Below are positions 1-64,000 of a DNA stretch of 64,000 nt, one piece after another. The stretch comes from Desulfobotulus alkaliphilus (GTDB lineage Bacteria > Desulfobacterota > Desulfobacteria > Desulfobacterales > ASO4-4). Location of the stretch: contig NZ_VLLC01000004.1 of NCBI RefSeq assembly GCF_007830435.1, positions 62,001-126,000 on the forward strand. The letters are read 5' to 3'. The notes beneath the pieces were generated by a model. The model saw only the letters and a program-made list of their open reading frames with translations. It did no database searches and was not told the origin of the DNA. Numbering within the stretch: the stretch's first letter is position 1; the number at the start of each line of letters is the position of its first letter. The position numbers were made by a program, and so were the translations under genes.

Positions 1-291
1 GGCAGCGCCAAGGAAGCCGTTCTTGAGCGTATCAGGGCAACCTGTGAAGAACTGAAGGAAGAGGTAGGGGACTGCCTTGCATCCTGCGAACATGTTCTGG
101 TCAAAGTGGGACATCCCGTTAAAACCATCATTGATACGGCAACGGAAGACGGTTATGATCTCGTGGTGATGGGAACCCGGGGGCACAGCAAGTTTGAGGA
201 TCTGCTTCTGGGCAGTACGGCCAATGGGGTTATCCGCCGCTGCCCCGTACCTGTCATGGTGGTAAGACTGGAAGCACCGAAAACTTCCTGA
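1..291 (+). CDS. Universal stress protein (UspA family), 3' part
   Basis: The frame is open from the first base of the window, so the start lies outside; 96 residues are visible. The C-terminal UspA nucleotide-binding signature is clear: VVMGTRGHSK followed by LLLGSTANGVIRRCPVPVMV, which gives the G-x2-G-x9-G-S/T pattern typical of ATP-binding members. These are soluble cytoplasmic proteins that bind ATP and help survival under stress. The stop at 291 is followed by about 75 bases before the next gene, with no clear terminator. Family assignment is firm; the stress or client cannot be told. Confidence 0.9.
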   Translation, partial: GSAKEAVLERIRATCEELKEEVGDCLASCEHVLVKVGHPVKTIIDTATEDGYDLVVMGTRGHSKFEDLLLGSTANGVIRRCPVPVMVVRLEAPKTS

Positions 292-367
292 CGGCTGGCA
301 GCCCTTACCGTCTACAAATCATGGATTGTTATATTTTTTAATTTTTTTTGCAGGAAAAGGGAGAAGC

Positions 368-967
368 ATGAAACGCTTTGGGATCTTTTTTTTATTGATG
401 ACGGCCCTGGCATGGGTCCCCGCCCATGCGGGAATGGGGGTTGGTCTCTATGTGAACCAGTCCAGCGTAGCAGGATCACTGATGGTGGACATGGATACGG
501 GCCACGGATTCATGGCCTTGGGCGGCGAAGGTATTTATAAGGATGATGACTATAAAATGGCAGCTGCCACCCTTGCCGTTAAAAATGATCAGTTCATGCC
601 GGGTATCCGTTACATTGTTGGCTTCAAAGGATATTATATTGATGCGGAGCACGGAAAGTTCAAAGGAAGCAGTACCGCCACAGGGCTGGCTTTTCTTTTT
701 GGCATGGGATATGAGCTGGATGCCGCCATCAATCCCCTTCCCATTCCCGTAAGTATTGATGGGCAACTCATGGGGTCTCCAAAGCCCCTGACATGGAAGG
801 ACGGAGATTACTACTGGGAAGCCAGAGGCGGCCTGGGTTTCCATGTTCTGAAAAACGCCACCATCCGTGTGGATCTTCGCAGAATAACCGCAAGCTTTGA
901 AGATAAGGGGTACAAGTGGAGCAAGGATGATTATAACATTCTCCTTGGTTATGAAATCCGCTTCTGA
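368..967 (+). CDS. Small outer-membrane beta-barrel-like protein, unknown function
   Basis: The open frame begins at 326, but ATG 368 is the better start: it follows a GGGAGAAG ribosome site and opens a clean signal peptide (MKRFGIFFLLMTALAWVPA ending in HA). The mature part of about 180 residues has alternating polar and hydrophobic stretches, many Gly and aromatic residues, and ends LLGYEIRF, with the terminal Phe typical of outer-membrane barrels. The family was not recognised. Export is well supported; the barrel is inferred. A bidirectional terminator follows and the next gene converges from the other strand. Confidence 0.6.
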   Translation: MKRFGIFFLLMTALAWVPAHAGMGVGLYVNQSSVAGSLMVDMDTGHGFMALGGEGIYKDDDYKMAAATLAVKNDQFMPGIRYIVGFKGYYIDAEHGKFKGSSTATGLAFLFGMGYELDAAINPLPIPVSIDGQLMGSPKPLTWKDGDYYWEARGGLGFHVLKNATIRVDLRRITASFEDKGYKWSKDDYNILLGYEIRF

Positions 968-993
968 TTTGCCATTCCCGAAGGAATAAAAAT

Positions 994-1027
994 AGCCCCG
1001 ACCCTTAATAAGGTCAGGGCTTTTTTT
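994..1027. terminator. Bidirectional intrinsic terminator
   Basis: AGCCCCGACC and GGTCAGGGCT pair around a short CTTAATAA loop, followed by seven T on the plus strand. An A-rich run precedes the stem, so the minus strand also reads stem plus T-run. It lies between two convergent genes (stops at 967 and 1032) and can end both. Confidence 0.85.
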
Positions 1028-1031
1028 GTTT

Positions 1032-2375
1032 TTATTTTTTTGAAGATGCCTTTGCAAATTTTGAAACTGGCGGGTTGAAATATCCATGCTTCATTTCAGG
1101 AAATGTTTTTTGAAAATAACGGATCAGGGTCACCATTCCCATGGCCGTTCCCGGTGATGCCGCATCGTTCACCAGTCTGTAATAGCGCAGGGGGTCAAAG
1201 TTGAGGTTGCGCCACTGGATCAGGTGGACAGCGTGGTTTTTTAAAAAATCTTCCATGGCAGCCGCTTCTTCGGCACCGTCACTGACACCCGGGGCATTGA
1301 GGTAATTGAGGGCCACATGGGCTCCCCGCTTTTCAGCCACATCCACACTTTTCAGCACATCGGAAAAGGTATAGCCCTTTGGCTGGAAATAGGCATTGTA
1401 AACCGCTTCCCTTCCGCTGTTCATGCTGACCCGCATGGAATCCAGCCCTGCCTCAAAAAGCCGGTCCAGCACGGCGGGAAGGCTGGCATTGGTATTCATG
1501 TTCAGGGTGCCTTTGTCCGTTTTTTCCCGGATCAGCCGCAGGGCGGGTTCAATGACATGGGCCGCCAGCAGGGGATCGCCCTCACAGCCCTGCCCGAAAC
1601 TCACCACCGCATCCGGCACCCTTTCGATGTGAAGCAGGGCAATTTCCGCAATCTCCCTTGGGCTGGGGGTAAAGGCAATGCGGTTCTGGCAGCTCTGAAG
1701 CTCAGGGTTATCCTGAAGGGAGATGCAGCCAAGGCAGCGGGCATTGCAAGTGCGGGAGGTGGGCAGGGGAGCCTCGTAACGGCCCAGAAAAAAGTTTTTT
1801 GCCGCAGGACAGCCATAGATCAGGGCACAGTTTTTAATGTGCAGGAGCAGCCGGTTTTTCGGCAGAAGGGAGCGGATGTCAAGAACACCTGTCTGCACCT
1901 TTTCCACGGGCATGCAGCGCAGATCCTGCCGGTCTTCCCTGTCCACCTGAAACACGGCGGAGGCAAATCCCTTTTTAGACCATCCCACGGCTCCATAGGC
2001 AAAAAGGGGCAGAATTTTCGCATTTCCCCGCTCCCTGTAGGCCGGAAGCCGGGTAATGACATAGCCCGGAGAATTAAAGGCAGCCACGGGAAAGAGGGGT
2101 TCTCCCGGTTCCCAGGGGTTTTCGTCCATTACTTCCACCCGCTGTTTTCTGATATTCCACAGAAGGGGCATGCGATCCGGCAGCAGCATGGTTTCACTGC
2201 CATGGGGCAGAGGAACCATGTCCTTTTCCCTTAAGGGCAGCAGGCTTTCGCCACACATGCCAAGGGCCGCATAGCCTTCAAGATCAAAAATTTCTCCTGC
2301 GGCATTGGCCACAAGCCCCGGAACATAGGGGGATTCATTTTTTTTTTTTCCCTTGTAAGTTTTTTTTCCAGCCAT
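1032..2375 (-). CDS. Radical SAM protein of unknown substrate
   Basis: About 447 residues. The radical SAM cluster motif is CNARCLGC (C-x3-C-x2-C), but it sits in the middle of the protein (near residue 215), after a roughly 200-residue N-terminal region that is not recognised. After it come a Gly-rich strand (VSFGQGCEGDP) and LNMNTNASLP, typical of the SAM-binding barrel. ATG 2375 follows GGAAAGAAG at 8 bases; a GTG at 2384 is in frame but lies too close to that site. The N-terminus is Lys-rich. The gene stands alone between a convergent gene and the divergent pabA, so context does not give a substrate. Confidence 0.75.
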   Translation of the reverse strand: MAGKKTYKGKKKNESPYVPGLVANAAGEIFDLEGYAALGMCGESLLPLREKDMVPLPHGSETMLLPDRMPLLWNIRKQRVEVMDENPWEPGEPLFPVAAFNSPGYVITRLPAYRERGNAKILPLFAYGAVGWSKKGFASAVFQVDREDRQDLRCMPVEKVQTGVLDIRSLLPKNRLLLHIKNCALIYGCPAAKNFFLGRYEAPLPTSRTCNARCLGCISLQDNPELQSCQNRIAFTPSPREIAEIALLHIERVPDAVVSFGQGCEGDPLLAAHVIEPALRLIREKTDKGTLNMNTNASLPAVLDRLFEAGLDSMRVSMNSGREAVYNAYFQPKGYTFSDVLKSVDVAEKRGAHVALNYLNAPGVSDGAEEAAAMEDFLKNHAVHLIQWRNLNFDPLRYYRLVNDAASPGTAMGMVTLIRYFQKTFPEMKHGYFNPPVSKFAKASSKK

Positions 2376-2560
2376 GCCAGTCACTTCTTTCCATATGCGG
2401 ACGCCTTTTCCTTGACAGCAAAAAGCGGCTCAGGTTATCGCTTCCAGTCAGAATATATTGGAGTCTTTCAAGCGTAATGCCAGGCGCACAGCCATCCAGA
2501 CGCTTCTGGGTAGTGTGCGCCTTTTGCATACCGGAAAAAAGCCAAAGCGGAAAGTCTTTC

Positions 2561-3127
2561 ATGAAACCCCTGATCCTTATAGATAATTTTGATTCCTTCA
2601 CCTTCAACCTTGCCCAGCTTTTTGCCATGGCAGGTAAAAAGCCTCGGGTTTTGCGCAGCAATACGGCCCTCTCTCTTATCTCAGAAATGGATCCTGCGGG
2701 TATCATCATCGGTCCCGGTCCCGATGATCCAGAAAGATCCGGAGTATCCATGGAGGTGCTGGAATATTTTTCAGATAAAATTCCCATCCTTGGCATCTGC
2801 CTTGGGATGCAGTGCATTGCGGAACACTTTGGCGGAAAAACCATTCCCTCACCAGAGCCGGTACACGGAAAAACAAGCATGATTACCCATGAAGGCCGGG
2901 GGATTCTTAAAAATATCCCCAGCCCCTTCAGGGCCTGCCGTTACCATTCCCTGTGCGTGGACATTCCTGCAAAAAGCCCCCTTTGCATCTGCGGCCGCAG
3001 TGAAGATGGCACTCCCATGGCCCTTTTTCACAGAGATCTTCCCCTTTTCGGCCTGCAGTTTCATCCGGAAAGTTTTTTAACGGAGCACGGCCATCAAATG
3101 GCCCTTCATTTTCTGGGGGTGCTTTGA
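2561..3127 (+). CDS. pabA: Aminodeoxychorismate/anthranilate synthase glutaminase subunit
   Basis: A 188-residue class I glutamine amidotransferase that supplies ammonia to its PabB partner. It opens with LILIDNFDSFTFN, has the oxyanion strand GPGPDDPE, the nucleophile in GICLGMQCIAE and the His-Glu pair in LQFHPES. ATG 2561 starts the conserved core; the longer upstream open frame is not conserved-looking. The gene directly precedes pabBC, and their ends meet at 3125-3130, which points to the p-aminobenzoate (folate) pathway rather than tryptophan. No trp genes are nearby. Confidence 0.88.
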   Translation: MKPLILIDNFDSFTFNLAQLFAMAGKKPRVLRSNTALSLISEMDPAGIIIGPGPDDPERSGVSMEVLEYFSDKIPILGICLGMQCIAEHFGGKTIPSPEPVHGKTSMITHEGRGILKNIPSPFRACRYHSLCVDIPAKSPLCICGRSEDGTPMALFHRDLPLFGLQFHPESFLTEHGHQMALHFLGVL

Positions 3128-3129
3128 CC

Positions 3130-5445
3130 ATGGATTTTTCCTTTGTTTCCAGACCTGCGGGCTTTTTTAGCCGGAGTTTTGATTTTGAAGAAGACTTTCA
3201 GGAGCTCGCCGCCCTGTTTCAGGATCAGAGGGGCAGCATGGTTTTTCTTTCCGGCGGAGAGCATCCGGAAGCCCGCATCCACGGTTTTGTCTGCCAGCCC
3301 TTTCTGGAGCTTTCATGGGAAAAGGATAGGGCTGTACTCCTTTCAGAACAGGGAAAAACAGAAAGCCCTCTGCCCTTGGAGCTTCTGGACAGGGTGATGG
3401 CGGCCTGTGCCTTTGGGCGAGATGAGGAAGAAGGTCTTCCCTTTGGTCTCTTTGGCTTTTTTTCCTATGACCTTAAAAACCATATGGAAAATCTCCCGGA
3501 TACGGTGCTGGATGATCTTTTTTTGCCCGGATACAGACTTTTTGCCCCAAGGCTTGTGGTCTGGAAGCACAGGGATGAGAAGAAGATCCGGTTGAAAGCT
3601 CTGTATCTTGAGAATGAAAAACCGGAAAAGGCCCTCCGTACGCTGGATGATTTTGAAGGCATCCTCCATGCTTTCACCACCTTTTCCGACAAATCCCGTA
3701 AAAAAAATTTGATGCCTCACCCCGGCACCCTTTCTTCCACCTTCACAGCCCGGATGTACCGGAATGCCGTGGACCGTATCCGTGATCATATCGGCAAGGG
3801 GGAGGTGTATCAGGTGAATCTCTCCCAGCGGTTTTCCCTTGCCTTTAAAGGCAAGGCCTTTACCCTTTTTCTGAAAATGCAGGAAGCCGCACCCCAGCCC
3901 TTTTCCGTATTTCTGCAGGCCGGAGATTTTCAGCTGGCATCCCTTTCGCCGGAACGTTTTTTAAGGATGAAGAACCAGAGGATAGAAAGCCACCCCATCA
4001 AGGGCACAAGGCCCAGGGGAAAAACCGCAGAAGAAGATGCCCTCCTGAAAAAGGAGCTGGAAGAAAGCATCAAGGACGGGGCTGAGCTGGCCATGATTGT
4101 GGATCTGGTGCGCAATGATCTGGGCCGCATTGCCGTAACCGGCAGCGTTCGGGTGGATGTTGCCGCACGTACGGAAGTCTGGCCCCATCTTTTCCACAGG
4201 GTGGCCGTGGTTTCTGCGCAGGTGGAAAAGGGGACCGGGCCGGGGGATATTCTCAAGGCCACCTTTCCACCGGGTTCTGTCACGGGCTGTCCCAAGATAC
4301 GGGCCATGGAGCTCATTGATGAACTGGAGCCCCGACGCCGCCACGCCTATACGGGGGCCATGGGCTACCTTGGTTTTAATGGCAGCATGGATCTCAATGT
4401 GGCCATCCGTACGGTGATCTGTAAGGACGGAAAGGCCCATTATTCCACGGGCGGCGGTGTTGTCTGGGATTCGGACCCGGAAGAGGAATATAAAGAGACC
4501 CTGCACAAGGCAGCTCCTTTTTTTAAGGCTTTTGATCTGGAACCGGGATTTCCGGAAAAGGGAAAAGAGGCTGAGCTGTGGCAGGACGGACGATTTCTTC
4601 CCCTTTCCGAAGCGAAGATTATGCCGGATACTCCGGCCCTGCGCCATGGCAGGGGGGTCTTTGAAACCATTGCCCTGATACGGGGGAAAGCCCTGCATCT
4701 TCAGGAGCATACAGAACGGCTGAGGGCATCGGCACCGGAGGTGACAGGGAGGGGCCTGCCTTCGGTGAACTGGGAAGGGATAATCCGCATGCTTTGTCGT
4801 AAAAATCCGGAAGCTGCGGAAAGGGGGCAGGTGCATCTGATGGCCATGGATACGGGAAACGATCTTCTTTCCCTCACGGCCATGCTGAGGCCCCTTGATC
4901 TTCCCCAAAGCCGGGACGGACGCATCCTCTGTCTTCATCCGGAACCCTTTTATTCGCCCATGGCAAGACATAAGAGCATGGCCTATGTTTTCTTTGCCAG
5001 AGCAAGGGAGAAGGCCGTGGCTGCGGGGGCGGATGAAGCCCTGATTCAGGCTCCGGACGGAAGCCTTCTGGAAGGCTCCTTCAGCAGTTTGCTGCTGGTT
5101 TCCGGAAAAAATATCTTCATCCCCACAGGGCCCGCACTTCCGGGCATTACCCGCCAGAAGGCCATGGAATATTTCAGATCCATGGGGTTTGAAATTCATG
5201 AAAAAAAGATTTTTTTTAAAGACCTTGAAAAGGCGGAACACCTTTTTTGTTTTTCAAGCCTTAGGGGGCCCATGTGGGTGAAAGAAGTGAGAACCATGGC
5301 CGGGTTCTCCTGCTCTGGGTCTGGGATGGGCTTACAAGGGGAAGGGGCAAAAGAGAGTGGGGATATGAAGGGGATCGTTTCTTTTTCAGCACCGGATAAG
5401 GAGGCATTCGCTGCCCTGCGTATTTTTTTAGGTTATGATCTCTGA
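3130..5445 (+). CDS. pabB: Fused aminodeoxychorismate synthase component I and 4-amino-4-deoxychorismate lyase
   Basis: 771 residues with two enzymes in one chain. The first roughly 480 residues are a chorismate-binding domain: HPIKGTRPRGK, MIVDLVRNDLGRIA, SVTGCPKIRAMELIDELEPR, and a Gly-rich GAMGYLGFNG. The last roughly 280 residues are a class IV PLP-dependent lyase (PabC): RGVFETIALIRG, the ARHKSMAY stretch with the likely PLP lysine, and ALPGITRQKAMEYF. Together with PabA this makes p-aminobenzoate from chorismate and glutamine. ATG 3130 is chosen; a TTG at 3124 overlapping the pabA stop is possible. Translational coupling to pabA is likely. Similar PabB-PabC fusions are known in several bacteria. 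Confidence 0.9.
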   Translation: MDFSFVSRPAGFFSRSFDFEEDFQELAALFQDQRGSMVFLSGGEHPEARIHGFVCQPFLELSWEKDRAVLLSEQGKTESPLPLELLDRVMAACAFGRDEEEGLPFGLFGFFSYDLKNHMENLPDTVLDDLFLPGYRLFAPRLVVWKHRDEKKIRLKALYLENEKPEKALRTLDDFEGILHAFTTFSDKSRKKNLMPHPGTLSSTFTARMYRNAVDRIRDHIGKGEVYQVNLSQRFSLAFKGKAFTLFLKMQEAAPQPFSVFLQAGDFQLASLSPERFLRMKNQRIESHPIKGTRPRGKTAEEDALLKKELEESIKDGAELAMIVDLVRNDLGRIAVTGSVRVDVAARTEVWPHLFHRVAVVSAQVEKGTGPGDILKATFPPGSVTGCPKIRAMELIDELEPRRRHAYTGAMGYLGFNGSMDLNVAIRTVICKDGKAHYSTGGGVVWDSDPEEEYKETLHKAAPFFKAFDLEPGFPEKGKEAELWQDGRFLPLSEAKIMPDTPALRHGRGVFETIALIRGKALHLQEHTERLRASAPEVTGRGLPSVNWEGIIRMLCRKNPEAAERGQVHLMAMDTGNDLLSLTAMLRPLDLPQSRDGRILCLHPEPFYSPMARHKSMAYVFFARAREKAVAAGADEALIQAPDGSLLEGSFSSLLLVSGKNIFIPTGPALPGITRQKAMEYFRSMGFEIHEKKIFFKDLEKAEHLFCFSSLRGPMWVKEVRTMAGFSCSGSGMGLQGEGAKESGDMKGIVSFSAPDKEAFAALRIFLGYDL

Positions 5446-5478
5446 GGGGTTTCTGTGGCCTTTTCCCCTCACCTTACT

Positions 5479-5574
5479 TAAGGACTTTAAAGTCCTTAGC
5501 GACCTTAAAATCCTTAACAACAATACCCACGCCCAGTTGAAGCAGGTAGGGCAGGCACGGGGGCCTGCCCCACA
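5479..5574. repeat. Intergenic palindrome plus REP-like hairpin (family C copy 1)
   Basis: The 155-base gap holds a perfect 20-base palindrome TAAGGACTTTAAAGTCCTTA (5479-5498) and a hairpin of the form GGGCAGGC...GCCTGCCC (about 5549-5571). The stretch between them, including ACAATACCCA and GCAGGTAGGGCAG, recurs in reverse orientation near 7455-7520, so this is a dispersed repeat. The palindrome may also work as the terminator of pabBC, though no T-run follows. Confidence 0.65.
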
Positions 5575-5600
5575 AAAAAACTCCCCAGTCCCCTCTTCCC

Positions 5601-6572
5601 CTACCAGTCCTCCGTATCTTCAGGGGGCAGGAAAACATCCGGAAGGCGTTCCCGGACTTCCGTTTCCAGATCCCTGTCCATCATGGCTCCCTGCAGGCTG
5701 CGGATGCGCAGGAAGGAATCCACGCTGAGGCCCGTGGCATTTTCAAGATTGGCACCCCGGAGGTCTGCCCCGTCCAGACAAATCTGTTCCAGACAGGCAT
5801 GGCGCAGATCCGTCCCCATGAGGTTGGCATCTTCCAGATTCACCCCCGTAAGATCCGCATGCATGAGGCTGGCACCGGCAAGGTCGGCCTTTGCAAGGCG
5901 GGACTCCCTGAGCATGGCGTAATCCATGAAAGCATGCTGGAGATCCACACTTTCAAGGTTGGTTTTCCATAAATAGGCCCGGTGCAGATTGGCACCCGTC
6001 AGATTGGCAGCCTCAAGGTTCACATTTTCAAGGTTGGCATCCTCAAAGCTGCTTTTACGCAGATCCGTCCAGCTCAGATCCGCACTCCAGAGATAACTTC
6101 CCGTAAAATCAACCCCCTGCAGATCCATACTCCTCAGGTAACAGTTGCTCAGGTCCATACGGGTGACACCATACTTGTTCAGTCTTCTGATATTGCCTCT
6201 GGTTTTTCTGGCAGCCTCTTCACTCTCCCAGTTTCTGAAATCATCGATTTCATCCCTGTAATGGCGTTTTTCCATCAGGTTTCTTCCCTTCTGCTGAAAC
6301 CAGAAAAGCACCACGCCAATGAGCAGAATATCCATCAGAACCCCATGGGCCTCAGCCATCACTTCCTCCCGGAAGGAATCAGAATAATAATCCCAGTGCA
6401 GGGTGAGGCCTATGACAAGAAAACTGGTACCAAAAAAAACAATAATGGTCATAATGATGGGGCTGGCAATGATGTAATCATAGAACTGGCGGATCAAGCC
6501 GGTTTTTTTACCGCTTTTTTGTTTTTCTACCCTGGGAGTCCAGGGAGGTGGTGGTGGGATGGGGGAAGCCAT
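5601..6572 (-). CDS. Membrane-anchored pentapeptide-repeat protein
   Basis: 323 residues. The N-terminus is cytoplasmic-looking (MASPIPPPPPWTPR, then basic), followed by two hydrophobic segments near residues 33-55 and 82-100. From about residue 135 to 300 there are roughly thirty A(D/N)Lxx-type pentapeptides (for example LTGANLHRAYLWKTNLES), which fold as a right-handed four-sided helix. The tail is acidic. Membrane segments plus a pentapeptide helix occur in many uncharacterised bacterial proteins, and the ligand is unknown. The gene is a single transcription unit convergent with pabBC. Confidence 0.85.
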   Translation of the reverse strand: MASPIPPPPPWTPRVEKQKSGKKTGLIRQFYDYIIASPIIMTIIVFFGTSFLVIGLTLHWDYYSDSFREEVMAEAHGVLMDILLIGVVLFWFQQKGRNLMEKRHYRDEIDDFRNWESEEAARKTRGNIRRLNKYGVTRMDLSNCYLRSMDLQGVDFTGSYLWSADLSWTDLRKSSFEDANLENVNLEAANLTGANLHRAYLWKTNLESVDLQHAFMDYAMLRESRLAKADLAGASLMHADLTGVNLEDANLMGTDLRHACLEQICLDGADLRGANLENATGLSVDSFLRIRSLQGAMMDRDLETEVRERLPDVFLPPEDTEDW

Positions 6573-6726
6573 GGCTGGTTTTCCTTGGAAAGGTTCCCTT
6601 GAGAGAAAGTTCCTTGCAGACCCGATGCAGGTACTGTCGGACGATTGTTTTTCTTATAACAAAAACCCTTGTCATTTAAAAGGGATTGGTGCAAAAGGTC
6701 TGATGGGGAAAAAATGGCATTCTCTT

Positions 6727-6919
6727 TTCTGACTACGCCCCTGACTCAGCCACAGCTTGCTGGTCAGATTGATAAAAGGCCCATGATATTTTATAAGGGC
6801 AGACGCAAAGCCTCCCCTTCGAATGGTGTCTACGGTCCCTGTTTTATAGGGGCTCCCTTGCGGGTCGTCCGCTATCAAACGTAAAATCCGGCCATATAAT
6901 TCCAGGGGTAATCAGATTC
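6727..6919 (-). repeat. Repeat family A, copy 3 (reverse orientation)
   Basis: This matches the 222-228 base copies near 23.7 and 31.9 kb when read on the minus strand: it opens TCTGACTACGCCCCTGACTC, continues with CAGCTTGCTGGTCAGATTG and closes GGGGTAATCAGATT. The ends are imperfect inverted repeats. Internally it carries the GGGCAGRCG-type hairpins. It lies in the roughly 400-base gap between the divergent pentapeptide gene and yhbY; no open frame of interest is inside. Confidence 0.7.
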
Positions 6920-6969
6920 TTTTTTTTACAGAACCAACTGCCGTAATATTTTTACATAAGGAAAGAATC

Positions 6970-7302
6970 ATGACAGAGCTTAAAGGATTTCAGAAACAGT
7001 ATCTTAAAGGCCTTGCCCATTCCATGAAACCGGTGGTCATTATCGGTCAGCATGGTGTAACACCGCCTTTACTGGCTTCCATTGAAGAAGCCCTGCATGC
7101 CCATGAACTCATTAAGGTACGGTTCAATGATTTCAAGGAAAAGGAAGTGAAGGATACCCTGACCCTTGAAATTGTGGAAAAAAGTAAAGCTGTTCTGGTC
7201 AGCAGTGTAGGTCATACCATTACCCTCTACCGACCCTGTAAAATTACGGAAAAAAGAAAGATTCGTATTCCCAAAAATCCCGTGAAAGCACCTCCGGCAT
7301 AA
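6970..7302 (+). CDS. yhbY: YhbY-type RNA-binding protein (CRM domain)
   Basis: 110 residues covering a single CRM domain, normal for the family. It begins with the helix LKGFQKQYLKGLAHSMKP and carries the GxxG loop as IGQHGV, followed by EALHAHELIKVRFN and a strand ending GHTITLYRP. YhbY proteins bind pre-50S ribosomal subunits and assist assembly. ATG 6970 follows AAGGAAAGAATC. The gene stands alone here rather than with the usual neighbours. A Lys/Arg-rich tail follows the domain. Confidence 0.92.
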   Translation: MTELKGFQKQYLKGLAHSMKPVVIIGQHGVTPPLLASIEEALHAHELIKVRFNDFKEKEVKDTLTLEIVEKSKAVLVSSVGHTITLYRPCKITEKRKIRIPKNPVKAPPA

Positions 7303-7392
7303 GGGAGCATCGGCAGGGGCACCCTTTAGGGGTGGACCGCAGGCCTGTTTTTCTCCCCTTGGATGAGAATATTTTTTATGGAAACCTCATCC

Positions 7393-7520
7393 CAGGGCAG
7401 GCACAGAGGCCTGCCCCTACAAAACATGGGCTGCATAATTTATTTACAGGTACAGATTGTGTCTGCCCTACCTGCTCCTTTATGGCGTTGAGGCCGGTCT
7501 TGGGTATTGTCGTTAAGGTC
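7393..7520. repeat. REP-like hairpin and family C copy 2
   Basis: The 259-base gap after yhbY contains GGGCAGGCACAGAGGCCTGCCC (about 7395-7416), the same hairpin type as at 5549. It is followed by a segment (about 7455-7520) that read backwards matches 5480-5555: CTTTAAAGACCTTAACGACAATACCCA..., then GCAGGTAGGGCAG. No gene was seen in this gap. Confidence 0.6.
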
Positions 7521-7561
7521 TTTAAGGAAAGTAATGGAAAAAATCCTAAAAGTTACCTTTT

Positions 7562-8143
7562 TCAGTCTTCCTTTTCTTCCTTGATCAACTCAACTGCCTT
7601 TATAAAAACATCACCGAGGCGGAGAATGCCAACAACGGTAGTGTGTTCCTGCCCGCGAGTTACCAGAAGGGACTGGTGCTGCCCTAAAAGAAGCTGATGA
7701 ATCCCTTCATCAAGGGTGGCCTCTTCATCCACATACTCACCGGCAGAGGGAGTGTACATGACATCCTTGACCTTGATCTTTGAGGTTTTTCTGGCGATGT
7801 CCTGCAGGGGCTTGTCCCAGAGCCGGAACTGATCCAGCAGGCCCTTCATGAACTTGGGACTCAGACCAAAACGGGAAAGGCCTAAGGACATGGGACTGCC
7901 ATCACCGACTTCAAAGTATTTGGGTTCCAGAGCCCGCAGTACGTCCAGATGACTGAGCTTACCTTTAATTTCATTATTTTCATCATAAACGAGAACGGCT
8001 CTGTGGCCTTCGCCACAGGTAGCCTTCATGCGTTTCAGGGCGTCTTCCAGCACCAGCATGGCATCATAGAGGGTCTGTTCTCCGGAGATGGTGCTGTATT
8101 CACTTAAGGGAATCATTACTTCTTTTACCATGGTTTTTTTCAT
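7562..8143 (-). CDS. Two-CBS-domain protein
   Basis: 193 residues from ATG 8143, which follows AAAGGAGA; the longer open frame upstream lacks a ribosome site. Two CBS motifs are visible: residues about 5-75 (VKEVMIPLSEYSTI...DNNEIKGKLSHLDVLRAL) and about 120-190 (KVKDVMYTPSAGEYVDEEAT...VVGILRLGDVF). CBS pairs bind adenosyl nucleotides and act as energy sensors. A linker of about 40 residues (GLSRFGLSPKFMKGLLDQF) lies between them. No catalytic domain is attached, so it probably acts as a stand-alone regulator; its partner is unknown. Confidence 0.85.
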   Translation of the reverse strand: MKKTMVKEVMIPLSEYSTISGEQTLYDAMLVLEDALKRMKATCGEGHRAVLVYDENNEIKGKLSHLDVLRALEPKYFEVGDGSPMSLGLSRFGLSPKFMKGLLDQFRLWDKPLQDIARKTSKIKVKDVMYTPSAGEYVDEEATLDEGIHQLLLGQHQSLLVTRGQEHTTVVGILRLGDVFIKAVELIKEEKED

Positions 8144-8224
8144 TGAATTTTCTCCTTTGGAATGGATTGTGGAAGAGACGGCTGACAAAAACATATCCTG
8201 ACTGTCAGCAGGTTGTGGGAAGAA

Positions 8225-8342
8225 GAAAACGGGAAGGCTCCGGGCAGATCTTGCGTCTGCCCGCATAAAATATCTGTTCTGTTATTGCCCGACTACAACC
8301 GGATCAGCAGCCTGCGGCTGCAAGCCTGGGAGTAATCAGATT
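8225..8342 (+). repeat. Repeat family A, truncated copy 4
   Basis: The right-hand part matches other copies: GACTACAACCGGATCAGCAG then AAGCCTGGGAGTAATCAGATT, ending at 8342. A hairpin GGGCAGATCTTGCGTCTGCCC precedes it. The left half is missing or too diverged to follow. Its terminal AATCTGATTAC abuts the TAA stop of the minus-strand gene at 8341-8748. Confidence 0.55.
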
Positions 8343-8748
8343 ATCCTTTGGCTGCACTGCTGCAGGCTTCTTCCAGTCTGGCCTGAAGATAGGCTGCCCC
8401 TTCGGCATCTTCCAGGTCAAAGCAGTGCCCGTCCTCGCCAAGGAGACCGCCCGGAACCAGATCGCCCAGCCCATCGGGATCTGTCACCATGTCACCGTAA
8501 AAACATACGGAAAGCCAGCGGTTTTCAGGGTCGTCGTCGATAATATCCACCATGGCAAAAAGACTGCGGGTTTTCTGGTTTACGTGCCTGGCCCGGAGAG
8601 AGTAGCTGACTCCGGGGCGTTCGTTGAAATCCAGTTCAACGCCGCCTTTTTCCGTAAGAAGTTTCAGATAACTTTCAAATACGGGTTTGATGCCTGCACC
8701 GTCCACAGTCCAGTCTGCTAAAAACTTCCCAATGGATGCCATAATCAT
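8341..8748 (-). CDS. Conserved-looking soluble protein of unknown function
   Basis: 135 residues, acidic, without signal peptide or membrane segment. ATG 8748 lies 11 bases after GAGGGAG; a second ATG two codons later is possible. The text is well ordered (VELDFNERPGVSYSLRAR, RSLFAMVDIIDDDPENRWLS, a DGLGDLVPGGLLGEDG loop) and looks like a small alpha/beta fold, but I do not recognise the family. It is followed on the same strand by the CBS protein about 200 bases on, with a repeat between, so an operon is doubtful. Confidence 0.65.
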   Translation of the reverse strand: MIMASIGKFLADWTVDGAGIKPVFESYLKLLTEKGGVELDFNERPGVSYSLRARHVNQKTRSLFAMVDIIDDDPENRWLSVCFYGDMVTDPDGLGDLVPGGLLGEDGHCFDLEDAEGAAYLQARLEEACSSAAKG

Positions 8749-8955
8749 ATCTTAAAAATCTCCCTCGGTAAAAATAAATCTGTTCATAGTTGTTCAGCAG
8801 GTCACCCCTGACTTTGACAGCATTTTAAAAACTCTTTCCCTCACCCCGGCACTCAGGCCAACAAACTTCAGCCCATGGGGCAGATCCGGTCTGTAGCCTG
8901 TGTGCCACGGCCGCTGGCTTCGAGGGCCTCAGCCGCATTCCGGAGGGAGCCGCTC

Positions 8956-9465
8956 CTATCCGTTTCTCAGATGGGCAACCAGATGCCCCACTTCCATGAA
9001 AATCAGCTCCCTGCAGGCCAGCTTGCAGGCCTTCAGGCTTCCGGGAATGCAGAAAACCACACTTTCACCGATACTTCCCGCAGAAGCTCTGGACAACATG
9101 GCAGCCGCTCCGATTTCCTCATAGGAAAGACGGGCAAAAAGGGGGCCAAAGGCCGTCAGTTCCTTATGAAAGAGGGGGCGACAGGCTTCTATGGTAAGGT
9201 CCGTCCGGGTCAGTCCCGTGCCACCGCTGACAATGACGGCATCTGCCTGATCCATACGAACCGCATCCAGCACAGCACCGCCGATGGCCAGAAAATCATC
9301 CGGAATAATTCTACGGGTAACCAGTGCATGCCCTTCCCGTTTAATTTCCTTTGCCATCCAGTTGCCGCTTTTATCGTTTTCAGGAGTACGTGTGCTGGAT
9401 ACAATCAGAATGGCCATCTTCAGATCTTTTAAAGCCTGATGTCCTTTTTTTCCAAGAAGCTTCAC
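8956..9465 (-). CDS. moaB: MoaB/MogA-type molybdopterin biosynthesis protein
   Basis: 169 residues of the molybdopterin-binding MPT fold. The motif VIVSGGTGLTRTDLTIEA holds the GGTG loop, and AAMLSRASAG is the matching second signature. Family members adenylylate molybdopterin before metal insertion. GTG 9465 is preceded by GGAGG at 5 bases and overlaps the pyrR stop by four bases; an ATG at 9417 would start right at the fold (MAILIVSSTR). Coupling to pyrR is likely. A molybdenum or tungsten cofactor fits an anaerobe with formate dehydrogenases or similar enzymes. Confidence 0.9.
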   Translation of the reverse strand: MKLLGKKGHQALKDLKMAILIVSSTRTPENDKSGNWMAKEIKREGHALVTRRIIPDDFLAIGGAVLDAVRMDQADAVIVSGGTGLTRTDLTIEACRPLFHKELTAFGPLFARLSYEEIGAAAMLSRASAGSIGESVVFCIPGSLKACKLACRELIFMEVGHLVAHLRNG

Positions 9466-9992
9466 AATACCTCCACCAAAACCAGATCTTCTCCGTCTTC
9501 TTCGGCAACGCGCACATTCACTGTCTGATCTTTTTCCGTTTCCACACGCCGCCCCACAAAATCCGCATGGATGGGAAGTTCCCGGTGTCCCCGGTCCACC
9601 AGCACGGCAAGGCCGACATGACGGGGTCTGCCAAAGTCAATGAGGGCGTCCATGCCAGCCCTTGTGGTCCGCCCCGTATAGAGAACATCATCCACCAGAA
9701 CCACATCCATGCCGTCCACATCAAAGGGAATATTGGTGGAACGCAGTACGGGGTGATGGGAAATACGGGTCCAGTCATCCCTGTAGAGGGTAATGTCCAG
9801 AGTTCCCTGTTTTACGGGAAGATCGGCAATCTCGTAGATATAACGGGCCAGTCTTTCCGCCAGAAAAACCCCGCGGGTATGGATACCCACCAGAGCCAGC
9901 CGGTCCGTATCCGGATAGCGTTCCAGAATTTCATAGGCCATGCGGGTCAGGATACGACTCATATCCGGTGCTTCAAGAATCTTTTTTTCCAT
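9462..9992 (-). CDS. pyrR: Bifunctional pyrimidine regulator PyrR / uracil phosphoribosyltransferase
   Basis: 176 residues, the usual length. The PRPP loop is VVLVDDVLYTGRTTRA, with the N-terminal LVGIHTRGVFLAERLA and the C-terminal VGLAVLVDRGHRELPI. PyrR binds pyr mRNA leaders in a UMP-dependent way and also converts uracil to UMP. ATG 9992 follows AGGAGG. No pyr biosynthetic gene is in the window, so any target is elsewhere; in non-Firmicutes the RNA role is less certain than the enzyme role. Confidence 0.92.
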   Translation of the reverse strand: MEKKILEAPDMSRILTRMAYEILERYPDTDRLALVGIHTRGVFLAERLARYIYEIADLPVKQGTLDITLYRDDWTRISHHPVLRSTNIPFDVDGMDVVLVDDVLYTGRTTRAGMDALIDFGRPRHVGLAVLVDRGHRELPIHADFVGRRVETEKDQTVNVRVAEEDGEDLVLVEVL

Positions 9993-10188
9993 TTCTGCCT
10001 CCTGAAATTACGCCATTAATAAAGAGTAGCGGATTCACTGCGATCTTACAAGGGGCAGCAAATAGGCCGGATTGCACAAAATATTATCGTACGGACCCGA
10101 GTCAGACAAATAGCCGGGGATGCCTTGCAATGGTACAAAGCTGCTTCAATTATAATGCCTGATTTACAAAATAAATTATGCTGAGAAA

Positions 10189-11499
10189 TTACACTTTTTT
10201 ATGAAATCCAGCAACCGCCTCCCGCACCCTGTGACAGATGTCATTCGCATCCAGCGTGGTGTGACAGCGATTTCTGTAAATCCCCTTCCCTGCCACAAAG
10301 ATATCCCGGATGTCATTGCGGCCTGCCGCATAGACCACCTGGGAAAAGGGATTGTGAAGGGGTGTCATGTGGGGCTTTCCCGTATCCATCAGAATAACAT
10401 CCGCCTGCTTTCCCCTTTCAAGGGAGCCCGTTATGCCGTCAAGGCCCAGACATTTTGCCCCGTCTATGGTGGCCATGCGCAGAATGGTCCGGGCATCCAG
10501 CACCGTGGGATCTTCCATATTCACCTTGTGCAACAGGGCGGCACTGCGCATTTCCGAAAGTATGTTCAGATCATTGTTGGATGCAGCCCCGTCCGTGCCA
10601 AGGCCCACCGTAATTCCTGCCTTCAGGAAGGCAGGCACAGGGGCAATGCCCGAAGCCAGCTTCATGTTGCTCTGGGGATTGTGGGCCACAGCGCTTCCCT
10701 TCGTGGCAAAAAGCGCAATATCTGCCTCATCCATCTTCACGCAATGGGCCGCAAGGGTTCTTTTGGACAACACTCCAAGGTCTGCCAGATGGGCAAGGGG
10801 ACTGCGGCCATACCTTTTTTTGATGGTTTCTGTCTCCGCTGCGGTTTCAGCCAGATGAATGACAAAGGGCAGATTGTGGGCTTCGGCCATGTCAAAGGCA
10901 CGGCAAAGCAGCTCCGGCGCACAAAGGTAGGGAGAGTGGGGTTTGAGGGCAATGGTAATACGGGGGTGGTCCTTCCATCTGTCTGCCATTTCCTCCACGT
11001 GGAGAAAACCCTTTTCTATGGGACCATAGCAGGGAGAGGGAAAATCGTAGAGCACCTCACCCACCACGGCACGCATACCTGCTGCGTCCGCAGCCTCTGC
11101 CACGGAATTTTCAAAGAGATACATATCGCAGAAGGTGGTGGTGCCGGAAGCCATCATTTCAAGGCAGGCCAGCTCAGCCCCCAGCCGGACAAGCTCAGGG
11201 GTCAGTCTGGCCTCGGCAGGAAAAATATGATCCTCCAGCCAGCGCATCAGGGGAAGATCATCGGCCAGCCCCCTGAAAAGGGTCATGGAAGCATGGGTAT
11301 GCACATTGACAAGGCCCGGCAGAACAATGCATCCCCCGGCATCCACTTTTTCCCTTGCCCGTATATGGGAAAGGTCTTCTGCCCTTCCGATGGCAGAGAT
11401 GCTTTCTCCGGTAATGGCAAGGGAACCTTTTTCAAAAACCGTATTTTCCGGATCCATGGTGAGAATCCAGCCGTTCTCTATGAGTATGTCCGCCTGCAT
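10189..11499 (-). CDS. mtaD: 5-methylthioadenosine / S-adenosylhomocysteine deaminase
   Basis: 436 residues of the amidohydrolase superfamily. The metal ligands are in NVHTHASMTLFRG, a later VIHLAETAAE, LAAHCVKMDE, and GLGTDGAASNNDLN. The last two are typical of the MtaD/SsnA group, which deaminates methylthioadenosine, adenosylhomocysteine or related purines. It starts at ATG 11499 with a TGATG overlap with punA and GGAGG upstream, so the two are co-translated. Together with a purine nucleoside phosphorylase it forms a purine/methylthio salvage pair. Exact substrate preference cannot be read from sequence. Confidence 0.88.
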   Translation of the reverse strand: MQADILIENGWILTMDPENTVFEKGSLAITGESISAIGRAEDLSHIRAREKVDAGGCIVLPGLVNVHTHASMTLFRGLADDLPLMRWLEDHIFPAEARLTPELVRLGAELACLEMMASGTTTFCDMYLFENSVAEAADAAGMRAVVGEVLYDFPSPCYGPIEKGFLHVEEMADRWKDHPRITIALKPHSPYLCAPELLCRAFDMAEAHNLPFVIHLAETAAETETIKKRYGRSPLAHLADLGVLSKRTLAAHCVKMDEADIALFATKGSAVAHNPQSNMKLASGIAPVPAFLKAGITVGLGTDGAASNNDLNILSEMRSAALLHKVNMEDPTVLDARTILRMATIDGAKCLGLDGITGSLERGKQADVILMDTGKPHMTPLHNPFSQVVYAAGRNDIRDIFVAGKGIYRNRCHTTLDANDICHRVREAVAGFHKKV

Positions 11500-12317
11500 C
11501 AGAGGGCCTCCACCAGAAGGGTCAGGAGTTTTTCCAGACGTAAGGACGCTTTGTCCGCTTCTTCCACAATGGATTCAAGGGTGGCGATCTGGGGCCTGTC
11601 CGGATCATTGATGTTGGTAATGGTGGAAATACCGGCAACACGCATGCCCAGATGCCGGGCAGCAATGACTTCCATCACGGTGGACATGCCCACGGCATGG
11701 CCGCCGATGGTTTTTAAGAAACGGATTTCAGCAGGGGTCTCAAAGCTCGGCCCCTTCAGGCCCACATACACCCCTTCCCTCAGGGCAACTCCCGAAGCCG
11801 CGGCAAGCTTTTTTACAAGCTCTGCCAGAGCAGGATCATAGGCTGCGGACATATCCGGAAAACGGGGGCCCCAGGCATTGTTGTTTTCACCCACAAGGGG
11901 ATTTTCTCCGGTGAGATTGATATGATCCCGGATGCCCATGAGATCCCCCACCTCAAAATCCGGGCCGATTCCTCCGGCGGCATTGGTGAGAATGAGGGTT
12001 TTGACCCCCATTTCATGGAATACCCGTATGGGAAAGGCGATGTCCCCGGGGCTGTACCCCTCATACAGATGAAAGCGCCCCCGCATCACCGCCACATTTT
12101 TTCCCCCAAGGCGTCCAAGAACCAGCTCTCCGGCATGGCCGCTGACCGTGGATATGGGAAATTCCGGAATATACCCATAGGGAATCCGGGTTTCATCTTC
12201 AAGGGTTCCCGTACTTTTTCCAAGACCCGTGCCTGTCATGACAAGAATTTCAGGCCGGATATTGCAGCGGTCTTTAATATACAGGACTGCCCGATCAATT
12301 TTATCGTAAAAACCCAC
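11499..12317 (-). CDS. punA: Purine nucleoside phosphorylase
   Basis: 272 residues, the trimeric PNP family. Signatures include GTGLGKSTG (phosphate loop), RGRFHLYEGY, LTNAAGGIG, GPSFETPAEIR and VGMSTVMEVIAARHLG followed by ITNIND. It cleaves (deoxy)guanosine and inosine or related nucleosides with phosphate. The start is GTG 12317, inside the last codons of dapF (17-base overlap), and its stop overlaps mtaD. This tight packing makes dapF-punA-mtaD one translational unit. It could be a methylthioinosine phosphorylase given its mtaD partner. Confidence 0.9.
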   Translation of the reverse strand: MGFYDKIDRAVLYIKDRCNIRPEILVMTGTGLGKSTGTLEDETRIPYGYIPEFPISTVSGHAGELVLGRLGGKNVAVMRGRFHLYEGYSPGDIAFPIRVFHEMGVKTLILTNAAGGIGPDFEVGDLMGIRDHINLTGENPLVGENNNAWGPRFPDMSAAYDPALAELVKKLAAASGVALREGVYVGLKGPSFETPAEIRFLKTIGGHAVGMSTVMEVIAARHLGMRVAGISTITNINDPDRPQIATLESIVEEADKASLRLEKLLTLLVEAL

Positions 12318-13179
12318 AATGACCTGCCTTTATTTTCATTCTGGTTTCAAAAACCCATTCCGCAGGGCCCCGTTTATAGACATGGCCGGAGCGCTCATCC
12401 CACTCCACGGCAAGACTGCCTCCGGGAAGGAGAATCTCCGCCCTCCTCCCGCTTCTGCCCGTAAGAACCCCTGCCACAAGAACGGCGCAGGCTCCCGTAC
12501 CGCAGGCCAGAGTGACGCCGGCTCCCCGCTCCCATACCCGCACCCGCATTTTTTCCTTCGAAAGCACCTCCACAAATTCCACATTGGTTTTTTCAGGAAA
12601 AGCCGGGTGTTTTTCCACCAGAGGCCCCCAGACCTCCAGAGGAATACCCTCTATTTTATCCAAAAAAATAACGGCATGGGGATTTCCCATGGACACAGGT
12701 GTTACCTGAAAAGCCTGATCCAGCACCTTGAGGGGTACTTCAATGGTTTTGTCTGCCGGGCAGATAAAGGGAATTTCCTCAGGAAGCAGCCTTGGAGGCC
12801 CCATGTCCACACGAACACCTGTGACCAGATCTTCCCCGTCATTTTCCAGAAGACAGATCACAGGACCGGAAGCCGTTTCTATGGTCATGATCTTCTGACG
12901 GAGAATGTTTTTTTCATAAACATAGCGTGCAAAGCAGCGGATGCCATTGCCACACATCCCCGCCTCGGACCCGTCGGAATTCCAGATGGCAAACCCCAGA
13001 TCACAGGAAGTGGAGGGAAGTATCAGGATCAGGCCGTCGGCACCAATGCCAAAATGCCGGTCACAGACCTGTGCTGCCAGTTCTCCGTAGGAAATATTTG
13101 CGGCAACAAAGCCTTTTCTGTCGTCTGCCAGAAGAAAATCATTTCCCAGACCATGCATTTTGGTAAGGGTTATCTCCAT
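12301..13179 (-). CDS. dapF: Diaminopimelate epimerase
   Basis: 292 residues. Catalytic cysteines lie in EAGMCGNGIRC and TLACGTGA; LTKMHGLGNDFLL is the usual N-terminus. It converts LL- to meso-diaminopimelate for lysine and peptidoglycan. ATG 13179 is 13 bases after the kamA stop, and its 3' end overlaps punA. The C-terminal tail (about 15 residues after EWVFETRM) is longer than usual and is the part that overlaps punA. Confidence 0.95.
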   Translation of the reverse strand: MEITLTKMHGLGNDFLLADDRKGFVAANISYGELAAQVCDRHFGIGADGLILILPSTSCDLGFAIWNSDGSEAGMCGNGIRCFARYVYEKNILRQKIMTIETASGPVICLLENDGEDLVTGVRVDMGPPRLLPEEIPFICPADKTIEVPLKVLDQAFQVTPVSMGNPHAVIFLDKIEGIPLEVWGPLVEKHPAFPEKTNVEFVEVLSKEKMRVRVWERGAGVTLACGTGACAVLVAGVLTGRSGRRAEILLPGGSLAVEWDERSGHVYKRGPAEWVFETRMKIKAGHCGFLR

Positions 13180-13192
13180 AATTTCTCCTTAT

Positions 13193-14272
13193 TTACCGGG
13201 ATAATGGGGGACCGGTGGGCCGGGCCAAAGCCGGATAATCATAAATTTTTCCTTCAAAACTGGCCACCCGTATCCATCCGTTTCCATCCATAGCACAGAA
13301 AATATCCGGATGCAGCCCAACTTTGCCCCCGCCTCCGGGCAGATCAATCATATAGGGCGGCACAGCCATGCCCGAAACATGCCCCCGGATGCTGCGATAG
13401 ATTTCAAGGCCCTTTTGCACATCCATACGGAAGGGAAGAATACCTGCCACGGGATCGGGATGGTGGAGATAATAGGGCCGCACCCGGATGGACATGAGTT
13501 TTCTGAAAAGGGAAGTCAGAATATTTTTATCATCATTAACGCCTTTAAGCAAAACGGACTGGCAGCCCACGGGGATACCGGCATCCACAAGGAGGCCGCA
13601 GGCCTTTATGCTTTCTTCTGTAATCTCAGAAGGATGATTAAAGTGGGTATTAACAAAAAGGGGCGCATGGGATCGCAGCATTTTTACCAGCTCAGGCGTG
13701 ATGCGGTAAGGCAGGGTACAGGGCATACGGGTATGGATACGCAGGGTTTCCACATGGGGGATGCGCCGAAGTGCTGAGAGAAGATCATCAAGCCCTGCAT
13801 CGGAAAGCATGAGGGGATCTCCCCCCGAAAGGATCACATCTTTAATTTCAGGATGTTTTTCCAGATAGGCAAGGGCTGCTTTTTTATCAAAAATATTCTT
13901 TTTCCCCAGATCCCGTTTGCGCATGCAGTGTCTGCAGAAAAGGGCACATTCCGAAGATACGGCCAGAATCACCCGGTCCGGGTAACGATGAAAAAGGCCG
14001 GGGACAGGAGACTGGATTTCTTCGCAAAGCCCGTCGGGTAGCAGCCAGGGCAGATCCTCCAGCTCCTCTTTTCGGGGAACGGCCTGCAGAAAAAGCGGAA
14101 GACCATGTTTTTTAATCAGATCCATATAATAGGGATTGATGCGTGCAGGATAACGGCTTGTCACCGATTCAAGGGCTTCTGCATCCAGATTCAGGGCAGA
14201 GGCAATTTCCTCCGGTGTTTCTGCGCTGTTCCTGAGGATGGTTTTCCAGTCTGTATGGGAAAAGGAGGTCAC
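13193..14272 (-). CDS. KamA-family lysine 2,3-aminomutase-like radical SAM/PLP enzyme
   Basis: 359 residues. The radical SAM motif is CALFCRHCMRKR and the PLP lysine motif is DLPGGGGKVGLHP; LSGGDPLML and HTRMPCTLPYRIT are typical of lysine 2,3-aminomutases. It is shorter than clostridial LAM (about 416) and close to EpmB (about 340). No epmA or efp lies nearby, so it may make beta-lysine as an osmolyte precursor or modify EF-P; sequence reading alone does not decide. It is the first gene of the operon with dapF, which makes the lysine precursor. A miniature element (14302-14611) sits just upstream of its start. Confidence 0.85.
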   Translation of the reverse strand: MTSFSHTDWKTILRNSAETPEEIASALNLDAEALESVTSRYPARINPYYMDLIKKHGLPLFLQAVPRKEELEDLPWLLPDGLCEEIQSPVPGLFHRYPDRVILAVSSECALFCRHCMRKRDLGKKNIFDKKAALAYLEKHPEIKDVILSGGDPLMLSDAGLDDLLSALRRIPHVETLRIHTRMPCTLPYRITPELVKMLRSHAPLFVNTHFNHPSEITEESIKACGLLVDAGIPVGCQSVLLKGVNDDKNILTSLFRKLMSIRVRPYYLHHPDPVAGILPFRMDVQKGLEIYRSIRGHVSGMAVPPYMIDLPGGGGKVGLHPDIFCAMDGNGWIRVASFEGKIYDYPALARPTGPPLSR

Positions 14273-14301
14273 TGATTTCTGCCTGAAATGAAAGATGATT
14301 T

Positions 14302-14611
14302 GTAATTATTCAGCAGCTTAGTACTGTTGCAAGGCTCCGTGGCTATTTGCAAGTGACATTGCAATCGTTTCGGATCAGAGTTTCGCAGGCCTGTGCGAAA
14401 GAAGCGGCAAACTGTCTGAGCCGCCACAAAGGCAGCGCACCAAGGCCTGCTATGGTAATCAAAAAGCTTATTCTGCCTGTGGCGGGGAGTTTTTGCCGCT
14501 TCCGCACAGGGCAAGAAGCTCCCGAATAAGATTGCGTCACGGGCAAATAGCCCGGGGCCTGTGCATCTGCCTTGCAACTATGGTACTTGGAAAACTGTGC
14601 TGAACAGTTAC
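14302..14611 (+). mobile_element. IS66-like miniature element (family B), copy 1
   Basis: 310 bases with imperfect terminal inverted repeats: GTAATTATTCAGCAG at the left and GTGCTGAACAGTTAC at the right. Flanks are GATGATTT and GGTGATTT, a 7/8 match that looks like an aged target duplication. No protein is encoded. The interior is rich in hairpins, such as CCTGTGGCGG...CCGCACAGG, and nearly matches copy 3 at 36448. The GTAA end and 8-base duplication are features of IS66-family elements. Confidence 0.8.
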
Positions 14612-14696
14612 GGTGATTTTAAATATGTACCATAAAAATCCGGTTCCGGGGCTTTCCCGAAGTACATGGCTGTTGTAGCCATTTGCGGGCAAAAAG

Positions 14697-14723
14697 AAAA
14701 GGCCCTGTTCTTCAGGGCCTTTT
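14697..14723. terminator. Hairpin, possible second terminator
   Basis: AAAAGGCCCTG and CAGGGCCTTTT form an 11-base perfect inverted repeat around a 5-base loop. Read on the minus strand it is followed by a T-rich run, about 100 bases beyond the Hsp20 stop. It may back up the nearer terminator at 14782. Confidence 0.7.
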
Positions 14724-14781
14724 CATATGGGCAGATTTTTATGGGGGAGATATCTGCCTTTTTAAGGAATAAAAAACTGAT

Positions 14782-14813
14782 TTCTGCCGGAGTGGAGGGC
14801 GGCTCCGGCAGAA
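14782..14813 (-). terminator. Intrinsic terminator of the Hsp20 gene
   Basis: TTCTGCCGGAG and CTCCGGCAGAA make an 11-base perfect stem. On the minus strand it begins 8 bases after the Hsp20 stop and is followed shortly by TTTTTT. Confidence 0.85.
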
Positions 14814-14820
14814 GGGGGCA

Positions 14821-15270
14821 TCAGTTTTCTACCTGAATGGCAATCTTTTTGGGTTTTTTCTCCTCAGGCTTGGGTACCTCAAGGCGGAGAATGCCATTCT
14901 GGAAATTTGCCTTGATCTGCTCATGGTTCACATCCACGGGAAGGGTGAAGGCCCTGTGGAAACGGCCCACAATCCTTTCTCTGCGATAGTAGCGCTCTTC
15001 TTCCACTTCCCGGATTTCCCTGCGCTCCCCCTTGAGGGAGAGTACATTGTTTTCCACTTCCACAGTAATGTCATCACGGGTCACACCGGGGAGTTCCGCC
15101 TCAAGAACAATGGCGGTTTCCGTTTCAAAGATGTCCACGGAAGGACGCCATGCACCCATGGCATTTTCATCGATATCCCTTGCCTTGTTAAAGGCATCGT
15201 CAAACATACGGTTAATACGATCCTGCAGAGAAGCCACATTACGGAAGGGTTCCCATCTTACCAGTGTCAT
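14821..15270 (-). CDS. Small heat-shock protein (Hsp20/alpha-crystallin)
   Basis: 149 residues. The N-terminus MTLVRWEPFRNVASLQDRIN is typical of bacterial class A Hsp20. The alpha-crystallin domain runs from about residue 42 to 135 (VDIFETETAIVLEAELPGV... NGILRLEVPK), ending in the conserved GxLxL motif, and the tail carries an I-x-I-type KIAIQVEN. It is an ATP-independent holdase in the cytoplasm. ATG 15270 follows AAAGGAGG. It has its own promoter and terminator. Confidence 0.95.
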   Translation of the reverse strand: MTLVRWEPFRNVASLQDRINRMFDDAFNKARDIDENAMGAWRPSVDIFETETAIVLEAELPGVTRDDITVEVENNVLSLKGERREIREVEEERYYRRERIVGRFHRAFTLPVDVNHEQIKANFQNGILRLEVPKPEEKKPKKIAIQVEN

Positions 15271-15301
15271 AATGCCACCTCCTTTAAGATGTTGTTTGAT
15301 A

Positions 15302-15329
15302 ATTATATTGTCTTAATAATTTTAAGTCA
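15302..15329 (-). promoter_or_regulatory. Sigma-70-type promoter of the Hsp20 gene
   Basis: On the minus strand TGACTT (15324-15329) and TATAAT (15302-15307) are separated by 16 bases, about 30 bases upstream of the start codon. No sigma-32 -10 box (CCCCAT) or CIRCE repeat was seen. The rest of the 374-base gap up to 15644 shows nothing clear. Confidence 0.6.
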
Positions 15330-15644
15330 TGAGAAAATAATTTTTTTTATGCCTTGCACTTTTTTTGAGCTTAATGATTTTAATTCCGGAATTTTTTGTC
15401 AAGACATCTGCAATATTTTTTTCATCACTTCCTTTTTATATGCTTACATGAAAGAGCCGTTATTCTGCCATGGCAAGCTCTTTTTATGGCTCAAATTTAA
15501 GCACAGTGAAAAGGGTGTCAAGGGGACTTTTTTGCAAAATTTTCTTCAAAGGCCTATGGTGAAGGCAGGAAAGAGGCAGGCACCTGCAGGACGGGCAGCT
15601 GCCTTAACAGACAAAGCGGCACTGATTTCAGGACAGGAACCGAC

Positions 15645-16187
15645 ATGAACACCTTTCTTGCATCCCCCTGCCTTGTGGTGGTGGATGTACAGCAGCGCCT
15701 CCTTACTGCCATGGAGGATGCCCAAAGCCTTGTGGATCGGTGCGCAAGGGTCATCCGTGGGGCAAAGCTTCTGAACATCCCCCTTTGCTTTTTTGACCAG
15801 AACCCCCATGGGCTGGGGCCTGTGCTACCGGAGCTGCGCTTTCTGGCCAGCGAGGCCCCCCTGTTCACCAAGCAGCATTTCGGCGGGCACAGGCATGGAT
15901 TTTTCCGGAACTGGCTTGCGGAAAATCATGCAGGAGATATCCTCATCTGTGGTATTGAAGCCCACGTCTGTGTGGCCCAGACCGCCATGGGACTTGCGGG
16001 GGACGGATTTCGGGTACATGTGGCCATGGATGCCGTTGCTTCCCGGAAATCTGCCGACAAAGAAGCCGGACTGCTGCGCATGCAGGCCTTCGGGGTTTTT
16101 CCGGCCTGCGTGGAAGGCCTTCTTTTTGAAGCCATGGGCCGTGCGGATGTGCCGGAATTTAAAGATTTCCTTGAGATTGTGAAGTGA
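15645..16187 (+). CDS. Isochorismatase-like cysteine hydrolase
   Basis: 180 residues with the family's catalytic triad: Asp in CLVVVDVQQ, Lys in LFTKQHFGG and Cys in CGIEAHVCVAQTA. The cis-peptide region GIEAHVC is standard. Members hydrolyse small amides or isochorismate. No siderophore or nicotinamide genes are adjacent, so the substrate is open. It begins at ATG 15645. Confidence 0.88.
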   Translation: MNTFLASPCLVVVDVQQRLLTAMEDAQSLVDRCARVIRGAKLLNIPLCFFDQNPHGLGPVLPELRFLASEAPLFTKQHFGGHRHGFFRNWLAENHAGDILICGIEAHVCVAQTAMGLAGDGFRVHVAMDAVASRKSADKEAGLLRMQAFGVFPACVEGLLFEAMGRADVPEFKDFLEIVK

Positions 16188-16308
16188 AATTTATAAGATA
16201 TGATATTTTTGTTTCAAAGGGGCGTTTTTAAATTTCATCCCGCTTAGGGTACGGATACTTTCAAAAACGCATAATCCACTGTATCCATTTGCAAAAAAAG
16301 GTAAGCAT

Positions 16309-18063
16309 TTGATCCGAGCCATCTTCGTAAAACTGACAGACCGTATTTTTGGAAAGGGTAAAGCCAAGGGCCGCCCGGAAACCGCAGCCGAGCCGCAGAC
16401 ATCCTTATCCCCGGACAAGGCGGCCAGAGACCGCCTGCCTTCTGAACCCGTCAGGGAAAAATCAAAAAAAAGCAGAAACCCTGAGGATGCGAGGCAGAAC
16501 CGGGATGAGACTGCCGCAGGCAAGGGGAAAAAGCCCCGGAAACCAGAAGGCAGCCTGGCGGAGGAAAGCCCTGAGTGGCTCCCTGAAAATTTTGATATTC
16601 CCCCAATGGAAGGCAAAACCCGTTTCCATGACCTCGGCCTTCCCGCCAAACTGATGCGGGGCATCCATGAGCTTGGGTTTCAGTACTGCACCCCCATTCA
16701 GGCAGACATCCTTCCCGGAACCCTGGAAGGCAGGGACGCCACAGGCAAAGCCCAGACCGGCACAGGCAAAAGTGCGGCCTTTCTTCTGGCCATCTATACA
16801 AGGCTCATGAAAAACCCCAGGGATAACCGCAGACCCGGCGTGCCCAGAGCCCTCATACTGGCCCCCACCCGGGAGCTGGCCCTTCAGATAGAACAGGATG
16901 CAAAGGATCTGGGAAAATACACACCCATGAAAATTGCCGCCATCTTCGGTGGCATGGGGTACGAGCATCAGAAACGCATTCTTGCGGAAAAGGTTATTGA
17001 TATTGTTGTGGCAACGCCGGGCCGTCTGCTGGACTTTAAAAAACAGGGCCTGATCCGCCTTTATAAGGTGGAAATCCTTGTCATTGACGAGGCGGACCGT
17101 ATGCTGGACATGGGGTTCATTCCCGATGTGAAGCAGATTGTCTATGAAACCCCCCGCAAGGAACAGCGGCAAACCCTGTTTTTCAGCGCCACCCTTTCCG
17201 ATGATGTCATGCGCCTTTCCCGTCAGTGGACCCTTGATCCGGTGAATGTGGAAATCGAACCCGATGTCATTGCCACGGAAAATGTGGATCGTAAAAACTA
17301 CATTGTTACCGCAGATCAGAAATTTGCCCTTCTCTGGAACATCATTACCCGCCAGAATCTGGAAAGGGTCATGGTTTTCACCAACAGAAAAAGCGAAGCC
17401 CGCACCCTGAGCGAACGCCTGCAGCGCTACAACATTTCCTGCTCCATGATCACAGGGGACGTTCCCCAGAACAAACGTATCCGTGCCCTGGACAACTTTA
17501 AAAAGGGTGCTTTCCGGGTACTGGTGGCTACGGATGTGGCGGCAAGGGGAATTCACATAGACGGCATCAGCCATGTGGTCAACTACAACCTCTCCCATGA
17601 CCCGGAACAGTTTGTCCACCGCATCGGCCGGACGGGACGTGCCGGAGCCTCGGGCATATCCATCAGCTTTGCCGATGAGGATGATTCCTTTTATATCCCT
17701 GCCATAGAAGAATACATCGGCGAGCCCTTTGAATGCCACTATCCCGAGGATGCGGACCTTGAGCTGCCTCCGCCGCCTCCCAAAAAAACAGCCCCCCGAA
17801 GGGAGCCGGAGGCAGAGGGCAGGGAGCCGTCTGCCAGACCTCCCAGAAAGCGCCGTCCCAGACCCAGAAAACCGGCCACATCAGGAGAAAAAGGCCCTTC
17901 GTCGCCAAAGCCTGCGGAAGCCACAAAGGCAGAGCCTTCCGATAATACAGGGGCTCCTGCACCGAAAAAAAGGCGCAGACGCCGGAGAAAACCTGCGGGT
18001 TCCCGTCCTGAAGGGAGTCTATCCGAAGGCCGCAATGCCAGAGGCCCGGAAAACACAGAATAA
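16309..18063 (+). CDS. DEAD-box ATP-dependent RNA helicase, RhlB-like
   Basis: 584 residues. The core spans about residues 105-475: Q motif FQYCTPIQADILP, Walker A AQTGTGKSAA, PTRELALQ, DEAD in VIDEADRMLDMG, SAT in FFSATLS, VATDVAARGIHIDG and HRIGRTGRAG. It is flanked by a basic, disordered N-terminus of about 95 residues and a Pro/Arg/Lys-rich C-terminus of about 105 residues that probably binds RNA. The start is TTG 16309 after AAGGT; no better ATG lies before the core. It fits RNA turnover or ribosome assembly. Confidence 0.9.
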   Translation: MIRAIFVKLTDRIFGKGKAKGRPETAAEPQTSLSPDKAARDRLPSEPVREKSKKSRNPEDARQNRDETAAGKGKKPRKPEGSLAEESPEWLPENFDIPPMEGKTRFHDLGLPAKLMRGIHELGFQYCTPIQADILPGTLEGRDATGKAQTGTGKSAAFLLAIYTRLMKNPRDNRRPGVPRALILAPTRELALQIEQDAKDLGKYTPMKIAAIFGGMGYEHQKRILAEKVIDIVVATPGRLLDFKKQGLIRLYKVEILVIDEADRMLDMGFIPDVKQIVYETPRKEQRQTLFFSATLSDDVMRLSRQWTLDPVNVEIEPDVIATENVDRKNYIVTADQKFALLWNIITRQNLERVMVFTNRKSEARTLSERLQRYNISCSMITGDVPQNKRIRALDNFKKGAFRVLVATDVAARGIHIDGISHVVNYNLSHDPEQFVHRIGRTGRAGASGISISFADEDDSFYIPAIEEYIGEPFECHYPEDADLELPPPPPKKTAPRREPEAEGREPSARPPRKRRPRPRKPATSGEKGPSSPKPAEATKAEPSDNTGAPAPKKRRRRRRKPAGSRPEGSLSEGRNARGPENTE

Positions 18064-18065
18064 AA

Positions 18066-18159
18066 GAATCTGACTATAATGATTTTTCAGCCATACGAAG
18101 TTTATAGACTGACAAGAACCGCAACAGCAGACTGTGGCTGAGTCAGGGTATAAATCAGG
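18066..18159 (+). repeat. Repeat family A, internally deleted copy 5
   Basis: 94 bases containing only the two ends of the family: GAATCTGACTATAATGATTT TTCAGCCATACGAAG at the left and CAGACTGTGGCTGAGTCAGG GTATAAATCAGG at the right. The hairpin-rich middle present in copies 1 and 2 is absent. It lies just after the helicase stop. Confidence 0.6.
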
Positions 18160-18178
18160 TAAAAAAACGTCATTCACC

Positions 18179-18212
18179 GGGCCGGAATCCAGATGGGCTC
18201 CGGCCCTTTTGT
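18179..18212 (+). terminator. Intrinsic terminator upstream of the CoADR-like gene
   Basis: GGGCCGGA (18179-18186) and TCCGGCCC (18199-18206) pair and are followed by TTTT. It separates the helicase transcript from the next gene. Because it ends about 23 bases before that start codon, it could also act as a leader attenuator. Confidence 0.65.
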
Positions 18213-18234
18213 TTCTGCAAGGAAAGGAGATGCC

Positions 18235-19575
18235 ATGCATTTTGTCATCATAGGGGGCGATGCCGCAGGCATGAGTGCTGCCAGCCGTGCCCGCCGCAAT
18301 GCACCGGACATGAAGATCACCGTACTGGAAATGACGCAGGACATCTCCTACAGCGCCTGTTCCATGCCCTATGTCCTTGCCGATGAAGAGGGGGACATGG
18401 ATGCCCTCATCATGAGGACCCCTGCCGTATTCCGGGAAAAACACGGCATTGATCTGCGTCTGGGCCACAAAGTGGAAGACATTGACCCCGAAGCCCGCAG
18501 GGTTTCAGGAAGGGATTCCGAAGGCAAAAATTTTGAAGTTTTTTTTGATAAACTCCTCATTGCCACGGGATCTGCGGCCAGCATGCCCCTCATCCCCGGT
18601 CATGATCTGCCCCATGTTTTTGTGCTGAAGAGTCTGGATGACGGACGCAGGGTAAAGGCCTTTATAGAGGAAAAAAGGGTCAAAAAGGCCGCCATCATCG
18701 GAGCAGGATACATAGGCCTTGAAATGTGCGAGGCCCTTACGGAAAGGGGAATCACCGTACAGCTGATCCGCAATGCTCCGGAAATACTGCCATGGCTGGC
18801 ACCGGAACTTTCCCTTGTTGTGGAAAAGGCCCTCGGAGAAAAAGGCATTCTCATCAACCATGGCTGCACCACGGAACGCATCGAAGCCCATGGCAGCAGG
18901 CTGGATATCTGCTGTACCGAGGCCTGTTTTGATGCGGAGATGGTGCTCATGGCCATTGGTGTACGCCCCTCAGGCTTCCTTGCAAAAAATGCCGGTCTGG
19001 AGCTGGGGGCTGCCGGTGCCATTGCCGTGAACCGCAGTCTGCAGACCAGCCATCCGGACATTTACGCAGCCGGAGACTGTGCCGACGCCTATCATGTGGT
19101 AACCGGAGAAAAGGTGTGGATACCCATGGCCCTGACCGCCAACCGGGCCGGATGGGCCGTGGCAGACCACATCACCGGAAAACCCGTACGCATGGAAGGG
19201 GTGGCCGGAACCGGTGTTTTCAAAATTTTTGATGTGGAAGTGGCCCGCACGGGCCTGACGGTTCAGGATGCGCGTAAAGCCGGATTCGACCCCGTGGAAG
19301 TCGTTGTCAAATCCTATTCCAGAGCCAAAACCGTTGCCGGTTCCAGGCCCGTATGGGTTCAGATGGTGGGCGACAGGCAGAGCGGCAGGCTCCTTGGGGT
19401 TTCCATGGTGGGCAAAGACAATGAGGCCCGCCGCATCAATGCGGCGGCCGTGGCCCTCCATGCCCGGATGCGGGTGGCGGATTTCAGCACAGCCGACCTT
19501 GCCTATGCCCCCCCCTTCAGTCCGGTATGGGATCCTTTGCTGGTGGCGGCCAATCAGCTGCTGAAAAAACTGTAG
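18235..19575 (+). CDS. FAD-dependent CoA-disulfide reductase / NADH oxidase family enzyme
   Basis: 446 residues from ATG 18235, after AAAGGAG. It has an FAD dinucleotide fold at the N-terminus (VIIGGDAAGMSAASRARR), the single redox Cys in SYSACSMPY, a second dinucleotide fold for NAD(P)H (AAIIGAGYIGLEMCEAL), and DIYAAGDCADAYHV. The C-terminal dimerisation domain ends SPVWDPLLVAANQLLKKL. The one-Cys (S-x3-C-x2-PY) pattern marks CoA-disulfide or polysulfide reductases and related NADH oxidases. Sulfur or redox detoxification is plausible in an anaerobe. No rhodanese domain is fused. Confidence 0.85.
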   Translation: MHFVIIGGDAAGMSAASRARRNAPDMKITVLEMTQDISYSACSMPYVLADEEGDMDALIMRTPAVFREKHGIDLRLGHKVEDIDPEARRVSGRDSEGKNFEVFFDKLLIATGSAASMPLIPGHDLPHVFVLKSLDDGRRVKAFIEEKRVKKAAIIGAGYIGLEMCEALTERGITVQLIRNAPEILPWLAPELSLVVEKALGEKGILINHGCTTERIEAHGSRLDICCTEACFDAEMVLMAIGVRPSGFLAKNAGLELGAAGAIAVNRSLQTSHPDIYAAGDCADAYHVVTGEKVWIPMALTANRAGWAVADHITGKPVRMEGVAGTGVFKIFDVEVARTGLTVQDARKAGFDPVEVVVKSYSRAKTVAGSRPVWVQMVGDRQSGRLLGVSMVGKDNEARRINAAAVALHARMRVADFSTADLAYAPPFSPVWDPLLVAANQLLKKL

Positions 19576-19595
19576 GTGCTGAATAAAATACGACG

Positions 19596-20007
19596 GTAAT
19601 TATTCAGCACAGTCTTCCAGGTACCATACCTTTAAGACAGATGCACAGGCCCCAGGCTATTTGCTCGTGACGCAATCTTATTCGGGAGCTTCTTGCCCTG
19701 TGCGGAAGCGGCAAAAACTCCCCGCCACAGGCAGGATAAGCTTTTTGATTACCATGGCAGGCTTGGGCACGCTGCCTTTGTGGCGGCTCAGACAGTTTGC
19801 CGCTTTTATTGCACTCCGGCACTCAAGCCTGAAAAGGCTGCATCGTTTACATTATATGCTTTAGGTTTTTGGCTTGAGTGCCGGACAAAGCTCTGATCCG
19901 AAACGATTGCAATGTCACTTGCAAATAGCCACGGAGCCTTGCAACAGTAACGAAGCTGCTGCAATTACAGCATTGGCAGTTCAGATTAAACTGTGATGAA
20001 CAGCTAC
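19596..20007 (-). mobile_element. IS66-like miniature element (family B), copy 2, with nested insertion
   Basis: 412 bases in reverse orientation. It begins GTAATTATTCAGCAC and ends GTGATGAACAGCTAC. It is flanked on both sides by ATACGACG (19588-19595 and 20008-20015), a perfect 8-base target duplication. The core matches copies 1, 3 and 4, but one arm is replaced by a 71-base inverted-repeat segment. A stray outward copy of the end sequence (GTGCTGAATAAAATAC, 19576-19591) lies just outside. No protein is encoded. Confidence 0.85.
19815..19885. repeat. Nested 71-base inverted-repeat insert
   Basis: TCCGGCACTCAAGCC and GGCTTGAGTGCCGGA form a perfect 15-base inverted repeat around 41 bases. 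It replaces about seven bases of the family B consensus (copy 4 reads GCACAGGCCTGCAAAG at this place). It looks like a later insertion inside the miniature element. Confidence 0.75.
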
Positions 20008-20065
20008 ATACGACGCCTTGTAACTACTCAGAACGTACAAAACCATATAAAAAAGCAGGAGGAAC

Positions 20066-20431
20066 ATGTTCAGGGAAGGTCAGGAAGTTTTCTGGGTAAA
20101 AAGCCTCAATGCCATGCGCAATGCCGCTAAAACAGGGCCGACAGTCATCATAAAAATTGAGGATCGCTGGCTGTATCTGGAAAACGGTCACAGGGTAAGC
20201 ATGGAAACGGGAGAGGCCGAGTACAAAAGGGGGCTGACTCCGGGCCGCTGCTACCTTTCCGAGGAAAGCTACAGAAAGGAGCAGCAGACACTGGATGCCT
20301 GGAATAAACTCAAAAAAGATTTGCAGGCCAGCGGACTCGTTCCCATGGGTGTCACCCCGGAAGACATTGAAAGGGCAAGGGATCTTCTGGGGCTTGGAGC
20401 AAAGTCTTCATGGACAGATGACTCTCCCTAA
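20066..20431 (+). CDS. Small protein of unknown function
   Basis: 121 residues with a strong ribosome site (AGGAGG) before ATG 20066. The first half reads as a small beta-rich domain (GQEVFWVKSLNAMRNAAKTG, then VIIKIEDRWLYLENGHRVSM), possibly an SH3-like barrel. The second half is helical and charged. There is no signal peptide. The family was not recognised. It sits between a miniature element and a convergent acyltransferase gene. Confidence 0.65.
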   Translation: MFREGQEVFWVKSLNAMRNAAKTGPTVIIKIEDRWLYLENGHRVSMETGEAEYKRGLTPGRCYLSEESYRKEQQTLDAWNKLKKDLQASGLVPMGVTPEDIERARDLLGLGAKSSWTDDSP

Positions 20432-20448
20432 GTCCTGCTTAAAACAGA

Positions 20449-21072
20449 CTACTCCTTTTCATCAACAAAGGCTTTTTCCGGATATTTCCCCGTTACGCCG
20501 CTGTAGAAGGCCCGGATGGTTTCCATATCCGCAGCCATATCCCCGGTAGGATGCAACAGCATACCCATACCGCCTTTTTTTGTGGCATAATCCAGATATC
20601 CAAGGCCAATGGGAACCTTTGCCCCCGTTGCAATATGATAAAATCCGGTTTTCCACTGGGATACCCTGCTGCGGGTACCGGAGGGCGGGATAATCAGAAC
20701 CATTTTTTCCGCTTTTTCAAAAATTTCCACAGCCAGCTCCACGGTATTCCCCCTCTGGCTGCGGTCCACGGGAACCAGCCCCGTCCACTTCAGAAGAAAG
20801 CCCATGGGTTTTTCCGTCAACTCCTTTTTACCCATCATATACACCTTCAGCCGCAGCTTCAGGGCCAGCAGCAGGGTCCAGAAAAAATCCCAGTTGGAGG
20901 TATGGGGGGCGGCAATCATCACCAGTTTTTTTTCTTCTTCGGGTACATCCCCCTCCATTTTCCAGCCAAAAACCCAGAGGATAAAGCTTGCCATAAGCCA
21001 TAGAAGCGTATTCAGAACAGGCATATCAAAGATGGTTGTTTTCTGTACTTTCATGTTTTTAACGACTTTCAT
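20449..21072 (-). CDS. 1-acyl-glycerol-3-phosphate acyltransferase family protein
   Basis: 207 residues. The acyltransferase motif I is HTSNWDF (HX4D) and motif III is PPSGTRSR, a variant of PEGTRS. A hydrophobic segment near residues 18-36 may anchor it to the inner membrane. Members of this subgroup acylate lysophospholipids or related lipids. Its start and that of the ABC-F gene diverge; nothing else in the context narrows the substrate. Confidence 0.82.
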   Translation of the reverse strand: MKVVKNMKVQKTTIFDMPVLNTLLWLMASFILWVFGWKMEGDVPEEEKKLVMIAAPHTSNWDFFWTLLLALKLRLKVYMMGKKELTEKPMGFLLKWTGLVPVDRSQRGNTVELAVEIFEKAEKMVLIIPPSGTRSRVSQWKTGFYHIATGAKVPIGLGYLDYATKKGGMGMLLHPTGDMAADMETIRAFYSGVTGKYPEKAFVDEKE

Positions 21073-21424
21073 TGCGGGTCATAAATGAGTGGAAAAAAGG
21101 TTTCCTGCTAAAAGATCAGGCCTGTTTTCCTTATCCGGGCTGCCACAACATAGAAAAAGGAAGACGGGAAAACAAGTCGCATGCAAGGGATTATGGCCGG
21201 GAGCAAAACCAAAAAAATAACCTGCGTCTCCCTATTGCAAGGTATCTTATCTGTTTGAATTCCATTCCCTTCCATGCTATCCCATGCAGGCTTTTTCATT
21301 TGGTGCGTATTCTCTGCGCCCTGTTTATGGGCAGGGTATTTCTTTCAGGCCGCCTGTTCCCTTGTACCCATGCCATCACAATTCAGTTCCGGCCTCTGCC
21401 ACAGGATTTTCCAAGGAGTTTTTC
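21073..21424. other. Intergenic region without recognised features
   Basis: This 352-base gap lies between two divergent genes. I see no convincing promoter boxes, repeats or open frame of quality. It should hold promoters for both sides. The open frame that extends upstream of the ABC-F start through this gap has no ABC features. Confidence 0.5.
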
Positions 21425-23056
21425 ATGATCCATCTGAATCGGATTTCACGCCATCACGGCAACCAGATATTGTTTGACAATGCCAGCCTGCAGATTCTTC
21501 CCGGAACCCGCACCGGCCTTGTGGGACCCAACGGTGCGGGAAAAACCACCATCTTCCGCCTGATCGTGGGGGAAGAAATGCCCGATGGCGGTGACATTTC
21601 CCGCAGCCCCAAAATCCGCATCGGCTATTTTTCTCAGGATGTGGGCGACATGGCAGGACGCAGTGCTCTGGAAGAAGTCATGGCAGCGGTGGGGGACGTA
21701 CTGGCTCTGGGAGAGGACATCAGAAAAATGGAAGCATCCATGGCCGAACCCATGGATGAGGATGCACTGACCCAACTTCTGGAACGCTACGGTGAGGCTG
21801 TGGAAAGCTTTGAGCATCAGGGAGGCTATGAACTGGAATCCCGTGCCCAGAGTGTACTCACGGGCCTTGGCATCGGACCGGATGCCTATCACCGGCCCGT
21901 GGAAGCCTTCAGCGGCGGATGGAAAATGCGCATAGCCTTAGCAAAAATACTCACCACCAACCCGGATGTGCTGCTTCTGGACGAACCCACCAACCATCTG
22001 GATCTGGAATCCATTCTCTGGCTTGAAAACTGGCTGGTTTCCACCTTTAAGGGGGCTCTGCTCATGACCTGCCATGATCAGGAGTTCATGAACCGCATTG
22101 TCTCCCGCATCATTGAAATCGGCAATGGTGCCGCCACCACCTACACGGGCAATTATGATTTTTATATCAGGGAAAGGGAGATCCGGCGGGAGCAGCTGGA
22201 GGCCAGTTTTAAACGGCAGCAGGACATGCTGGCCAAGGAAGAGGAATTCATAGCCAAGTTTGCGGCCAGAGCCTCCCATGCGGCACAGGTGCAGTCCCGG
22301 GTCAAAAAACTGGAAAAAATCGAACGCATTGTGCTGCCGCCGGACCAGAAAAGAATCCGCTTTACCTTTGACACACCGCCCCGGTCCGGAGACGATGTGG
22401 TTTCCATGGAAAACCTTGGCAAAACCTGGCAGACGCCCGAAGGAGGCCTGCACTCGGTTTTCGGCGGCATCTCCGGCATGATCCGCAGGGGAGACAAGGT
22501 GGCTGTGGTGGGGGTGAACGGTGCGGGCAAATCCACCTTTTTACAGGTACTGGCAAAGAGAACCGAGCCCAGCACGGGAAAGGTTACCATAGGAGCCAAT
22601 GTGCACACAGGCTATTTCAGCCAGCATGCCATGGACATTCTCCACCCGGAAAAAAGCGTGCTGGATACGGTTCAGGATGCCCTGCCCACGGCAGGACTGG
22701 GCGTCATCCGCAACCTCTGCGCCGCCTTTCTCTTTCAGGGGGATGATGTTTACAAAAGGATAGACAAGCTCTCCGGCGGAGAAAAAAGCCGGGTGGTACT
22801 GGCCACCCTGCTGGCCCGGCCCTTAAATTTCCTCATCCTCGATGAGCCCACCAACCATCTGGATATTCAGTCACGGGAAGTGCTGCTGGAAGCCCTGCAG
22901 GCCTTTGAGGGAACCGTGCTCATTGTCAGCCATGACCGTCATTTTCTCCGTTCCCTTGTGGGCCGGGTTTTTGAAATCGACCATGGCCGCATGATTCCCT
23001 ACGAAGGCAGCTACGATTATTATCTGAGAAAGCAGATGGCGCTGCAGACGGGTTGA
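21425..23056 (+). CDS. ABC-F family ATPase
   Basis: 543 residues, two ABC domains and no membrane segment. Domain 1 has Walker A GPNGAGKTT, signature EAFSGGWKMRIA and Walker B LLLDEPTNHLD. Domain 2 has GVNGAGKST, DKLSGGEKSRV and LILDEPTNHLD. The linker between them (residues about 240-320) is helical and charged, as in translation-factor ABC-F proteins that act at the ribosomal E site. ATG 21425 follows AAGGAG. No antibiotic-resistance context is seen, so a housekeeping ABC-F of the EttA/Uup/YbiT type is likely. Confidence 0.9.
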   Translation: MIHLNRISRHHGNQILFDNASLQILPGTRTGLVGPNGAGKTTIFRLIVGEEMPDGGDISRSPKIRIGYFSQDVGDMAGRSALEEVMAAVGDVLALGEDIRKMEASMAEPMDEDALTQLLERYGEAVESFEHQGGYELESRAQSVLTGLGIGPDAYHRPVEAFSGGWKMRIALAKILTTNPDVLLLDEPTNHLDLESILWLENWLVSTFKGALLMTCHDQEFMNRIVSRIIEIGNGAATTYTGNYDFYIREREIRREQLEASFKRQQDMLAKEEEFIAKFAARASHAAQVQSRVKKLEKIERIVLPPDQKRIRFTFDTPPRSGDDVVSMENLGKTWQTPEGGLHSVFGGISGMIRRGDKVAVVGVNGAGKSTFLQVLAKRTEPSTGKVTIGANVHTGYFSQHAMDILHPEKSVLDTVQDALPTAGLGVIRNLCAAFLFQGDDVYKRIDKLSGGEKSRVVLATLLARPLNFLILDEPTNHLDIQSREVLLEALQAFEGTVLIVSHDRHFLRSLVGRVFEIDHGRMIPYEGSYDYYLRKQMALQTG

Positions 23057-23071
23057 ACACCTGAGCGGAAA

Positions 23072-23665
23072 TCAGTCTCTGGCATTATAGATAACCCCAC
23101 CTTTGCTGCTGTAGCTTTCCAGCACCTCCCGGCCTTCTTTTGCCATGAAATGGCGGATCACCCGGATACCGGCATTCTCCAGATAGGCATAGGAAGCATC
23201 AAAAACCGGGCCTTCATCAAAACCGATGGCCCGGGCATCTTCCGCAGCCGCCGCACAGACCACGCGGCTGACACCGCTCCAGAGGATGGCACCCAGACAC
23301 ATGGCGCAGGGCTCACAGGAAGTGAAAAGCTCCCTTGTTTTTCCCGGCCCATGGAGGGTGAAGGAAGAAAGGGCTTTCTGGGCCATCATGATGGCCACCA
23401 TCTCGCCATGCAGGGTGGCATTGTTCAAAGGGAAAACCCTGTTGACACCCACCCCCAGCAGCCTGCCGCTTTCCTGATCAAAAATGGCCGATCCAAAGGG
23501 CCCGCCCGTATCCTGACGCACATTTTCTGCGGCAAGCCAGAGGGCAAGGGCCATTTTCTCTTCATCGGAATCATATCTTTTTTTGGCATCCACCGCCGCT
23601 TCCACCCATGGGGGAAGCTCCACAACAACCTGTTGCACAGGGCCTTTTTTCCCCTCGGTCTGCAT
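23072..23665 (-). CDS. Guanine deaminase-like nucleoside/base deaminase
   Basis: 197 residues of the cytidine deaminase fold. Zinc ligands and the catalytic Glu are in LHGEMVAI (HGE rather than HAE) and SCEPCAMCLGAILWSG. The following AAEDARAIGFDEGPVFDA resembles the guanine deaminase loop of Bacillus GuaD better than TadA. It is longer than TadA and has a helical N-terminal extension. Purine salvage fits punA/mtaD elsewhere in the window. Confidence 0.8.
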   Translation of the reverse strand: MQTEGKKGPVQQVVVELPPWVEAAVDAKKRYDSDEEKMALALWLAAENVRQDTGGPFGSAIFDQESGRLLGVGVNRVFPLNNATLHGEMVAIMMAQKALSSFTLHGPGKTRELFTSCEPCAMCLGAILWSGVSRVVCAAAAEDARAIGFDEGPVFDASYAYLENAGIRVIRHFMAKEGREVLESYSSKGGVIYNARD

Positions 23666-23699
23666 AGAATTTTCCTTTATTTTTCAAGACATTTTTTTT

Positions 23700-23926
23700 T
23701 CTGATTACCACTGTCTTTCAGCCATAGAAACTTGAAACCATGGAAATTACATGATCAGATTTTACGATTGTTTACGGGCACCCGTAAAGGGTGCCCCTAC
23801 AAAACGAGGGTCGTAAAAATTATTCGTAGGGGCAGGCCTTGCGCCTGCCCGTATGAAAGCTCTCGCCATGGGTTTGACAACAATCTGACCAGCAAGGCTC
23901 TGGCTGATTCAGGGTAGTAATCAGAT
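23700..23926 (+). repeat. Repeat family A, copy 1
   Basis: About 227 bases, with ends TCTGATTACCACTGTCTTTC and GGGTAGTAATCAGATT forming an imperfect inverted repeat. The middle holds two REP-type hairpins: GGGCACCCGTAAAGGGTGCCC, and GTAGGGGCAGGCCTTGCGCC TGCCC. It matches copy 2 at 31930-32151 along its whole length. The right end supplies the TGA stop codon of the sigma-54 regulator gene. Confidence 0.8.
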
Positions 23927-25471
23927 TTCTTTTTTTAAAATCCCAAGCTTACGCATCTTCCCCCTCAGGGTGCTGGGATGGAGACCCAAAAGGGCGGCAG
24001 CTCCGTCTTCGCCCATGATTTTACCATGGGTTTTTTCCAGTGCCTTACGGATATGCCTGCCTGCGGCATCATCAAAGGAAAGAAAGGGCGCATCGCTGGT
24101 GTTCAGGTGTTTCTCTGCCTTTGTCAGGGAGGGAATCCGGGGCATATCCAGCACAAGAAGGCCGGAGTGAAAACCCCTGGTCTGACTCTGAATGAGACCC
24201 CGCTCCACAAGGTTCTGCAACTCACGGATATTGCCCGGCCAGCTGTGCTGACGGAGAAATTCCATGGTGCCCGCAGGGATGTGCACCTTTCTTGTAATTT
24301 TCATCTCCTTGCATTTCCTTGCCACCAGATACTCCAGAAGGGCCGGAATGTCCTGACTTCTCTGCCGCAGAGGCGGAATCATGATGGGAAAGACATTGAG
24401 ACGGAACCAGAGATCTTCCCTGAAACTGCCCTCTTTGACCATCTGTTCCAGATTTCTGTGGGTGGCGCTGATGATGCGCACATTGACAGCGATGGTTTCC
24501 GTACCGCCCACCCGTTCAATCTCCCTGTTCTGCAGCACCCTGAGCAGCCGTACCTGGGCACTGAGGGGAAGTTCTGCCACTTCATCCAGAAAAAGGGTGC
24601 CGCCGTCGGCCCTTTCAAAACGGCCCCTTTTCAGGGCAAGGGCACCGGTAAAGGCTCCCTTTTCATGGCCGAAAAGCTCACTGTCAATGAGCCCTTCGGG
24701 AAGCCCCCCGCAGTTCACCTTCACAAAGGGGCCGCCGTTTCGGGGAGAAGCCGCATGCAGGGCGTTGGCCAGAAGCTCCTTGCCCGTACCCGTTTCCCCC
24801 AGAAGAAGGACGGGGCTTTCCAGAGGGGCCACCTGACGCACCATCTGCATCACCTCTTTAAGGCCAAAGTCGGCACCGATGATCCTGTCTCCGGAAATGT
24901 GCCTCAGTTCCTTATGGAGATAGCGGTTGTCCTCTTCCAGCATTTCCTTCAGACGGACGATTTCCTCATACTGCAGGGCATTGGTGAGGGCAATGGAAAA
25001 GGGTTCATTGAGCATGCCCATCAGCTCCGCATGGCTTTCGTCATAGCGGTTGCAGCCTTCGGCAGCCAAAAGCAGCATACCGATCATGCGGGATTCCATA
25101 ATCAGTCTGGTGCGCAGCACCGAGACATTCTCGGGCCAGAAAATCCGTATCAGCTCCTGTATGCAGGCCTCCTCTTCCTTCGCATCATTGAGAATCCCAA
25201 AGGAAAAATCCGGCCGCCATTCTTCCGCAACTCTGGGAACGGCAGCCTCGGGTATGGGGAAGGACCGGGGAACCTTTGGCCAGTGATCGGGGCAGATGCG
25301 CACGATGGTGCGGCTCATGGAGGTTGCCGGATCAAAAAGCCCGATGTGGAGGGCATCCGCAGGGATGACCTTTTTTATATAGGCAAGGGTATTTTCCATG
25401 GCCTTTTTGAGATCCAGCCTCCCGCAGATTCTCAAGGTGGCCTCCCGGAAAAAAATATTTTTATTCACTGC
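23921..25471 (-). CDS. Sigma-54-dependent transcriptional activator with GAF domain
   Basis: 516 residues from GTG 25471, which follows GGAAAGGG at 7 bases; the longer open frame to 25543 would overlap the operator sites. Residues about 1-170 look like a GAF sensor. The AAA+ domain has GETGTGKELLANALH, the sigma-54 contact loop GAFTGA and GTLFLDEVAELPL. The C-terminal Fis-type helix-turn-helix is GAAALLGLHPSTLRGKMRK. It is FhlA/NtrC-like without a receiver domain, so it probably binds a small ligand. It is divergent from the sigma-54 promoter at 25611, which it probably controls. Confidence 0.92.
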   Translation of the reverse strand, partial: AVNKNIFFREATLRICGRLDLKKAMENTLAYIKKVIPADALHIGLFDPATSMSRTIVRICPDHWPKVPRSFPIPEAAVPRVAEEWRPDFSFGILNDAKEEEACIQELIRIFWPENVSVLRTRLIMESRMIGMLLLAAEGCNRYDESHAELMGMLNEPFSIALTNALQYEEIVRLKEMLEEDNRYLHKELRHISGDRIIGADFGLKEVMQMVRQVAPLESPVLLLGETGTGKELLANALHAASPRNGGPFVKVNCGGLPEGLIDSELFGHEKGAFTGALALKRGRFERADGGTLFLDEVAELPLSAQVRLLRVLQNREIERVGGTETIAVNVRIISATHRNLEQMVKEGSFREDLWFRLNVFPIMIPPLRQRSQDIPALLEYLVARKCKEMKITRKVHIPAGTMEFLRQHSWPGNIRELQNLVERGLIQSQTRGFHSGLLVLDMPRIPSLTKAEKHLNTSDAPFLSFDDAAGRHIRKALEKTHGKIMGEDGAAALLGLHPSTLRGKMRKLGILKKEI

Positions 25472-25494
25472 CACGCGACGTCCCTTTCCAAAGG

Positions 25495-25558
25495 TGTCAA
25501 ATATGAAACATTTGCCCAAAAGCGCCAAATATGACACACGCAAAGGTCATATATGGCA
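25495..25558. promoter_or_regulatory. Three palindromic operator/enhancer sites
   Basis: Three sites share GYCAWATATGRCA: GTCAAATATGAAA near 25496, GCCAAATATGACA near 25524 and GTCATATATGGCA near 25546. They lie between the regulator start and the sigma-54 promoter, centred about 60-110 bases upstream of its -24 element, as enhancer sites for a sigma-54 activator usually do. Binding by the adjacent regulator is inferred. Confidence 0.7.
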
Positions 25559-25610
25559 GATTGCTAAATAACCATTGCATATTTTCCCCGCATTTTCTGC
25601 ATATTTCTTT

Positions 25611-25626
25611 TGGCATACAATATGCT
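25611..25626 (+). promoter_or_regulatory. Sigma-54 (-24/-12) promoter
   Basis: TGGCATACAATATGCT carries GG (25612-25613) and GC (25624-25625) separated by exactly 10 bases, the invariant spacing of sigma-54 promoters. It points to the small gene at 25705 and the RND pump behind it. Confidence 0.78.
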
Positions 25627-25704
25627 TAACACAAAAAGGTCTTGTGTTACAGACCCGAAAAACCCGTTTTTCAGATGTAAAAAAATTCGGGGATGGAGAA
25701 AATC

Positions 25705-26004
25705 ATGCAGAATATAGAGATCATACGCATATGCGCCTTTAATGAAGCCTCCAGAGAGGAGGCCGTCATGAAAGGAAGGGAGATCATGGAAACCTGTCGC
25801 AATGGCGGCGAAGGTATTGCCATATGGACCAGCACGGATCAGAATACGGATATGCTGATTCTGCTGAAACGCAAAGGAGATCTCCCCATAAAATCCTACT
25901 CCATGGAAGGTCTTCAGATAGCCGATTATTTTTCCCGCTTCGGCTGGATCAGCCACTCCCTGTGGCAGGATATCGCTCCCATGGAAAAAAAATGCAGCGG
26001 ATAA
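25705..26004 (+). CDS. Small protein of unknown function under sigma-54 control
   Basis: 99 residues from ATG 25705, six bases after GGATGGAG; an ATG at 25693 lies too close to its GGGG. There is no signal peptide. The text (IRICAFNEASREEAVMKGRE, then GEGIAIWTSTDQNTDMLILL) suggests a small alpha/beta domain. The family was not recognised. It is the first gene after the sigma-54 promoter and lies about 105 bases before the efflux genes, with no terminator seen, so it may be their co-transcribed partner. Confidence 0.65.
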   Translation: MQNIEIIRICAFNEASREEAVMKGREIMETCRNGGEGIAIWTSTDQNTDMLILLKRKGDLPIKSYSMEGLQIADYFSRFGWISHSLWQDIAPMEKKCSG

Positions 26005-26111
26005 GGAGTGCCTGCCAAAGGGACTCCCGCTGTTTGCAAGTGCCCCTGTAATCGTTATGGAAGCCCCCTTTTTCCACGTCCCGTATCACCTATGTTTTTC
26101 TGGAGGGAAAC

Positions 26112-27284
26112 ATGCCTGTTTTCAAAAACCTGCAAAATCTGCGGGGCCACATCGTCCTTTTCAGCATCCTTCTTCTGATCCTTGCGGCCTGCAGCCAGCC
26201 TGCGGAATCGCCACAGGAACCTAAAAGCGCATTTCGCCCTCCCCCCCCCGCAGTCACCACACTGACGGTAAAGGAGCGGGATGCCAAGGTCTTCAATGAT
26301 TATCCCGCCCGTATTCACGGTGCCCGTCAGGTACAGGTCAGGGCCCGGGTGGAAGGCATTCTTCAAAAACGCCTTTACGTGGAAGGACAGCCCGTGCGGG
26401 AGGGTGATGTTCTTTTTCAGATAGATCCGGAACGCTATGACATTGCCCTGCGCCGTGCGGAAGCGGATCTGGCCAATGCCGAAGCCAGCCATGCCGATGC
26501 CCGCCGTGAATGGCAGCGGTCCATCACCCTTTATGAAGCAGATGCGGTGAGTGAGCGCACAAGGGATCAGGCCAGAACAGCACTGGATCTGGCCGTTGCC
26601 CGGCTGGATCTGGCAAAGACAGCGGTGGAAGAAGCCCGCCGCAACCTGCGTTACACGGAAGTACGGGCCCCCCTGTGCGGCATCACGGGCATGGAGACCC
26701 TTTCCGAAGGCAATCTTCTGGAGTGGGGTGCCCTGCTCACCACCATCACCCAGCAGGACCCGGTCCATGTGCGTTTCTCCCTTCCCGAAGACGACGCCGC
26801 CATTCAGGGTGCCGCCCGCAGGGCCATGGGAAAGGCTGAAAACGGGGATCACCGCTACGAAGCCACCCTCATTTTTTCCGATGGTGCAGCATATGACCGG
26901 AAAGGAGAGCTGGATTTTACGGCCAGCACCATAGACCCGAGAACCGGAACCGTCACGGCAAGGGCCGTTTTCCCCAACCCGGACAACCAGCTCATGCCCG
27001 GCCAGTTTGTCCGCATCCGGGTACATCTTCAGAGTTTCAAAGATATTTTCATGATACCCGAAGGGGCCGTCACCCAGGGGCCGGCAGGACCACGGGTTTT
27101 TGTGGTCACGGATGAAAACAGGGCCGTTTCCCGCAATGTGACCCTGGGGTCTGCGGTAAATGGCGAACAGATTATCCTGAAAGGCCTTGAAAGGGGAGAC
27201 CGTGTTGTGATTATGGGCCATGTCTCCGTCAGGGACGGTATGGAAGTATCCCCCACGGAAAAAAGATCTGAGGAGGCATCCTGA
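26112..27284 (+). CDS. RND efflux periplasmic adaptor (membrane fusion protein)
   Basis: 390 residues, a lipoprotein with lipobox LAACS. AcrA-type order: barrel-sandwich strands ([20 protein letters not shown]), a coiled-coil hairpin rich in Ala and Arg (about residues 100-170), the second lipoyl half ([20 protein letters not shown]), then beta-barrel and membrane-proximal domains. It links the inner-membrane pump to TolC. ATG 26112 follows GGAGGG and its stop overlaps the pump start (TGATG). Confidence 0.93.
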
Positions 27285-30200
27285 TGTTCCGATTCTTCAT
27301 TGACAGACCGATTTTTGCATCGGTTATATCCATTATTATTGTTCTGTCCGGTGCCGTTGCCTTAAGCATGCTGCCCGTGGAACAGTATCCCGATGTGGTC
27401 CCGCCCCAGGTAGTGGTCACGGCCATCTATCCCGGTGCCAGTGCGGAGGTCATGGCGGAATCCGTGGCGGCTCCCTTAGAGCAGGAGATCAACGGCGTTG
27501 ACAGCATGATCTACATGGAGTCAACGGCCATGGATGACGGGTATCTTCGCATCGTCATCTCCTTTGAATTTGGCACGGATCCGGATCAGGCCACCATCAA
27601 CGTCAACAACCGGGTTCAGGCCGGTCTTGCCAAGCTGCCCCAGCAGGTGAGAAATCAGGGTGTGCGGGTGGAAGCCCAGTCCACCAACATTCTCATGGTG
27701 CCCGTTCTCTATTCTCCGGACAAAAGCCTGAACACCCTGTTCATGGCCAACTATGCCCTGCTCAATGTACTGGATGAGCTGGTCCGCCTGCCCGGTGTGG
27801 GGGATGCCTCCCTCTTCGGGCGGGATGACTATTCCATGCGCATCTGGCTGAGGCCGGACAGGCTGGCCCAGTTTGAACTGACCCCTTCGGATGTTGCGGC
27901 CAGCATCCGGGAACAGAATGCCCAGTTTGCCGCAGGCCGTCTCGGTGCAGAGCCTTCCCCCGCAGGTCAGGCCTTCACCTTTACGGTGAGCACCCGGGGC
28001 CAGCTGGCAACACCCGAGGAATTTTCCAGAATCATTCTCAGGGCCGATGAAGACGGCGGCACCCTGCGCCTTGGGGATGTGGCCCGTGTGGAGCTGGGTG
28101 CCCAGAGCTATGCGGCCTCTGCTTCCTTCAACGGAGATCCCGCCGTGCCCATGGGGGTTTACCTCCAGCCCGGTGCCAATGCCCTGGATACGGCAAAGGC
28201 CGTGCATGATACACTGGAAAGACTTTCCGGGTCTTTCCCCCAGGGACTTTCCTATGTGGTCCCCTATGACACCACGGAATTTGTTGAAATCTCCATAAAG
28301 GAAGTTTTCATCACCCTGATTGTGGCGGTTCTGCTGGTCATTCTTGTTACCTTTCTTTTTCTGCAGCGGCTGCGTGCCACCCTCATTCCCGTGGTGGCCA
28401 TCCCCGTATCCCTCATCGGCACCTTTACGGGTATGCTGCTGCTGGGCTTTTCCGTCAATCTTCTCACCCTCTTCGGTCTGGTTCTGGCCATAGGCATTGT
28501 GGTGGACAACGCCATCATCGTCCTTGAAAACGTGGACCGCCTCATCCGTGTGGAGCGCATGAACGCAAGGGATGCCTCCGTGGAAACCATGAAGCAGGTG
28601 GCAGGTGCCGTTGTCTCCTCCACACTGGTTCTTGTGGCTGTTTTTGCCCCAGTCGCTTTCCTTGGAGGCATGACCGGTGAGCTGTACCGGCAGTTTGCCG
28701 TTACCATTGCGGTTTCCGTTGTGGTTTCCGGTGTGGTGGCCCTTACCCTGACCCCTGCCATGTGTGCCATTCTTCTGGACAGACCGGCACGCAGGGTTTC
28801 CCTTCCCTTCGTCCTTTTCAACAGGGCCTTTGACCGGATCACCCTGGGCTTTACCCGGATGGTGGCCCTTGTGCTGCGCAATACTGTCATTGGCGTATTT
28901 CTCTTTGCGGGCATCATTGCCGCCACCCTTTATTATCTCGACCGCATGCCCTCGGGCCTTGTACCCCAGGAGGATCAAGGGGTTGCCATGCTGGCCTATT
29001 TTCTGCCCCCTGCATCGGCGCTGCCCAAAACCGTCGCCGTCAGGGAGGATCTCTCCCACAGGATTAAAGGCCTTGAGGAGGTAAAGGAGATTACGGCCAT
29101 TGCCGGCTTTGATTTGTTCGCAGGCTCCCTGCGCACCAATGCGGGCATTGCCTTTGCCAACCTGACGGACTGGCGGGAAAGGGAAGAACCGGGTCAACAT
29201 GCCCAGGCCGTGGCAGGTAAAATCATGGGCATCGGCATGGGTGTTCCCGAAGCAAACGTCTTTGCCTTTACCCCGCCCCCCATACAGGGGCTTTCCCTCA
29301 CGGGCGGCGTGGAAGGTTACCTTGCCGTGCGGGGGGATATTACACCAGGGGAAATTGAGGCACTGGGACAAAAACTCATGGCTGCGGCCAATGCCCGGCC
29401 CGAACTGATGAATGCCCGTATCACCCTTGATACCGGGATTCCCCGTTTCCATGCGGAAGTAGACAGGGAAAAGGCCCGTGCCATGGGTGTGCCCATCAAC
29501 CACATTTTTGAAACCATGCAGAGCACCTTTGGCTCCCTTTATGTAAATGACTTCATCTTTGCAGGCCGAAACTGGCAGGTGAACATGCAGTCGGAAAAGG
29601 ATTTCCGTAGCCAGCCCGAAGACCTAAACAAAGTTTTTGTCCGCTCCAGCCATGGAGAAATGCTGCCCTTAAGCTCCCTGGTGACACTGGAGCGCACCTC
29701 AGGCGCAGACATCATCAACCGTTTCAACCTCAATACCGCAGCCCGTTTCATGGCAGATCCCTCCCCCGGATACACCTCGGGTCAGGCCAAGGAAACCATG
29801 GAAGAGCTGCTGTCTGAACTGTTCAATGACGGAAATATCCTCATCGGATGGATCGGTGAAGCCTATCAGCTGGATGCCGCCGCCGGTGCAGGAAGTTTGG
29901 CCTTTGCCATGGGCATTCTCATGGTATTTCTGATTCTGGCTGCCCAATATGAACGCTGGAGCCTTCCCATAGGCGTTCTTTCTGCCGTTCCCTTTGCCGT
30001 TCTGGGTGCCGCACTGGCTTCCCTGCTCAGAGGTTTTCCCAATGACATCTACTTTCAGGTGGGACTTCTGGTTCTCATAGGCCTTGCTGCCAAAAACGCC
30101 ATCCTCATTGTGGAATTTGCCGCCCAGAACAGAAAGGCCGGCATGTCTTCCATGGAGGCTGCCGTTGCAGCGGCCCAGCAGCGTTTCCGGGCCATCATCA

Positions 30201-30406
30201 TGACAGCCCTGACCTTTATCATCGGAACCCTGCCTCTGGTTTTTGCAAGCGGTGCCGGTGCTGCCAGCCGTCAGGAAATCGGAACCGTTGTTGTGGGCGG
30301 TATGGTTCTGGCCAGCTCCCTGGCCCTGATCTTTGTACCTCTGGTTTACAAGCTGGTGGACGACTGTGCGGGCTGGTTCAAAAAAGAAAAAGGGCAGAAA
30401 GTATGA
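27284..30406 (+). CDS. RND-family hydrophobe/amphiphile efflux transporter (HAE1, AcrB-like)
   Basis: 1040 residues, full length. It opens [20 protein letters not shown], followed by the first large periplasmic loop and a second after TM7. The TM4 proton-relay motif reads [14 protein letters not shown], with Asn where AcrB has its second Asp; the TM10 lysine is in [14 protein letters not shown]. Such Asp-Asn variants occur in other HAE1 pumps. It exports drugs, detergents or bile-salt-like compounds using the proton (possibly sodium) gradient. It is co-translated with the adaptor upstream and the TolC gene downstream. Confidence 0.95.
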
Positions 30407-30432
30407 AAGCAAAGACCCTGAAAGGAAATGGA

Positions 30433-31701
30433 ATGAAAACCATACCATCAATCATACGGTTGCTTTTTATGGTGATGATTCTGCCGGTGGCGGCTTCTGC
30501 CAGTCCCTACTGCCTTGAGCGCCTCATGGATGAAGCCCTCAACAACCGGGATATTCTCCGCATGTACGAAATTTCCCGCAAACAGGCAGAAAAGGGTGTT
30601 CAGGAACGCCGCGCCGCCTTTATGCCCGGTGTGGATGCCAGTTACACCGCCCATCGCTTAGAAGACAGCACCCTCTTTGAAAACGATGAAAACGCTTCCT
30701 GGAAGATTGCCGCACGATTAAACCTCTTTGCCGGTTTCGGAGACCGGAGTGCGCTGGATACGGCCAGACGCCGGGTGGAAGTGCAGGAAGCCCTCATGGA
30801 CGGCCTGCGCCAGGACATCCGCCTTGAAACGGCCCTTGCCTTTCTTGGTGTGCATCAGGCTTTGGCCGAAAGGGAAGTGGCGGACAGCACCCGCAGGCTT
30901 TACAGCAAGGAGTATGAGCAGGCCGGAACCCGCCATGAAGTGGGTGTAATCCGCAGGGCCGACTATCTTAAAATCAAAGTGGTTCTGGATGATGCGCAGC
31001 AGGCATGGACACGGGCGAATGCCGCCGTAAACCAGGCCGTGAACCAGCTTTCCCGCACAACGGGCATGGCCCTCAGCCCTTCGGATCTGGATTTTTCCGA
31101 CTTTCAGGAGCTTCCCCTGCTGAAGGATTATGTCCTTCTTTCAGAAAAAATGCAGGAAAGGCGGAGTGAGCTGAAAATTCTGGATCTCTCCAGCGCCATG
31201 GCAGAAGACAGTGTCGCCATGGCAAAAAGCGCCTATATGCCCAGAGCGGACCTCTCCCTCTCCCATGGTCAGTCCGCCGACAACTACAGCATTTCCGACA
31301 ATGTTAAGGATGAAACCCGGCTGACCCTTTCTTTATCCGTGAACCTCTTTGACGGTATGAAAAAACCGGCTGTGCTTCAGAAAAGCCGCCTTGAAATCCG
31401 CCGCATTGCGCATGAAAGAAAGGAAACCCTGGACAGCCTGAACGTTCAGCTTAAAAATCTTCTGCTGGATGCAGACGTTGCCGGAAAAAATCTTCAGGTG
31501 GCGGAAGCGGGTATGGATGAAGCCAGAGAGCACCTCAGGGTAACGGAATACAGCTACAGGGAAGGGGTGGCCACCACCACGGATCTGCTGGATGCCATTG
31601 CCTATCTTTCCAGAGCCTCGGCAAACCGCATCACCGCCCGCAGCACCTATCTGCAGACCTCCTTCAGAATCCGCCATCTGGTGGCGGGGCTTGGTGAATA
31701 A
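30433..31701 (+). CDS. TolC-family outer-membrane efflux channel
   Basis: 422 residues from ATG 30433 (after AAAGGAAA), giving the signal peptide MKTIPSIIRLLFMVMILPVA. Two repeated helical halves are typical of TolC: AGTRHEVGVIRRADYLKIKV in the first and EYSYREGVATTTDLLDAIAY in the second. An upstream ATG (30403) overlapping the pump stop is possible. It completes the tripartite pump. Confidence 0.92.
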   Translation: MKTIPSIIRLLFMVMILPVAASASPYCLERLMDEALNNRDILRMYEISRKQAEKGVQERRAAFMPGVDASYTAHRLEDSTLFENDENASWKIAARLNLFAGFGDRSALDTARRRVEVQEALMDGLRQDIRLETALAFLGVHQALAEREVADSTRRLYSKEYEQAGTRHEVGVIRRADYLKIKVVLDDAQQAWTRANAAVNQAVNQLSRTTGMALSPSDLDFSDFQELPLLKDYVLLSEKMQERRSELKILDLSSAMAEDSVAMAKSAYMPRADLSLSHGQSADNYSISDNVKDETRLTLSLSVNLFDGMKKPAVLQKSRLEIRRIAHERKETLDSLNVQLKNLLLDADVAGKNLQVAEAGMDEAREHLRVTEYSYREGVATTTDLLDAIAYLSRASANRITARSTYLQTSFRIRHLVAGLGE

Positions 31702-31726
31702 GTGCAGGGGAGATGACATAAAAAAA

Positions 31727-31754
31727 CCCGGCAAAAGGAAAGGCCTTTGCCGGG
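31727..31754. terminator. Hairpin terminator after the efflux operon
   Basis: CCCGGCAAA (31727-31735) pairs with TTTGCCGGG (31746-31754). The plus strand lacks a good T-run after it, whereas the minus strand has TTTTTT, so it may work in either direction. It lies 26 bases after the TolC stop. Confidence 0.6.
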
Positions 31755-31929
31755 CTCCCAATTATTTCGAAAAAAACATTCAGTACCGAGGCTATCTGTA
31801 TGTGACAAAACAACAGAACACAAACAACACAAGGAAACTCGAGTTCCACAGAAATTTTACGATACGCTTTGACTAAGAAAAGCTTCTCATCTTAAATACG
31901 CAATCCTCCAGATATTTTTTTGAAATTTG

Positions 31930-32151
31930 AAATCTGATTACCACTGTCTTTCAGCCATACGAACCTTAATCATGAAAATTATATGACCAGATTTTACGGA
32001 TGTTCGAGGGCAAGCTTAAAGGGTGCCCCTACATAAAACAAGGTCATATAAACCATTCGTAGGGGCATGACTTACGCCTGCCCTTATTAAAATGGACCTG
32101 ACAACAACCGGACCAGCAAACTGGGGCTGAATCAGGATAGTAATCAGATTT
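31930..32151 (+). repeat. Repeat family A, copy 2
   Basis: 222 bases, bounded by AAATCTGATTACC and AGTAATCAGATTT (inverted). The interior matches copy 1: TTTCAGCCATACGAAC, AAAGGGTGCCCCTAC, ATTCGTAGGGGCATG, and CAACCGGACCAGCAAACTGG. The rest of the 507-base gap between the TolC gene and the next stop holds only the hairpin at 31727 and AT-rich sequence. Confidence 0.8.
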
Positions 32152-32208
32152 GGAAATACTCAATTTCGTCAAAAAACGAACCAACCCTTTAAAACCACCC
32201 ACTTCCAA

Positions 32209-34152
32209 TCAGGGTTTACCTACAAAGGTATAAGTAAAAGAACGGCTGTACCCGGTCCGCAGAACAGTTGCTGTAATCGTATCACGGACACCGGAATCAG
32301 CACCTGGAATAAAAATACGGGCCTGGCCATTGCTGTCTGTTTTTACGGTTTCGGAATCAGTATAACCATCCGTACCCACAACACTGAAGCCGATCTCCAC
32401 ACCTTCATGGGCAGGAGAAATACTTGCCGTTACAGTAACACTCACGCCCTCAGGGGGAGATGCAGGGGCTGCACTGAGGTTGAGTGCATAAGTTTCAAGG
32501 GTTTCTCCGGGAAGACTGATAAGAAGCGACTCATTCATGTCAGACCGGCTCACCCTTGCATAACCGCCATCGGATGTAACCCTCACCTCAAAAGTCAAGG
32601 AACCCGGACCCGCCAGTGTTTTACTCTCTGCACCTGTCACGCCCTGTACGGGACTGACCCTTACCTGCAAGGGAAATTCGCCACTAGTGACCTGCACAAT
32701 CACCTGCCAGGTCAGAATCCCCTGGCTTGAGCCAACAAGACTCCTGCTTACCTTCCATCCCTGCCCGTCAATTGCAGTGCCATCATCTTTTTCACTTGAA
32801 GTATCCACAGCCAGAATGGTTTCCATACCCGACTGAACCGCAGCAATAACACTGTCTATCACTCCCTGAATATTCACTGCATCCACAATCCAGCTTCCTT
32901 CCGGAAGGGTCATGGTCACGCCTTCTTCTCCGCCTGCACCCGTCTTCTTCTTATCACTGACATAAATCAGAGGATTTCCTTCCTCATCCTTCCCTTCAGC
33001 AATTATAATGGATGCACTGTCTTTTTCTGCTGTCGCATCCATCACAGTCATCTGGGCACTATCGGCATCATCACTTATGACTGCATCATGGAGCCGCTTA
33101 AGACTTTGTTTAATTTTATTTTTTTCCTCATCACCCAGAACTCCGGGAAGCCGGTCATCAATGGACTGAACAAATTCATCCGCTGCCTTTTCAGGATCAT
33201 TGCCATAATTATTCTCAAGATGGTCCTTTTGCTTTGCCGCATACTCATGCAACTGCTTTTCCATCTCAGAAGCAACCATGTCCTCAATCTCATCCATGAG
33301 AATATTTCCATCAATGGACGGATTGAAATTCCTGCCTTTCTCCGTCAGGTCAGCCCCCTCCTTCAAAAAAGAGTCAATGTCCGCCCTGCCGTTAACAGAT
33401 CCCCTTTCAGCAACATCGGCAAACTCAATTCCGTCAACTATGGTTGCACTGGGAGATGTCAGATCATTAAAAAGGACATTGGCCTGATTATCATACTTGC
33501 CTTCACGGAAACTCTGCCAGAAGGCCTCGGCGTTGTCTTCCACATCCTTACGGTTCATGATCCCCCTGCTCTTCAGGGCATACTCATAGGCCTCCTGTTT
33601 TCCCTGATCAGAAATCTGATCAAGAACATTCAGGACCCTCTCTCTTCCCCTTTGTGCACTGAAGCCAAGACCGTTTACCAAAAAATCCCATGCTGCACGA
33701 AGGGACTTGGATTCCCTGCTCCCATCCTGTCTCCCAGCCGGAAGCCTGACACCCATGGGATCGCGTGCAAAAGCATAGGACTTTTTAACGGCCGACTTTG
33801 CCTCGTCAATTCTCAGCACAGCCTTTTCCACCTCATCAAGTGAATCCAAAATCTGCATCTGCAGCTCCAGCCACCGCTCAACAGATGCCGGATCAGGGTC
33901 TTCTTCTCCGTAAGGCTTGTTGAAATCACTGCTCATAGCCGCCATAAATGCTAATCTGGCAAGGCCGACTGTCTTGCTGAACTCAGAAATTGTATTGTAG
34001 TCCTGATAAGTTTGTGAAGCAGATACCGGAGGTCCCGGAGGAGGAGGCGTCTGAGGTGTTGAGCCTGAGCCCGAACTGCTGCTGTTGCATCCGGTTAAAA
34101 AAATAAGAAGCATTGCTGCAGCCACTGAAAAAAGAATCCTTTGCATAAGCAT
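32209..34152 (-). CDS. Large lipoprotein with C-terminal Ig-like domain
   Basis: 647 residues from ATG 34152, six bases after AAGGGGG. It has a lipoprotein signal peptide with lipobox FLTGC, then a Ser/Gly/Pro linker (PQTPPPPGPPVSAS). The middle is helical and acidic (residues about 40-360). The C-terminus has an Ig-like (Big-1/invasin-type) domain: VTVTASISPAHEGVEIGFSV ... TDSNGQARIFIPGA. It is probably surface or periplasm facing. Function unknown. No neighbouring gene is coupled to it. Confidence 0.75.
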   Translation of the reverse strand: MLMQRILFSVAAAMLLIFLTGCNSSSSGSGSTPQTPPPPGPPVSASQTYQDYNTISEFSKTVGLARLAFMAAMSSDFNKPYGEEDPDPASVERWLELQMQILDSLDEVEKAVLRIDEAKSAVKKSYAFARDPMGVRLPAGRQDGSRESKSLRAAWDFLVNGLGFSAQRGRERVLNVLDQISDQGKQEAYEYALKSRGIMNRKDVEDNAEAFWQSFREGKYDNQANVLFNDLTSPSATIVDGIEFADVAERGSVNGRADIDSFLKEGADLTEKGRNFNPSIDGNILMDEIEDMVASEMEKQLHEYAAKQKDHLENNYGNDPEKAADEFVQSIDDRLPGVLGDEEKNKIKQSLKRLHDAVISDDADSAQMTVMDATAEKDSASIIIAEGKDEEGNPLIYVSDKKKTGAGGEEGVTMTLPEGSWIVDAVNIQGVIDSVIAAVQSGMETILAVDTSSEKDDGTAIDGQGWKVSRSLVGSSQGILTWQVIVQVTSGEFPLQVRVSPVQGVTGAESKTLAGPGSLTFEVRVTSDGGYARVSRSDMNESLLISLPGETLETYALNLSAAPASPPEGVSVTVTASISPAHEGVEIGFSVVGTDGYTDSETVKTDSNGQARIFIPGADSGVRDTITATVLRTGYSRSFTYTFVGKP

Positions 34153-34681
34153 ATCGAACCCCCTTCTTAACAGTATTATGCGATATAACACACAGAACAG
34201 GGGCTACACACAACCCCCGCCCCCAAAACCGCGTTCACCCCATCCCTCAAAGCCATCTGGTTGAAAACCTACCTGACATCCCCCAAAAAATGCTCGCTGG
34301 CGGAAGTGACCGTGCCTGTTTTCATTAAGCCTGATCAAGCATTCAAGTGGTGCCAGCCGATCTCCCATACTTCTGATCAGGGCTGCTGTCCAAATTAAAG
34401 ACTCTGGTACTTTTAAGGATGACAATCATTATATTAAATTATTGATTATATTTATCACAGTCAAATCAAAATGGAAATAAATTTTCTTTCTGATTTTTTT
34501 TCGTTAAGATCTTCACATGGTTCATCCACGGCATAAATCATACCGGTACCCGCATGACTCAGAATAAGACCCGTATCCCTGCCCCATACCCCGGGTCTGC
34601 CCCAAAAAAAATGGCTGCATTTTTTGAACAGGCCCGTAAAAAAGCATCGTTTTCTGCCCTATATTATTAAGGACACAAGCA
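34153..34681. other. Intergenic region, AT-rich, no gene seen
   Basis: This 529-base divergent gap contains an AT-rich stretch at about 34420-34510 and no good open frame, repeat or terminator. It should hold the promoters of the lipoprotein (minus) and the glycosyltransferase (plus), but I could not pick convincing boxes. Confidence 0.5.
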
Positions 34682-35551
34682 ATGAGCCAGCAGAAAACCA
34701 AAAAGCCTGTATTGGCTGAAAGCACAAAAATCTCATGCATCATCCCCTCGAAAAACAGAAAAAACCTGCTGGCAGGGGCCCTGAAAAGCATCCTTGCCCA
34801 GCATCCGGTACCCGCTTTTTTCCATCCCCCTGAAATTCTTGTGGTGGATGACGGCTCCTCCGACGGGACAGACGCCATGCTGAGGGCAGATTTCCCGGAA
34901 GTCATCAGAATCCGCACCCAGGGCATCGGTCCGGGCCCTGCCAGAAATGCCGGGGCAAAGGCCGCCGGAGGGGATATTCTCTTTTTTCTGGACTCCGATG
35001 ACATCTGGAGACCCACACACCTGCAAAGCCTGATCCCCTGTTTTGTAAAGGGCGCATCCTTTGCCTGCAGCAGGGCCTTCAACCATAACCTTGTGGACGG
35101 AAAAGACTTCACCATTCCTGATACGGATGTGGATCTTTCCCGAAACGCTTTTTCCCGTATGCTGCGCTGGTGTGATATGGTACCCTCTGCCTTTGCCGTC
35201 CGCAGGGATGTCTTTTTTCTGGCAGGGGGATTTCCGGATACCCAATGGGGCGAGGACTGGCTTTTTTTCCTTGAACTCTGCGCAAGGCAAAAGCTATGCT
35301 TTGTCCCTGAGATTACCGTTGAACGAACCCTGCACGCCGAAAGCCTCTGTGCAGATGAAAAACTTAAGCAGCGTATTCTCACCATGCTGGACAGACTCAA
35401 GGCTGCCGTATCCACCCTGCCGGGCACAGGCCCGGAAAATCAGGAACACTTTCTGTCCTTAAAAAAACTTGTATTGGAAAAAGGAGACGCATGGAGAAGC
35501 ATTCAGGACTTTTATACTGCTGCCAGAGAAGCGGGTCTGACGGCCCCATGA
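34682..35551 (+). CDS. Family 2 glycosyltransferase
   Basis: 289 residues with a GT-A fold. It has ISCIIPSKNRKNLLAGALKS, the nucleotide-binding ILVVDDGSSDGT, PARNAGAKAAGGDILFFLDS followed by DD (the metal-binding DxD-like site), and GEDWLFFLELC as the likely catalytic ED-W region. No membrane segment. It would transfer a sugar to a surface glycan or lipid, but no polysaccharide cluster is near. Its last bases overlap folE2 (ATGA), an odd pairing that suggests co-translation without an obvious shared role. Confidence 0.85.
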   Translation: MSQQKTKKPVLAESTKISCIIPSKNRKNLLAGALKSILAQHPVPAFFHPPEILVVDDGSSDGTDAMLRADFPEVIRIRTQGIGPGPARNAGAKAAGGDILFFLDSDDIWRPTHLQSLIPCFVKGASFACSRAFNHNLVDGKDFTIPDTDVDLSRNAFSRMLRWCDMVPSAFAVRRDVFFLAGGFPDTQWGEDWLFFLELCARQKLCFVPEITVERTLHAESLCADEKLKQRILTMLDRLKAAVSTLPGTGPENQEHFLSLKKLVLEKGDAWRSIQDFYTAAREAGLTAP

Positions 35552-36441
35552 TTTCCGATGAGGATCATACCCGGGTGCTGGCCACCTGCACGGACATTCC
35601 CGAAGAAGTGCCGGATTTCCGCCTTCCCATTGACGGGGTTGGTATTGGCAACAAAACCGTATGGATAAAGCTTCCCAGCGGCCTCACGCCCTTTGCCGCC
35701 GACATCCGGGTAAACCTGCCGGGCCACATCAAGGGCATCCATATGTCCCGCATTGAAGCCGTGATCAGTGAACTGCTGGAAAAGGAGTTTGCCGATATAG
35801 GGCTGTATGCCGCAGCCCTTGCCGAAGGCATTCTAAAAACCCAGGAAGGCGACAGGGCCGATGTCCGCATCAAGGGCAAACTTCCCATACTGCAGAAGAC
35901 CCCCGCCAGTCAGAGGATTTCGCTGGATACCCTTGAGGTCTCCGCAAGGGCCCTTGTCTTTTCTTCCGCAGGCCACAGAAGCAGCCGGGTGACCATATCC
36001 GCAGGGGTCCACCACATCACCGCCTGCCCCTGTACCCAGGCATACAACCGGGTCCTCTTTGAAACGGACACGGAGCTGCCCCTGATCACCCACTCCCAGC
36101 GCTCCTTCACAAGGCTTTCCATGGAAAGGCATGGGGATCTGCCCGGCTTTTCCGATCTATTTGACTGCCTCAACGCAGGTCTCCATGTAACCTCCGATCT
36201 TCTGAAACGCACCGACGAGGCGGAAGTGGTACTCAAAGCCCACACCAGCCCCCAGTTTGCAGAGGACACCACAAGGGAAACAGCCAGACAGGCAGGACTT
36301 CGTTTCGGAAAAATTCTTCCGGCCAGTACCCTCATCAGTATCCGTTCCGACAGCCTGGAAAGCATCCATACCCATGACGTGATCGCCAGCATCCATACCA
36401 CTCTGGGGGATATTCTTTCCGTGTTGGAAGAAAACAACTGA
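35548..36441 (+). CDS. folE2: GTP cyclohydrolase I type IB (FolE2)
   Basis: 297 residues. Family signatures are GVGIGNKTVWIKLPSG, LPGHIKGIHMSRIEAVI and the metal-site ITACPCTQAYNRV. The enzyme makes 7,8-dihydroneopterin triphosphate from GTP, the first step to folate and to queuosine. FolE2 can work with metals other than zinc and is often induced when zinc is scarce. Here it lies just before a Zn/Mn-type importer, separated by a miniature element. ATG 35548 overlaps the previous stop by four bases. It links with pabABC (folate) and tgt (queuosine) in this window. Confidence 0.92.
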   Translation: MISDEDHTRVLATCTDIPEEVPDFRLPIDGVGIGNKTVWIKLPSGLTPFAADIRVNLPGHIKGIHMSRIEAVISELLEKEFADIGLYAAALAEGILKTQEGDRADVRIKGKLPILQKTPASQRISLDTLEVSARALVFSSAGHRSSRVTISAGVHHITACPCTQAYNRVLFETDTELPLITHSQRSFTRLSMERHGDLPGFSDLFDCLNAGLHVTSDLLKRTDEAEVVLKAHTSPQFAEDTTRETARQAGLRFGKILPASTLISIRSDSLESIHTHDVIASIHTTLGDILSVLEENN

Positions 36442-36447
36442 TTAGCA

Positions 36448-36757
36448 GTAATTGCAGTAGCTTCGTACTGTTGCAAGGCACCCTGGCTATTTGCAAGTGA
36501 CATTGCAATCGTTTCGGATCAGAGCTTCGCAGACCTGTGCGAAAGAAGCGGCAAACTGTCTGAGCCGCCACAAAGGCAGCGTGCTTAAAGCCTGCCATGG
36601 CAATCATAAAGCTTATCCTGCCTGTGGCGGGGAGTTTTTGCCGCTTCCGCACAGGACAAGAAGCTCCCGAATAAGATTGCGTCACGGGCAAATAGTCTGG
36701 GTGGCTGTGCATCTATCTGGCAGGTATGGCACCTGAAAAATTGTGCAGAACTGTTAC
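36448..36757 (+). mobile_element. IS66-like miniature element (family B), copy 3
   Basis: 310 bases, same length and orientation as copy 1 and nearly the same sequence in the core. Ends are GTAATTGCAGTAGC and GTGCAGAACTGTTAC. Flanks GATTAGCA and GATTACAG agree only over five bases, so the target duplication has decayed. It lies between folE2 and the importer and carries its own hairpins, which may affect read-through. Confidence 0.78.
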
Positions 36758-36808
36758 GATTACAGCAAAAGACTGAAAAAACCGCCCATAAAAAAGGAAG
36801 ACAGAACC

Positions 36809-37744
36809 ATGACGCCCTGTACCGGAACCCGTCGTTTTGTGAGCTTTTTTCTTGCCCTCCTGATTTCAGCAGCCCTCATGCCAGCGGCCCATGGAGAAAC
36901 TCCCCGCCGCATTGTGGCCTCCACCACACAGATAGCGGATTTTGCGAGAAACATTACCGGTGACCGCTGGGAGGTCCACAGCATTCTGGCGGCCGGTGCC
37001 GACCCCCATACCTACACGCCCACACCCCGGGATGCGGAAAGGGTGGCCAATGCCCATCTTGTGCTCCAGAACGGACTGATGCTGGAAGGCAAAAACTGGA
37101 TGGAAACCCTTGCCCGGGCCAGCGGCAAACCCCTTGTGACCTGCACCGATGGCATAACACCCCTTGAGGTGGAAGAAAACGGTGAAACCATCCTTGATCC
37201 CCATGCCTGGTTTTCTCCCAAAAATGCCGCCGTTTATGTACGCAATATTCTGAAAGCCGTTTCCGATATGGACCCTGAAGGCAAAGCGCTTTTTGAGGCC
37301 AGAGCCGAACTCTATCTCCAGCAGCTCCGGGTTCTGGACACATGGATACGGGCAAGCGTTGCCACCATTCCTCCCGAAAGGCGGCTCCTTGTCACCAGCC
37401 ATGATGCCTTCAACTATTTCTGCCGGGAATACCGCTTCAACCCCCAGAACAACTACCTCAGCCTTGCGCCTGTGGGCTGGTCAACGGGAGGCGAGGTCGG
37501 AGCCGGTTCCACACCGGCAAGACTGCGTCAGGTCATGGAAAGCATCCGGGAAATGGGGGCTCCGGCCATTTTTGTGGAAACCAGTGTGAATCCGCGGCAG
37601 ATACGGGAAATCGCCACACAGGCGGGTATCCGCGTTGGCGGTGCCCTCTATTCCGATGCCATGGGGCCTCCGGGCAGCGCCGGTGAAACCTACATCGGCA
37701 TGATGCGGGAAAATACCCTGACCATAGTGGAAGCTCTCCGCTAA
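36809..37744 (+). CDS. Zn/Mn-type ABC transporter substrate-binding protein
   Basis: 311 residues from ATG 36809 (after AAGGAAG) with a cleavable signal peptide ending PAAHG. Cluster A-I metal-binding family: likely ligands are His in GADPHTYTP, His in LDPHAWFSP, His in VTSHDAFNYF and Asp in LYSDAMGPPG, a His3-Asp set as in TroA/ZnuA. There is no His-rich loop, which most dedicated ZnuA proteins have. The metal (Zn or Mn) is therefore open. It starts a gene set with the ATPase and the permease-regulator fusion. Confidence 0.9.
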   Translation: MTPCTGTRRFVSFFLALLISAALMPAAHGETPRRIVASTTQIADFARNITGDRWEVHSILAAGADPHTYTPTPRDAERVANAHLVLQNGLMLEGKNWMETLARASGKPLVTCTDGITPLEVEENGETILDPHAWFSPKNAAVYVRNILKAVSDMDPEGKALFEARAELYLQQLRVLDTWIRASVATIPPERRLLVTSHDAFNYFCREYRFNPQNNYLSLAPVGWSTGGEVGAGSTPARLRQVMESIREMGAPAIFVETSVNPRQIREIATQAGIRVGGALYSDAMGPPGSAGETYIGMMRENTLTIVEALR

Positions 37745-37757
37745 GAAAGGAAAGGAA

Positions 37758-38240
37758 GTGAACCGTTTTTCCCTTATCTTTCTTGTATGGATTTTCTGTG
37801 CTGCTGCGGCATGGCCGGTTCTGTCCGGATCAGGAAGGCCCCAGCCCCCGGAGCCGGTGCGCAGCCCCCATGGGGAGCTGTCCCGCAGCAGCCTTTTCAT
37901 GGAAATCAGCACCACCTTTGATCTGTCCGAAGACCCCTTTGCTCTGGATGCTTCATCCCCTTCCGGCCTGCTTGTCCACGAAAACGGCAGGCAGATTCAC
38001 AGCATCAGGGATCTTGCTTCGGAAAAGACACCGCTCATGCTTGCCATTCACCCCGGTACCGGAGAAACGGAATACAGGATTCAGGCATCGGGGGATACGG
38101 ACATGCACAGACCTGCAGCCTTACGGGTGCGCATCCTTGAGAGAGAAACCGTCATCGGAGACCGGACGGCATGGAGCAGCGATGGTCCGCTCCAGCTCTT
38201 TCTCACCCTCCCTCCCTCCGGCGGGGGCAGCCATGGATAA
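37758..38240 (+). CDS. Exported protein of unknown function in the metal importer operon
   Basis: 160 residues with a signal peptide (MNRFSLIFLVWIFCAAAAWP). The mature part looks beta-rich (LFMEISTTFDLSEDPFALDA, then RIQASGDTDMHR) and ends in a Gly/Ser/Pro tail. It starts 13 bases after the substrate-binding protein and overlaps the ATPase start by eight bases, so it is part of the operon. It may be a periplasmic accessory of the importer. The family was not recognised. Confidence 0.7.
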   Translation: MNRFSLIFLVWIFCAAAAWPVLSGSGRPQPPEPVRSPHGELSRSSLFMEISTTFDLSEDPFALDASSPSGLLVHENGRQIHSIRDLASEKTPLMLAIHPGTGETEYRIQASGDTDMHRPAALRVRILERETVIGDRTAWSSDGPLQLFLTLPPSGGGSHG

Positions 38241-38994
38241 TCTTCTTCCAGCCATCCGCACCCGTCACCTCACGGTAAGCTACGGTCTGCGCCCGGCCCT
38301 TCTGGATGTGAACCTCGATATTCCCAAAGGGACACTTGTGGGTATTCTCGGTCCCAATGGTGCGGGCAAGTCCACCCTGATCAAAGCCCTCATGGGTTTT
38401 GTAAAAAAGGACGTGGGCCGCGTGGAAATCATGGGAGAGCCAGCGGAAAAAGCAAAGGGCCGCATGGCCTATGTACCCCAGCGCAGCTCCGTTGACTGGG
38501 ATTTTCCCATCACCGTGGAAGAGGTCGCCCTCATGGGCCGCTATGGCCGGATTCCCTGGTACCGGAATCCGGGAAAAAAGGACAGGGAAGCCGCCCTTAA
38601 AGCACTCCGGGCTGTCCGCATGGAAGACTTCGGCCAGAGGCAGATCGGTGCCCTTTCCGGCGGTCAGCAGCAACGGGTTTTCATGGCAAGGGCCCTTTGT
38701 CAGGGGGCCGACATCCTCCTTCTGGACGAACCCTTTGCCGGTGTGGATGCGGTAACGGAAAAGGCCATCCTGACCGTACTGAAGGAAGCGCGGGAACAGG
38801 GCCTTACCCTCGTGGTGGTCCACCACGACCTTGCCACGGCTGCCAGCTATTTTGACAGGATTGCCCTGATCAAAAGGGGCCTTGTGGCCTTTGGAAGGCC
38901 GGAAGATGTACTGCAAAAGGAACTGCTTTCGGAAGTTTATGGAGGGCAGATGCAGAATTTTTTCACCCTGCCATCCATCAATCCAAAACCCTGA
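38233..38994 (+). CDS. Zn/Mn-type ABC transporter ATP-binding protein
   Basis: 253 residues. Walker A is GPNGAGKST, the Q-loop is AYVPQRSSVDWDFP (characteristic of Zn/Mn importers), the signature is LSGGQQQRVFMARAL, and Walker B is ILLLDEPFAGVD, followed by the switch His in VVVHHDL. It energises the permease encoded 700 bases later; the cyclic-nucleotide-binding gene lies between. ATG 38233 is the only start that preserves the domain. Confidence 0.93.
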   Translation: MDNLLPAIRTRHLTVSYGLRPALLDVNLDIPKGTLVGILGPNGAGKSTLIKALMGFVKKDVGRVEIMGEPAEKAKGRMAYVPQRSSVDWDFPITVEEVALMGRYGRIPWYRNPGKKDREAALKALRAVRMEDFGQRQIGALSGGQQQRVFMARALCQGADILLLDEPFAGVDAVTEKAILTVLKEAREQGLTLVVVHHDLATAASYFDRIALIKRGLVAFGRPEDVLQKELLSEVYGGQMQNFFTLPSINPKP

Positions 38995-39013
38995 TACGGG
39001 ATGCAGGCCGCAT

Positions 39014-39634
39014 ATGATAAAAGATAAGGTCGTAGACATACTGGCAGGACTGGATGTCCTGAAAAATTTTACGGCAGCCCAGATCAACGATCATTTTTTC
39101 AAAAAAGGCTACGCCAGAATCGTTGAGTATCAGGCCGGTGAAAGAATTCTCATGGAAGGACAGTATGACAACTGGGTATACTGGCTTATCGAGGGTAAAG
39201 TCGCTGTTATCAAAGGGGATGTAATGATCGCATCCTTCCAGCGAACCGGAGACATGTTTGGAGAAATGAGCATACTGGAAGGAAACGCCCGCTCAGCCAA
39301 TGTGGATGCCCTCTGCCCCACCCTCTGCTTTAAGCTGGATATGTCGGTGCTGGATCATCCGGTTCTCAAAAACAGAATCAGCCGGGAAACCTTCTGCAAC
39401 AGCCTCGCCCAGCTGGCCAGAGAACGGCTGGCAAAGACCACATGCAGGCTTTCGGAAACAGAAAAAGAGCTGCTTAAAATCAAACAGCTTCTCCAGCAGA
39501 AAGAAAAAGAGCTGGAAGAAGCCGGAATATTGATCACACAGCTGACGGAGTTGAATGCCACACAGAACCTGCATATTCTGGAACTGACGGCAAGGCTTGA
39601 AAATGCTGAAAAAACCAGGGCAAAAAAGCCCTGA
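39014..39634 (+). CDS. Cyclic-nucleotide-binding domain protein with coiled-coil tail
   Basis: 206 residues. Residues about 15-135 are a CNB fold: YQAGERILMEGQYDNWVYWL, IEGKVAVIKGD and TGDMFGEMSILEGNARSANV (phosphate-binding cassette; it has GEMSIL and ARSA). After that a helix and a heptad-rich coiled coil (about residues 145-200). There is no DNA-binding winged helix as in CRP. It sits between the ATPase and permease genes of the metal importer, all on one strand, so it may sense a nucleotide for this operon, though that is only context. Confidence 0.82.
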   Translation: MIKDKVVDILAGLDVLKNFTAAQINDHFFKKGYARIVEYQAGERILMEGQYDNWVYWLIEGKVAVIKGDVMIASFQRTGDMFGEMSILEGNARSANVDALCPTLCFKLDMSVLDHPVLKNRISRETFCNSLAQLARERLAKTTCRLSETEKELLKIKQLLQQKEKELEEAGILITQLTELNATQNLHILELTARLENAEKTRAKKP

Positions 39635-39694
39635 CTCTTCCGTCGGATTTCCTGCCTTATGGGCCTGAAATCCATACTGAAAAAAGGAAAAATC

Positions 39695-41230
39695 ATGCTG
39701 GCAGATCTTGCAGGCCTCCTCCCCGGCCCCCTGTCCCATCTTTTTTTCATCAAAGCCCTCATGGCCGCCATCCTTGTGGGACTGGTCTGCGGGGTTACGG
39801 GCTGCCTTGTCATATTACGGAAAATGAGCTTTCTCGGCGACGCCATCTCCCATGCCATGATCGCAGGGGTGGCCGCAGGCTATCTCATCATGAAGCTTCT
39901 TTTCGGAATGGAAGCCCATGCCCCTGCCATGCTCTTTGGCGCACTCATCGCCGCCGTGATCACCGTGGGCCTCATCCACTTTGTATCCAGCGTTTCCCGC
40001 ATCAAGGAAGATACGGCCATCGGCATCATGTACACGGGCATTTTTGCCTTAGGCGTTGTCATGGTCTCCCTTTTCAGGGAACATATTCATATTGATCTCA
40101 TGCATTTTATCATGGGCGATGTACTGGCTGTTTCCGACGGGGACATCCTCCTTGCCGCCTTTGTCTGCGGCATGGTGCTCACCCTGATCCTGCTCTTCTT
40201 CCGCCACTTTCAGGCTTCGGCCTTTGACCCGGTCATGGCGGCTGCCATCGGCATTCCTGCAGGTCTTTTCCACGGCCTCTTAACCCTTTGTGTCAGCCTT
40301 GTGGTGGTGGTAGGCGTGGGCATGGTGGGGGTCATTCTTGTGGTGGGCCTTCTCATCACACCTGCGGCCACGGCCTACCTGCTCACCAACCGGCTGGACC
40401 GCATGATGATACTGGCCGCCCTTTTCGCCATAAACGGAGCCGTCTGCGGCCTTTTTCTGGCCTATGCCATGGATGTGGCAGGCGGCGGAGCCATCATGCT
40501 TTTTCTCACCCTTCAATTTACAGCCGTCCTCATGATCGCTCCGGAGCACGGCATCCTCACCCGCTACATCCGTAAAATCCGACATATTCCCGCTGAAATC
40601 ACCGAAGACATACTGGCCGGACTTCTCCGCAAAGATCCCATGGGCCTTTCACCCGCCGCCCTTATTGAAACCGCAGGAACGGGAGTCCGGCTGGGCCGCG
40701 CCCTTGCCCGTCTTGAGAAGGAAGGGCAGATCACAAGGCAGACAGATCTTGTGCGCCTCAGCCCCAAGGGCAGGGAAAAGGCCCTGACCCTCCGGAGATC
40801 CCACAGAATATGGGAATCCTATCTGGCCCATGCCGGTGTGGATGAAGAGAAAATCCATGAAAAAGCCCATGAACTGGAGCATATCCATGATCCGGACCTG
40901 CTGAAAAACCTTGATGATCTGCTGGGGCATCCCATGACCGATCCCCATGGCAGCGAAATCCCACAGGATCCCTGCCTGCACAAAAAAGGCGTCCTGTTCA
41001 GCGCAAGCCTCCTCAGGCCGGGCCAGCAGGCCATCATCCGCAGGGTTCCTGAATTTCTAAGGGAAAAACTAAAGGAAAACATGCCGCTTTTTCTTAAGGC
41101 AAGGGATCGTGCTGGAGAGCAATGGGAATGCATACTTCCCTCCGGAGAAAGGCTCATACTGGATCATGCGGCTGCGGATGCCCTTGTGGTGGAAATGGAC
41201 GAAAAAAGCTGTCAGACGGAATTTTCCTGA
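39695..41230 (+). CDS. Zn/Mn ABC permease fused to a DtxR/MntR-type metalloregulator
   Basis: 511 residues from ATG 39695 (after AAAAAGGAAAAATC). Residues about 1-285 are a ZnuB/MntB-type permease with eight or nine membrane segments (CGVTGCLVILRKMSFLGDAI, GVGMVGVILVVGLLITPAAT). Then come a winged-helix region (about 305-375, with RLGRALARLEKEGQITRQTD) and the DtxR-type metal-binding/dimer domain (HRIWESYLAHAGVDEEKIHE ... ELEHIHDPDLLKNLDDLLGH, PHGSEIP). A further roughly 85-residue tail follows. The same architecture is known as YtgCR in Chlamydia, where the regulator half is released by cleavage. Confidence 0.88.
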   Translation: MLADLAGLLPGPLSHLFFIKALMAAILVGLVCGVTGCLVILRKMSFLGDAISHAMIAGVAAGYLIMKLLFGMEAHAPAMLFGALIAAVITVGLIHFVSSVSRIKEDTAIGIMYTGIFALGVVMVSLFREHIHIDLMHFIMGDVLAVSDGDILLAAFVCGMVLTLILLFFRHFQASAFDPVMAAAIGIPAGLFHGLLTLCVSLVVVVGVGMVGVILVVGLLITPAATAYLLTNRLDRMMILAALFAINGAVCGLFLAYAMDVAGGGAIMLFLTLQFTAVLMIAPEHGILTRYIRKIRHIPAEITEDILAGLLRKDPMGLSPAALIETAGTGVRLGRALARLEKEGQITRQTDLVRLSPKGREKALTLRRSHRIWESYLAHAGVDEEKIHEKAHELEHIHDPDLLKNLDDLLGHPMTDPHGSEIPQDPCLHKKGVLFSASLLRPGQQAIIRRVPEFLREKLKENMPLFLKARDRAGEQWECILPSGERLILDHAAADALVVEMDEKSCQTEFS

Positions 41231-41274
41231 ACAGAGCAGGCTTGAATTGCACAAAAACCAATGCTAGTATGTTT

Positions 41275-41626
41275 ATAATTGTTCAGCATAATTTTCTTTT
41301 GGTAAATTGAATACCTTTAATCAGATGCATAGACAACCGGACCATTTGTTCGTGACGCAATCTTATTCGGGATCTTCTTGCCCTGTGCGGAAGCGGCAAA
41401 AACTCGCCGCCACAGGCAGGATAAGCTTTTTTATTACCATGGCAGGCTTAAGCACGCTGCCTTTGTGGCGGCTCAGACAGTTTGCCGCTTCTTTCGCACA
41501 GGCCTGCAAAGCTCTGATCCGAAACGATTGCAATGTCACTCACAAACAGCCCGATTGTCTACTGCCGGAACTAAGGTCATGGAATTAACACACAATCTTT
41601 CAGAGTAAAATGTGCTGAATAATTAC
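41275..41626 (-). mobile_element. IS66-like miniature element (family B), copy 4
   Basis: 352 bases in reverse orientation. Ends are ATAATTGTTCAGCAT and GTGCTGAATAATTAC. Flanks GTATGTTT (41267-41274) and CTATGTTT (41627-41634) agree at seven of eight bases. The core from GTGACGCAATCTTATTCGGG to GCAATGTCACTCACAAAC matches the other copies. It fills most of the 514-base gap before nqrA; the remaining 118 bases up to 41744 are C-rich and show no clear promoter. Confidence 0.82.
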
Positions 41627-41744
41627 CTATGTTTTAAACCTTATCCTCTCCACCCTGAACCACCGGCCCCCCTGCCCCCCTCCATTAACGGAAAGGCATC
41701 AGGGGTTCAGAAGTGGCAACCATCTTCAGAAAACAGGGTTTTTC

Positions 41745-43100
41745 ATGAAAACGCTCTTTATTCCCAACGGCCATACCCCTGATCTCCGGGGCAGTCCTGA
41801 GCTCCGTATCATCCAGCTGCCCAGACCTTCCTCTCTGGCGGTGGTGCCTTCGGCTTTTCCCTTTGTAAAGCCCCGGCTACAGGTCAGGGAAGGGGACAGG
41901 GTTTCCCTCGGCAGCCCCCTTTTTGAAGACAAAAGAAGACCGGAGCTCCGCTTCCTCTCCCCCGGCGGAGGTGTCATTGAAACCATCACCTTTGGGCCCA
42001 GACGCATCGTGACGGCCATCGTCATCCGCCTCGATGAAAAGGAAGAAAGGGAATTCTTCCCCCCCCTTGAGGATAAAGACCTTGAAACCCTGACAAGGGA
42101 AGAACTGGTTGAGCACCTGGTAAAGGGCGGACTCTGGCCCCTGTTCCGCAGCCTCCCCTTCCGGGCCATTGCAGACACCAAAGAGCTTCCGGACACCCTC
42201 TATGTACGCATGGATTCCCACCAGCCCTTTTCCCCTATGCCCGAAGCCTACCTTCAGGGCCATCTGGAAGCTTTCCGCTTCGGTATCCGGGTTCTAAAAA
42301 AACTGGCAGGCCAGCTTGTGGCCTATACCTGTGCGGAACAGCACAGCTTTGTGCTCAATGAATGTCAGGGCATGGTCAACCATACGGTCTTTGGCCGTTA
42401 TCCGGCCCAGGATCCGGGAGTGGTTCACTACCATCTCCGAAAAAAAGGAAATACCGGAAAAGGCTGGTTCATCGCCGGGGAAGACATACTGCTCATTGCC
42501 CATCTTCTGGAAACGGGCACCTATCCGGGCGAACGCACCTATGCCATGGGCGGAACGGGCCTGGCTGCTCCCTGCCATGTGCGCACCCGCTTCGGCGCTC
42601 CCATCTCCCACCTCCTTGGGGCCTGTGATCCCCTGAAAGGCACTTTCAGAAACATTGCAGGCGGCCTCTTCACGGGCAGAAATGCCGGTCAGGAAGGCTT
42701 CATGGGCATGTATGAAACCGGCCTTACCCGCATACCCGAAGGAAAGGAAAAGGAATACTTTGGTTTTCTCAGGCCGGGCCTGACCAAAAATACGGTTTCC
42801 CGTACCTTCCTTTCCGCCCTGTTCAACGGCCCATCATCCGTGGACTGCAACACCCACGGGGAAGAAAGGGCCTGTATCAACTGCGGTACCTGCACAAGAC
42901 TCTGCCCGGTGGAAATGCTGCCCCAGTTCACCATGAAGGCCCTCCACGCCGATGCCATTGAAGAAGCCCTGGCCCATGGCCTGCTGGACTGCGTTCAGTG
43001 CGGACTCTGTGCCTATGCCTGCCCTTCCAAAATTGATCTTTCCGGAATTTTTCGCAGCGCGCGGGAAAAACTGTATCAGGAACAGCAGAAAGGGGCCTGA
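41745..43100 (+). CDS. nqrA: Na+-translocating NADH:quinone reductase subunit A, with two 4Fe-4S motifs
   Basis: 451 residues. NqrA-like throughout: GGVIETITFGPRR, ACAEQHSF-type YTCAEQHSFVL, and GTGLAAPCHVRTRFGA. It is the cytoplasmic subunit related to RnfC that helps quinone binding. Unusually the C-terminus has two full ferredoxin motifs, CINCGTCTRLCPVEMLPQ (near residue 380) and CVQCGLCAYACPSKIDL (near 417), as in RnfC; Vibrio NqrA has lost most of these cysteines. The gene begins the nqr operon, and its stop is two bases before nqrB. The operon end with an NqrF reductase confirms Nqr rather than Rnf. Confidence 0.9.
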   Translation: MKTLFIPNGHTPDLRGSPELRIIQLPRPSSLAVVPSAFPFVKPRLQVREGDRVSLGSPLFEDKRRPELRFLSPGGGVIETITFGPRRIVTAIVIRLDEKEEREFFPPLEDKDLETLTREELVEHLVKGGLWPLFRSLPFRAIADTKELPDTLYVRMDSHQPFSPMPEAYLQGHLEAFRFGIRVLKKLAGQLVAYTCAEQHSFVLNECQGMVNHTVFGRYPAQDPGVVHYHLRKKGNTGKGWFIAGEDILLIAHLLETGTYPGERTYAMGGTGLAAPCHVRTRFGAPISHLLGACDPLKGTFRNIAGGLFTGRNAGQEGFMGMYETGLTRIPEGKEKEYFGFLRPGLTKNTVSRTFLSALFNGPSSVDCNTHGEERACINCGTCTRLCPVEMLPQFTMKALHADAIEEALAHGLLDCVQCGLCAYACPSKIDLSGIFRSAREKLYQEQQKGA

Positions 43101-43102
43101 CC

Positions 43103-44275
43103 ATGCAGCGTTGGATAAGAAACTTCTTTGATACCCACAGGCCGAAATTTGAAAAAGAGGGCCGATTCCACCGCTATCACGGCCTCTTTGAAGCCTTTGA
43201 GACCATTTTTTTTCTCCCGGACAGCACCACATCCCAAAGTCCCCACATAAGGGACAGTCTGGATCTCAAACGCTTCATGAGTATTGTGATTCTGGCCATC
43301 GTACCCGTTGCCCTGTTCGGCATTTACAATACGGGCTTCTACGCCTGTCTCGCCGCCGGAAAATCCACGGCCTTTCTACCCTCTTTCATGCAGGGACTTT
43401 TGATCTTCATCCCCCTTCTGGTGGTCAGTTATGGCGTGGGCTTTTTCTGGGAAGCCCTCTTCGCCGTACGAAGGGGCCATGGTATCAGCGAAGGCTTTCT
43501 GGTCTCCGGCCTGCTCTACCCCCTGATCCTGCCACCGGATCTGCCCCTGTGGCAGGCCGCCATCGGCATCAGCTTCGGTGTGGTCATCGGCAAGGAAATT
43601 TTCGGCGGCACGGGCCGCAACCTCCTCAACCCCGCCCTCACGGCCAGAGCCTTTGTCTTTTTCGCCTATCCCGGTCAGATGTCCGGGGATGCCGTGTGGA
43701 TTTCCGGCGGTGCCACGGATGCGGTTTCCGGTGCCACGGCCCTCGCCATCAGCGCCCAGGCCGAACCCGGCTCCCAGATTCCCGCCATGCTGGATCAGGC
43801 AGGGCTGGGGCTTTTTGAACTTTTTGTGGGGAGAACCCCCGGCAGCATCGGCGAAACCTCGGCCCTGCTCTGCCTTGTGGGTGCCCTCATCCTGATCATA
43901 ACGGGCGTTGCCAACTGGCGGATCATGGTGGGAGGCGTGCTGGGCGTTCTGGGAACGGGCATGCTCCTCAATCAGCTGGCCACAGGCTCCTTAGCGGCGG
44001 CCATGGGTCTGCCCGCTTACTACCACCTTGTCATGGGGGGCTTTGCCTTTGGTATCGTATTCATGGCAACGGACCCCGTCACCGCACCGGGGACGGATGC
44101 GGCCCGGTGGCTCTATGGTTTTCTCATCGGTGCCCTGACCGTACTGATACGGGTTTTCAATCCTGCCTATCCCGAAGGCACCATGCTGGCCATTCTCTTT
44201 ATGAACCTGTTTGCTCCGCTTCTGGACCACTTTGTCATCCAGATCCGGCTGAGAAAGAGGATATCCCATGTCTGA
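43103..44275 (+). CDS. nqrB: Na+-NQR subunit B
   Basis: 390 residues with about ten membrane segments. The covalent FMN site is the Thr in VSGATALAIS, and GKEIFGGTGRNLLNPALTAR is typical of NqrB/RnfD. It holds riboflavin and FMN and forms part of the Na+ path. It overlaps nqrC by eight bases. Confidence 0.95.
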   Translation: MQRWIRNFFDTHRPKFEKEGRFHRYHGLFEAFETIFFLPDSTTSQSPHIRDSLDLKRFMSIVILAIVPVALFGIYNTGFYACLAAGKSTAFLPSFMQGLLIFIPLLVVSYGVGFFWEALFAVRRGHGISEGFLVSGLLYPLILPPDLPLWQAAIGISFGVVIGKEIFGGTGRNLLNPALTARAFVFFAYPGQMSGDAVWISGGATDAVSGATALAISAQAEPGSQIPAMLDQAGLGLFELFVGRTPGSIGETSALLCLVGALILIITGVANWRIMVGGVLGVLGTGMLLNQLATGSLAAAMGLPAYYHLVMGGFAFGIVFMATDPVTAPGTDAARWLYGFLIGALTVLIRVFNPAYPEGTMLAILFMNLFAPLLDHFVIQIRLRKRISHV

Positions 44276-44972
44276 AAGCCGATCCATCCGCTTTACCTTA
44301 TACCTCTGCCTTGTGTGCAGCATTCTCCTCACCGCAGCGGCCACGGGACTGAAACCCAGACAGGAGGCCAATGCAAGGCTGGATCGCCAGAAAAATGTAC
44401 TGAAGGCCGCAGGACTTCTTCCGGAAGACCGGAAACTGAACGCTGGCGAAGTGGAGGCCCTTTTCTCAACACGCATACGGGCCGTAACAGCAGACGGTGA
44501 GGGTCGGCCCATGGAGGCAGAAAACGGGACAACACTGCATTTTTTCTTACAAACGGACAGCAGCGGCACTATCAGCGAAGGCTATGTTCTCCCCCTTGAA
44601 TCCAGAGGGCTCTGGGGAAAGATATACGGATACCTCGCCATGGAAGCAGACGGCATCCACATATCCGGTTTTACGGTGTACGCCCATCAGGAAACACCGG
44701 GCCTTGGGGGAGACATTGAAAGCCGGAGCTTTCAGCAGAGCTTTACCGGCAAGGCGATTCTGGATGAAAAAATGAATTTCCGGGGCCTTCGGGTGGCCAA
44801 GGGAAAGGCCCCTTCCGATGATCCCCACAGCGTGGACGGCATTTCCGGTGCCACCCTGACGGGCAATTATCTTTCCGAGGGCATCCTGGATGTATTGAAA
44901 AAATTTGAACCCGTATCCGCCCGGTTCCGGGCCGGTGAGGGAGATGCCTATCTGATGAAGGAGACCCCATGA
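44268..44972 (+). CDS. nqrC: Na+-NQR subunit C
   Basis: 234 residues with one N-terminal membrane segment ([20 protein letters not shown]) and a periplasmic flavin domain. The FMN attachment motif is SGATLTG, in [29 protein letters not shown] and [11 protein letters not shown] are family signatures. FMN is attached to this Thr by ApbE, which is not in the window. It overlaps nqrD by four bases. Confidence 0.95.
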
Positions 44973-45601
44973 GCCTGCAAAGCAGTCCCTACTATAAGGC
45001 CCTCACGGAACCCATACTGGGCAACAACCCCATTAACATTCAGATGCTGGGCATATGCTCCGCCCTTGCCGTGACCGTACAGCTGAACACGGCCATTGTC
45101 ATGGGCCTTTCCATGACCTTTGTCACGGCATTCTCAAGCCTCATCGTTTCTTCCATGCGTCGCCATATTCCCCGCAACATCCGCATTATTGTGGAGCTTT
45201 TTGTCATATCCAGCCTTGTCATCCTAACGGATCAGGTGTTGAAAGCCTTTCTCTATGATATCAGCAAACAGCTTTCCGTTTTTGTGGGGCTGATCATCAC
45301 CAACTGCGCCGTCATGGGCCGTGCCGAAACCTACGCTTTGGGCAACCCCCCCGGTCTTTCCTTCTGCGACGGACTGGGCAACGGTCTTGGCTATTCCCTG
45401 GTACTGGTGGGCGTTGCCTTTATTCGGGAACTTTTCGGCTCCGGCTCCCTTTTCGGACTGCAGATCGTTCCGGAGACCCTGTATCAGGCAGGGTACAGGG
45501 ACATGGGTTTCATGCTGCTGGCTCCTGCGGCCTTTATCATCATTGGGCTTTTTGTCTGGTTCCAGAAGGCTGTGCTGCAGAAAGACGAAGGGAAAGGATA
45601 A
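44969..45601 (+). CDS. nqrD: Na+-NQR subunit D
   Basis: 210 residues with six membrane segments. Conserved cysteines in [10 protein letters not shown] and [11 protein letters not shown] are the ligands of the intramembrane 2Fe-2S cluster shared with Nqr[18 protein letters not shown] is typical. The stop at 45601 is followed seven bases later by a foreign-looking two-gene insert rather than nqrE. Confidence 0.95.
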
Positions 45602-45607
45602 AAGCTG

Positions 45608-45877
45608 ATGCCTACCCTACTCCAAAAAGCCGGTAAAAAAGTCCATTTTGATGATCATTATCTTCATGTGGATCTTAGGGATGGCCGCAGGATATCAACG
45701 CCCCTTAAGTGGTATCCCGAACTGGAAACAGCGCCTTTACGATCCATCAGAAATTATCAGTTCATATGCGATGCTACGGGTATTGAGTGGCCGGATCTTG
45801 ATTACCACCTGAGCATTGAGGCTATGCTGGCACTGCCTTACATTTTCACAGGTATTAAGAAAAAAGGACCGGAATAA
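45608..45877 (+). CDS. DUF2442-family small protein
   Basis: 89 residues. HFDDHYLHVDLRDGRRISTP followed by LKWYPELETA is the characteristic start of DUF2442 (a small beta domain with the "P-L-x-W-Y-P-x-L" segment), and DATGIEWPDLDYHLSIEAML is the usual end. Such proteins often sit in two-gene toxin-antitoxin-like pairs. Its stop overlaps the next start (TAATGA). It lies in the nqr operon on the same strand but has no known role in Na+-NQR. Confidence 0.82.
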   Translation: MPTLLQKAGKKVHFDDHYLHVDLRDGRRISTPLKWYPELETAPLRSIRNYQFICDATGIEWPDLDYHLSIEAMLALPYIFTGIKKKGPE

Positions 45878-46191
45878 TGAAAGACCTGCAGAGGAATATC
45901 ATGCAGCAGGAAGATATACTGAACTGCATGCGGGATTTCAAAAACCGCAGACAAGATGAATATTTCATACTGAAAATAGGCGTTTTTGGTTCCGTTGCCC
46001 GCAATGATATCAAAGAAGAAAGCGACATTGATGTGGTGGTGGAACTGAAAAAACCGGATCTTTTCTCCCTCATAGGCATCAAACAGGAACTGGAGGAGCA
46101 CCTGCACAGAAAGGTGGATGTGGTCCGGTACAGACAAGGCATGAACGCCTTCCTGAAAACAAGGATAGACAGGGAAGCCCTGTATGTATGA
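45877..46191 (+). CDS. MNT-type minimal nucleotidyltransferase
   Basis: 104 residues. The catalytic motif GVFGSVARNDIKEESDIDVV gives GSxAR-x-D...S-D-I-D-V; the third Asp is probably in HRKVDVVRYRQ. This is a minimal nucleotidyltransferase as in MntA antitoxins, which AMPylate a HEPN (HepT) toxin. No HEPN gene follows; the partner here is the DUF2442 gene that overlaps it. nqrE begins 50 bases downstream. Confidence 0.88.
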   Translation: MKDLQRNIMQQEDILNCMRDFKNRRQDEYFILKIGVFGSVARNDIKEESDIDVVVELKKPDLFSLIGIKQELEEHLHRKVDVVRYRQGMNAFLKTRIDREALYV

Positions 46192-46241
46192 CAGTGTGAT
46201 CACCGGCATGGAAAAGACAGGTTTTTTATGAAAAGGAGTCC

Positions 46242-46853
46242 ATGGTGGAAAATCTGATGGGTATTTTTCTCAATTCTGTTTTTGTGGGCAACATTCTTCT
46301 GGCCTACTTCCTTGGCATGTGCTCCTTTGTGGCCGTTTCCGGCAACCTGAAAACCGCAACCGGGCTTGGATTTGCCGTTATTTTCGTGCTGGCCATCACC
46401 ACGCCGGTGAACTGGTTCATCCATCATTATCTGCTGGCACCGGGTGCTCTGGCCTGGGCAGGGCTGCCGGACGTGGATCTGAATTTTTTACGTTTCATCA
46501 CCTTCATCGCCTCCATTGCCGCCATGGTGCAGATTGTGGAAATGGTCATAGAGCGCATATCCCAGGCCCTTTATACGGCGCTTGGTGTCTTTCTGCCGCT
46601 GATCGCCGTTAACTGCGCCATTCTCGGTACATCCCTTTTCATGGTGGAAAGAAACTATAATTTCAGTGAATCCCTTGTTTTTGGTTTGGGATCTGGCACC
46701 GGATGGTTTCTGGCCATTGTGGCCATGGCCTCCCTCCGCCAGAAACTCCGCTACGCCGACCTCCCCTACGGGCTTGAAGGCTACGGTATTACCATGATTG
46801 TCACAGGACTCATGGCCATGGGCTTCATGATCTTTTCCGGCATCGCCCTGTAA
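46242..46853 (+). CDS. nqrE: Na+-NQR subunit E
   Basis: 203 residues with six membrane segments. Conserved cysteines in [11 protein letters not shown] and [12 protein letters not shown] match those of NqrD for the shared 2Fe-2S cluster. The ending [20 protein letters not shown] is typical. ATG 46242 follows AAAAGGAG. It is separated from nqrD by the two inserted small genes. Confidence 0.95.
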
Positions 46854-46871
46854 ACAATAAGGAGAAAGGCC

Positions 46872-48086
46872 ATGATCTTTCTTATCAGTTTTCTGGTATT
46901 CACGGGTGTCACCCTTTCTCTGGTGCTGCTGCTTCTTTTTGTGGAATCACGGCTGGTCAAAAAAGAGGACAGCCGTATTCTCATTAATGGGGATGAAGAC
47001 AAAAGCATTACGGTGTCCACCGGCAGCACCCTCCTCAGCAGCCTCGTGGGTCAGGGTATCCTCCTGCCCTCGGCCTGTGGCGGTGGCGGTACCTGTGCCA
47101 TGTGCAAATGCAAGGTTCTGGAGGGCGGCGGAGACGTCCTGCCCACGGAACTTTCCCACCTGAGCCGTAAGGAAAAGGCCGAAGGCATCCGCCTTGCCTG
47201 CCAGCTCAAGGTTCGCAACAACCTGTCCATCGCCATTCCGGAAGAGATTTTCAGCATCAGAAAATACCATGCCACCGTGGTATCCAACCGAAGTGTTGGC
47301 ACCTACATCAAAGAACTTCTTCTAAAAGTGGATCCCGATGAAGACTTCTCCTTTGAGGCAGGCCAGTACATACAGATTGACATTCCCGAATATAAGCTTT
47401 CTTTTTCAGATTTTTCCATTCCCACAACCTATGTGGATGACTGGGACAAATACCAGTTATGGAACATCAAAGCCCGCTCCGAGGAACGGGTTTTCCGTGC
47501 CTACTCCCTTGCCAATCCTCCCTATGAGGACCAGCCGCGCCTAACCGTCCGCATTGCCACACCACCCGAGGACCAGCCCGATGCACCTCCTGGCGTGGGG
47601 TCTTCTTTCATATTCAACCTCAAAGAAAGCGACAAAATCACCTTCAGCGGCCCCTACGGCGATTTTCTCGTAAAGGATTCCGAAAAAGAAATCTGCTTTG
47701 TGGGAGGCGGTGCTGGCATGGCACCCATGCGCAGTCATATTCTGCATCAGCTCAATACCCTGCATACAAAACGAAAAATCACCTTCTGGTACGGAGCAAG
47801 GTCCAGAAGGGAAATGTTCTATGATGATGATTTCAGATCCCTTACGGAAAAATATCCCAACTTCAGCTATCAGGTGGCACTGTCGGAACCCCTGCCCGAA
47901 GATCAATGGGATGGACCCACAGGCTTTATCCATCAGGTGCTGTATGAAACCTACCTGAAAAACCACGAAGATCCTTCTGAAATTGAGTATTATCTCTGCG
48001 GCCCCCCTGTAATGGTGGATGCGGTGGTGGATATTCTATGGAATCTTGGGGTTGAAGAAGAAATGATCGCCTATGACAAATTTTAG
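46872..48086 (+). CDS. nqrF: Na+-NQR subunit F (NADH dehydrogenase subunit)
   Basis: 404 residues: an N-terminal membrane helix, a plant-type 2Fe-2S ferredoxin (CGGGGTCAMCKC, then IRLACQ), an FAD domain (RVFRAYSLANPP) and an NADH domain (FVGGGAGMAPMRSH, YYLCGPPVMVDAV). It oxidises NADH and feeds electrons to the complex. Last gene of the operon. Neither apbE nor nqrM, often found right after it, is present. Confidence 0.96.
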   Translation: MIFLISFLVFTGVTLSLVLLLLFVESRLVKKEDSRILINGDEDKSITVSTGSTLLSSLVGQGILLPSACGGGGTCAMCKCKVLEGGGDVLPTELSHLSRKEKAEGIRLACQLKVRNNLSIAIPEEIFSIRKYHATVVSNRSVGTYIKELLLKVDPDEDFSFEAGQYIQIDIPEYKLSFSDFSIPTTYVDDWDKYQLWNIKARSEERVFRAYSLANPPYEDQPRLTVRIATPPEDQPDAPPGVGSSFIFNLKESDKITFSGPYGDFLVKDSEKEICFVGGGAGMAPMRSHILHQLNTLHTKRKITFWYGARSRREMFYDDDFRSLTEKYPNFSYQVALSEPLPEDQWDGPTGFIHQVLYETYLKNHEDPSEIEYYLCGPPVMVDAVVDILWNLGVEEEMIAYDKF

Positions 48087-48180
48087 CCAAAGGCACCTGA
48101 AAAATACTGAAATAAGAACTTATTCTCTGACTTGAAAACGACAAAGGAGAAACAGAATCCGGACAGGGATAAAAAAAGCA

Positions 48181-48209
48181 TTGACTTCCATGTTTTTGGA
48201 GCGTATTGT
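48181..48209 (+). promoter_or_regulatory. Promoter of the initiator tRNA
   Basis: TTGACT (48181-48186) and TATTGT (48204-48209) are separated by 17 bases, 13 bases before the mature tRNA 5' end. Confidence 0.72.
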
Positions 48210-48222
48210 CCGGACTCGTTGC

Positions 48223-48299
<77 letters not shown>

Positions 48300-48310
48300 A
48301 AAAAAATTTA

Positions 48311-48342
48311 AAGGCCTGTGGTTTTTCCACAGGCCTTTTTTT
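48311..48342 (+). terminator. Intrinsic terminator of the tRNA gene
   Basis: AAGGCCTGTGG and CCACAGGCCTT pair around TTTTT, followed by a run of T. It also lies 20 bases beyond the stop of the convergent minus-strand gene and may serve both. Confidence 0.88.
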
Positions 48343-48361
48343 ATCCATAAGAAGCCATCAT

Positions 48362-50293
48362 TCAGAACGACCCGGCAAAGCCCGCAGAAAAACTCGCATT
48401 TCTTTCTTCCTTTTCTTCACCATCAAAACTGGTGGCCACCGGGAACATGGCTCCGAGCTGGATGGCTGTTCCTTCCATGAACGGAAGAAAATAGCGGATC
48501 TCAGGCCCTGCATCAAAGGTGGTAAAACTATCGGTCTGGCCCTTTCCCTCTATCTTTGTTTCTGCGGCGGCAAGACCGCTTCCCTTAATCCCCACCCACA
48601 GCCTGTTTCCTATCAGGGCATACTCCAGAGCAGCCATGAATGCGATCCTGTCACCGTAATCCACATTAAAGCCCATAATATCGGCTTCCATGCGGTGGGT
48701 ATAACCCATCATGCCCGTAAAACGGAAATCCCAGAGCCTTAAAATAAACTTCTGGGTAAGGGAAATATCATAGCTGCCCGATCCAAGGGATTTTTCCTCA
48801 TCTCCCGTCGGCAGTTTCACGGACAGGTAGGTATTGGACAGAAGACGGCTGCTGCCAAGCTGCATGCGCAGGGTTGTGCTGATATCCCCCAGACCACTTT
48901 CCTTTTTCCCGTCAGGAGGTTCAGACTCATACCATGGGATATCAGCCTTCAAAGAAAAATATCTATGAATCTGATAGGAAAGGGGCAGGCCTACCACCTT
49001 GGTGTTTTTTCCAAAAAGGGTTGTTACCCCAACCCCTTTGGCACCGCTTTCCGGGGGTGCGCCTGAGGGGGTATCAAGGTCTGTACGGGTCTGGGTAGTG
49101 ATGAAGGTGGTGTCCTGATAAACACGGTTGTCCAGCAGACGGGGTTCCTCCAGAAGAAATCCTCTGGCCGTGAAAGGTACATGGGTGGTACCTGCAAGGC
49201 TCTCTCCCGCAGAAAGGGTCAGAATGCCTGCCACGCATAAAATAAAAAAGGATTTCAAGGGAATTTTTCTAAAAAATAGCAGAAAAAGCAGCGGTGCAAG
49301 AAACCACAGGCCCCCAGAAAAACCCTTTAGAGAAAAAGATCCTGCACCATATGCGGAGGTGTCAATGAAGCAGCCAAGGGCACTCTGGGGTGTGGATGCA
49401 CCTGCAGGAGCAAGGCCTGAGGCATCGGGTTTTCCAGCCATCTGTATGCTGCGGACTGGCGTACCGGGATCATTGGATTCAATTTCCAGCGTGGCATTTT
49501 TTACGCCCGGAGTTTCCGGAGCAAAAAGAATGGAAACGGAGCAGGATGCCCCGGCCGTAAGGGGCTGGGTACAGGCCTGTTCCTGCAGGGTGAAAAGTTT
49601 TGCATCATTGCCTGAAATACGAATGCCGGACACAAGAAGGCTGCCCGTTCCAAGGTTTTTCACGGTAAATGCCATGCTGCCCTTTTCTCCCACAGCAACG
49701 GAGGGAATATCCCCACTGCCTTCCCGGAAAACCGAAATCCTCGGGCCTTCTCCACTGCTGCGTACAAGGCGGACACTGCCCGTATCTCCTTCATGGATGA
49801 AAGAATCCCCACCATTGAAATGGATGTAGGCCGCAGGTCTGTCATCTGCGTTGTTAAGGGGTGTGGAAGACCAGAAAACAGAAGCAGGGGCACCGGGAAA
49901 AAGCAGGGCATTCATGGCAGGGCCTGTACACCTTTCCTCAACAATGGAGGCCAGCTCCTTGTAGTTGGGAAGCCGCCAGTCCGAAAAGCCGCCAAAACCG
50001 CCCTCCCGATTGAGCTGCTCTGCTTCCATAAGGGCATCCTGCCAGATGTGCATACTGGCATCTCCCGTACAGGTGCCCCCCTCCCAGCTCTGCCCCAGAG
50101 CGCAGCGCATCCAGGTGAGTCCCGTTTTTTTATGGGTGAGGCTTGCATTGGCATGGATTTCAAAATCCGATGAGGGGGTGGTGGACAATACCCCCGTATT
50201 GGCTGTACCACTGCACTGGGTCTGGGCTGACAGGGAAAGGGGTAAAATCAGGGCACTGAGCAGTGCCAGATAAAAAAAAACAGATATTTTCAT
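48362..50293 (-). CDS. DUF1566 - ASH-like domain protein fused in frame to an outer-membrane barrel
   Basis: 643 residues. Residues 1-23 are a signal peptide; about 27-178 a DUF1566 domain (GLTWMRCALGQSWEGGTCTG, FSDWRLPNYKELASIVE, SVRLVRSS); about 187-288 an ASH/HYDIN-like beta domain (FTVKNLGTGSLLVSGIRISG); GCFIDTSAYG at 307-316, a box like those before C-terminal anchors; a membrane segment with a basic end (FLAPLLFLLFFRK). Then a second signal-like stretch, LKSFFILCVAGILTLSAGES, and a 270-residue barrel ending FSAGFAGSF. The order suggests two ancestral genes now in one frame. A TTG at 49258 could start the barrel alone. Confidence 0.75.
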   Translation of the reverse strand: MKISVFFYLALLSALILPLSLSAQTQCSGTANTGVLSTTPSSDFEIHANASLTHKKTGLTWMRCALGQSWEGGTCTGDASMHIWQDALMEAEQLNREGGFGGFSDWRLPNYKELASIVEERCTGPAMNALLFPGAPASVFWSSTPLNNADDRPAAYIHFNGGDSFIHEGDTGSVRLVRSSGEGPRISVFREGSGDIPSVAVGEKGSMAFTVKNLGTGSLLVSGIRISGNDAKLFTLQEQACTQPLTAGASCSVSILFAPETPGVKNATLEIESNDPGTPVRSIQMAGKPDASGLAPAGASTPQSALGCFIDTSAYGAGSFSLKGFSGGLWFLAPLLFLLFFRKIPLKSFFILCVAGILTLSAGESLAGTTHVPFTARGFLLEEPRLLDNRVYQDTTFITTQTRTDLDTPSGAPPESGAKGVGVTTLFGKNTKVVGLPLSYQIHRYFSLKADIPWYESEPPDGKKESGLGDISTTLRMQLGSSRLLSNTYLSVKLPTGDEEKSLGSGSYDISLTQKFILRLWDFRFTGMMGYTHRMEADIMGFNVDYGDRIAFMAALEYALIGNRLWVGIKGSGLAAAETKIEGKGQTDSFTTFDAGPEIRYFLPFMEGTAIQLGAMFPVATSFDGEEKEERNASFSAGFAGSF

Positions 50294-50507
50294 GAGTAAG
50301 ACTCCTTACTTAAAATAGACGATCTTGTTAAACCCTTCTTCCTCTGTGGGAGGCTTGGGGGTTCTTCTAAAAACCCCACGGCCAGAGGGATAAGCAAGAA
50401 AATATTATTAATCTTAAAACTTGCATCAACCCTTAACAATTTCTTCTCACTTCTCACTTCCCACTCTACTTATCCCCAGAGCGAGAAGAGGAAAAAAGCA
50501 AAAATCA

Positions 50508-51059
50508 TTATCCACCACGCACGAGGCGCACCTGGCTACGGTTGAGCTTGCTGAAATAGGTAACACCTCCACTGCTAAAATAGAGGCTCCACGCAGAGTT
50601 ATTACTGACGGCAAAAGGCGAGGAAGACCAAAAGGAGGGGGAGGATAACCCTGACTGCGGAAAAACATCACCATGGATGGCAGGTTCATAGCACCGTCTT
50701 TCCACAATGGATTCCATTTCATTGATATTGGGAAGCCGCCAGTCCGTATGGCCTGCAAAACCACCAGCTGCATTAAAATCCTGCGTCTCCTGCAATGCCC
50801 CCTGCCAACTGTATCTACTGGCATCTCCCATGCAGGTACTGCCATCCCAGACCTGCCCCAGGGAACAACGCATCCACATAAGACCCGTAGGCTTATGGGT
50901 TACGGTGCCATTAAGATGGATGTCAAAATCAACCGTTGGAGTGGTGGAAATAATGGCTGTATTTTCCGATCCGCTGCATACGGTTTCGGCCACAAGAGAC
51001 GAAGAAAACAACAGGGTTGCTATAAGAGAAAGATAAATGAACAGATAGCAAGGTTTCAT
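50508..51059 (-). CDS. Secreted DUF1566 protein, candidate diversified target protein
   Basis: 183 residues from ATG 51059, six bases after AAGGAGTG. Signal peptide MKPCYLFIYLSLIATLLFSS. The DUF1566 domain has GLMWMRCSLGQVWDGSTCMG, HTDWRLPNINEMESIVE, FWSSSP and the terminal VRLVRGG. DUF1566 has a C-type-lectin-like fold and is a known target class of diversity-generating retroelements. The last 40 codons behave like a variable region (see separate entry). Sister gene at 52293 lies just beyond an insertion sequence. Confidence 0.82.
   Translation of the reverse strand: MKPCYLFIYLSLIATLLFSSSLVAETVCSGSENTAIISTTPTVDFDIHLNGTVTHKPTGLMWMRCSLGQVWDGSTCMGDASRYSWQGALQETQDFNAAGGFAGHTDWRLPNINEMESIVERRCYEPAIHGDVFPQSGLSSPSFWSSSPFAVSNNSAWSLYFSSGGVTYFSKLNRSQVRLVRGG
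50511..50633 (-). other. Candidate DGR variable region 1
   Basis: The 3' end of the gene, from FWSSSP to VRLVRGG. Residues between are F-A-V-S-N-N-S, then AWSL, Y-F-S-S-G-G-V-T-Y-F-S-K-L-N-R-S-Q. Most variable codons end in T or C (GTC, AGT, AAT, AAC, TCT, TAT, AGC, ACC), as expected if the template had AAT/AAC codons. Compared with region 2 at 52296, 13 of 16 replaced codons share the third base. No template repeat is in the window, so adenine specificity is not proven. Confidence 0.5.
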
Positions 51060-51347
51060 GGAGAACACTCCTTATTTTAAAGATGCCAAAAAATATTTAC
51101 TAAACCCTCCGACACTCAAACGGGAAGGAACTATCAGCTTAAAACAAATTCAGTACGCGATTTGCATGCCGGACAGACAACCCTCTGACTTCGAGAGCCT
51201 CTGGCACCACCCAGATGACTTAGCTTTACCCACATTTTTATCAAACCCGTTGTGGTGTAAAAATATAGTTTTGAAGATGTCAAAATACTCTTTTTTTTGT
51301 CAACCCGGCACTCAGATCAACAGACTTCAACACATTAGGCCGTGTCA

Positions 51348-51890
51348 TCAGTTAAGCCATATGACAGAAGCTGCTAGGTGTATGGCACCTAAAAAAGCGA
51401 TGGCCCGTTTATCGTATCGTGTAGCAATGGCGCGATATTGCTTGAGTTTGGCAAAAAAGTTTTCAATCAAGGCGCGTTCCTTGTACAATTCCTTGTCATA
51501 TACGCGTTTATCCGTGCGACTTCGTTTAGGAGGAATCACGGCTTCCACATGCGCCTTCTCGAGTACATCCAGGACTCGCCGGGCCGCGTCATATGCTTTG
51601 TCGGCCAGAAAAGCCTTGATCCGGTCGATCAATCCGGGAAGCAGGGTATCCGCTCCCTGTAAATCATGCGCCTGTCCGGGAGTCAGGTGAAAGCCCGTTG
51701 GGTTGCCCAGAGCATCACATGTCGCATGAATTTTGGTTGTCAAACCGCCCTTCGACCGTCCGATACATTCCGTTACGCGGTCCCCCCTTTTGCGCCAGCG
51801 CTGTGCTGGTGAGCCCTTACAATGGTACTGTCTATCATGGCGTATTCGTTGTCCGCATCCTTGGCCAGATGCTCGAAAACCTTTTTCCAT
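51348..51890 (-). CDS. IS5/IS427 transposase, second frame (OrfB)
   Basis: The meaningful part begins at the frameshift site with KRGDRVTECIGRSKGGLTTK. It holds the second catalytic Asp in AFLADKAYDA and the Glu in ALIENFFAKLKQYRAIATRY. The text upstream of the shift site in this frame is not transposase-like and is probably not translated. Its stop lies ten bases inside the inverted repeat end. Confidence 0.85.
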   Translation of the reverse strand: MEKGFRASGQGCGQRIRHDRQYHCKGSPAQRWRKRGDRVTECIGRSKGGLTTKIHATCDALGNPTGFHLTPGQAHDLQGADTLLPGLIDRIKAFLADKAYDAARRVLDVLEKAHVEAVIPPKRSRTDKRVYDKELYKERALIENFFAKLKQYRAIATRYDKRAIAFLGAIHLAASVIWLN

Positions 51891-52114
51891 ACTCCGCTTC
51901 GGCTCCAGCGCATATGACGGGTATGAATTACGCGGAAGTCACCGAACCGCTCCGGAAGATCCCGCCACGGGATGCCCGCGCGGTACCGGTAAAGAACCGC
52001 CTCCACAAACAAACGATTATCCCTGGCCGTACACCCGACATGGCCTTCCCGACCCGGAAGCAAATCCTTGATCCGATCCCACTGATCATCTCTCAATCCA
52101 TAACGTCTTGTCAT
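51773..52114 (-). CDS. IS5/IS427 transposase, first frame (OrfA)
   Basis: 113 residues, MTRRYGLRDDQWDRIKDLLP then the N-terminal DUF4096-type domain, GIPWRDLPERFGDF and the first catalytic Asp in YAMIDSTIVRAHQHSAGA. The frame stops just after the slippery run at 51782-51791. A -1 shift there joins it to OrfB to make the full DDE enzyme. ATG 52114 starts the conserved part. Confidence 0.88.
   Translation of the reverse strand: MTRRYGLRDDQWDRIKDLLPGREGHVGCTARDNRLFVEAVLYRYRAGIPWRDLPERFGDFRVIHTRHMRWSRSGVWKKVFEHLAKDADNEYAMIDSTIVRAHQHSAGAKGGTA
51782..51791 (-). promoter_or_regulatory. Programmed -1 frameshift site of the IS
   Basis: On the minus strand the sequence is AAAAGGGGGG, in the overlap between the two transposase frames. 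Reading GCA AAA GGG GGG in frame A and slipping back one base gives GAC CGC GTA in frame B, which continues the protein. Confidence 0.78.
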
Positions 52115-52235
52115 TGAAGGGTCCTCCCACAGCCCATCAATAGAAAACCACAAAACGACCTCGTTGTGAATCCGGAACATTATCAGTCGTACAATTGATG
52201 ACACGCCCTAGACAAATTCAATTTTTGGCCTGTAT

Positions 52236-52253
52236 GCCGGGCAAAGCCCCGGC
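52236..52253 (-). other. GC-rich hairpin after the DUF1566 gene
   Basis: GCCGGGCAAAGCCCCGGC forms a short GC stem about 40 bases beyond the stop of the 830-residue gene. It may be a terminator. A GC hairpin after a variable region is also a known feature of some retroelements, but no stronger link can be made. Confidence 0.45.
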
Positions 52254-52292
52254 CCTTCTCCCAGTAGGGGAAGTGAGAAAACAAGACAAATA

Positions 52293-54785
52293 TCACTGTC
52301 CGCTGAGCACAAGACGCACAGGGCGTTTGCCAAGCTTACTAACGAAATTGTTAGCAATGCCATCGTCGAAAGAGAGGCTCCAAGCATCTACATTACGGCT
52401 GGCACTGGGCGAGGAAGACCAAAAGTTACTTGCCCCTGTATTGGGAAAAAAATCTATATCTATGCTTGGATTTCCCCGACCCCTATGAACAATGGAATTC
52501 AATTCACTGATAGTAGGCATCCGCCAGTCCGACGCTCCGCAAAGCCCCACCGCATTCACATCCTGCACAAAGGCGAAGGTATCACAGCCAGAGCCGGTAC
52601 AGGTGCCGCCATTCTGGGTGCCTGCATACCCGCCGTTGGTGTTGGAATCGGGGTTGTACCAGGAATATGTATGTCCCATATGCCTGAGATGATCAGGATC
52701 ATTCACCTTCACCTCCCAGATGAGTCCTGTGTGATTGTCTTTCACGCAGGACCATTTTGTGCCTGAAGCTTCGTTGCCTGCCTCATCCCAAGAGCCATTC
52801 TGGATAGCAAGAGGCTGGCCATCTGCACCCAGTTTGGTGAAGTCAAAGCCCGCCGCACCGGAGCCAATTTTAGCAAGCGCCCCATCACGGGCCATGGCAT
52901 CCCTTCCAAAATCAGCATCCTGTCCGGGATGGGTAGCAACGGGATCTGTAAGGTTATTGGTATCCTCATCTGCCCACCAGTCGATACCCGTATCATTGAG
53001 GGGACGCCGGGTAATTGTGACCGCAACCGGCCTGCTGGTGATTTCCTCACTTTTTTGATCCGCCTCCTGCCCGGAAGCAGAGGGCCGCAATACAAAATAA
53101 TAGTCCGTATCATTAGACAGACCTGTGAGGGCATAAATACTGACATTACCCAGTTCAAGGCGTTCTCCGTAACTAAGGAAGGTATCCGGATCAATGCCGG
53201 GGTTTGTGCCGTAATACAGCACATACCCATCCGCACCGGGTACCGCATCCCAGGAAAGCAGAACCTGCCCGTCTCCGGGCTGTACCCTCAGAACCGGAGC
53301 TGTCAGAAGAGGAGAGCGTATTTCCGGTGCTTCACTGTCATAAAGGGTCTGAATCGCTGTACTGCTCAGGGCTGAACCATAAATTCTGATTTCATCCAGA
53401 TATCCGTGGAAAGGCCCGTCCCCGTCCTTATTTCCTATACGGAAAAATTCATTGCCGGTATTCAGCACAAGATCGTGGGTGGTTGTAAGCTCTCCATTAA
53501 TGTGGTGCCGTACGGTATTACCATCATAGCTGGTACAGATATGCTGCCAGTCACCCGAAACGGCAACGCCTGCATCCAGTTCTTCGGGAATATCCTGAGA
53601 ACCTGCATAGAGGAAGGTGAACCAGTTTTCACTTTCAACCCAGGGCACATTGTTCTGCATAAGTCCATAGGCTCTGGGAATACCCGCTTCATGTCCCCAT
53701 GAAAAGGCCACACGGGGTGCGGCATGTGAACCTGTGACACTGGACTTTGCCCAAAGGCAAAGGGTGCGGGGTTCTGCGCCGGAAGGAAAATTCATAGCAC
53801 TACCCTCAAAGTGCGACATATTGCCGTCAAGATAAATGGCATGGCCGTGCCCCGCTGCAACCCGCAGGGGCGTTCCGCTTGATCCGCTGGAATCATTGCC
53901 ATTGCCTGAACAGTCTCTGCCCGGATTCAGCGCATCTTCAAAGCAGTAATGGGCCAGAGGCTGAATATCTTCTGGCTGAACGAATGCCCCTGCACTGCGC
54001 ACAAGACGCAGAGGATTGGCAGCACTTTTTGCATCATTTGAAAGCAGGCCCGTATTAAAAAATACCGTCCACGCCAATGGAGTACTTGATGCGACAGGAG
54101 AAGCCGTCCAGTAATCAGATTCATCTGAATGCCCCCTGGTATTGGGAAAATGGTTCACATCAATTTGTGGCCCGCTGCTGCTATTAAAATAAACCAGAGA
54201 AAGCAGTTCATTTCTGGTGGGCATGCGCCAGTCCGTGAAACCGCACAGACCTTGACTATTCACAGTCTGGACATAGGACAGGGTATCGCAGGAAGACCCT
54301 GTGCATGCGCCTCCATTCTGCGTCCCTGCTTCCCCTCCGTTGGAGGTATTGTCCGGGTTGTACCAGCTATAGGTATGTTCCCGGCTCCTCAGACCCTCTT
54401 TTGCTTTCACCTCCCAGATCAGCCCCGTGTGGTTATCCTGAACACAGGCCCACTGGGTTCCCTCTGCCTCGGAACCGGTATCTGACCAGCCCCTGTTCTG
54501 AATGGCAAGGGGCTGACCATTCTGCCCCAGACGGGTAAAATCAAAACCTGCGGCACCGGAACCTTTCTTGCTCAGCCTTCCGGCCCGTGCTGCTGCATCC
54601 CGGCCAAAATCCGCATCCTGCCCCGGATGGTCTGCCACCGGGCTTTCAAGGTTCATGCTGCTGCTGTCTGACCACCTGAGCACGCCCGTGTCATTTAAAA
54701 GACCGGTTCCGGCGCTGGCAAGGCCCGAATAAAAAACCAAAATAAAAAATAAAAACAAGTACTTCCGCTGAGAAAACAGTTGCAT
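52293..54785 (-). CDS. Large exported protein with two DUF1566 modules, LamG-like and Fn3-like domains; candidate diversified target
   Basis: 830 residues with signal peptide (ends GLASAG). Order: DUF1566 module 1 (about 30-270; GLIWEVKAKEGLRS, CGFTDWRMPTRNELLSLVYF, LRLVRSAGA), LamG/concanavalin-like (about 285-480; YLDGNMSHFEGSAMNF, WQHICTSYDGNTVRHHING), Fn3-like (about 495-590), DUF1566 module 2 (about 600-830; FWSSSP ... VRLVLSGQ). Modules 1 and 2 are internal repeats (HPGQDADFGRDA occurs in both). Only module 2, at the 3' end, shows variable-region character. ATG 54785 follows CTGGAGGATTGC. Confidence 0.82.
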   Translation of the reverse strand: MQLFSQRKYLFLFFILVFYSGLASAGTGLLNDTGVLRWSDSSSMNLESPVADHPGQDADFGRDAAARAGRLSKKGSGAAGFDFTRLGQNGQPLAIQNRGWSDTGSEAEGTQWACVQDNHTGLIWEVKAKEGLRSREHTYSWYNPDNTSNGGEAGTQNGGACTGSSCDTLSYVQTVNSQGLCGFTDWRMPTRNELLSLVYFNSSSGPQIDVNHFPNTRGHSDESDYWTASPVASSTPLAWTVFFNTGLLSNDAKSAANPLRLVRSAGAFVQPEDIQPLAHYCFEDALNPGRDCSGNGNDSSGSSGTPLRVAAGHGHAIYLDGNMSHFEGSAMNFPSGAEPRTLCLWAKSSVTGSHAAPRVAFSWGHEAGIPRAYGLMQNNVPWVESENWFTFLYAGSQDIPEELDAGVAVSGDWQHICTSYDGNTVRHHINGELTTTHDLVLNTGNEFFRIGNKDGDGPFHGYLDEIRIYGSALSSTAIQTLYDSEAPEIRSPLLTAPVLRVQPGDGQVLLSWDAVPGADGYVLYYGTNPGIDPDTFLSYGERLELGNVSIYALTGLSNDTDYYFVLRPSASGQEADQKSEEITSRPVAVTITRRPLNDTGIDWWADEDTNNLTDPVATHPGQDADFGRDAMARDGALAKIGSGAAGFDFTKLGADGQPLAIQNGSWDEAGNEASGTKWSCVKDNHTGLIWEVKVNDPDHLRHMGHTYSWYNPDSNTNGGYAGTQNGGTCTGSGCDTFAFVQDVNAVGLCGASDWRMPTISELNSIVHRGRGNPSIDIDFFPNTGASNFWSSSPSASRNVDAWSLSFDDGIANNFVSKLGKRPVRLVLSGQ
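52296..52424 (-). other. Candidate DGR variable region 2
   Basis: The 3' end of the 830-residue gene from FWSSSP to VRLVL. Replaced codons include AGT, AGC, CGT, GAT, TCT, GAC, GAT, ATT, GCT, AAC, AAT and GGC, nearly all NNT or NNC. Flanking constant codons (TTT TGG TCT TCC TCG; TGG AGC CTC) are the same as in region 1, with silent third-base changes at others (GCG/GCT, CTC/CTT, CGC/CGT), so the two regions would not share one unmodified template. Confidence 0.48.
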
Positions 54786-55070
54786 GCAATCCTCCAGCCT
54801 GGTTTCTGAGGCACCGATAAAAATTTATATTCATTTTGTGACAATTATTTTTTTATAAAAAAGTCCCCACGGAATGTCAATAAAAAGGAAGGATATATAG
54901 CTGATAACTATAAAAATCCCTTTTCAATTCACCTGCTGGACCGGATCTGTCGTGACATGACTCCCTCAACCCGGCCTAAGGCCGGCAGACTTCGTTCCTG
55001 CAACAGATTTACCGTATAGGCTGTACGCCGGAAAGGACCCGGCTATTCCGATGGAAGGTGGTGAAAACGC

Positions 55071-55106
55071 AAAAAGGCAGACCTTTATATAAAGATCCGC
55101 CTTTTT
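55071..55106. terminator. Long palindromic terminator
   Basis: AAAAAGGC...GCCTTTTT flank CTTTATATAAAG, forming a 36-base near-perfect palindrome 21 bases after the minus-strand stop at 55128. The remainder of the 342-base gap up to the 830-residue gene's start is AT-rich near 54840-54900 and holds nothing else recognised. Confidence 0.75.
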
Positions 55107-55127
55107 CCATTCTCCCCTTTAAAACCG

Positions 55128-55982
55128 CTACAGCCCGCTGTCCCTCACCAGCCGCAGGCACTTTTCATTACTTTTATCACCGATCCGACTGCTGCCATAG
55201 TGAAAAAATACAAACTCAGCCAATCTCTGATTAGAGGCATCTTCCGATGATGTCCAGAACCAGGTACTGGGTGTATTGGGAAAGGCAGCCTCCAGAATGG
55301 CGGGTCTTCTGTAAACCCCCTGGCAGGGGTCACCTGTGGTATTCCAGTGTTCAGGATGCCCCGAACTGCAGAAAACCAGCGTCAGCATCTCCTCTGATGT
55401 GGGAATGCGCCAGTCTTCTTTTCCCGCATAACCGCCTTCCATATTAAAGGCACGAACCGTATCCCTGCTCCTGGACCAGGCATAGGCATCTGCCACTCCC
55501 CGGCAGTTTTTCCCGTCCCATTCCTGCCCGAGGCTGCAACGCATCCACTGCAGGCCCGTTTCAATATCCGTCAGTGTACCATTTCCGTTATCATAATAGC
55601 GATCTGCAAAGGCTTTTTCCATATAGAGAAGGGCCGCATTCTTCATACCGGCCTCGGTGAGGCGCTTTTCCATATGCAGCATCAGATGCTGCTCCGTGTT
55701 GGCTCCGACAAAAACATCATCACGACTGGCATAATATTCCATATCCGAATCAATGGGTCTGTAACCTTCCAGGGTATAGAACCCCGTTTCCAGACGAATA
55801 GTAAAGGAGCGACTTTGAATTTCAGGGGTGTTCCCCTTGCGCTCGCCATTGATAAAAACGTGGACATCACCGGGCTGGGATGCAATATGCAAAACACCGT
55901 ACTCCTTCTCTCCGGTACAGGCCGCCATGAGCAAGACACACCCTGTAAAGAAGAGCCTGCGAAAAAAAGACAAGCCAGCCAT
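55128..55982 (-). CDS. PEGA - DUF1566 lipoprotein
   Basis: 284 residues from ATG 55982 (after GGAAAGGAAG); the upstream frame is discarded. Lipobox LLMAAC. A PEGA domain follows (about 27-75: LHIASQPGDVHVFINGERKG), then a helical stretch and a DUF1566 domain (about 125-284; GLQWMRCSLGQEWDGKNCRG, KEDWRIPTSEEMLTLVF, WFWTSSED, LRLVRDSGL). Its C-terminal codons lack the AAY-like pattern of the two candidate variable regions. PEGA domains are often found in envelope proteins. Role unknown. Confidence 0.8.
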   Translation of the reverse strand: MAGLSFFRRLFFTGCVLLMAACTGEKEYGVLHIASQPGDVHVFINGERKGNTPEIQSRSFTIRLETGFYTLEGYRPIDSDMEYYASRDDVFVGANTEQHLMLHMEKRLTEAGMKNAALLYMEKAFADRYYDNGNGTLTDIETGLQWMRCSLGQEWDGKNCRGVADAYAWSRSRDTVRAFNMEGGYAGKEDWRIPTSEEMLTLVFCSSGHPEHWNTTGDPCQGVYRRPAILEAAFPNTPSTWFWTSSEDASNQRLAEFVFFHYGSSRIGDKSNEKCLRLVRDSGL

Positions 55983-56011
55983 ACCCTTCCTTTCCCCTTT
56001 TCCAAAACCCG

Positions 56012-56449
56012 TCACAGCCTGCCCTCCTCCACCGGTGGTGGAGAATCTTTCGGATGCTCCCAGACAACCACAATTTTCACATCCGGTGCAAGACTCCGTT
56101 TGACCGGGCAAAGCCCCATGGCTCTTTCAAGCTTTTTCACCAATACAGCCTCCAGTGATCGGGGGGGGCTGATTCTTACACATAAGCGGCTGATACGGGA
56201 TGGAGATTCCGCCATTTCCTTTTCCACGTCAAGGCTAAAAGCACAGGGATCACAACCGGAACGCTCCAGAACCGCCTCCATCACCGCCATCAGACAGGAA
56301 CCCAGGGCTGCGGCCACAAGATCCGTAGGAGAAAAACCGGCATCTTTTCCTGCCGATGCCGAAGACCGTACACACAGGGCCTCTGCCATACCCTCTTTTT
56401 CCAGAAGGAATTCCCCCTTCCCGAGTCCCCTGATATGAATCTCAGCCAT
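56012..56449 (-). CDS. OsmC-family peroxidase-like protein
   Basis: 145 residues. The two redox cysteines are in ALGSCLMAVME and MGLCPVKRSL, with GFSPTDLVAAALGSC as the family signature. These dimers reduce organic hydroperoxides or act as redox sensors. It starts 30 bases before the PEGA lipoprotein start on the same strand and may be co-transcribed with it, but a shared role is unlikely. The tail PKDSPPPVEEGRL is an extra. Confidence 0.88.
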   Translation of the reverse strand: MAEIHIRGLGKGEFLLEKEGMAEALCVRSSASAGKDAGFSPTDLVAAALGSCLMAVMEAVLERSGCDPCAFSLDVEKEMAESPSRISRLCVRISPPRSLEAVLVKKLERAMGLCPVKRSLAPDVKIVVVWEHPKDSPPPVEEGRL

Positions 56450-56628
56450 GGTGTCCTTCTTAACGAATACAACCGAAACGGACTAAAAAGAATAACTGCT
56501 ATTTTAAGTTTGATGACAATGATCAGGCAATTATCAATCTACCCCGAGCCAGAAATGAACTTTTTATCATACCAACAGAGTCTGGACAGCACAGGCTCCG
56601 TGGCCACAGAAAAAACAGACAAAAAAAC

Positions 56629-57747
56629 TTACCTGTTTTTTTTATAAATTTCCAGCCATTCCCTTTTAAAACTTTCAAATCTGTTTTCTTCAATGGCCCT
56701 GCGGATATCGCTCATCATATCCTGATAAAAGGTAATATTATGTATGGTTGCAAGGGTTTCCGCCAGAGGATCACCGGAAAAAAACAGATAGCGCAGCACC
56801 ATGCGGGAAAAGGTTCTGCAAGTATAACAGGAACATTTTGTATCCAGAGGATAGCGGTCTTTCCTGAAATTTTTATTCTTGATCCGGAGTTTGCCCGTGC
56901 GGGTGAAAAGGGTTCCCTGCCGGGCATAACGGGTAGGAATCACACAGTCAAACATATCCATCCCCAGATGCACGGCCTCAAGAATATCCTCGGGAAGCCC
57001 TACGCCCATGAGATACCTTGGCAGATCTTCGGGAAGACAGGGCGCTGTGACACCCACAACCCTGCGCATGAGATCAAAACCCTCCCCCACACTGACACCG
57101 CCGATGGCAAAACCGTCAAAGGGGATGGAAGTGATCTCTTTGGCACTTTTCCTGCGCAGATCATCAAAGACCCCTCCCTGTACAATGCCGAAAAGGAACT
57201 GGTGATCCTGCAGTTTCACATCCCTGCACCGTGAGGCCCAGGCCGTGGTAAGCCCCACGGATTTTCCCACATACTTTCGGTCTGCGGTATGGGAAACACA
57301 TTCATCAAAGGCCATGACAATATCAGCTCCCAGATCCCGCTGTATTTCCATGGATTTTTCAGGACTCAGCATCACCCTTTCCCCGTCTTCCTCATAGGAA
57401 AAGGTAACCCCCTCATCATCAATCACCCGGTCCGGCAGGGAAAACACCTGAAACCCGCCGGAGTCCGTGAGTATGGTCCTCTCCCATCCCATGAAGCGAT
57501 GCAGGCCGCCCATGTAACGCACCGATGCCAGCCTGTCTCCGAGGGAAAGGTGGTAGGTGTTGGCCAGAAGCACCTCAGCACCGGTTTCCGCCACATCCCT
57601 TGCCGGGGTGGAATGCACGTAACCCGCCGTTCCCACGGGCATGAAAGCCGGTGTCTGTACGGTCCCGTGATGGGTTGTGAATGCACCCCTCCGGGCACCG
57701 CTTCTGTCCTTTGCAAGCAGCCTGAACTGTATATCCCTTTGCGCCAT
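56629..57747 (-). CDS. tgt: Queuine/preQ1 tRNA-guanine transglycosylase
   Basis: 372 residues. Catalytic Asp in ILTDSGGFQVFSL, the second Asp in DMFDCVIPTRYAR, and zinc ligands in CSCYTCRTF followed by a His in TLATIHNITFY. GTAGYVHSTPARDVAETGAE is the usual N-terminal part. It inserts preQ1 at position 34 of GUN tRNAs. FolE2 in this window makes an upstream precursor. ATG 57747 follows GGAAAAG. No queA or yajC is adjacent. Confidence 0.95.
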   Translation of the reverse strand: MAQRDIQFRLLAKDRSGARRGAFTTHHGTVQTPAFMPVGTAGYVHSTPARDVAETGAEVLLANTYHLSLGDRLASVRYMGGLHRFMGWERTILTDSGGFQVFSLPDRVIDDEGVTFSYEEDGERVMLSPEKSMEIQRDLGADIVMAFDECVSHTADRKYVGKSVGLTTAWASRCRDVKLQDHQFLFGIVQGGVFDDLRRKSAKEITSIPFDGFAIGGVSVGEGFDLMRRVVGVTAPCLPEDLPRYLMGVGLPEDILEAVHLGMDMFDCVIPTRYARQGTLFTRTGKLRIKNKNFRKDRYPLDTKCSCYTCRTFSRMVLRYLFFSGDPLAETLATIHNITFYQDMMSDIRRAIEENRFESFKREWLEIYKKNR

Positions 57748-57868
57748 GCGCTTTTCCTTTCAAATGAACCCATAAATATTTTTTTTGGCAGGAGAGCCTT
57801 CCGTTTACAACAAAGGGGCTTTCCGTTACCCTGACTGCGGCTCTGTAACCCTGAACCAGGAGACTTCC

Positions 57869-58501
57869 ATGAAATTTCTACTCATATTTTTTTTATTTTT
57901 CATATCTTACAGCAAGGCCTCCGCCGGAGAAGAAGTGATTGCGGCCATGGAAAACCGCTACAAAGACCGGTGTTTTTCCGCCAGTTTTCAACAGATTTCC
58001 ATCCTCGCCGCCATGGACATATCCGAAAGGGCAGACGGCAGAGCTGTCTTTTCCCATCCCGGCCGTATGCGGTGGGAATACGAAACCCCGGAACCAAGAC
58101 TCATTGTCACGGACGGGACCACCCTCTGGATATACTCTCCCCTGGAACAGGAAGTGCTGGTCGGTGCATCGGAACCCTACTTCGGCAGGGGCAAGGGTGG
58201 GCGTTTTCTTTCGGACATGGCATCTCTCAGGGAAGATTTTACCCATACCAGGGTTTCAGAACCCGAAGCCGACCCTGTCCGACTCAGGCTCATCCCCCAT
58301 CAGCCCGAGCCGGGTCTCACGGAGCTTTTCGTTGAAGCGGAAAGTGAAACCGGCCGCATTATCAGCATTGAAACCCTCAATGCCTACGGGGATGTGACAC
58401 GCATCCGCCTTTTCGGAGAAGAAAGCCACGACCTGTGCGAAGAAGACCTCTTCCATTTCACCCCGCCGCCCCAGACCCGTGAGTTTGAGCTGGGGGAATA
58501 A
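57869..58501 (+). CDS. lolA: Outer-membrane lipoprotein carrier protein LolA
   Basis: 210 residues from ATG 57869 (after AGGAGA) with signal peptide ending ASAG. LolA signatures: RCFSASFQQISI, GRAVFSHPGRMRWEYETPEP, TDGTTLWIYSPLEQEVLVG, and the ending IRLFGEESHDL. It carries lipoproteins across the periplasm; several lipoproteins in the window would be clients. Divergent from tgt and upstream of nadA. Confidence 0.9.
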   Translation: MKFLLIFFLFFISYSKASAGEEVIAAMENRYKDRCFSASFQQISILAAMDISERADGRAVFSHPGRMRWEYETPEPRLIVTDGTTLWIYSPLEQEVLVGASEPYFGRGKGGRFLSDMASLREDFTHTRVSEPEADPVRLRLIPHQPEPGLTELFVEAESETGRIISIETLNAYGDVTRIRLFGEESHDLCEEDLFHFTPPPQTREFELGE

Positions 58502-58574
58502 TCAAACCCCCTTAAAAATACAGATTACCCTTGAAAAACTTTTTCTTTTACAGGAAATATCATGACAAAAAAAG

Positions 58575-58598
58575 GGGAACCTTTACAACAAGGTTCCC
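58575..58598 (+). other. Hairpin upstream of nadA
   Basis: GGGAACCTT and AAGGTTCCC form a perfect nine-base stem with a six-base loop, about 135 bases before the nadA start and 74 after the lolA stop. No T-run follows, so it could be a Rho-type end, an RNA-processing site or a leader structure. Confidence 0.45.
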
Positions 58599-58732
58599 TG
58601 CCCCGAAGGGTTCAGCGCATCATCAAAATCAGCTCCGGCTTTAACAAACCCTTCTTTTCAATCCGGCCCGGACACACAGCGTCTGGTGCCCTAAAAAAGA
58701 CCCCATACACGACAGATACAACAGGACAGACA

Positions 58733-59629
58733 ATGAAAGATACCATAAGAAAGCTGGCCAAAGAAAAAAACGCCATCATACTGGCCCACAATTACGTTCC
58801 CGCAGAAATTCAGGATGTGGCCCACCTGTGCGGAGACTCCCTGGAACTGAGCATCAGAGCTGCGGAAACCGATGCCGATATCATTGTTTTCTGCGGCGTG
58901 CGCTTCATGGCGGAAACCGCAGCCATTCTCTCCCCTGAAAAAACCGTCCTGCTTCCCGTGGAAGATGCGGGCTGCCCCATGGCGGACATGGTGACACCGG
59001 AAGCCCTGAAAAAACGTAAAGCCCAGCTTCCCGGCATCCCCGTGGTCACCTACGTGAACTCCACGGCTGCGGTCAAGGCCCTCTCCGATATCTGCTGCAC
59101 CTCAGCCAACGTGATCCGGGTGGTGGAAAGCCTTGACAGTGAAGAAATTCTCATGACCCCGGACCGCAACCTCGCCCTGTATGCGGCCAGCCACAGCTCA
59201 AAAAAAATTCACCTGTGGGAAGGCTTCTGCCCCTTCCATAACACCCTTGACCGCAAAACCGTTTCTGAGGCAAAAAAAGCCCACCCCGATGCCTTTTTCA
59301 TCGCCCATCCCGAATGCCCGCCAGAGGTTCTTGCCATGGCCGATGCCGTTACCAGCACCTCGGGCATGATCCGCATGGCAAAGGAATCTGAGCACAAAAA
59401 ATTTATCATTGGCACGGAAACAGGGCTTCTCCACCCCCTTCGACAGGCCTGCCCGGACAAGATTTTCCATCCGGCAAGTCCTGAGATGTACTGCCCGGAC
59501 ATGAAAAAAATCACCCTTGAAATTCTGAAAAATACCCTTGAAAAGGAATCCGGAAGGGTGACGGTCCCCGAAGACATCCGCATCCCCGCCCTGAAGGCCG
59601 TCAGAAAAATGATGGCCATAAAAGGCTAG
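58733..59629 (+). CDS. nadA: Quinolinate synthase
   Basis: 298 residues from ATG 58733, after AGGACAGACA; the longer upstream frame reads as leader and is dropped. NadA carries one 4Fe-4S cluster held by three Cys: here in VFCGVRFMAE, WEGFCPFHNT and MYCPDMKKIT. AIILAHNYVPAEIQDVAH and GDSLELS are substrate-binding signatures. It makes quinolinate for NAD. No nadB or nadC is next to it. It may be transcribed with lolA. Confidence 0.94.
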   Translation: MKDTIRKLAKEKNAIILAHNYVPAEIQDVAHLCGDSLELSIRAAETDADIIVFCGVRFMAETAAILSPEKTVLLPVEDAGCPMADMVTPEALKKRKAQLPGIPVVTYVNSTAAVKALSDICCTSANVIRVVESLDSEEILMTPDRNLALYAASHSSKKIHLWEGFCPFHNTLDRKTVSEAKKAHPDAFFIAHPECPPEVLAMADAVTSTSGMIRMAKESEHKKFIIGTETGLLHPLRQACPDKIFHPASPEMYCPDMKKITLEILKNTLEKESGRVTVPEDIRIPALKAVRKMMAIKG

Positions 59630-60141
59630 TGAATCCGGGTCTTCACCATCAGCCGGCCTGCGTCATCCATGGCCTGCACATGGCGATACTCCCCATGGGG
59701 AATACCTATGAGGATACAGGGCCATGTCAGGGCCTGGGTGACCCGGCTGCCCGGTGAAGGCCTGATCAGACGCAGCCTGACAATGGCCGTATCCCCACTG
59801 AACTCCAGATCCGTGGATGCCAGCCGGATACCATAGCCCCCTGTTTTTTGCATACCCATCCCCAGCAGCAGCACACCGCCACGGTTAAAATCCACGTCTT
59901 CCAGACGCTGACGGACGGTCTCGCAGAGAAGGCTGCCATCCGCTTCCAGCCGGGAAAAATCTGAAGCACCTCCTATCCACAGGCCAAAGGGAGCATCGCT
60001 GCGGAAACCGCAGTCCGAGCCATGGTATAGTATCTCTGCCACAGGCGTCCCCCCCATGCTCTTTTTACCGGAAATACACCCATAAAGAACAAGGCTTACC
60101 AGAAAAGCTCCTGCCAGAATCCGCCACAATTTCTGTCCCAT
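59626..60141 (-). CDS. PrcB-like lipoprotein
   Basis: 171 residues from ATG 60141. Lipobox LVLYGC. The C-terminal half matches PrcB-type domains: VLLLGMGMQKTGGYGIRLAS and RPSPGSRVTQALTWPCILIG, i.e. the TGGY and V-T-Q-A-L-T-x-P motifs. In Treponema denticola PrcB is the lipoprotein partner of the subtilisin-like dentilisin protease. Here the gene follows a subtilase gene on the same strand by 240 bases. Its 3' end overlaps nadA by four bases, convergently. Confidence 0.75.
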   Translation of the reverse strand: MGQKLWRILAGAFLVSLVLYGCISGKKSMGGTPVAEILYHGSDCGFRSDAPFGLWIGGASDFSRLEADGSLLCETVRQRLEDVDFNRGGVLLLGMGMQKTGGYGIRLASTDLEFSGDTAIVRLRLIRPSPGSRVTQALTWPCILIGIPHGEYRHVQAMDDAGRLMVKTRIH

Positions 60142-60225
60142 GATGCTTTCACCCTTTCCGTGCATACCCCGGATCCATCGCTAATGTTGGCCGGACAGCC
60201 CGACAGCCTGTTCTTTTGATTGAGG

Positions 60226-60381
60226 AGATTTTTTATTCAGCATGAGCTTCCTGACTTTTGCAGGCTTTTAAAATTTTTAGCAAATGCAAATGGCCAAGGT
60301 GCTTTTTACAGCTTTCTTCCCTCACCCCTGCCCCCCTCCCAGGGGAAGAGGGAAAACCTGCTGAATAATTACAAGATTTTT
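60226..60381. repeat. Possible degenerate short copy of family B
   Basis: TTATTCAGCAT near 60233 and CTGCTGAATAATTAC at 60358-60372 resemble the two ends of the family B miniature elements, and AGATTTTT occurs outside both. The middle is unlike the other copies except for a C/G-rich hairpin (CCCCTCCCAGGGGAAG). It may be a remnant. Confidence 0.35.
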
Positions 60382-62586
60382 CTAAAACACTTCAACCACA
60401 AAATCAAGATGTTCAAGGCCGGGTGCCCCCGGAAAGACCCAGACAGGCCTGCCCTCTCCGGATGGATATGCACCCTTCAGCCCCTCTCCCTGAATACGGA
60501 CACGGTAAAGACCCGGTTCAACATCCTCCATACGCCAGAGCCAGGCTCCCCCGTCCCTGTCCTCTTCATTCAGAGGGTAATACCTCTTTTTTCCTGCCCC
60601 TTCCTGCTCAAGGACAACAAAAACATGATCCCGGGATAATCCATAAAGATCCGCAGGGGGCATGTTCACATGCACAGGATAAAGGGAATCGCCGGAATCG
60701 CCCGGAATGGCAATAAAAAAACGCCCTCCTGTTTCAGGAAAATCCCCATGTTCCCTGTCCAGAGAAACCGCAAAGGTCCGGGTATTCAACCCATGGGCCG
60801 CCTCCCGGATCCCAAGCCAGGGAAGGGAAGATACGGGCATACCTGCCCCCCCATTGCCTTTACCCAGAAAAAAAAGGGCCTGATCCCCGCCCATGCCCAT
60901 ATAAAGGGCCTCAGGTGCTACAGCAAGCGCTACCAGAGATTCCAAGGCCTTTGCCGCATCCACAAGGCCCCAGCCTGTGCCCGCATCCTTTCCCAAGGGC
61001 CCCAGATCCCTGGTCATGCCTCCCTTTTCAAGAATCCCCATGGCCTGTTCCGGTGAAAGGAAAGGATCCAGACTGCGCATCAGGGCCAGCACACCGCTGA
61101 CAAAGGGTGCTGCCATGGAGGTTCCGCGGACATCGGCATAGGATGCCTGGGGCCTGACAAGACTCCATGCCGATGTGGTATGAACGGGACCAAAGGGTGC
61201 TGCAAGGGAAATCCAGTCTCCGTAATTGCTGTCGGGATGGCGCATCAGGCCCTGATCCACGCCAGCCACGGCAAAAACCCCCCTGTGGGCCGCAGGATAA
61301 TTTTTTCTGTCCCTTCCCTCATTGCCCGCGGCAGCCACCACAAAGACCCCTGCTTCCAGGGCCGCTTCCACAGCACTCCTTTCTTCCCTTGAATGAAATG
61401 TTCCGCCAAGGCTGAGGTTGATCACATCGGCCCTTCTTTGGGGCAGCCGCCCCGAAGCATTTTCAAGGCCTGCGGCATAGCGTATGGCCTGGGCAATATC
61501 CCAGGTACTGGCAGAATCATTTTTTATCACCCTGAGGGGCATCAGCGTAGCTTCACCCGCCACACCGGCAATCCCCAGACCATTGTCCATGGTGGCCAGG
61601 GCAATGCCCGCCACCTGTGTTCCATGGAAGGGACTTTCATCGGAAGGTGTTCCTGCCTGCTTGTTCACAAAGTCATGCCCATCGGGACCGATGCGCCCTT
61701 TAAGGTCCGGGTGATCTGCCATCACACCTGAATCCAGCACGGCAATGACGGTTCCCGCCCCCCTTGTCTGCTCCCAGGCATCAGGTGCCGCAATGGCCTC
61801 CAGGGGCCAGAAACGACGGGGATCCTCTGCATATGCCGCATCATTGACCGGTATCCGGAAAATCCTGCGCCTGTAATTGGGTTCCGCCCAGAGAACGTCC
61901 CTGCGCAGATGAAGGGCTTCCACCGCTGCGAGGGTCTCCTCCACCGAAGCCTCCATCGGGTCCGAATGGCCATTCAGGCCCATGGTATTCCGTAGCGGAG
62001 ATACACGCAGCAGTGCCCTGTCTTTGCTTCTTTCCAGCTCCTGCAAGCCTTCTGCAGCCATGGAGGAACGGAAAGCAGCCTCCTTTTCCCTGAACCGGAC
62101 AATGACCTCACCGGGGATGATATCCCCGGAAGAAGGGTAAAGGGAGACGGTATCTACGGCTCTCCGTTCCCGTACCGGATACACCCTGCCGGAAAGAAAA
62201 AGGACCGGACCTTCAGCCAGATGAATTTCCTCCCTGCGGGTCCGGTAATTTCCGGATGAATCTGAAACCCGCAGTTCAAGAGCGTTGCTGCCCGGAGAAG
62301 GTAAGGCCAGCCAGCGGGCTTTTCCTTCACCTGCGGCCTTTCCGTTCACCTCCCAGGCATAATCAAGAAGTTTTCCCTCTTCTGAAAAGAAATCAGGGGC
62401 AAAAACAAAAACCCTTGCCGGTGCCGTTGGTATGCCCGCATCATTTTTAAAGGAATCCGGTATTTCAAGGGAAAAGCTTATTGCAGGGATATAAGATTTT
62501 TTTTCCTTGCCCCCATCGCATGAAAAAGAAAGGCAGGCCGTCAGAAAACAGAAAACAAGAGGAATAAAAAGGGCGGGGCGTCGCAT
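60382..62586 (-). CDS. Subtilisin-like serine protease (S8), lipoprotein or secreted
   Basis: 734 residues from ATG 62586, six bases after GGGAGG. The signal contains FCFLTACLSFSC, with possible lipobox LTAC. Residues about 30-120 are Ig-like; about 160-240 resemble a fervidolysin-type prodomain (PGEVIVRFREKEAAFRSSMA, LRRDVLWAEPNYR). The catalytic domain has Asp in VIAVLDSGVMADHP, His in FHGTQVAGIA and Ser in GTSMAAPFVSGV. A 180-residue beta-rich tail follows. It acts outside the cytoplasm. A PrcB-like lipoprotein gene follows it. Confidence 0.9.
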   Translation of the reverse strand: MRRPALFIPLVFCFLTACLSFSCDGGKEKKSYIPAISFSLEIPDSFKNDAGIPTAPARVFVFAPDFFSEEGKLLDYAWEVNGKAAGEGKARWLALPSPGSNALELRVSDSSGNYRTRREEIHLAEGPVLFLSGRVYPVRERRAVDTVSLYPSSGDIIPGEVIVRFREKEAAFRSSMAAEGLQELERSKDRALLRVSPLRNTMGLNGHSDPMEASVEETLAAVEALHLRRDVLWAEPNYRRRIFRIPVNDAAYAEDPRRFWPLEAIAAPDAWEQTRGAGTVIAVLDSGVMADHPDLKGRIGPDGHDFVNKQAGTPSDESPFHGTQVAGIALATMDNGLGIAGVAGEATLMPLRVIKNDSASTWDIAQAIRYAAGLENASGRLPQRRADVINLSLGGTFHSREERSAVEAALEAGVFVVAAAGNEGRDRKNYPAAHRGVFAVAGVDQGLMRHPDSNYGDWISLAAPFGPVHTTSAWSLVRPQASYADVRGTSMAAPFVSGVLALMRSLDPFLSPEQAMGILEKGGMTRDLGPLGKDAGTGWGLVDAAKALESLVALAVAPEALYMGMGGDQALFFLGKGNGGAGMPVSSLPWLGIREAAHGLNTRTFAVSLDREHGDFPETGGRFFIAIPGDSGDSLYPVHVNMPPADLYGLSRDHVFVVLEQEGAGKKRYYPLNEEDRDGGAWLWRMEDVEPGLYRVRIQGEGLKGAYPSGEGRPVWVFPGAPGLEHLDFVVEVF

Positions 62587-62666
62587 ACAAAACCTCCCGG
62601 AAACGGGCGGGGTAAAATGCGGGAGCAGAATGCAGGGAGCAGGCACCAGCCCGCCCCCTCCTGCCA

Positions 62667-63401
62667 TCATACCAAATCTTCAGGTATATCTGCGTTGGTG
62701 TGCACCTTCTGCACATCATCGTTGTCTTCCAGCATCTCCATGAGCTTGACCATCTGCTGCGCATCCTTGCCCTCAAGGCGGGTCATGGTCTGGGGAATCA
62801 TGCTCACCTCTGCCATGGTAAAGGCAAAGCCAGCCGTTTCCAGGGCATCCCGCACACCATCAAAGTCTTGGGGATCGGTGATGATTTCAAAGCACTCTTC
62901 TTCCTCACGCACATCCTCGGCACCGGCTTCAAGGGCTGCTTCCATAAGCGCCTCCTCATCCGCACCTGCCTTTTCCACCACCATGAGACCCTTTTTATCA
63001 AACATCCAGGCCACACAGCCATTGGCACCAAGGTTGCCGCCGCATTTGCTGAAGGCATGGCGCACCTCACCCACGGTGCGGTTTTTATTGTCCGTCATGA
63101 CCTCCACAATGACTGCGGCACCACTGGGCCCATAGCCCTCATAGATGATTTCCTCATAATTGGCCCCATCCAGATCTCCGCAGCCCTTCTTGATGGCCCT
63201 TTCCATATTGTCCTTGGGCATGTTTTCCGCACGGGCTGCGATCATTGCGGTGCGAAGCCTGGGATTGCTGGAAGGATCCCCGCCACCCATGCGCGCAGCC
63301 ACCATGATCTCCTTGGCCAGCTTGGTGAAAATCTTACCCCTGCGTATATCTTCCTTGCCCTTTTTATGACGAATGTTCGCCCACTTGCTGTGCCCTGCCA
63401 T
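62667..63401 (-). CDS. yebC: YebC/PmpR-family protein
   Basis: 244 residues. It begins [20 protein letters not shown] and has [14 protein letters not shown] and [20 protein letters not shown], all hallmarks of the family. Members bind DNA as regulators or act in translation of difficult motifs. Just downstream of rlmE on the same strand (41-base gap), so probably co-transcribed. Confidence 0.95.
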
Positions 63402-63442
63402 CCATTTCCTCCACCTGGGCTGCCCTTGCCAGCCACTTTATT

Positions 63443-64000
63443 TCAATTCACGTCCGATCCGTCTACATCCGGCTTTCCGAAAAAACCCATACCCAGCACA
63501 TAAATTTCCCGGCTCTGTTTCCGGCAGCTTTTGGGCTTGAAGATACGCTGTTTTTCAAAAAGCCTCTTAACCTCAGCCAGAAAGGAATCAAACCCCCGGC
63601 CCTGAAAAATCTTACAGACAAAATAACCGCCCGGTTTCAGAACATCTGCTGCCAGAAACAGGGCTGCCTCACAAAGGGCCGCCGACCGCAGGGCATCCAC
63701 ATCGCCCATGCCTGTCGTTGCCGGTGCCATATCACTGAGGACACCGTCCACCCCCGGTGTCAGCCACTCCCGGACCTCAGCGGAAAGATCATAAATATCC
63801 CCCACCACGGCCCGGGCATGGGGGGGAAAAGCCAGATCCACAGGTTTCAGGTCCACACCCAGAACGCCGCCCGAAGGCCCTGCCATCTCCGTGGCATACT
63901 GCAGCCACGAACCCGGCGCACATCCCAGGTCCAGAATTCTGTGACCCTCTTGCATGGGACCATATTTATCCTGAATTTCCTTGAGCTTATACACAGACCT
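63443..64000 (-). CDS. rlmE: 23S rRNA 2'-O-methyltransferase RlmE/FtsJ, 3' part
   Basis: 185 residues seen. The frame is still open at the window edge and the first residues, RSVYKLKEIQDKYG, are internal to this family, so the true start lies beyond 64000. The SAM-binding site is ILDLGCAPGSWLQYA; the catalytic Lys-Asp-Lys-Glu set is in VYKLKE, LSDMAP, VCKIFQGRG and SREIYVLG. It methylates U2552 of 23S rRNA. The C-terminus (GFFGKPDVDGSDVN) is normal. Confidence 0.93.
   Translation of the reverse strand, partial: RSVYKLKEIQDKYGPMQEGHRILDLGCAPGSWLQYATEMAGPSGGVLGVDLKPVDLAFPPHARAVVGDIYDLSAEVREWLTPGVDGVLSDMAPATTGMGDVDALRSAALCEAALFLAADVLKPGGYFVCKIFQGRGFDSFLAEVKRLFEKQRIFKPKSCRKQSREIYVLGMGFFGKPDVDGSDVN

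Follow-up and report, generated by a model that had tools for sequence, protein, structure and literature searches.

Two neighbouring DUF1566/Lcl_C genes in this 64,000-nt stretch of Desulfobotulus alkaliphilus DNA (hereafter, the window) are probably a core-less sister cassette of a diversity-generating retroelement (DGR) that is intact on another contig, C14, of the same genome. We propose that the variable region (VR) of gene 1 arose by mutagenic retrohoming and that gene 2 may be a target of greater age. An earlier, sequence-only reading had described two DUF1566 genes with DGR-like 3' ends, and both genes and both ends fit that description (gene 1, counted from its ATG, occupies 50508-51059). 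Its statement that the window holds neither a reverse transcriptase (RT) nor a template (TR) is supported. Genome-wide, two RT matches were found (E <=0.01), on C11 and C14, and nine seven-kb segments covering 1-63000 contain no adenine-biased ungapped repeat pair within a segment. A scan of 47501-56500 allowing 3 non-A differences per 80 nt also returned no pair. A template or RT inside the window was thus rejected, within the scanned 1-63000 segments and by the genome RT search. Both the RT and a matching adenine-rich template, which that reading suggested might lie elsewhere in the genome, are on C14 with an Avd-like gene.

The C14 locus is a DGR. An avd-like gene, a 123-nt TR and an RT are flanked by two DUF1566/Lcl_C targets in the order VP1-[avd-TR-RT]-VP2, and VR changes are confined to adenines: 22/41 A sites differ from TR in VP1 and 25/41 in VP2, with 0/82 other sites changed in either. 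The RT was over the PF00078 cut-off in a profile search of the genome, and its type was assigned from the profile and the repeat neighbourhood. The Avd-like protein scored 49.2 bits against PF22296 (bAvd; cut-off 40) and 45.4 bits against NCBIfam DivGenRetAVD, under the cut-off of 80 for that model. Adenine-biased repeat pairs (80-nt pairs with <=1 non-A difference and >=11 A differences, <=7 kb round the RT) occur at 8 of the 10 loci with relatives of the C14 RT; applied to the nine window segments, these criteria yield no pair.

The window order gene 2-[IS5]-gene 1 is syntenic with the C14 order, intergenic DNA included and the core absent. All the segments that follow, genes 0, 1 and 2 and the VRs of genes 1 and 2 are on the minus strand. 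Positions 52212-52259 are 90% identical to a stretch downstream of C14 VP1 (L044:7922-7969). An IS5-family insertion sequence occupies 51337-52211, its ends inferred from the break in synteny; its transposase is encoded by two ORFs whose frames overlap (51773-52204 and 51348-51890), both over the cut-off for NF033580 (transpos_IS5_3). Judged by eye, the ends of the element carry imperfect inverted repeats. Past the insertion, 51300-51336 resumes the C14 VP1-downstream sequence (L044:7972-8008; 84%, E 4.6e-5). The place of avd-TR-RT is taken by a short stretch, 51219-51299, in which no core similarity was detected; when 51213-51303 was aligned with the C14 core in search of a remnant, scores were not above those of 200 shuffles. 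From 51218 to 50479, the window matches the part of C14 that begins immediately past the RT and takes in VP2 with its 3' flank (L044:10127-10853; 74%), and the first 35 nt of this block (51215-51181) also match a repeat-like stretch after VP1 (L044:7893-7927). Because the synteny extends through coding and intergenic DNA to either side of the absent core, we interpret the locus as a core-less sister cassette of the C14 DGR, so that an intact cassette and its core-less sister can be compared side by side in one genome. The adjoining gene 0 (48362-50293) encodes an Lcl_C protein whose domain end is unlike TR (37/82 non-A mismatches); in the tree it is the closest outgroup to the pair of gene 1 and VP2 (clade support 100/99).

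Gene 1 (50508-51068) encodes a small DUF1566/Lcl_C protein of 186 aa from a GTG, with an ATG start at 51059. The protein matches PF07603 (E 3.2e-34), and none of the PDB chains matched at E <=1. It is 69% identical to the protein at the C14 VP2 place and groups with VP2 in the tree (support 89/76); by sequence, gene 1 is a paralogue of VP2. Its putative variable region, VR1 (50511-50633), comprises the last 123 coding nucleotides, directly followed by the stop codon, and is gapless and collinear with the C14 TR. The two differ at 23/41 A sites and 10/82 other sites, a bias that is strong, non-exclusive and seen in control members too. The ten non-A departures all fall at positions 3-96, and the final 25 nt are identical to TR. 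Among the 18 AAC/AAT (N) codons of the template, 16 are changed in VR1 and 14 keep the third base, exceeding the base-composition expectation (p=1e-5).

Comparison of gene 1 with VP2 carries most weight. Differences by codon position number 14, 15 and 9 in the VR and 22, 21 and 55 upstream (p=5.5e-4), and replaced codons keep the third base in 13/17 cases in the VR against 14/37 upstream (p=0.009). Third-position divergence is lower in VR1 (9/41) than upstream (55/134; p=0.019), and residue replacement is not clearly higher (17/41 versus 37/134; p=0.07). The upstream codons compared number 139, or 134 with trimming to the last 190 residues. From these codon patterns we regard VR1 as a genuine DGR-derived variable region, which indicates that the codon signature alone can reveal a DGR target far from its reverse transcriptase. 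VR1 was apparently not copied recently from the present C14 TR, since 10/82 non-A sites differ, compared with none in the C14 targets. These differences amount to 8.1% of the 123 nt; in a survey of DGRs, TR-VR pairs with any non-A differences average 2.58% (PMC6642488).

Two simpler measures were rejected as proof of a VR. An excess of differences at A sites of TR is also found in the control members C17, G1C9, G1C12, G2C10 and G2C4 (21-25/41), and is non-discriminating because the N codons of the template mark residues that are variable anyway; we therefore based the case on third bases and on upstream controls. Third-base retention above base composition likewise failed as proof, as gene 2 and C17 both keep 11/18 (p=0.002 each). 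G1C9 and G2C10 retain the third base in 17/18 N codons although these orthologues from two species have nearly identical ends, so a kept signature is no proof of activity. The TR comparison took 23 of 24 Lcl_C matches, the match on TR itself (L041) being excluded; 18 chosen regions were compared for A and non-A sites and 14 VRs for shared departures, and the tree has 21 rows.

The shift of differences among codon positions between VR and upstream DNA was evaluated in 18 pairs. Two pairs with gene 0 were excluded, as its last 190 residues are without its Lcl_C domain and VR and upstream were unsplit, leaving 16 valid pairs, for which p-values are given uncorrected for multiple testing. They are 1.9e-5 for VP1/VP2, 5.5e-4 for gene 1/VP2, 0.047 for gene 2/VP1 and 0.16 for gene 1/gene 2. 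For genes on a separate contig, C8, they are 0.053 (C8a/C8b), 1.6e-4 (C8a/C8c) and 0.14 (C8b/C8c), and against G1C43 0.12 (C8a), 0.21 (C8b) and 0.036 (C8c). G1C11a gave 0.0036 with G1C11b and 0.087 with G1C11c. There is no shift in four orthologous control pairs: C17/G1C12 (0.86), C17/G2C4 (0.55), G1C12/G2C4 (0.6) and G1C9/G2C10 (0.96). Third-base and upstream-paralogue controls distinguish likely VRs from look-alikes more reliably than does adenine bias by itself; family members with no VR shift show that bias as well.

Gene 2 (52293-54785) encodes an 830-aa protein with PF07603 (Lcl_C) in two stretches and a laminin-G-like domain (PF13385). Its C-terminal part is related to the C-terminus of C14 VP1, and both of its Lcl_C domains form a clade with VP1 (support 99/97). 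Within it, VP1 pairs with the N-terminal and not the C-terminal domain (95/84), so the tree does not favour duplication of the cassette as a simple one-to-one event. VR2 (52299-52424), a putative eroded variable region, differs from the C14 TR at 25/41 A sites and 18/82 other sites and has a 3-nt insertion (an extra codon); its changes are not confined to adenines. The non-A count varies with the aligner (18 or 19; for C17, 17 or 21). Third bases are kept in 11/18 N codons, equal to C17. Compared with VP1, the codon-position shift has p=0.047, and the third-base test failed (10/22 in the VR, 17/39 upstream; p=0.55). By these measures, the gene 2 signature is too weak to set it apart from family members without a VR shift between species, and gene 2 is possibly an older DGR target of the same kind as gene 1.

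The sequence-only reading had drawn its codon signature from gene 1 and gene 2 themselves, counting 16 replaced codons, 13 with the third base kept. A protein-guided alignment of the 41 VR codons gives 18 replaced residues; the count of 13 stands. Third-base retention exceeds that upstream (13/18 versus 25/71; p=0.005), and the codon-position differences (13, 14, 13 in the VR; 53, 41, 70 upstream) are not significantly shifted (p=0.16). The two controls disagree, and this comparison by itself is therefore only suggestive. The DGR interpretation of the two ends holds for gene 1 through VP2 and was not sustained for gene 2. Rather than two ordinary VRs, the evidence favours a core-less paralogous cassette whose VRs are no recent copies of the present TR.

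By analogy with the Bordetella phage BPP-1 system, an RNA copy of TR would have been reverse transcribed by the DGR RT with Avd, with errors at adenines, and the mutated cDNA would have replaced the 3' end of gene 1. The cassette may once have held an avd-TR-RT core that has since been lost; alternatively, it was seeded as targets only. The explanation that dispenses with a retroelement is that a duplicated DUF1566 family diverged in the ordinary way, under selection for variable ligand-binding residues. It could account for control members that also differ strongly from TR at A sites, for third bases kept above base composition in C17 (11/18) and for a gene 2 inseparable from those controls. 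We consider it improbable, given the codon-position shift of gene 1 against VP2, the 14/18 third bases kept in gene 1 and a DGR with a matching template in the same genome.

Two further readings are variants of our preferred one and concern the template. Possibly, though at somewhat less than even chances, the last template to rewrite the pair was one of its own, now lost (TR') and unlike the C14 TR, and many of the VR1 non-A departures are template differences. Six of the ten departures are identical in VR2 (hypergeometric p=0.001, with 7 shared positions), among them an A at position 32 that is in none of 12 other compared VRs, and the collinearity with C14 points to a former core. However, most of the shared departures change C to T at a third codon position, and VR1 also has 6 departures in common with G1C11c and 5 with C17 (p=0.006 and 0.015). 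Among 20 genome TR matches, the six weakest (E >0.5) left out, no second DUF1566-type template was recognised, which counts against TR' and for the other variant. In that variant, the C14 DGR would still rewrite VR1, and perhaps VR2, in trans as a live remote target, the non-A differences being drift between homings. This is compatible with the origin we prefer and could explain the exact match of the final 25 nt of VR1. Genes on C8 look, by sequence, like trans targets (C8c has 18/18 N codons changed and 17/18 third bases kept). We nevertheless hold live targeting to be unlikely: recent full-length retrohoming would reset non-A sites, and VR1 retains ten such differences, VP1 and VP2 none.

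More speculatively, DGR targets might outlive their cores, core-less pairs persisting with a decaying template imprint until re-adopted in trans by other cores. We offer this as a doubtful generalisation; if true, a single genome would contain targets graded from freshly rewritten ones (VP1 and VP2) by way of remote ones (C8) to relicts (gene 1 and gene 2). It would extend, just as tentatively, to species without a detectable RT and to targets passing between templates. In two congener assemblies, neither an RT nor Avd nor the cassette block was found; DGR-like VRs are present in one of them, and the best congener match to gene 1 is only 50% identical.

Remote and leftover DGR targets are already known, and the window pair is a further case. 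In the Treponema denticola DGRs, as far as that account is drawn on here, targets lie far from the core or in isolates without RT and TR, and the core-less ones were interpreted as leftovers of lost cores or duplicated core modules (PMC4891356). The window shares remote, core-less target genes with that system; unlike it, the window locus is collinear with an intact DGR of the same genome, intergenic DNA included, has an IS5 element in the gap and has DUF1566/Lcl_C targets (PMC4891356). Cyanobacterial DGRs likewise have dispersed paralogous targets, VRs near 3' ends and transposase genes near target loci; their remote targets are C-type-lectin proteins of other architecture, and a core-less cassette is a feature of the window, not among the cyanobacterial features compared (PMC7517822). 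According to the survey, DUF1566 is the commonest Pfam domain of DGR targets and 271/948 DGRs have multiple VRs (PMC6642488). VR1 and VR2, with 10 and 18 non-A changes, would escape it, because its VR filter admits <4 (PMC6642488). The RT, Avd, TR, 3'-end VR and adenine-specific change resemble those of the BPP-1 DGR; the DUF1566 targets and the remote, core-less loci differ (PMC3240598).

BPP-1, in the material cited, requires an IMH and a hairpin/cruciform (PMC3240598). Folding of 70-nt downstream stretches with RNA parameters, without a shuffle control, gave a long stem for VP2 and likewise one for gene 1, with no element conserved across 17 sequences. Gene 1 and gene 2 are neighbouring, surface-protein-like genes, and the N-terminus of gene 1 is hydrophobic, by eye a putative signal peptide.

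The sequence-only reading had proposed that two DUF1566 genes of the window end in variable regions (VRs) of a diversity-generating retroelement (DGR), and that a reverse transcriptase (RT) and an adenine-rich template should be sought elsewhere in the genome. Both are present on contig C14 (L044). Across the 4.0 Mb genome (95 contigs; the window corresponds to C5:62001-126000) there are two RVT_1 matches, one of them inside this DGR. The system comprises the DUF1566 (Lcl_C) target VP1 (L044:3805-7866), an Avd-like gene (L044:8037-8450; above the cut-off of PF22296, below that of the NCBIfam Avd model), a 123-nt template repeat (TR, L044:8525-8647), an RT whose ORF runs to L044:10145 and probably truly starts near the TR end, and a second target, VP2 (L044:10282-10827). 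Of the 41 TR adenines, 22 are changed in VP1 and 25 in VP2; the 82 other sites are unchanged in both. Scanning up to 7 kb around each RT, we found nearby repeat pairs with at most one non-adenine difference per 80 nt at eight of ten genome loci with relatives of the C14 RT; the identical scan of nine window segments returned no pairs, which supports the earlier view that the window lacks a template.

A group II intron RNA (RF02005, L044:10979-11199) lies downstream of VP2, near the contig end. A second DGR, entirely on the minus strand of contig C11 (L046), comprises a TR (4876-4989), RT (4995-6065), Avd (5993-6328), and a target with an FGE-sulfatase domain (6928-7782). Between its TR and VR, 14/28 adenines are changed and 0/86 of the remaining bases, and the sole other genome match to this TR is weak (20 nt).

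Gene 1 (50508-51068, minus strand) ends as proposed in a DGR-type region. Its last 123 coding nucleotides, which run right up to the stop codon, form a gap-free alignment with the C14 TR; this region, VR1, differs at 23/41 adenines and 10/82 other bases, and its final 25 nt equal the TR exactly. Relative to VP2, its closest paralogue, differences at codon positions 1, 2, and 3 number 22, 21, and 55 upstream versus 14, 15, and 9 in the VR (p=5.5e-4). Third bases at replaced codons are kept more often in the VR (13/17 versus 14/37 upstream, p=0.009) and third-position divergence is lower (9/41 versus 55/134, p=0.019), but the share of replaced residues shows no clear rise (17/41 versus 37/134, p=0.07). 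We read VR1, from these alignments, as DGR-made, copied after gene 1 and VP2 split or from a sister template, and not as a recent copy of the present C14 TR.

The end of gene 2 (52293-54785, also minus strand) is more equivocal. It differs from the TR at 25/41 adenines and has a weak codon-position shift relative to VP1 (p=0.047), but it also differs at 18/82 other sites, carries one extra codon, and retains third bases no more than upstream sequence does (10/22 versus 17/39, p=0.55). Genes 1 and 2 both terminate in related Lcl_C segments. Between their VRs residues differ in 18/41 codons, with the third base unchanged in 13 of these, versus 25/71 upstream (p=0.005). Taken as a whole, however, their differences are not significantly displaced towards codon positions 1 and 2 (p=0.16).

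VP1 and VP2 keep every third base of the TR's 18 N codons; 17 are kept in a contig C8 paralogue (C8c) and in the G001 congener gene G1C43, 14 in gene 1, and 11 each in gene 2 and C17, a paralogue elsewhere in the genome. Pairs of C17 with its congener orthologues show no VR shift (residues replaced: 2/41 with G1C12, 9/41 with G2C4). The kept signature is no proof of present activity, because the orthologues G1C9 and G2C10 keep 17 of 18 despite ends differing at just 3/42 residues between two species.

BLAST of window 48000-57000 against L044 gave 13 matches. On the minus strand, four of them follow the L044 order: window 52997-52260 pairs with L044:7165-7898, 52259-52212 with 7922-7969, 51336-51300 with 7972-8008, and 51218-50479 with 10127-10853. 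The others join related domains or involve a repeat-like intergenic stretch, present in C14 after VP1 and after the RT; window 51215-51181 additionally matches one copy (L044:7893-7927). An IS5 element occupies the gap between 52212 and 51336. The C14 avd-TR-RT core (within L044:8009-10126) has no counterpart in the window cassette; the 81 nt found there instead show no similarity to any part of that core. In a tree built from the sequences that precede the VR, gene 1 groups with VP2 (89/76) within a clade including gene 0 (48362-50293; 100/99), and gene 2 falls in the VP1 clade (99/97). One-to-one cassette duplication is not proven, since VP1 is sister to the N-terminal domain of gene 2 (95/84).

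A lost template belonging to the window cassette itself would fit as the source of its VRs. Six of the ten non-adenine departures of VR1 from the TR are identical in the gene 2 VR, including an A at position 32 found in 0/12 other compared VRs. This reading is weakened because gene 1 also shares departures with the G001 gene G1C11c (six) and with C17 (five), mostly third-position C to T.

Three genomes represent the genus, including that of D. alkaliphilus. RVT_1 and bAvd have no match in the congener assemblies G001 and G002 (98% and 97% complete), which is not proof of absence because these are fragmented (70 and 90 contigs). Both lack the block of gene 2, IS5, gene 1, and gene 0. In G001, tRNA-Met and an orthologue of the gene at 46872-48086 come next after gene 3; in G002, gene 3 adjoins a stretch matching the tRNA-Met region, but the orthologue there lies ~7 kb away. 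The top congener match of gene 1 has 50% identity. Some G001 VRs are near the C14 TR (C43, 20/41 adenines and 5/82 other sites differing; C11a, 20/41 and 6/82) and others more distant (C11b, 26/41 and 10/82; C11c, 21/41 and 18/82). The duplicates C11a and C11b show a codon shift (p=0.0036). On G001 contig C11, duplicated genes (L131:4080-5153 and 8317-9492; 357/391 aa) have VR-like ends differing mainly at codon positions 1-2, with RT and Avd undetected in G001.

Comparable arrangements are described in earlier reports. In Treponema denticola, targets may lie far from the core or occur in isolates lacking both RT and TR, and they are regarded as leftovers or duplications (PMC4891356); cyanobacteria have remote variable proteins with transposases close by (PMC7517822); and DUF1566 targets, with several VRs per TR, are common (PMC6642488). 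Because remote or leftover targets and DUF1566 targets are thus already described, the window case is a fairly well resolved addition to a known type. One metagenome survey states that it would miss remote targets (PMC8144416), and BPP-1 target requirements are given in PMC3240598.

Three clustered Lcl_C genes on contig C8 (L045:4589-5113, 6528-7028, and 7490-7981) have VRs near the C14 TR, with 10, 7, and 6 of 82 non-adenine differences, of which 6, 4, and 5, respectively, fall at positions <=3 or >=103; the C14 DGR therefore probably targets them remotely. By eye, a T-rich flank resembling CAGTGATTTTT lies directly 3' of most of 16 VRs, with variants at window genes 1 and 2 and none at C17; it could be a cis site or reflect common descent.
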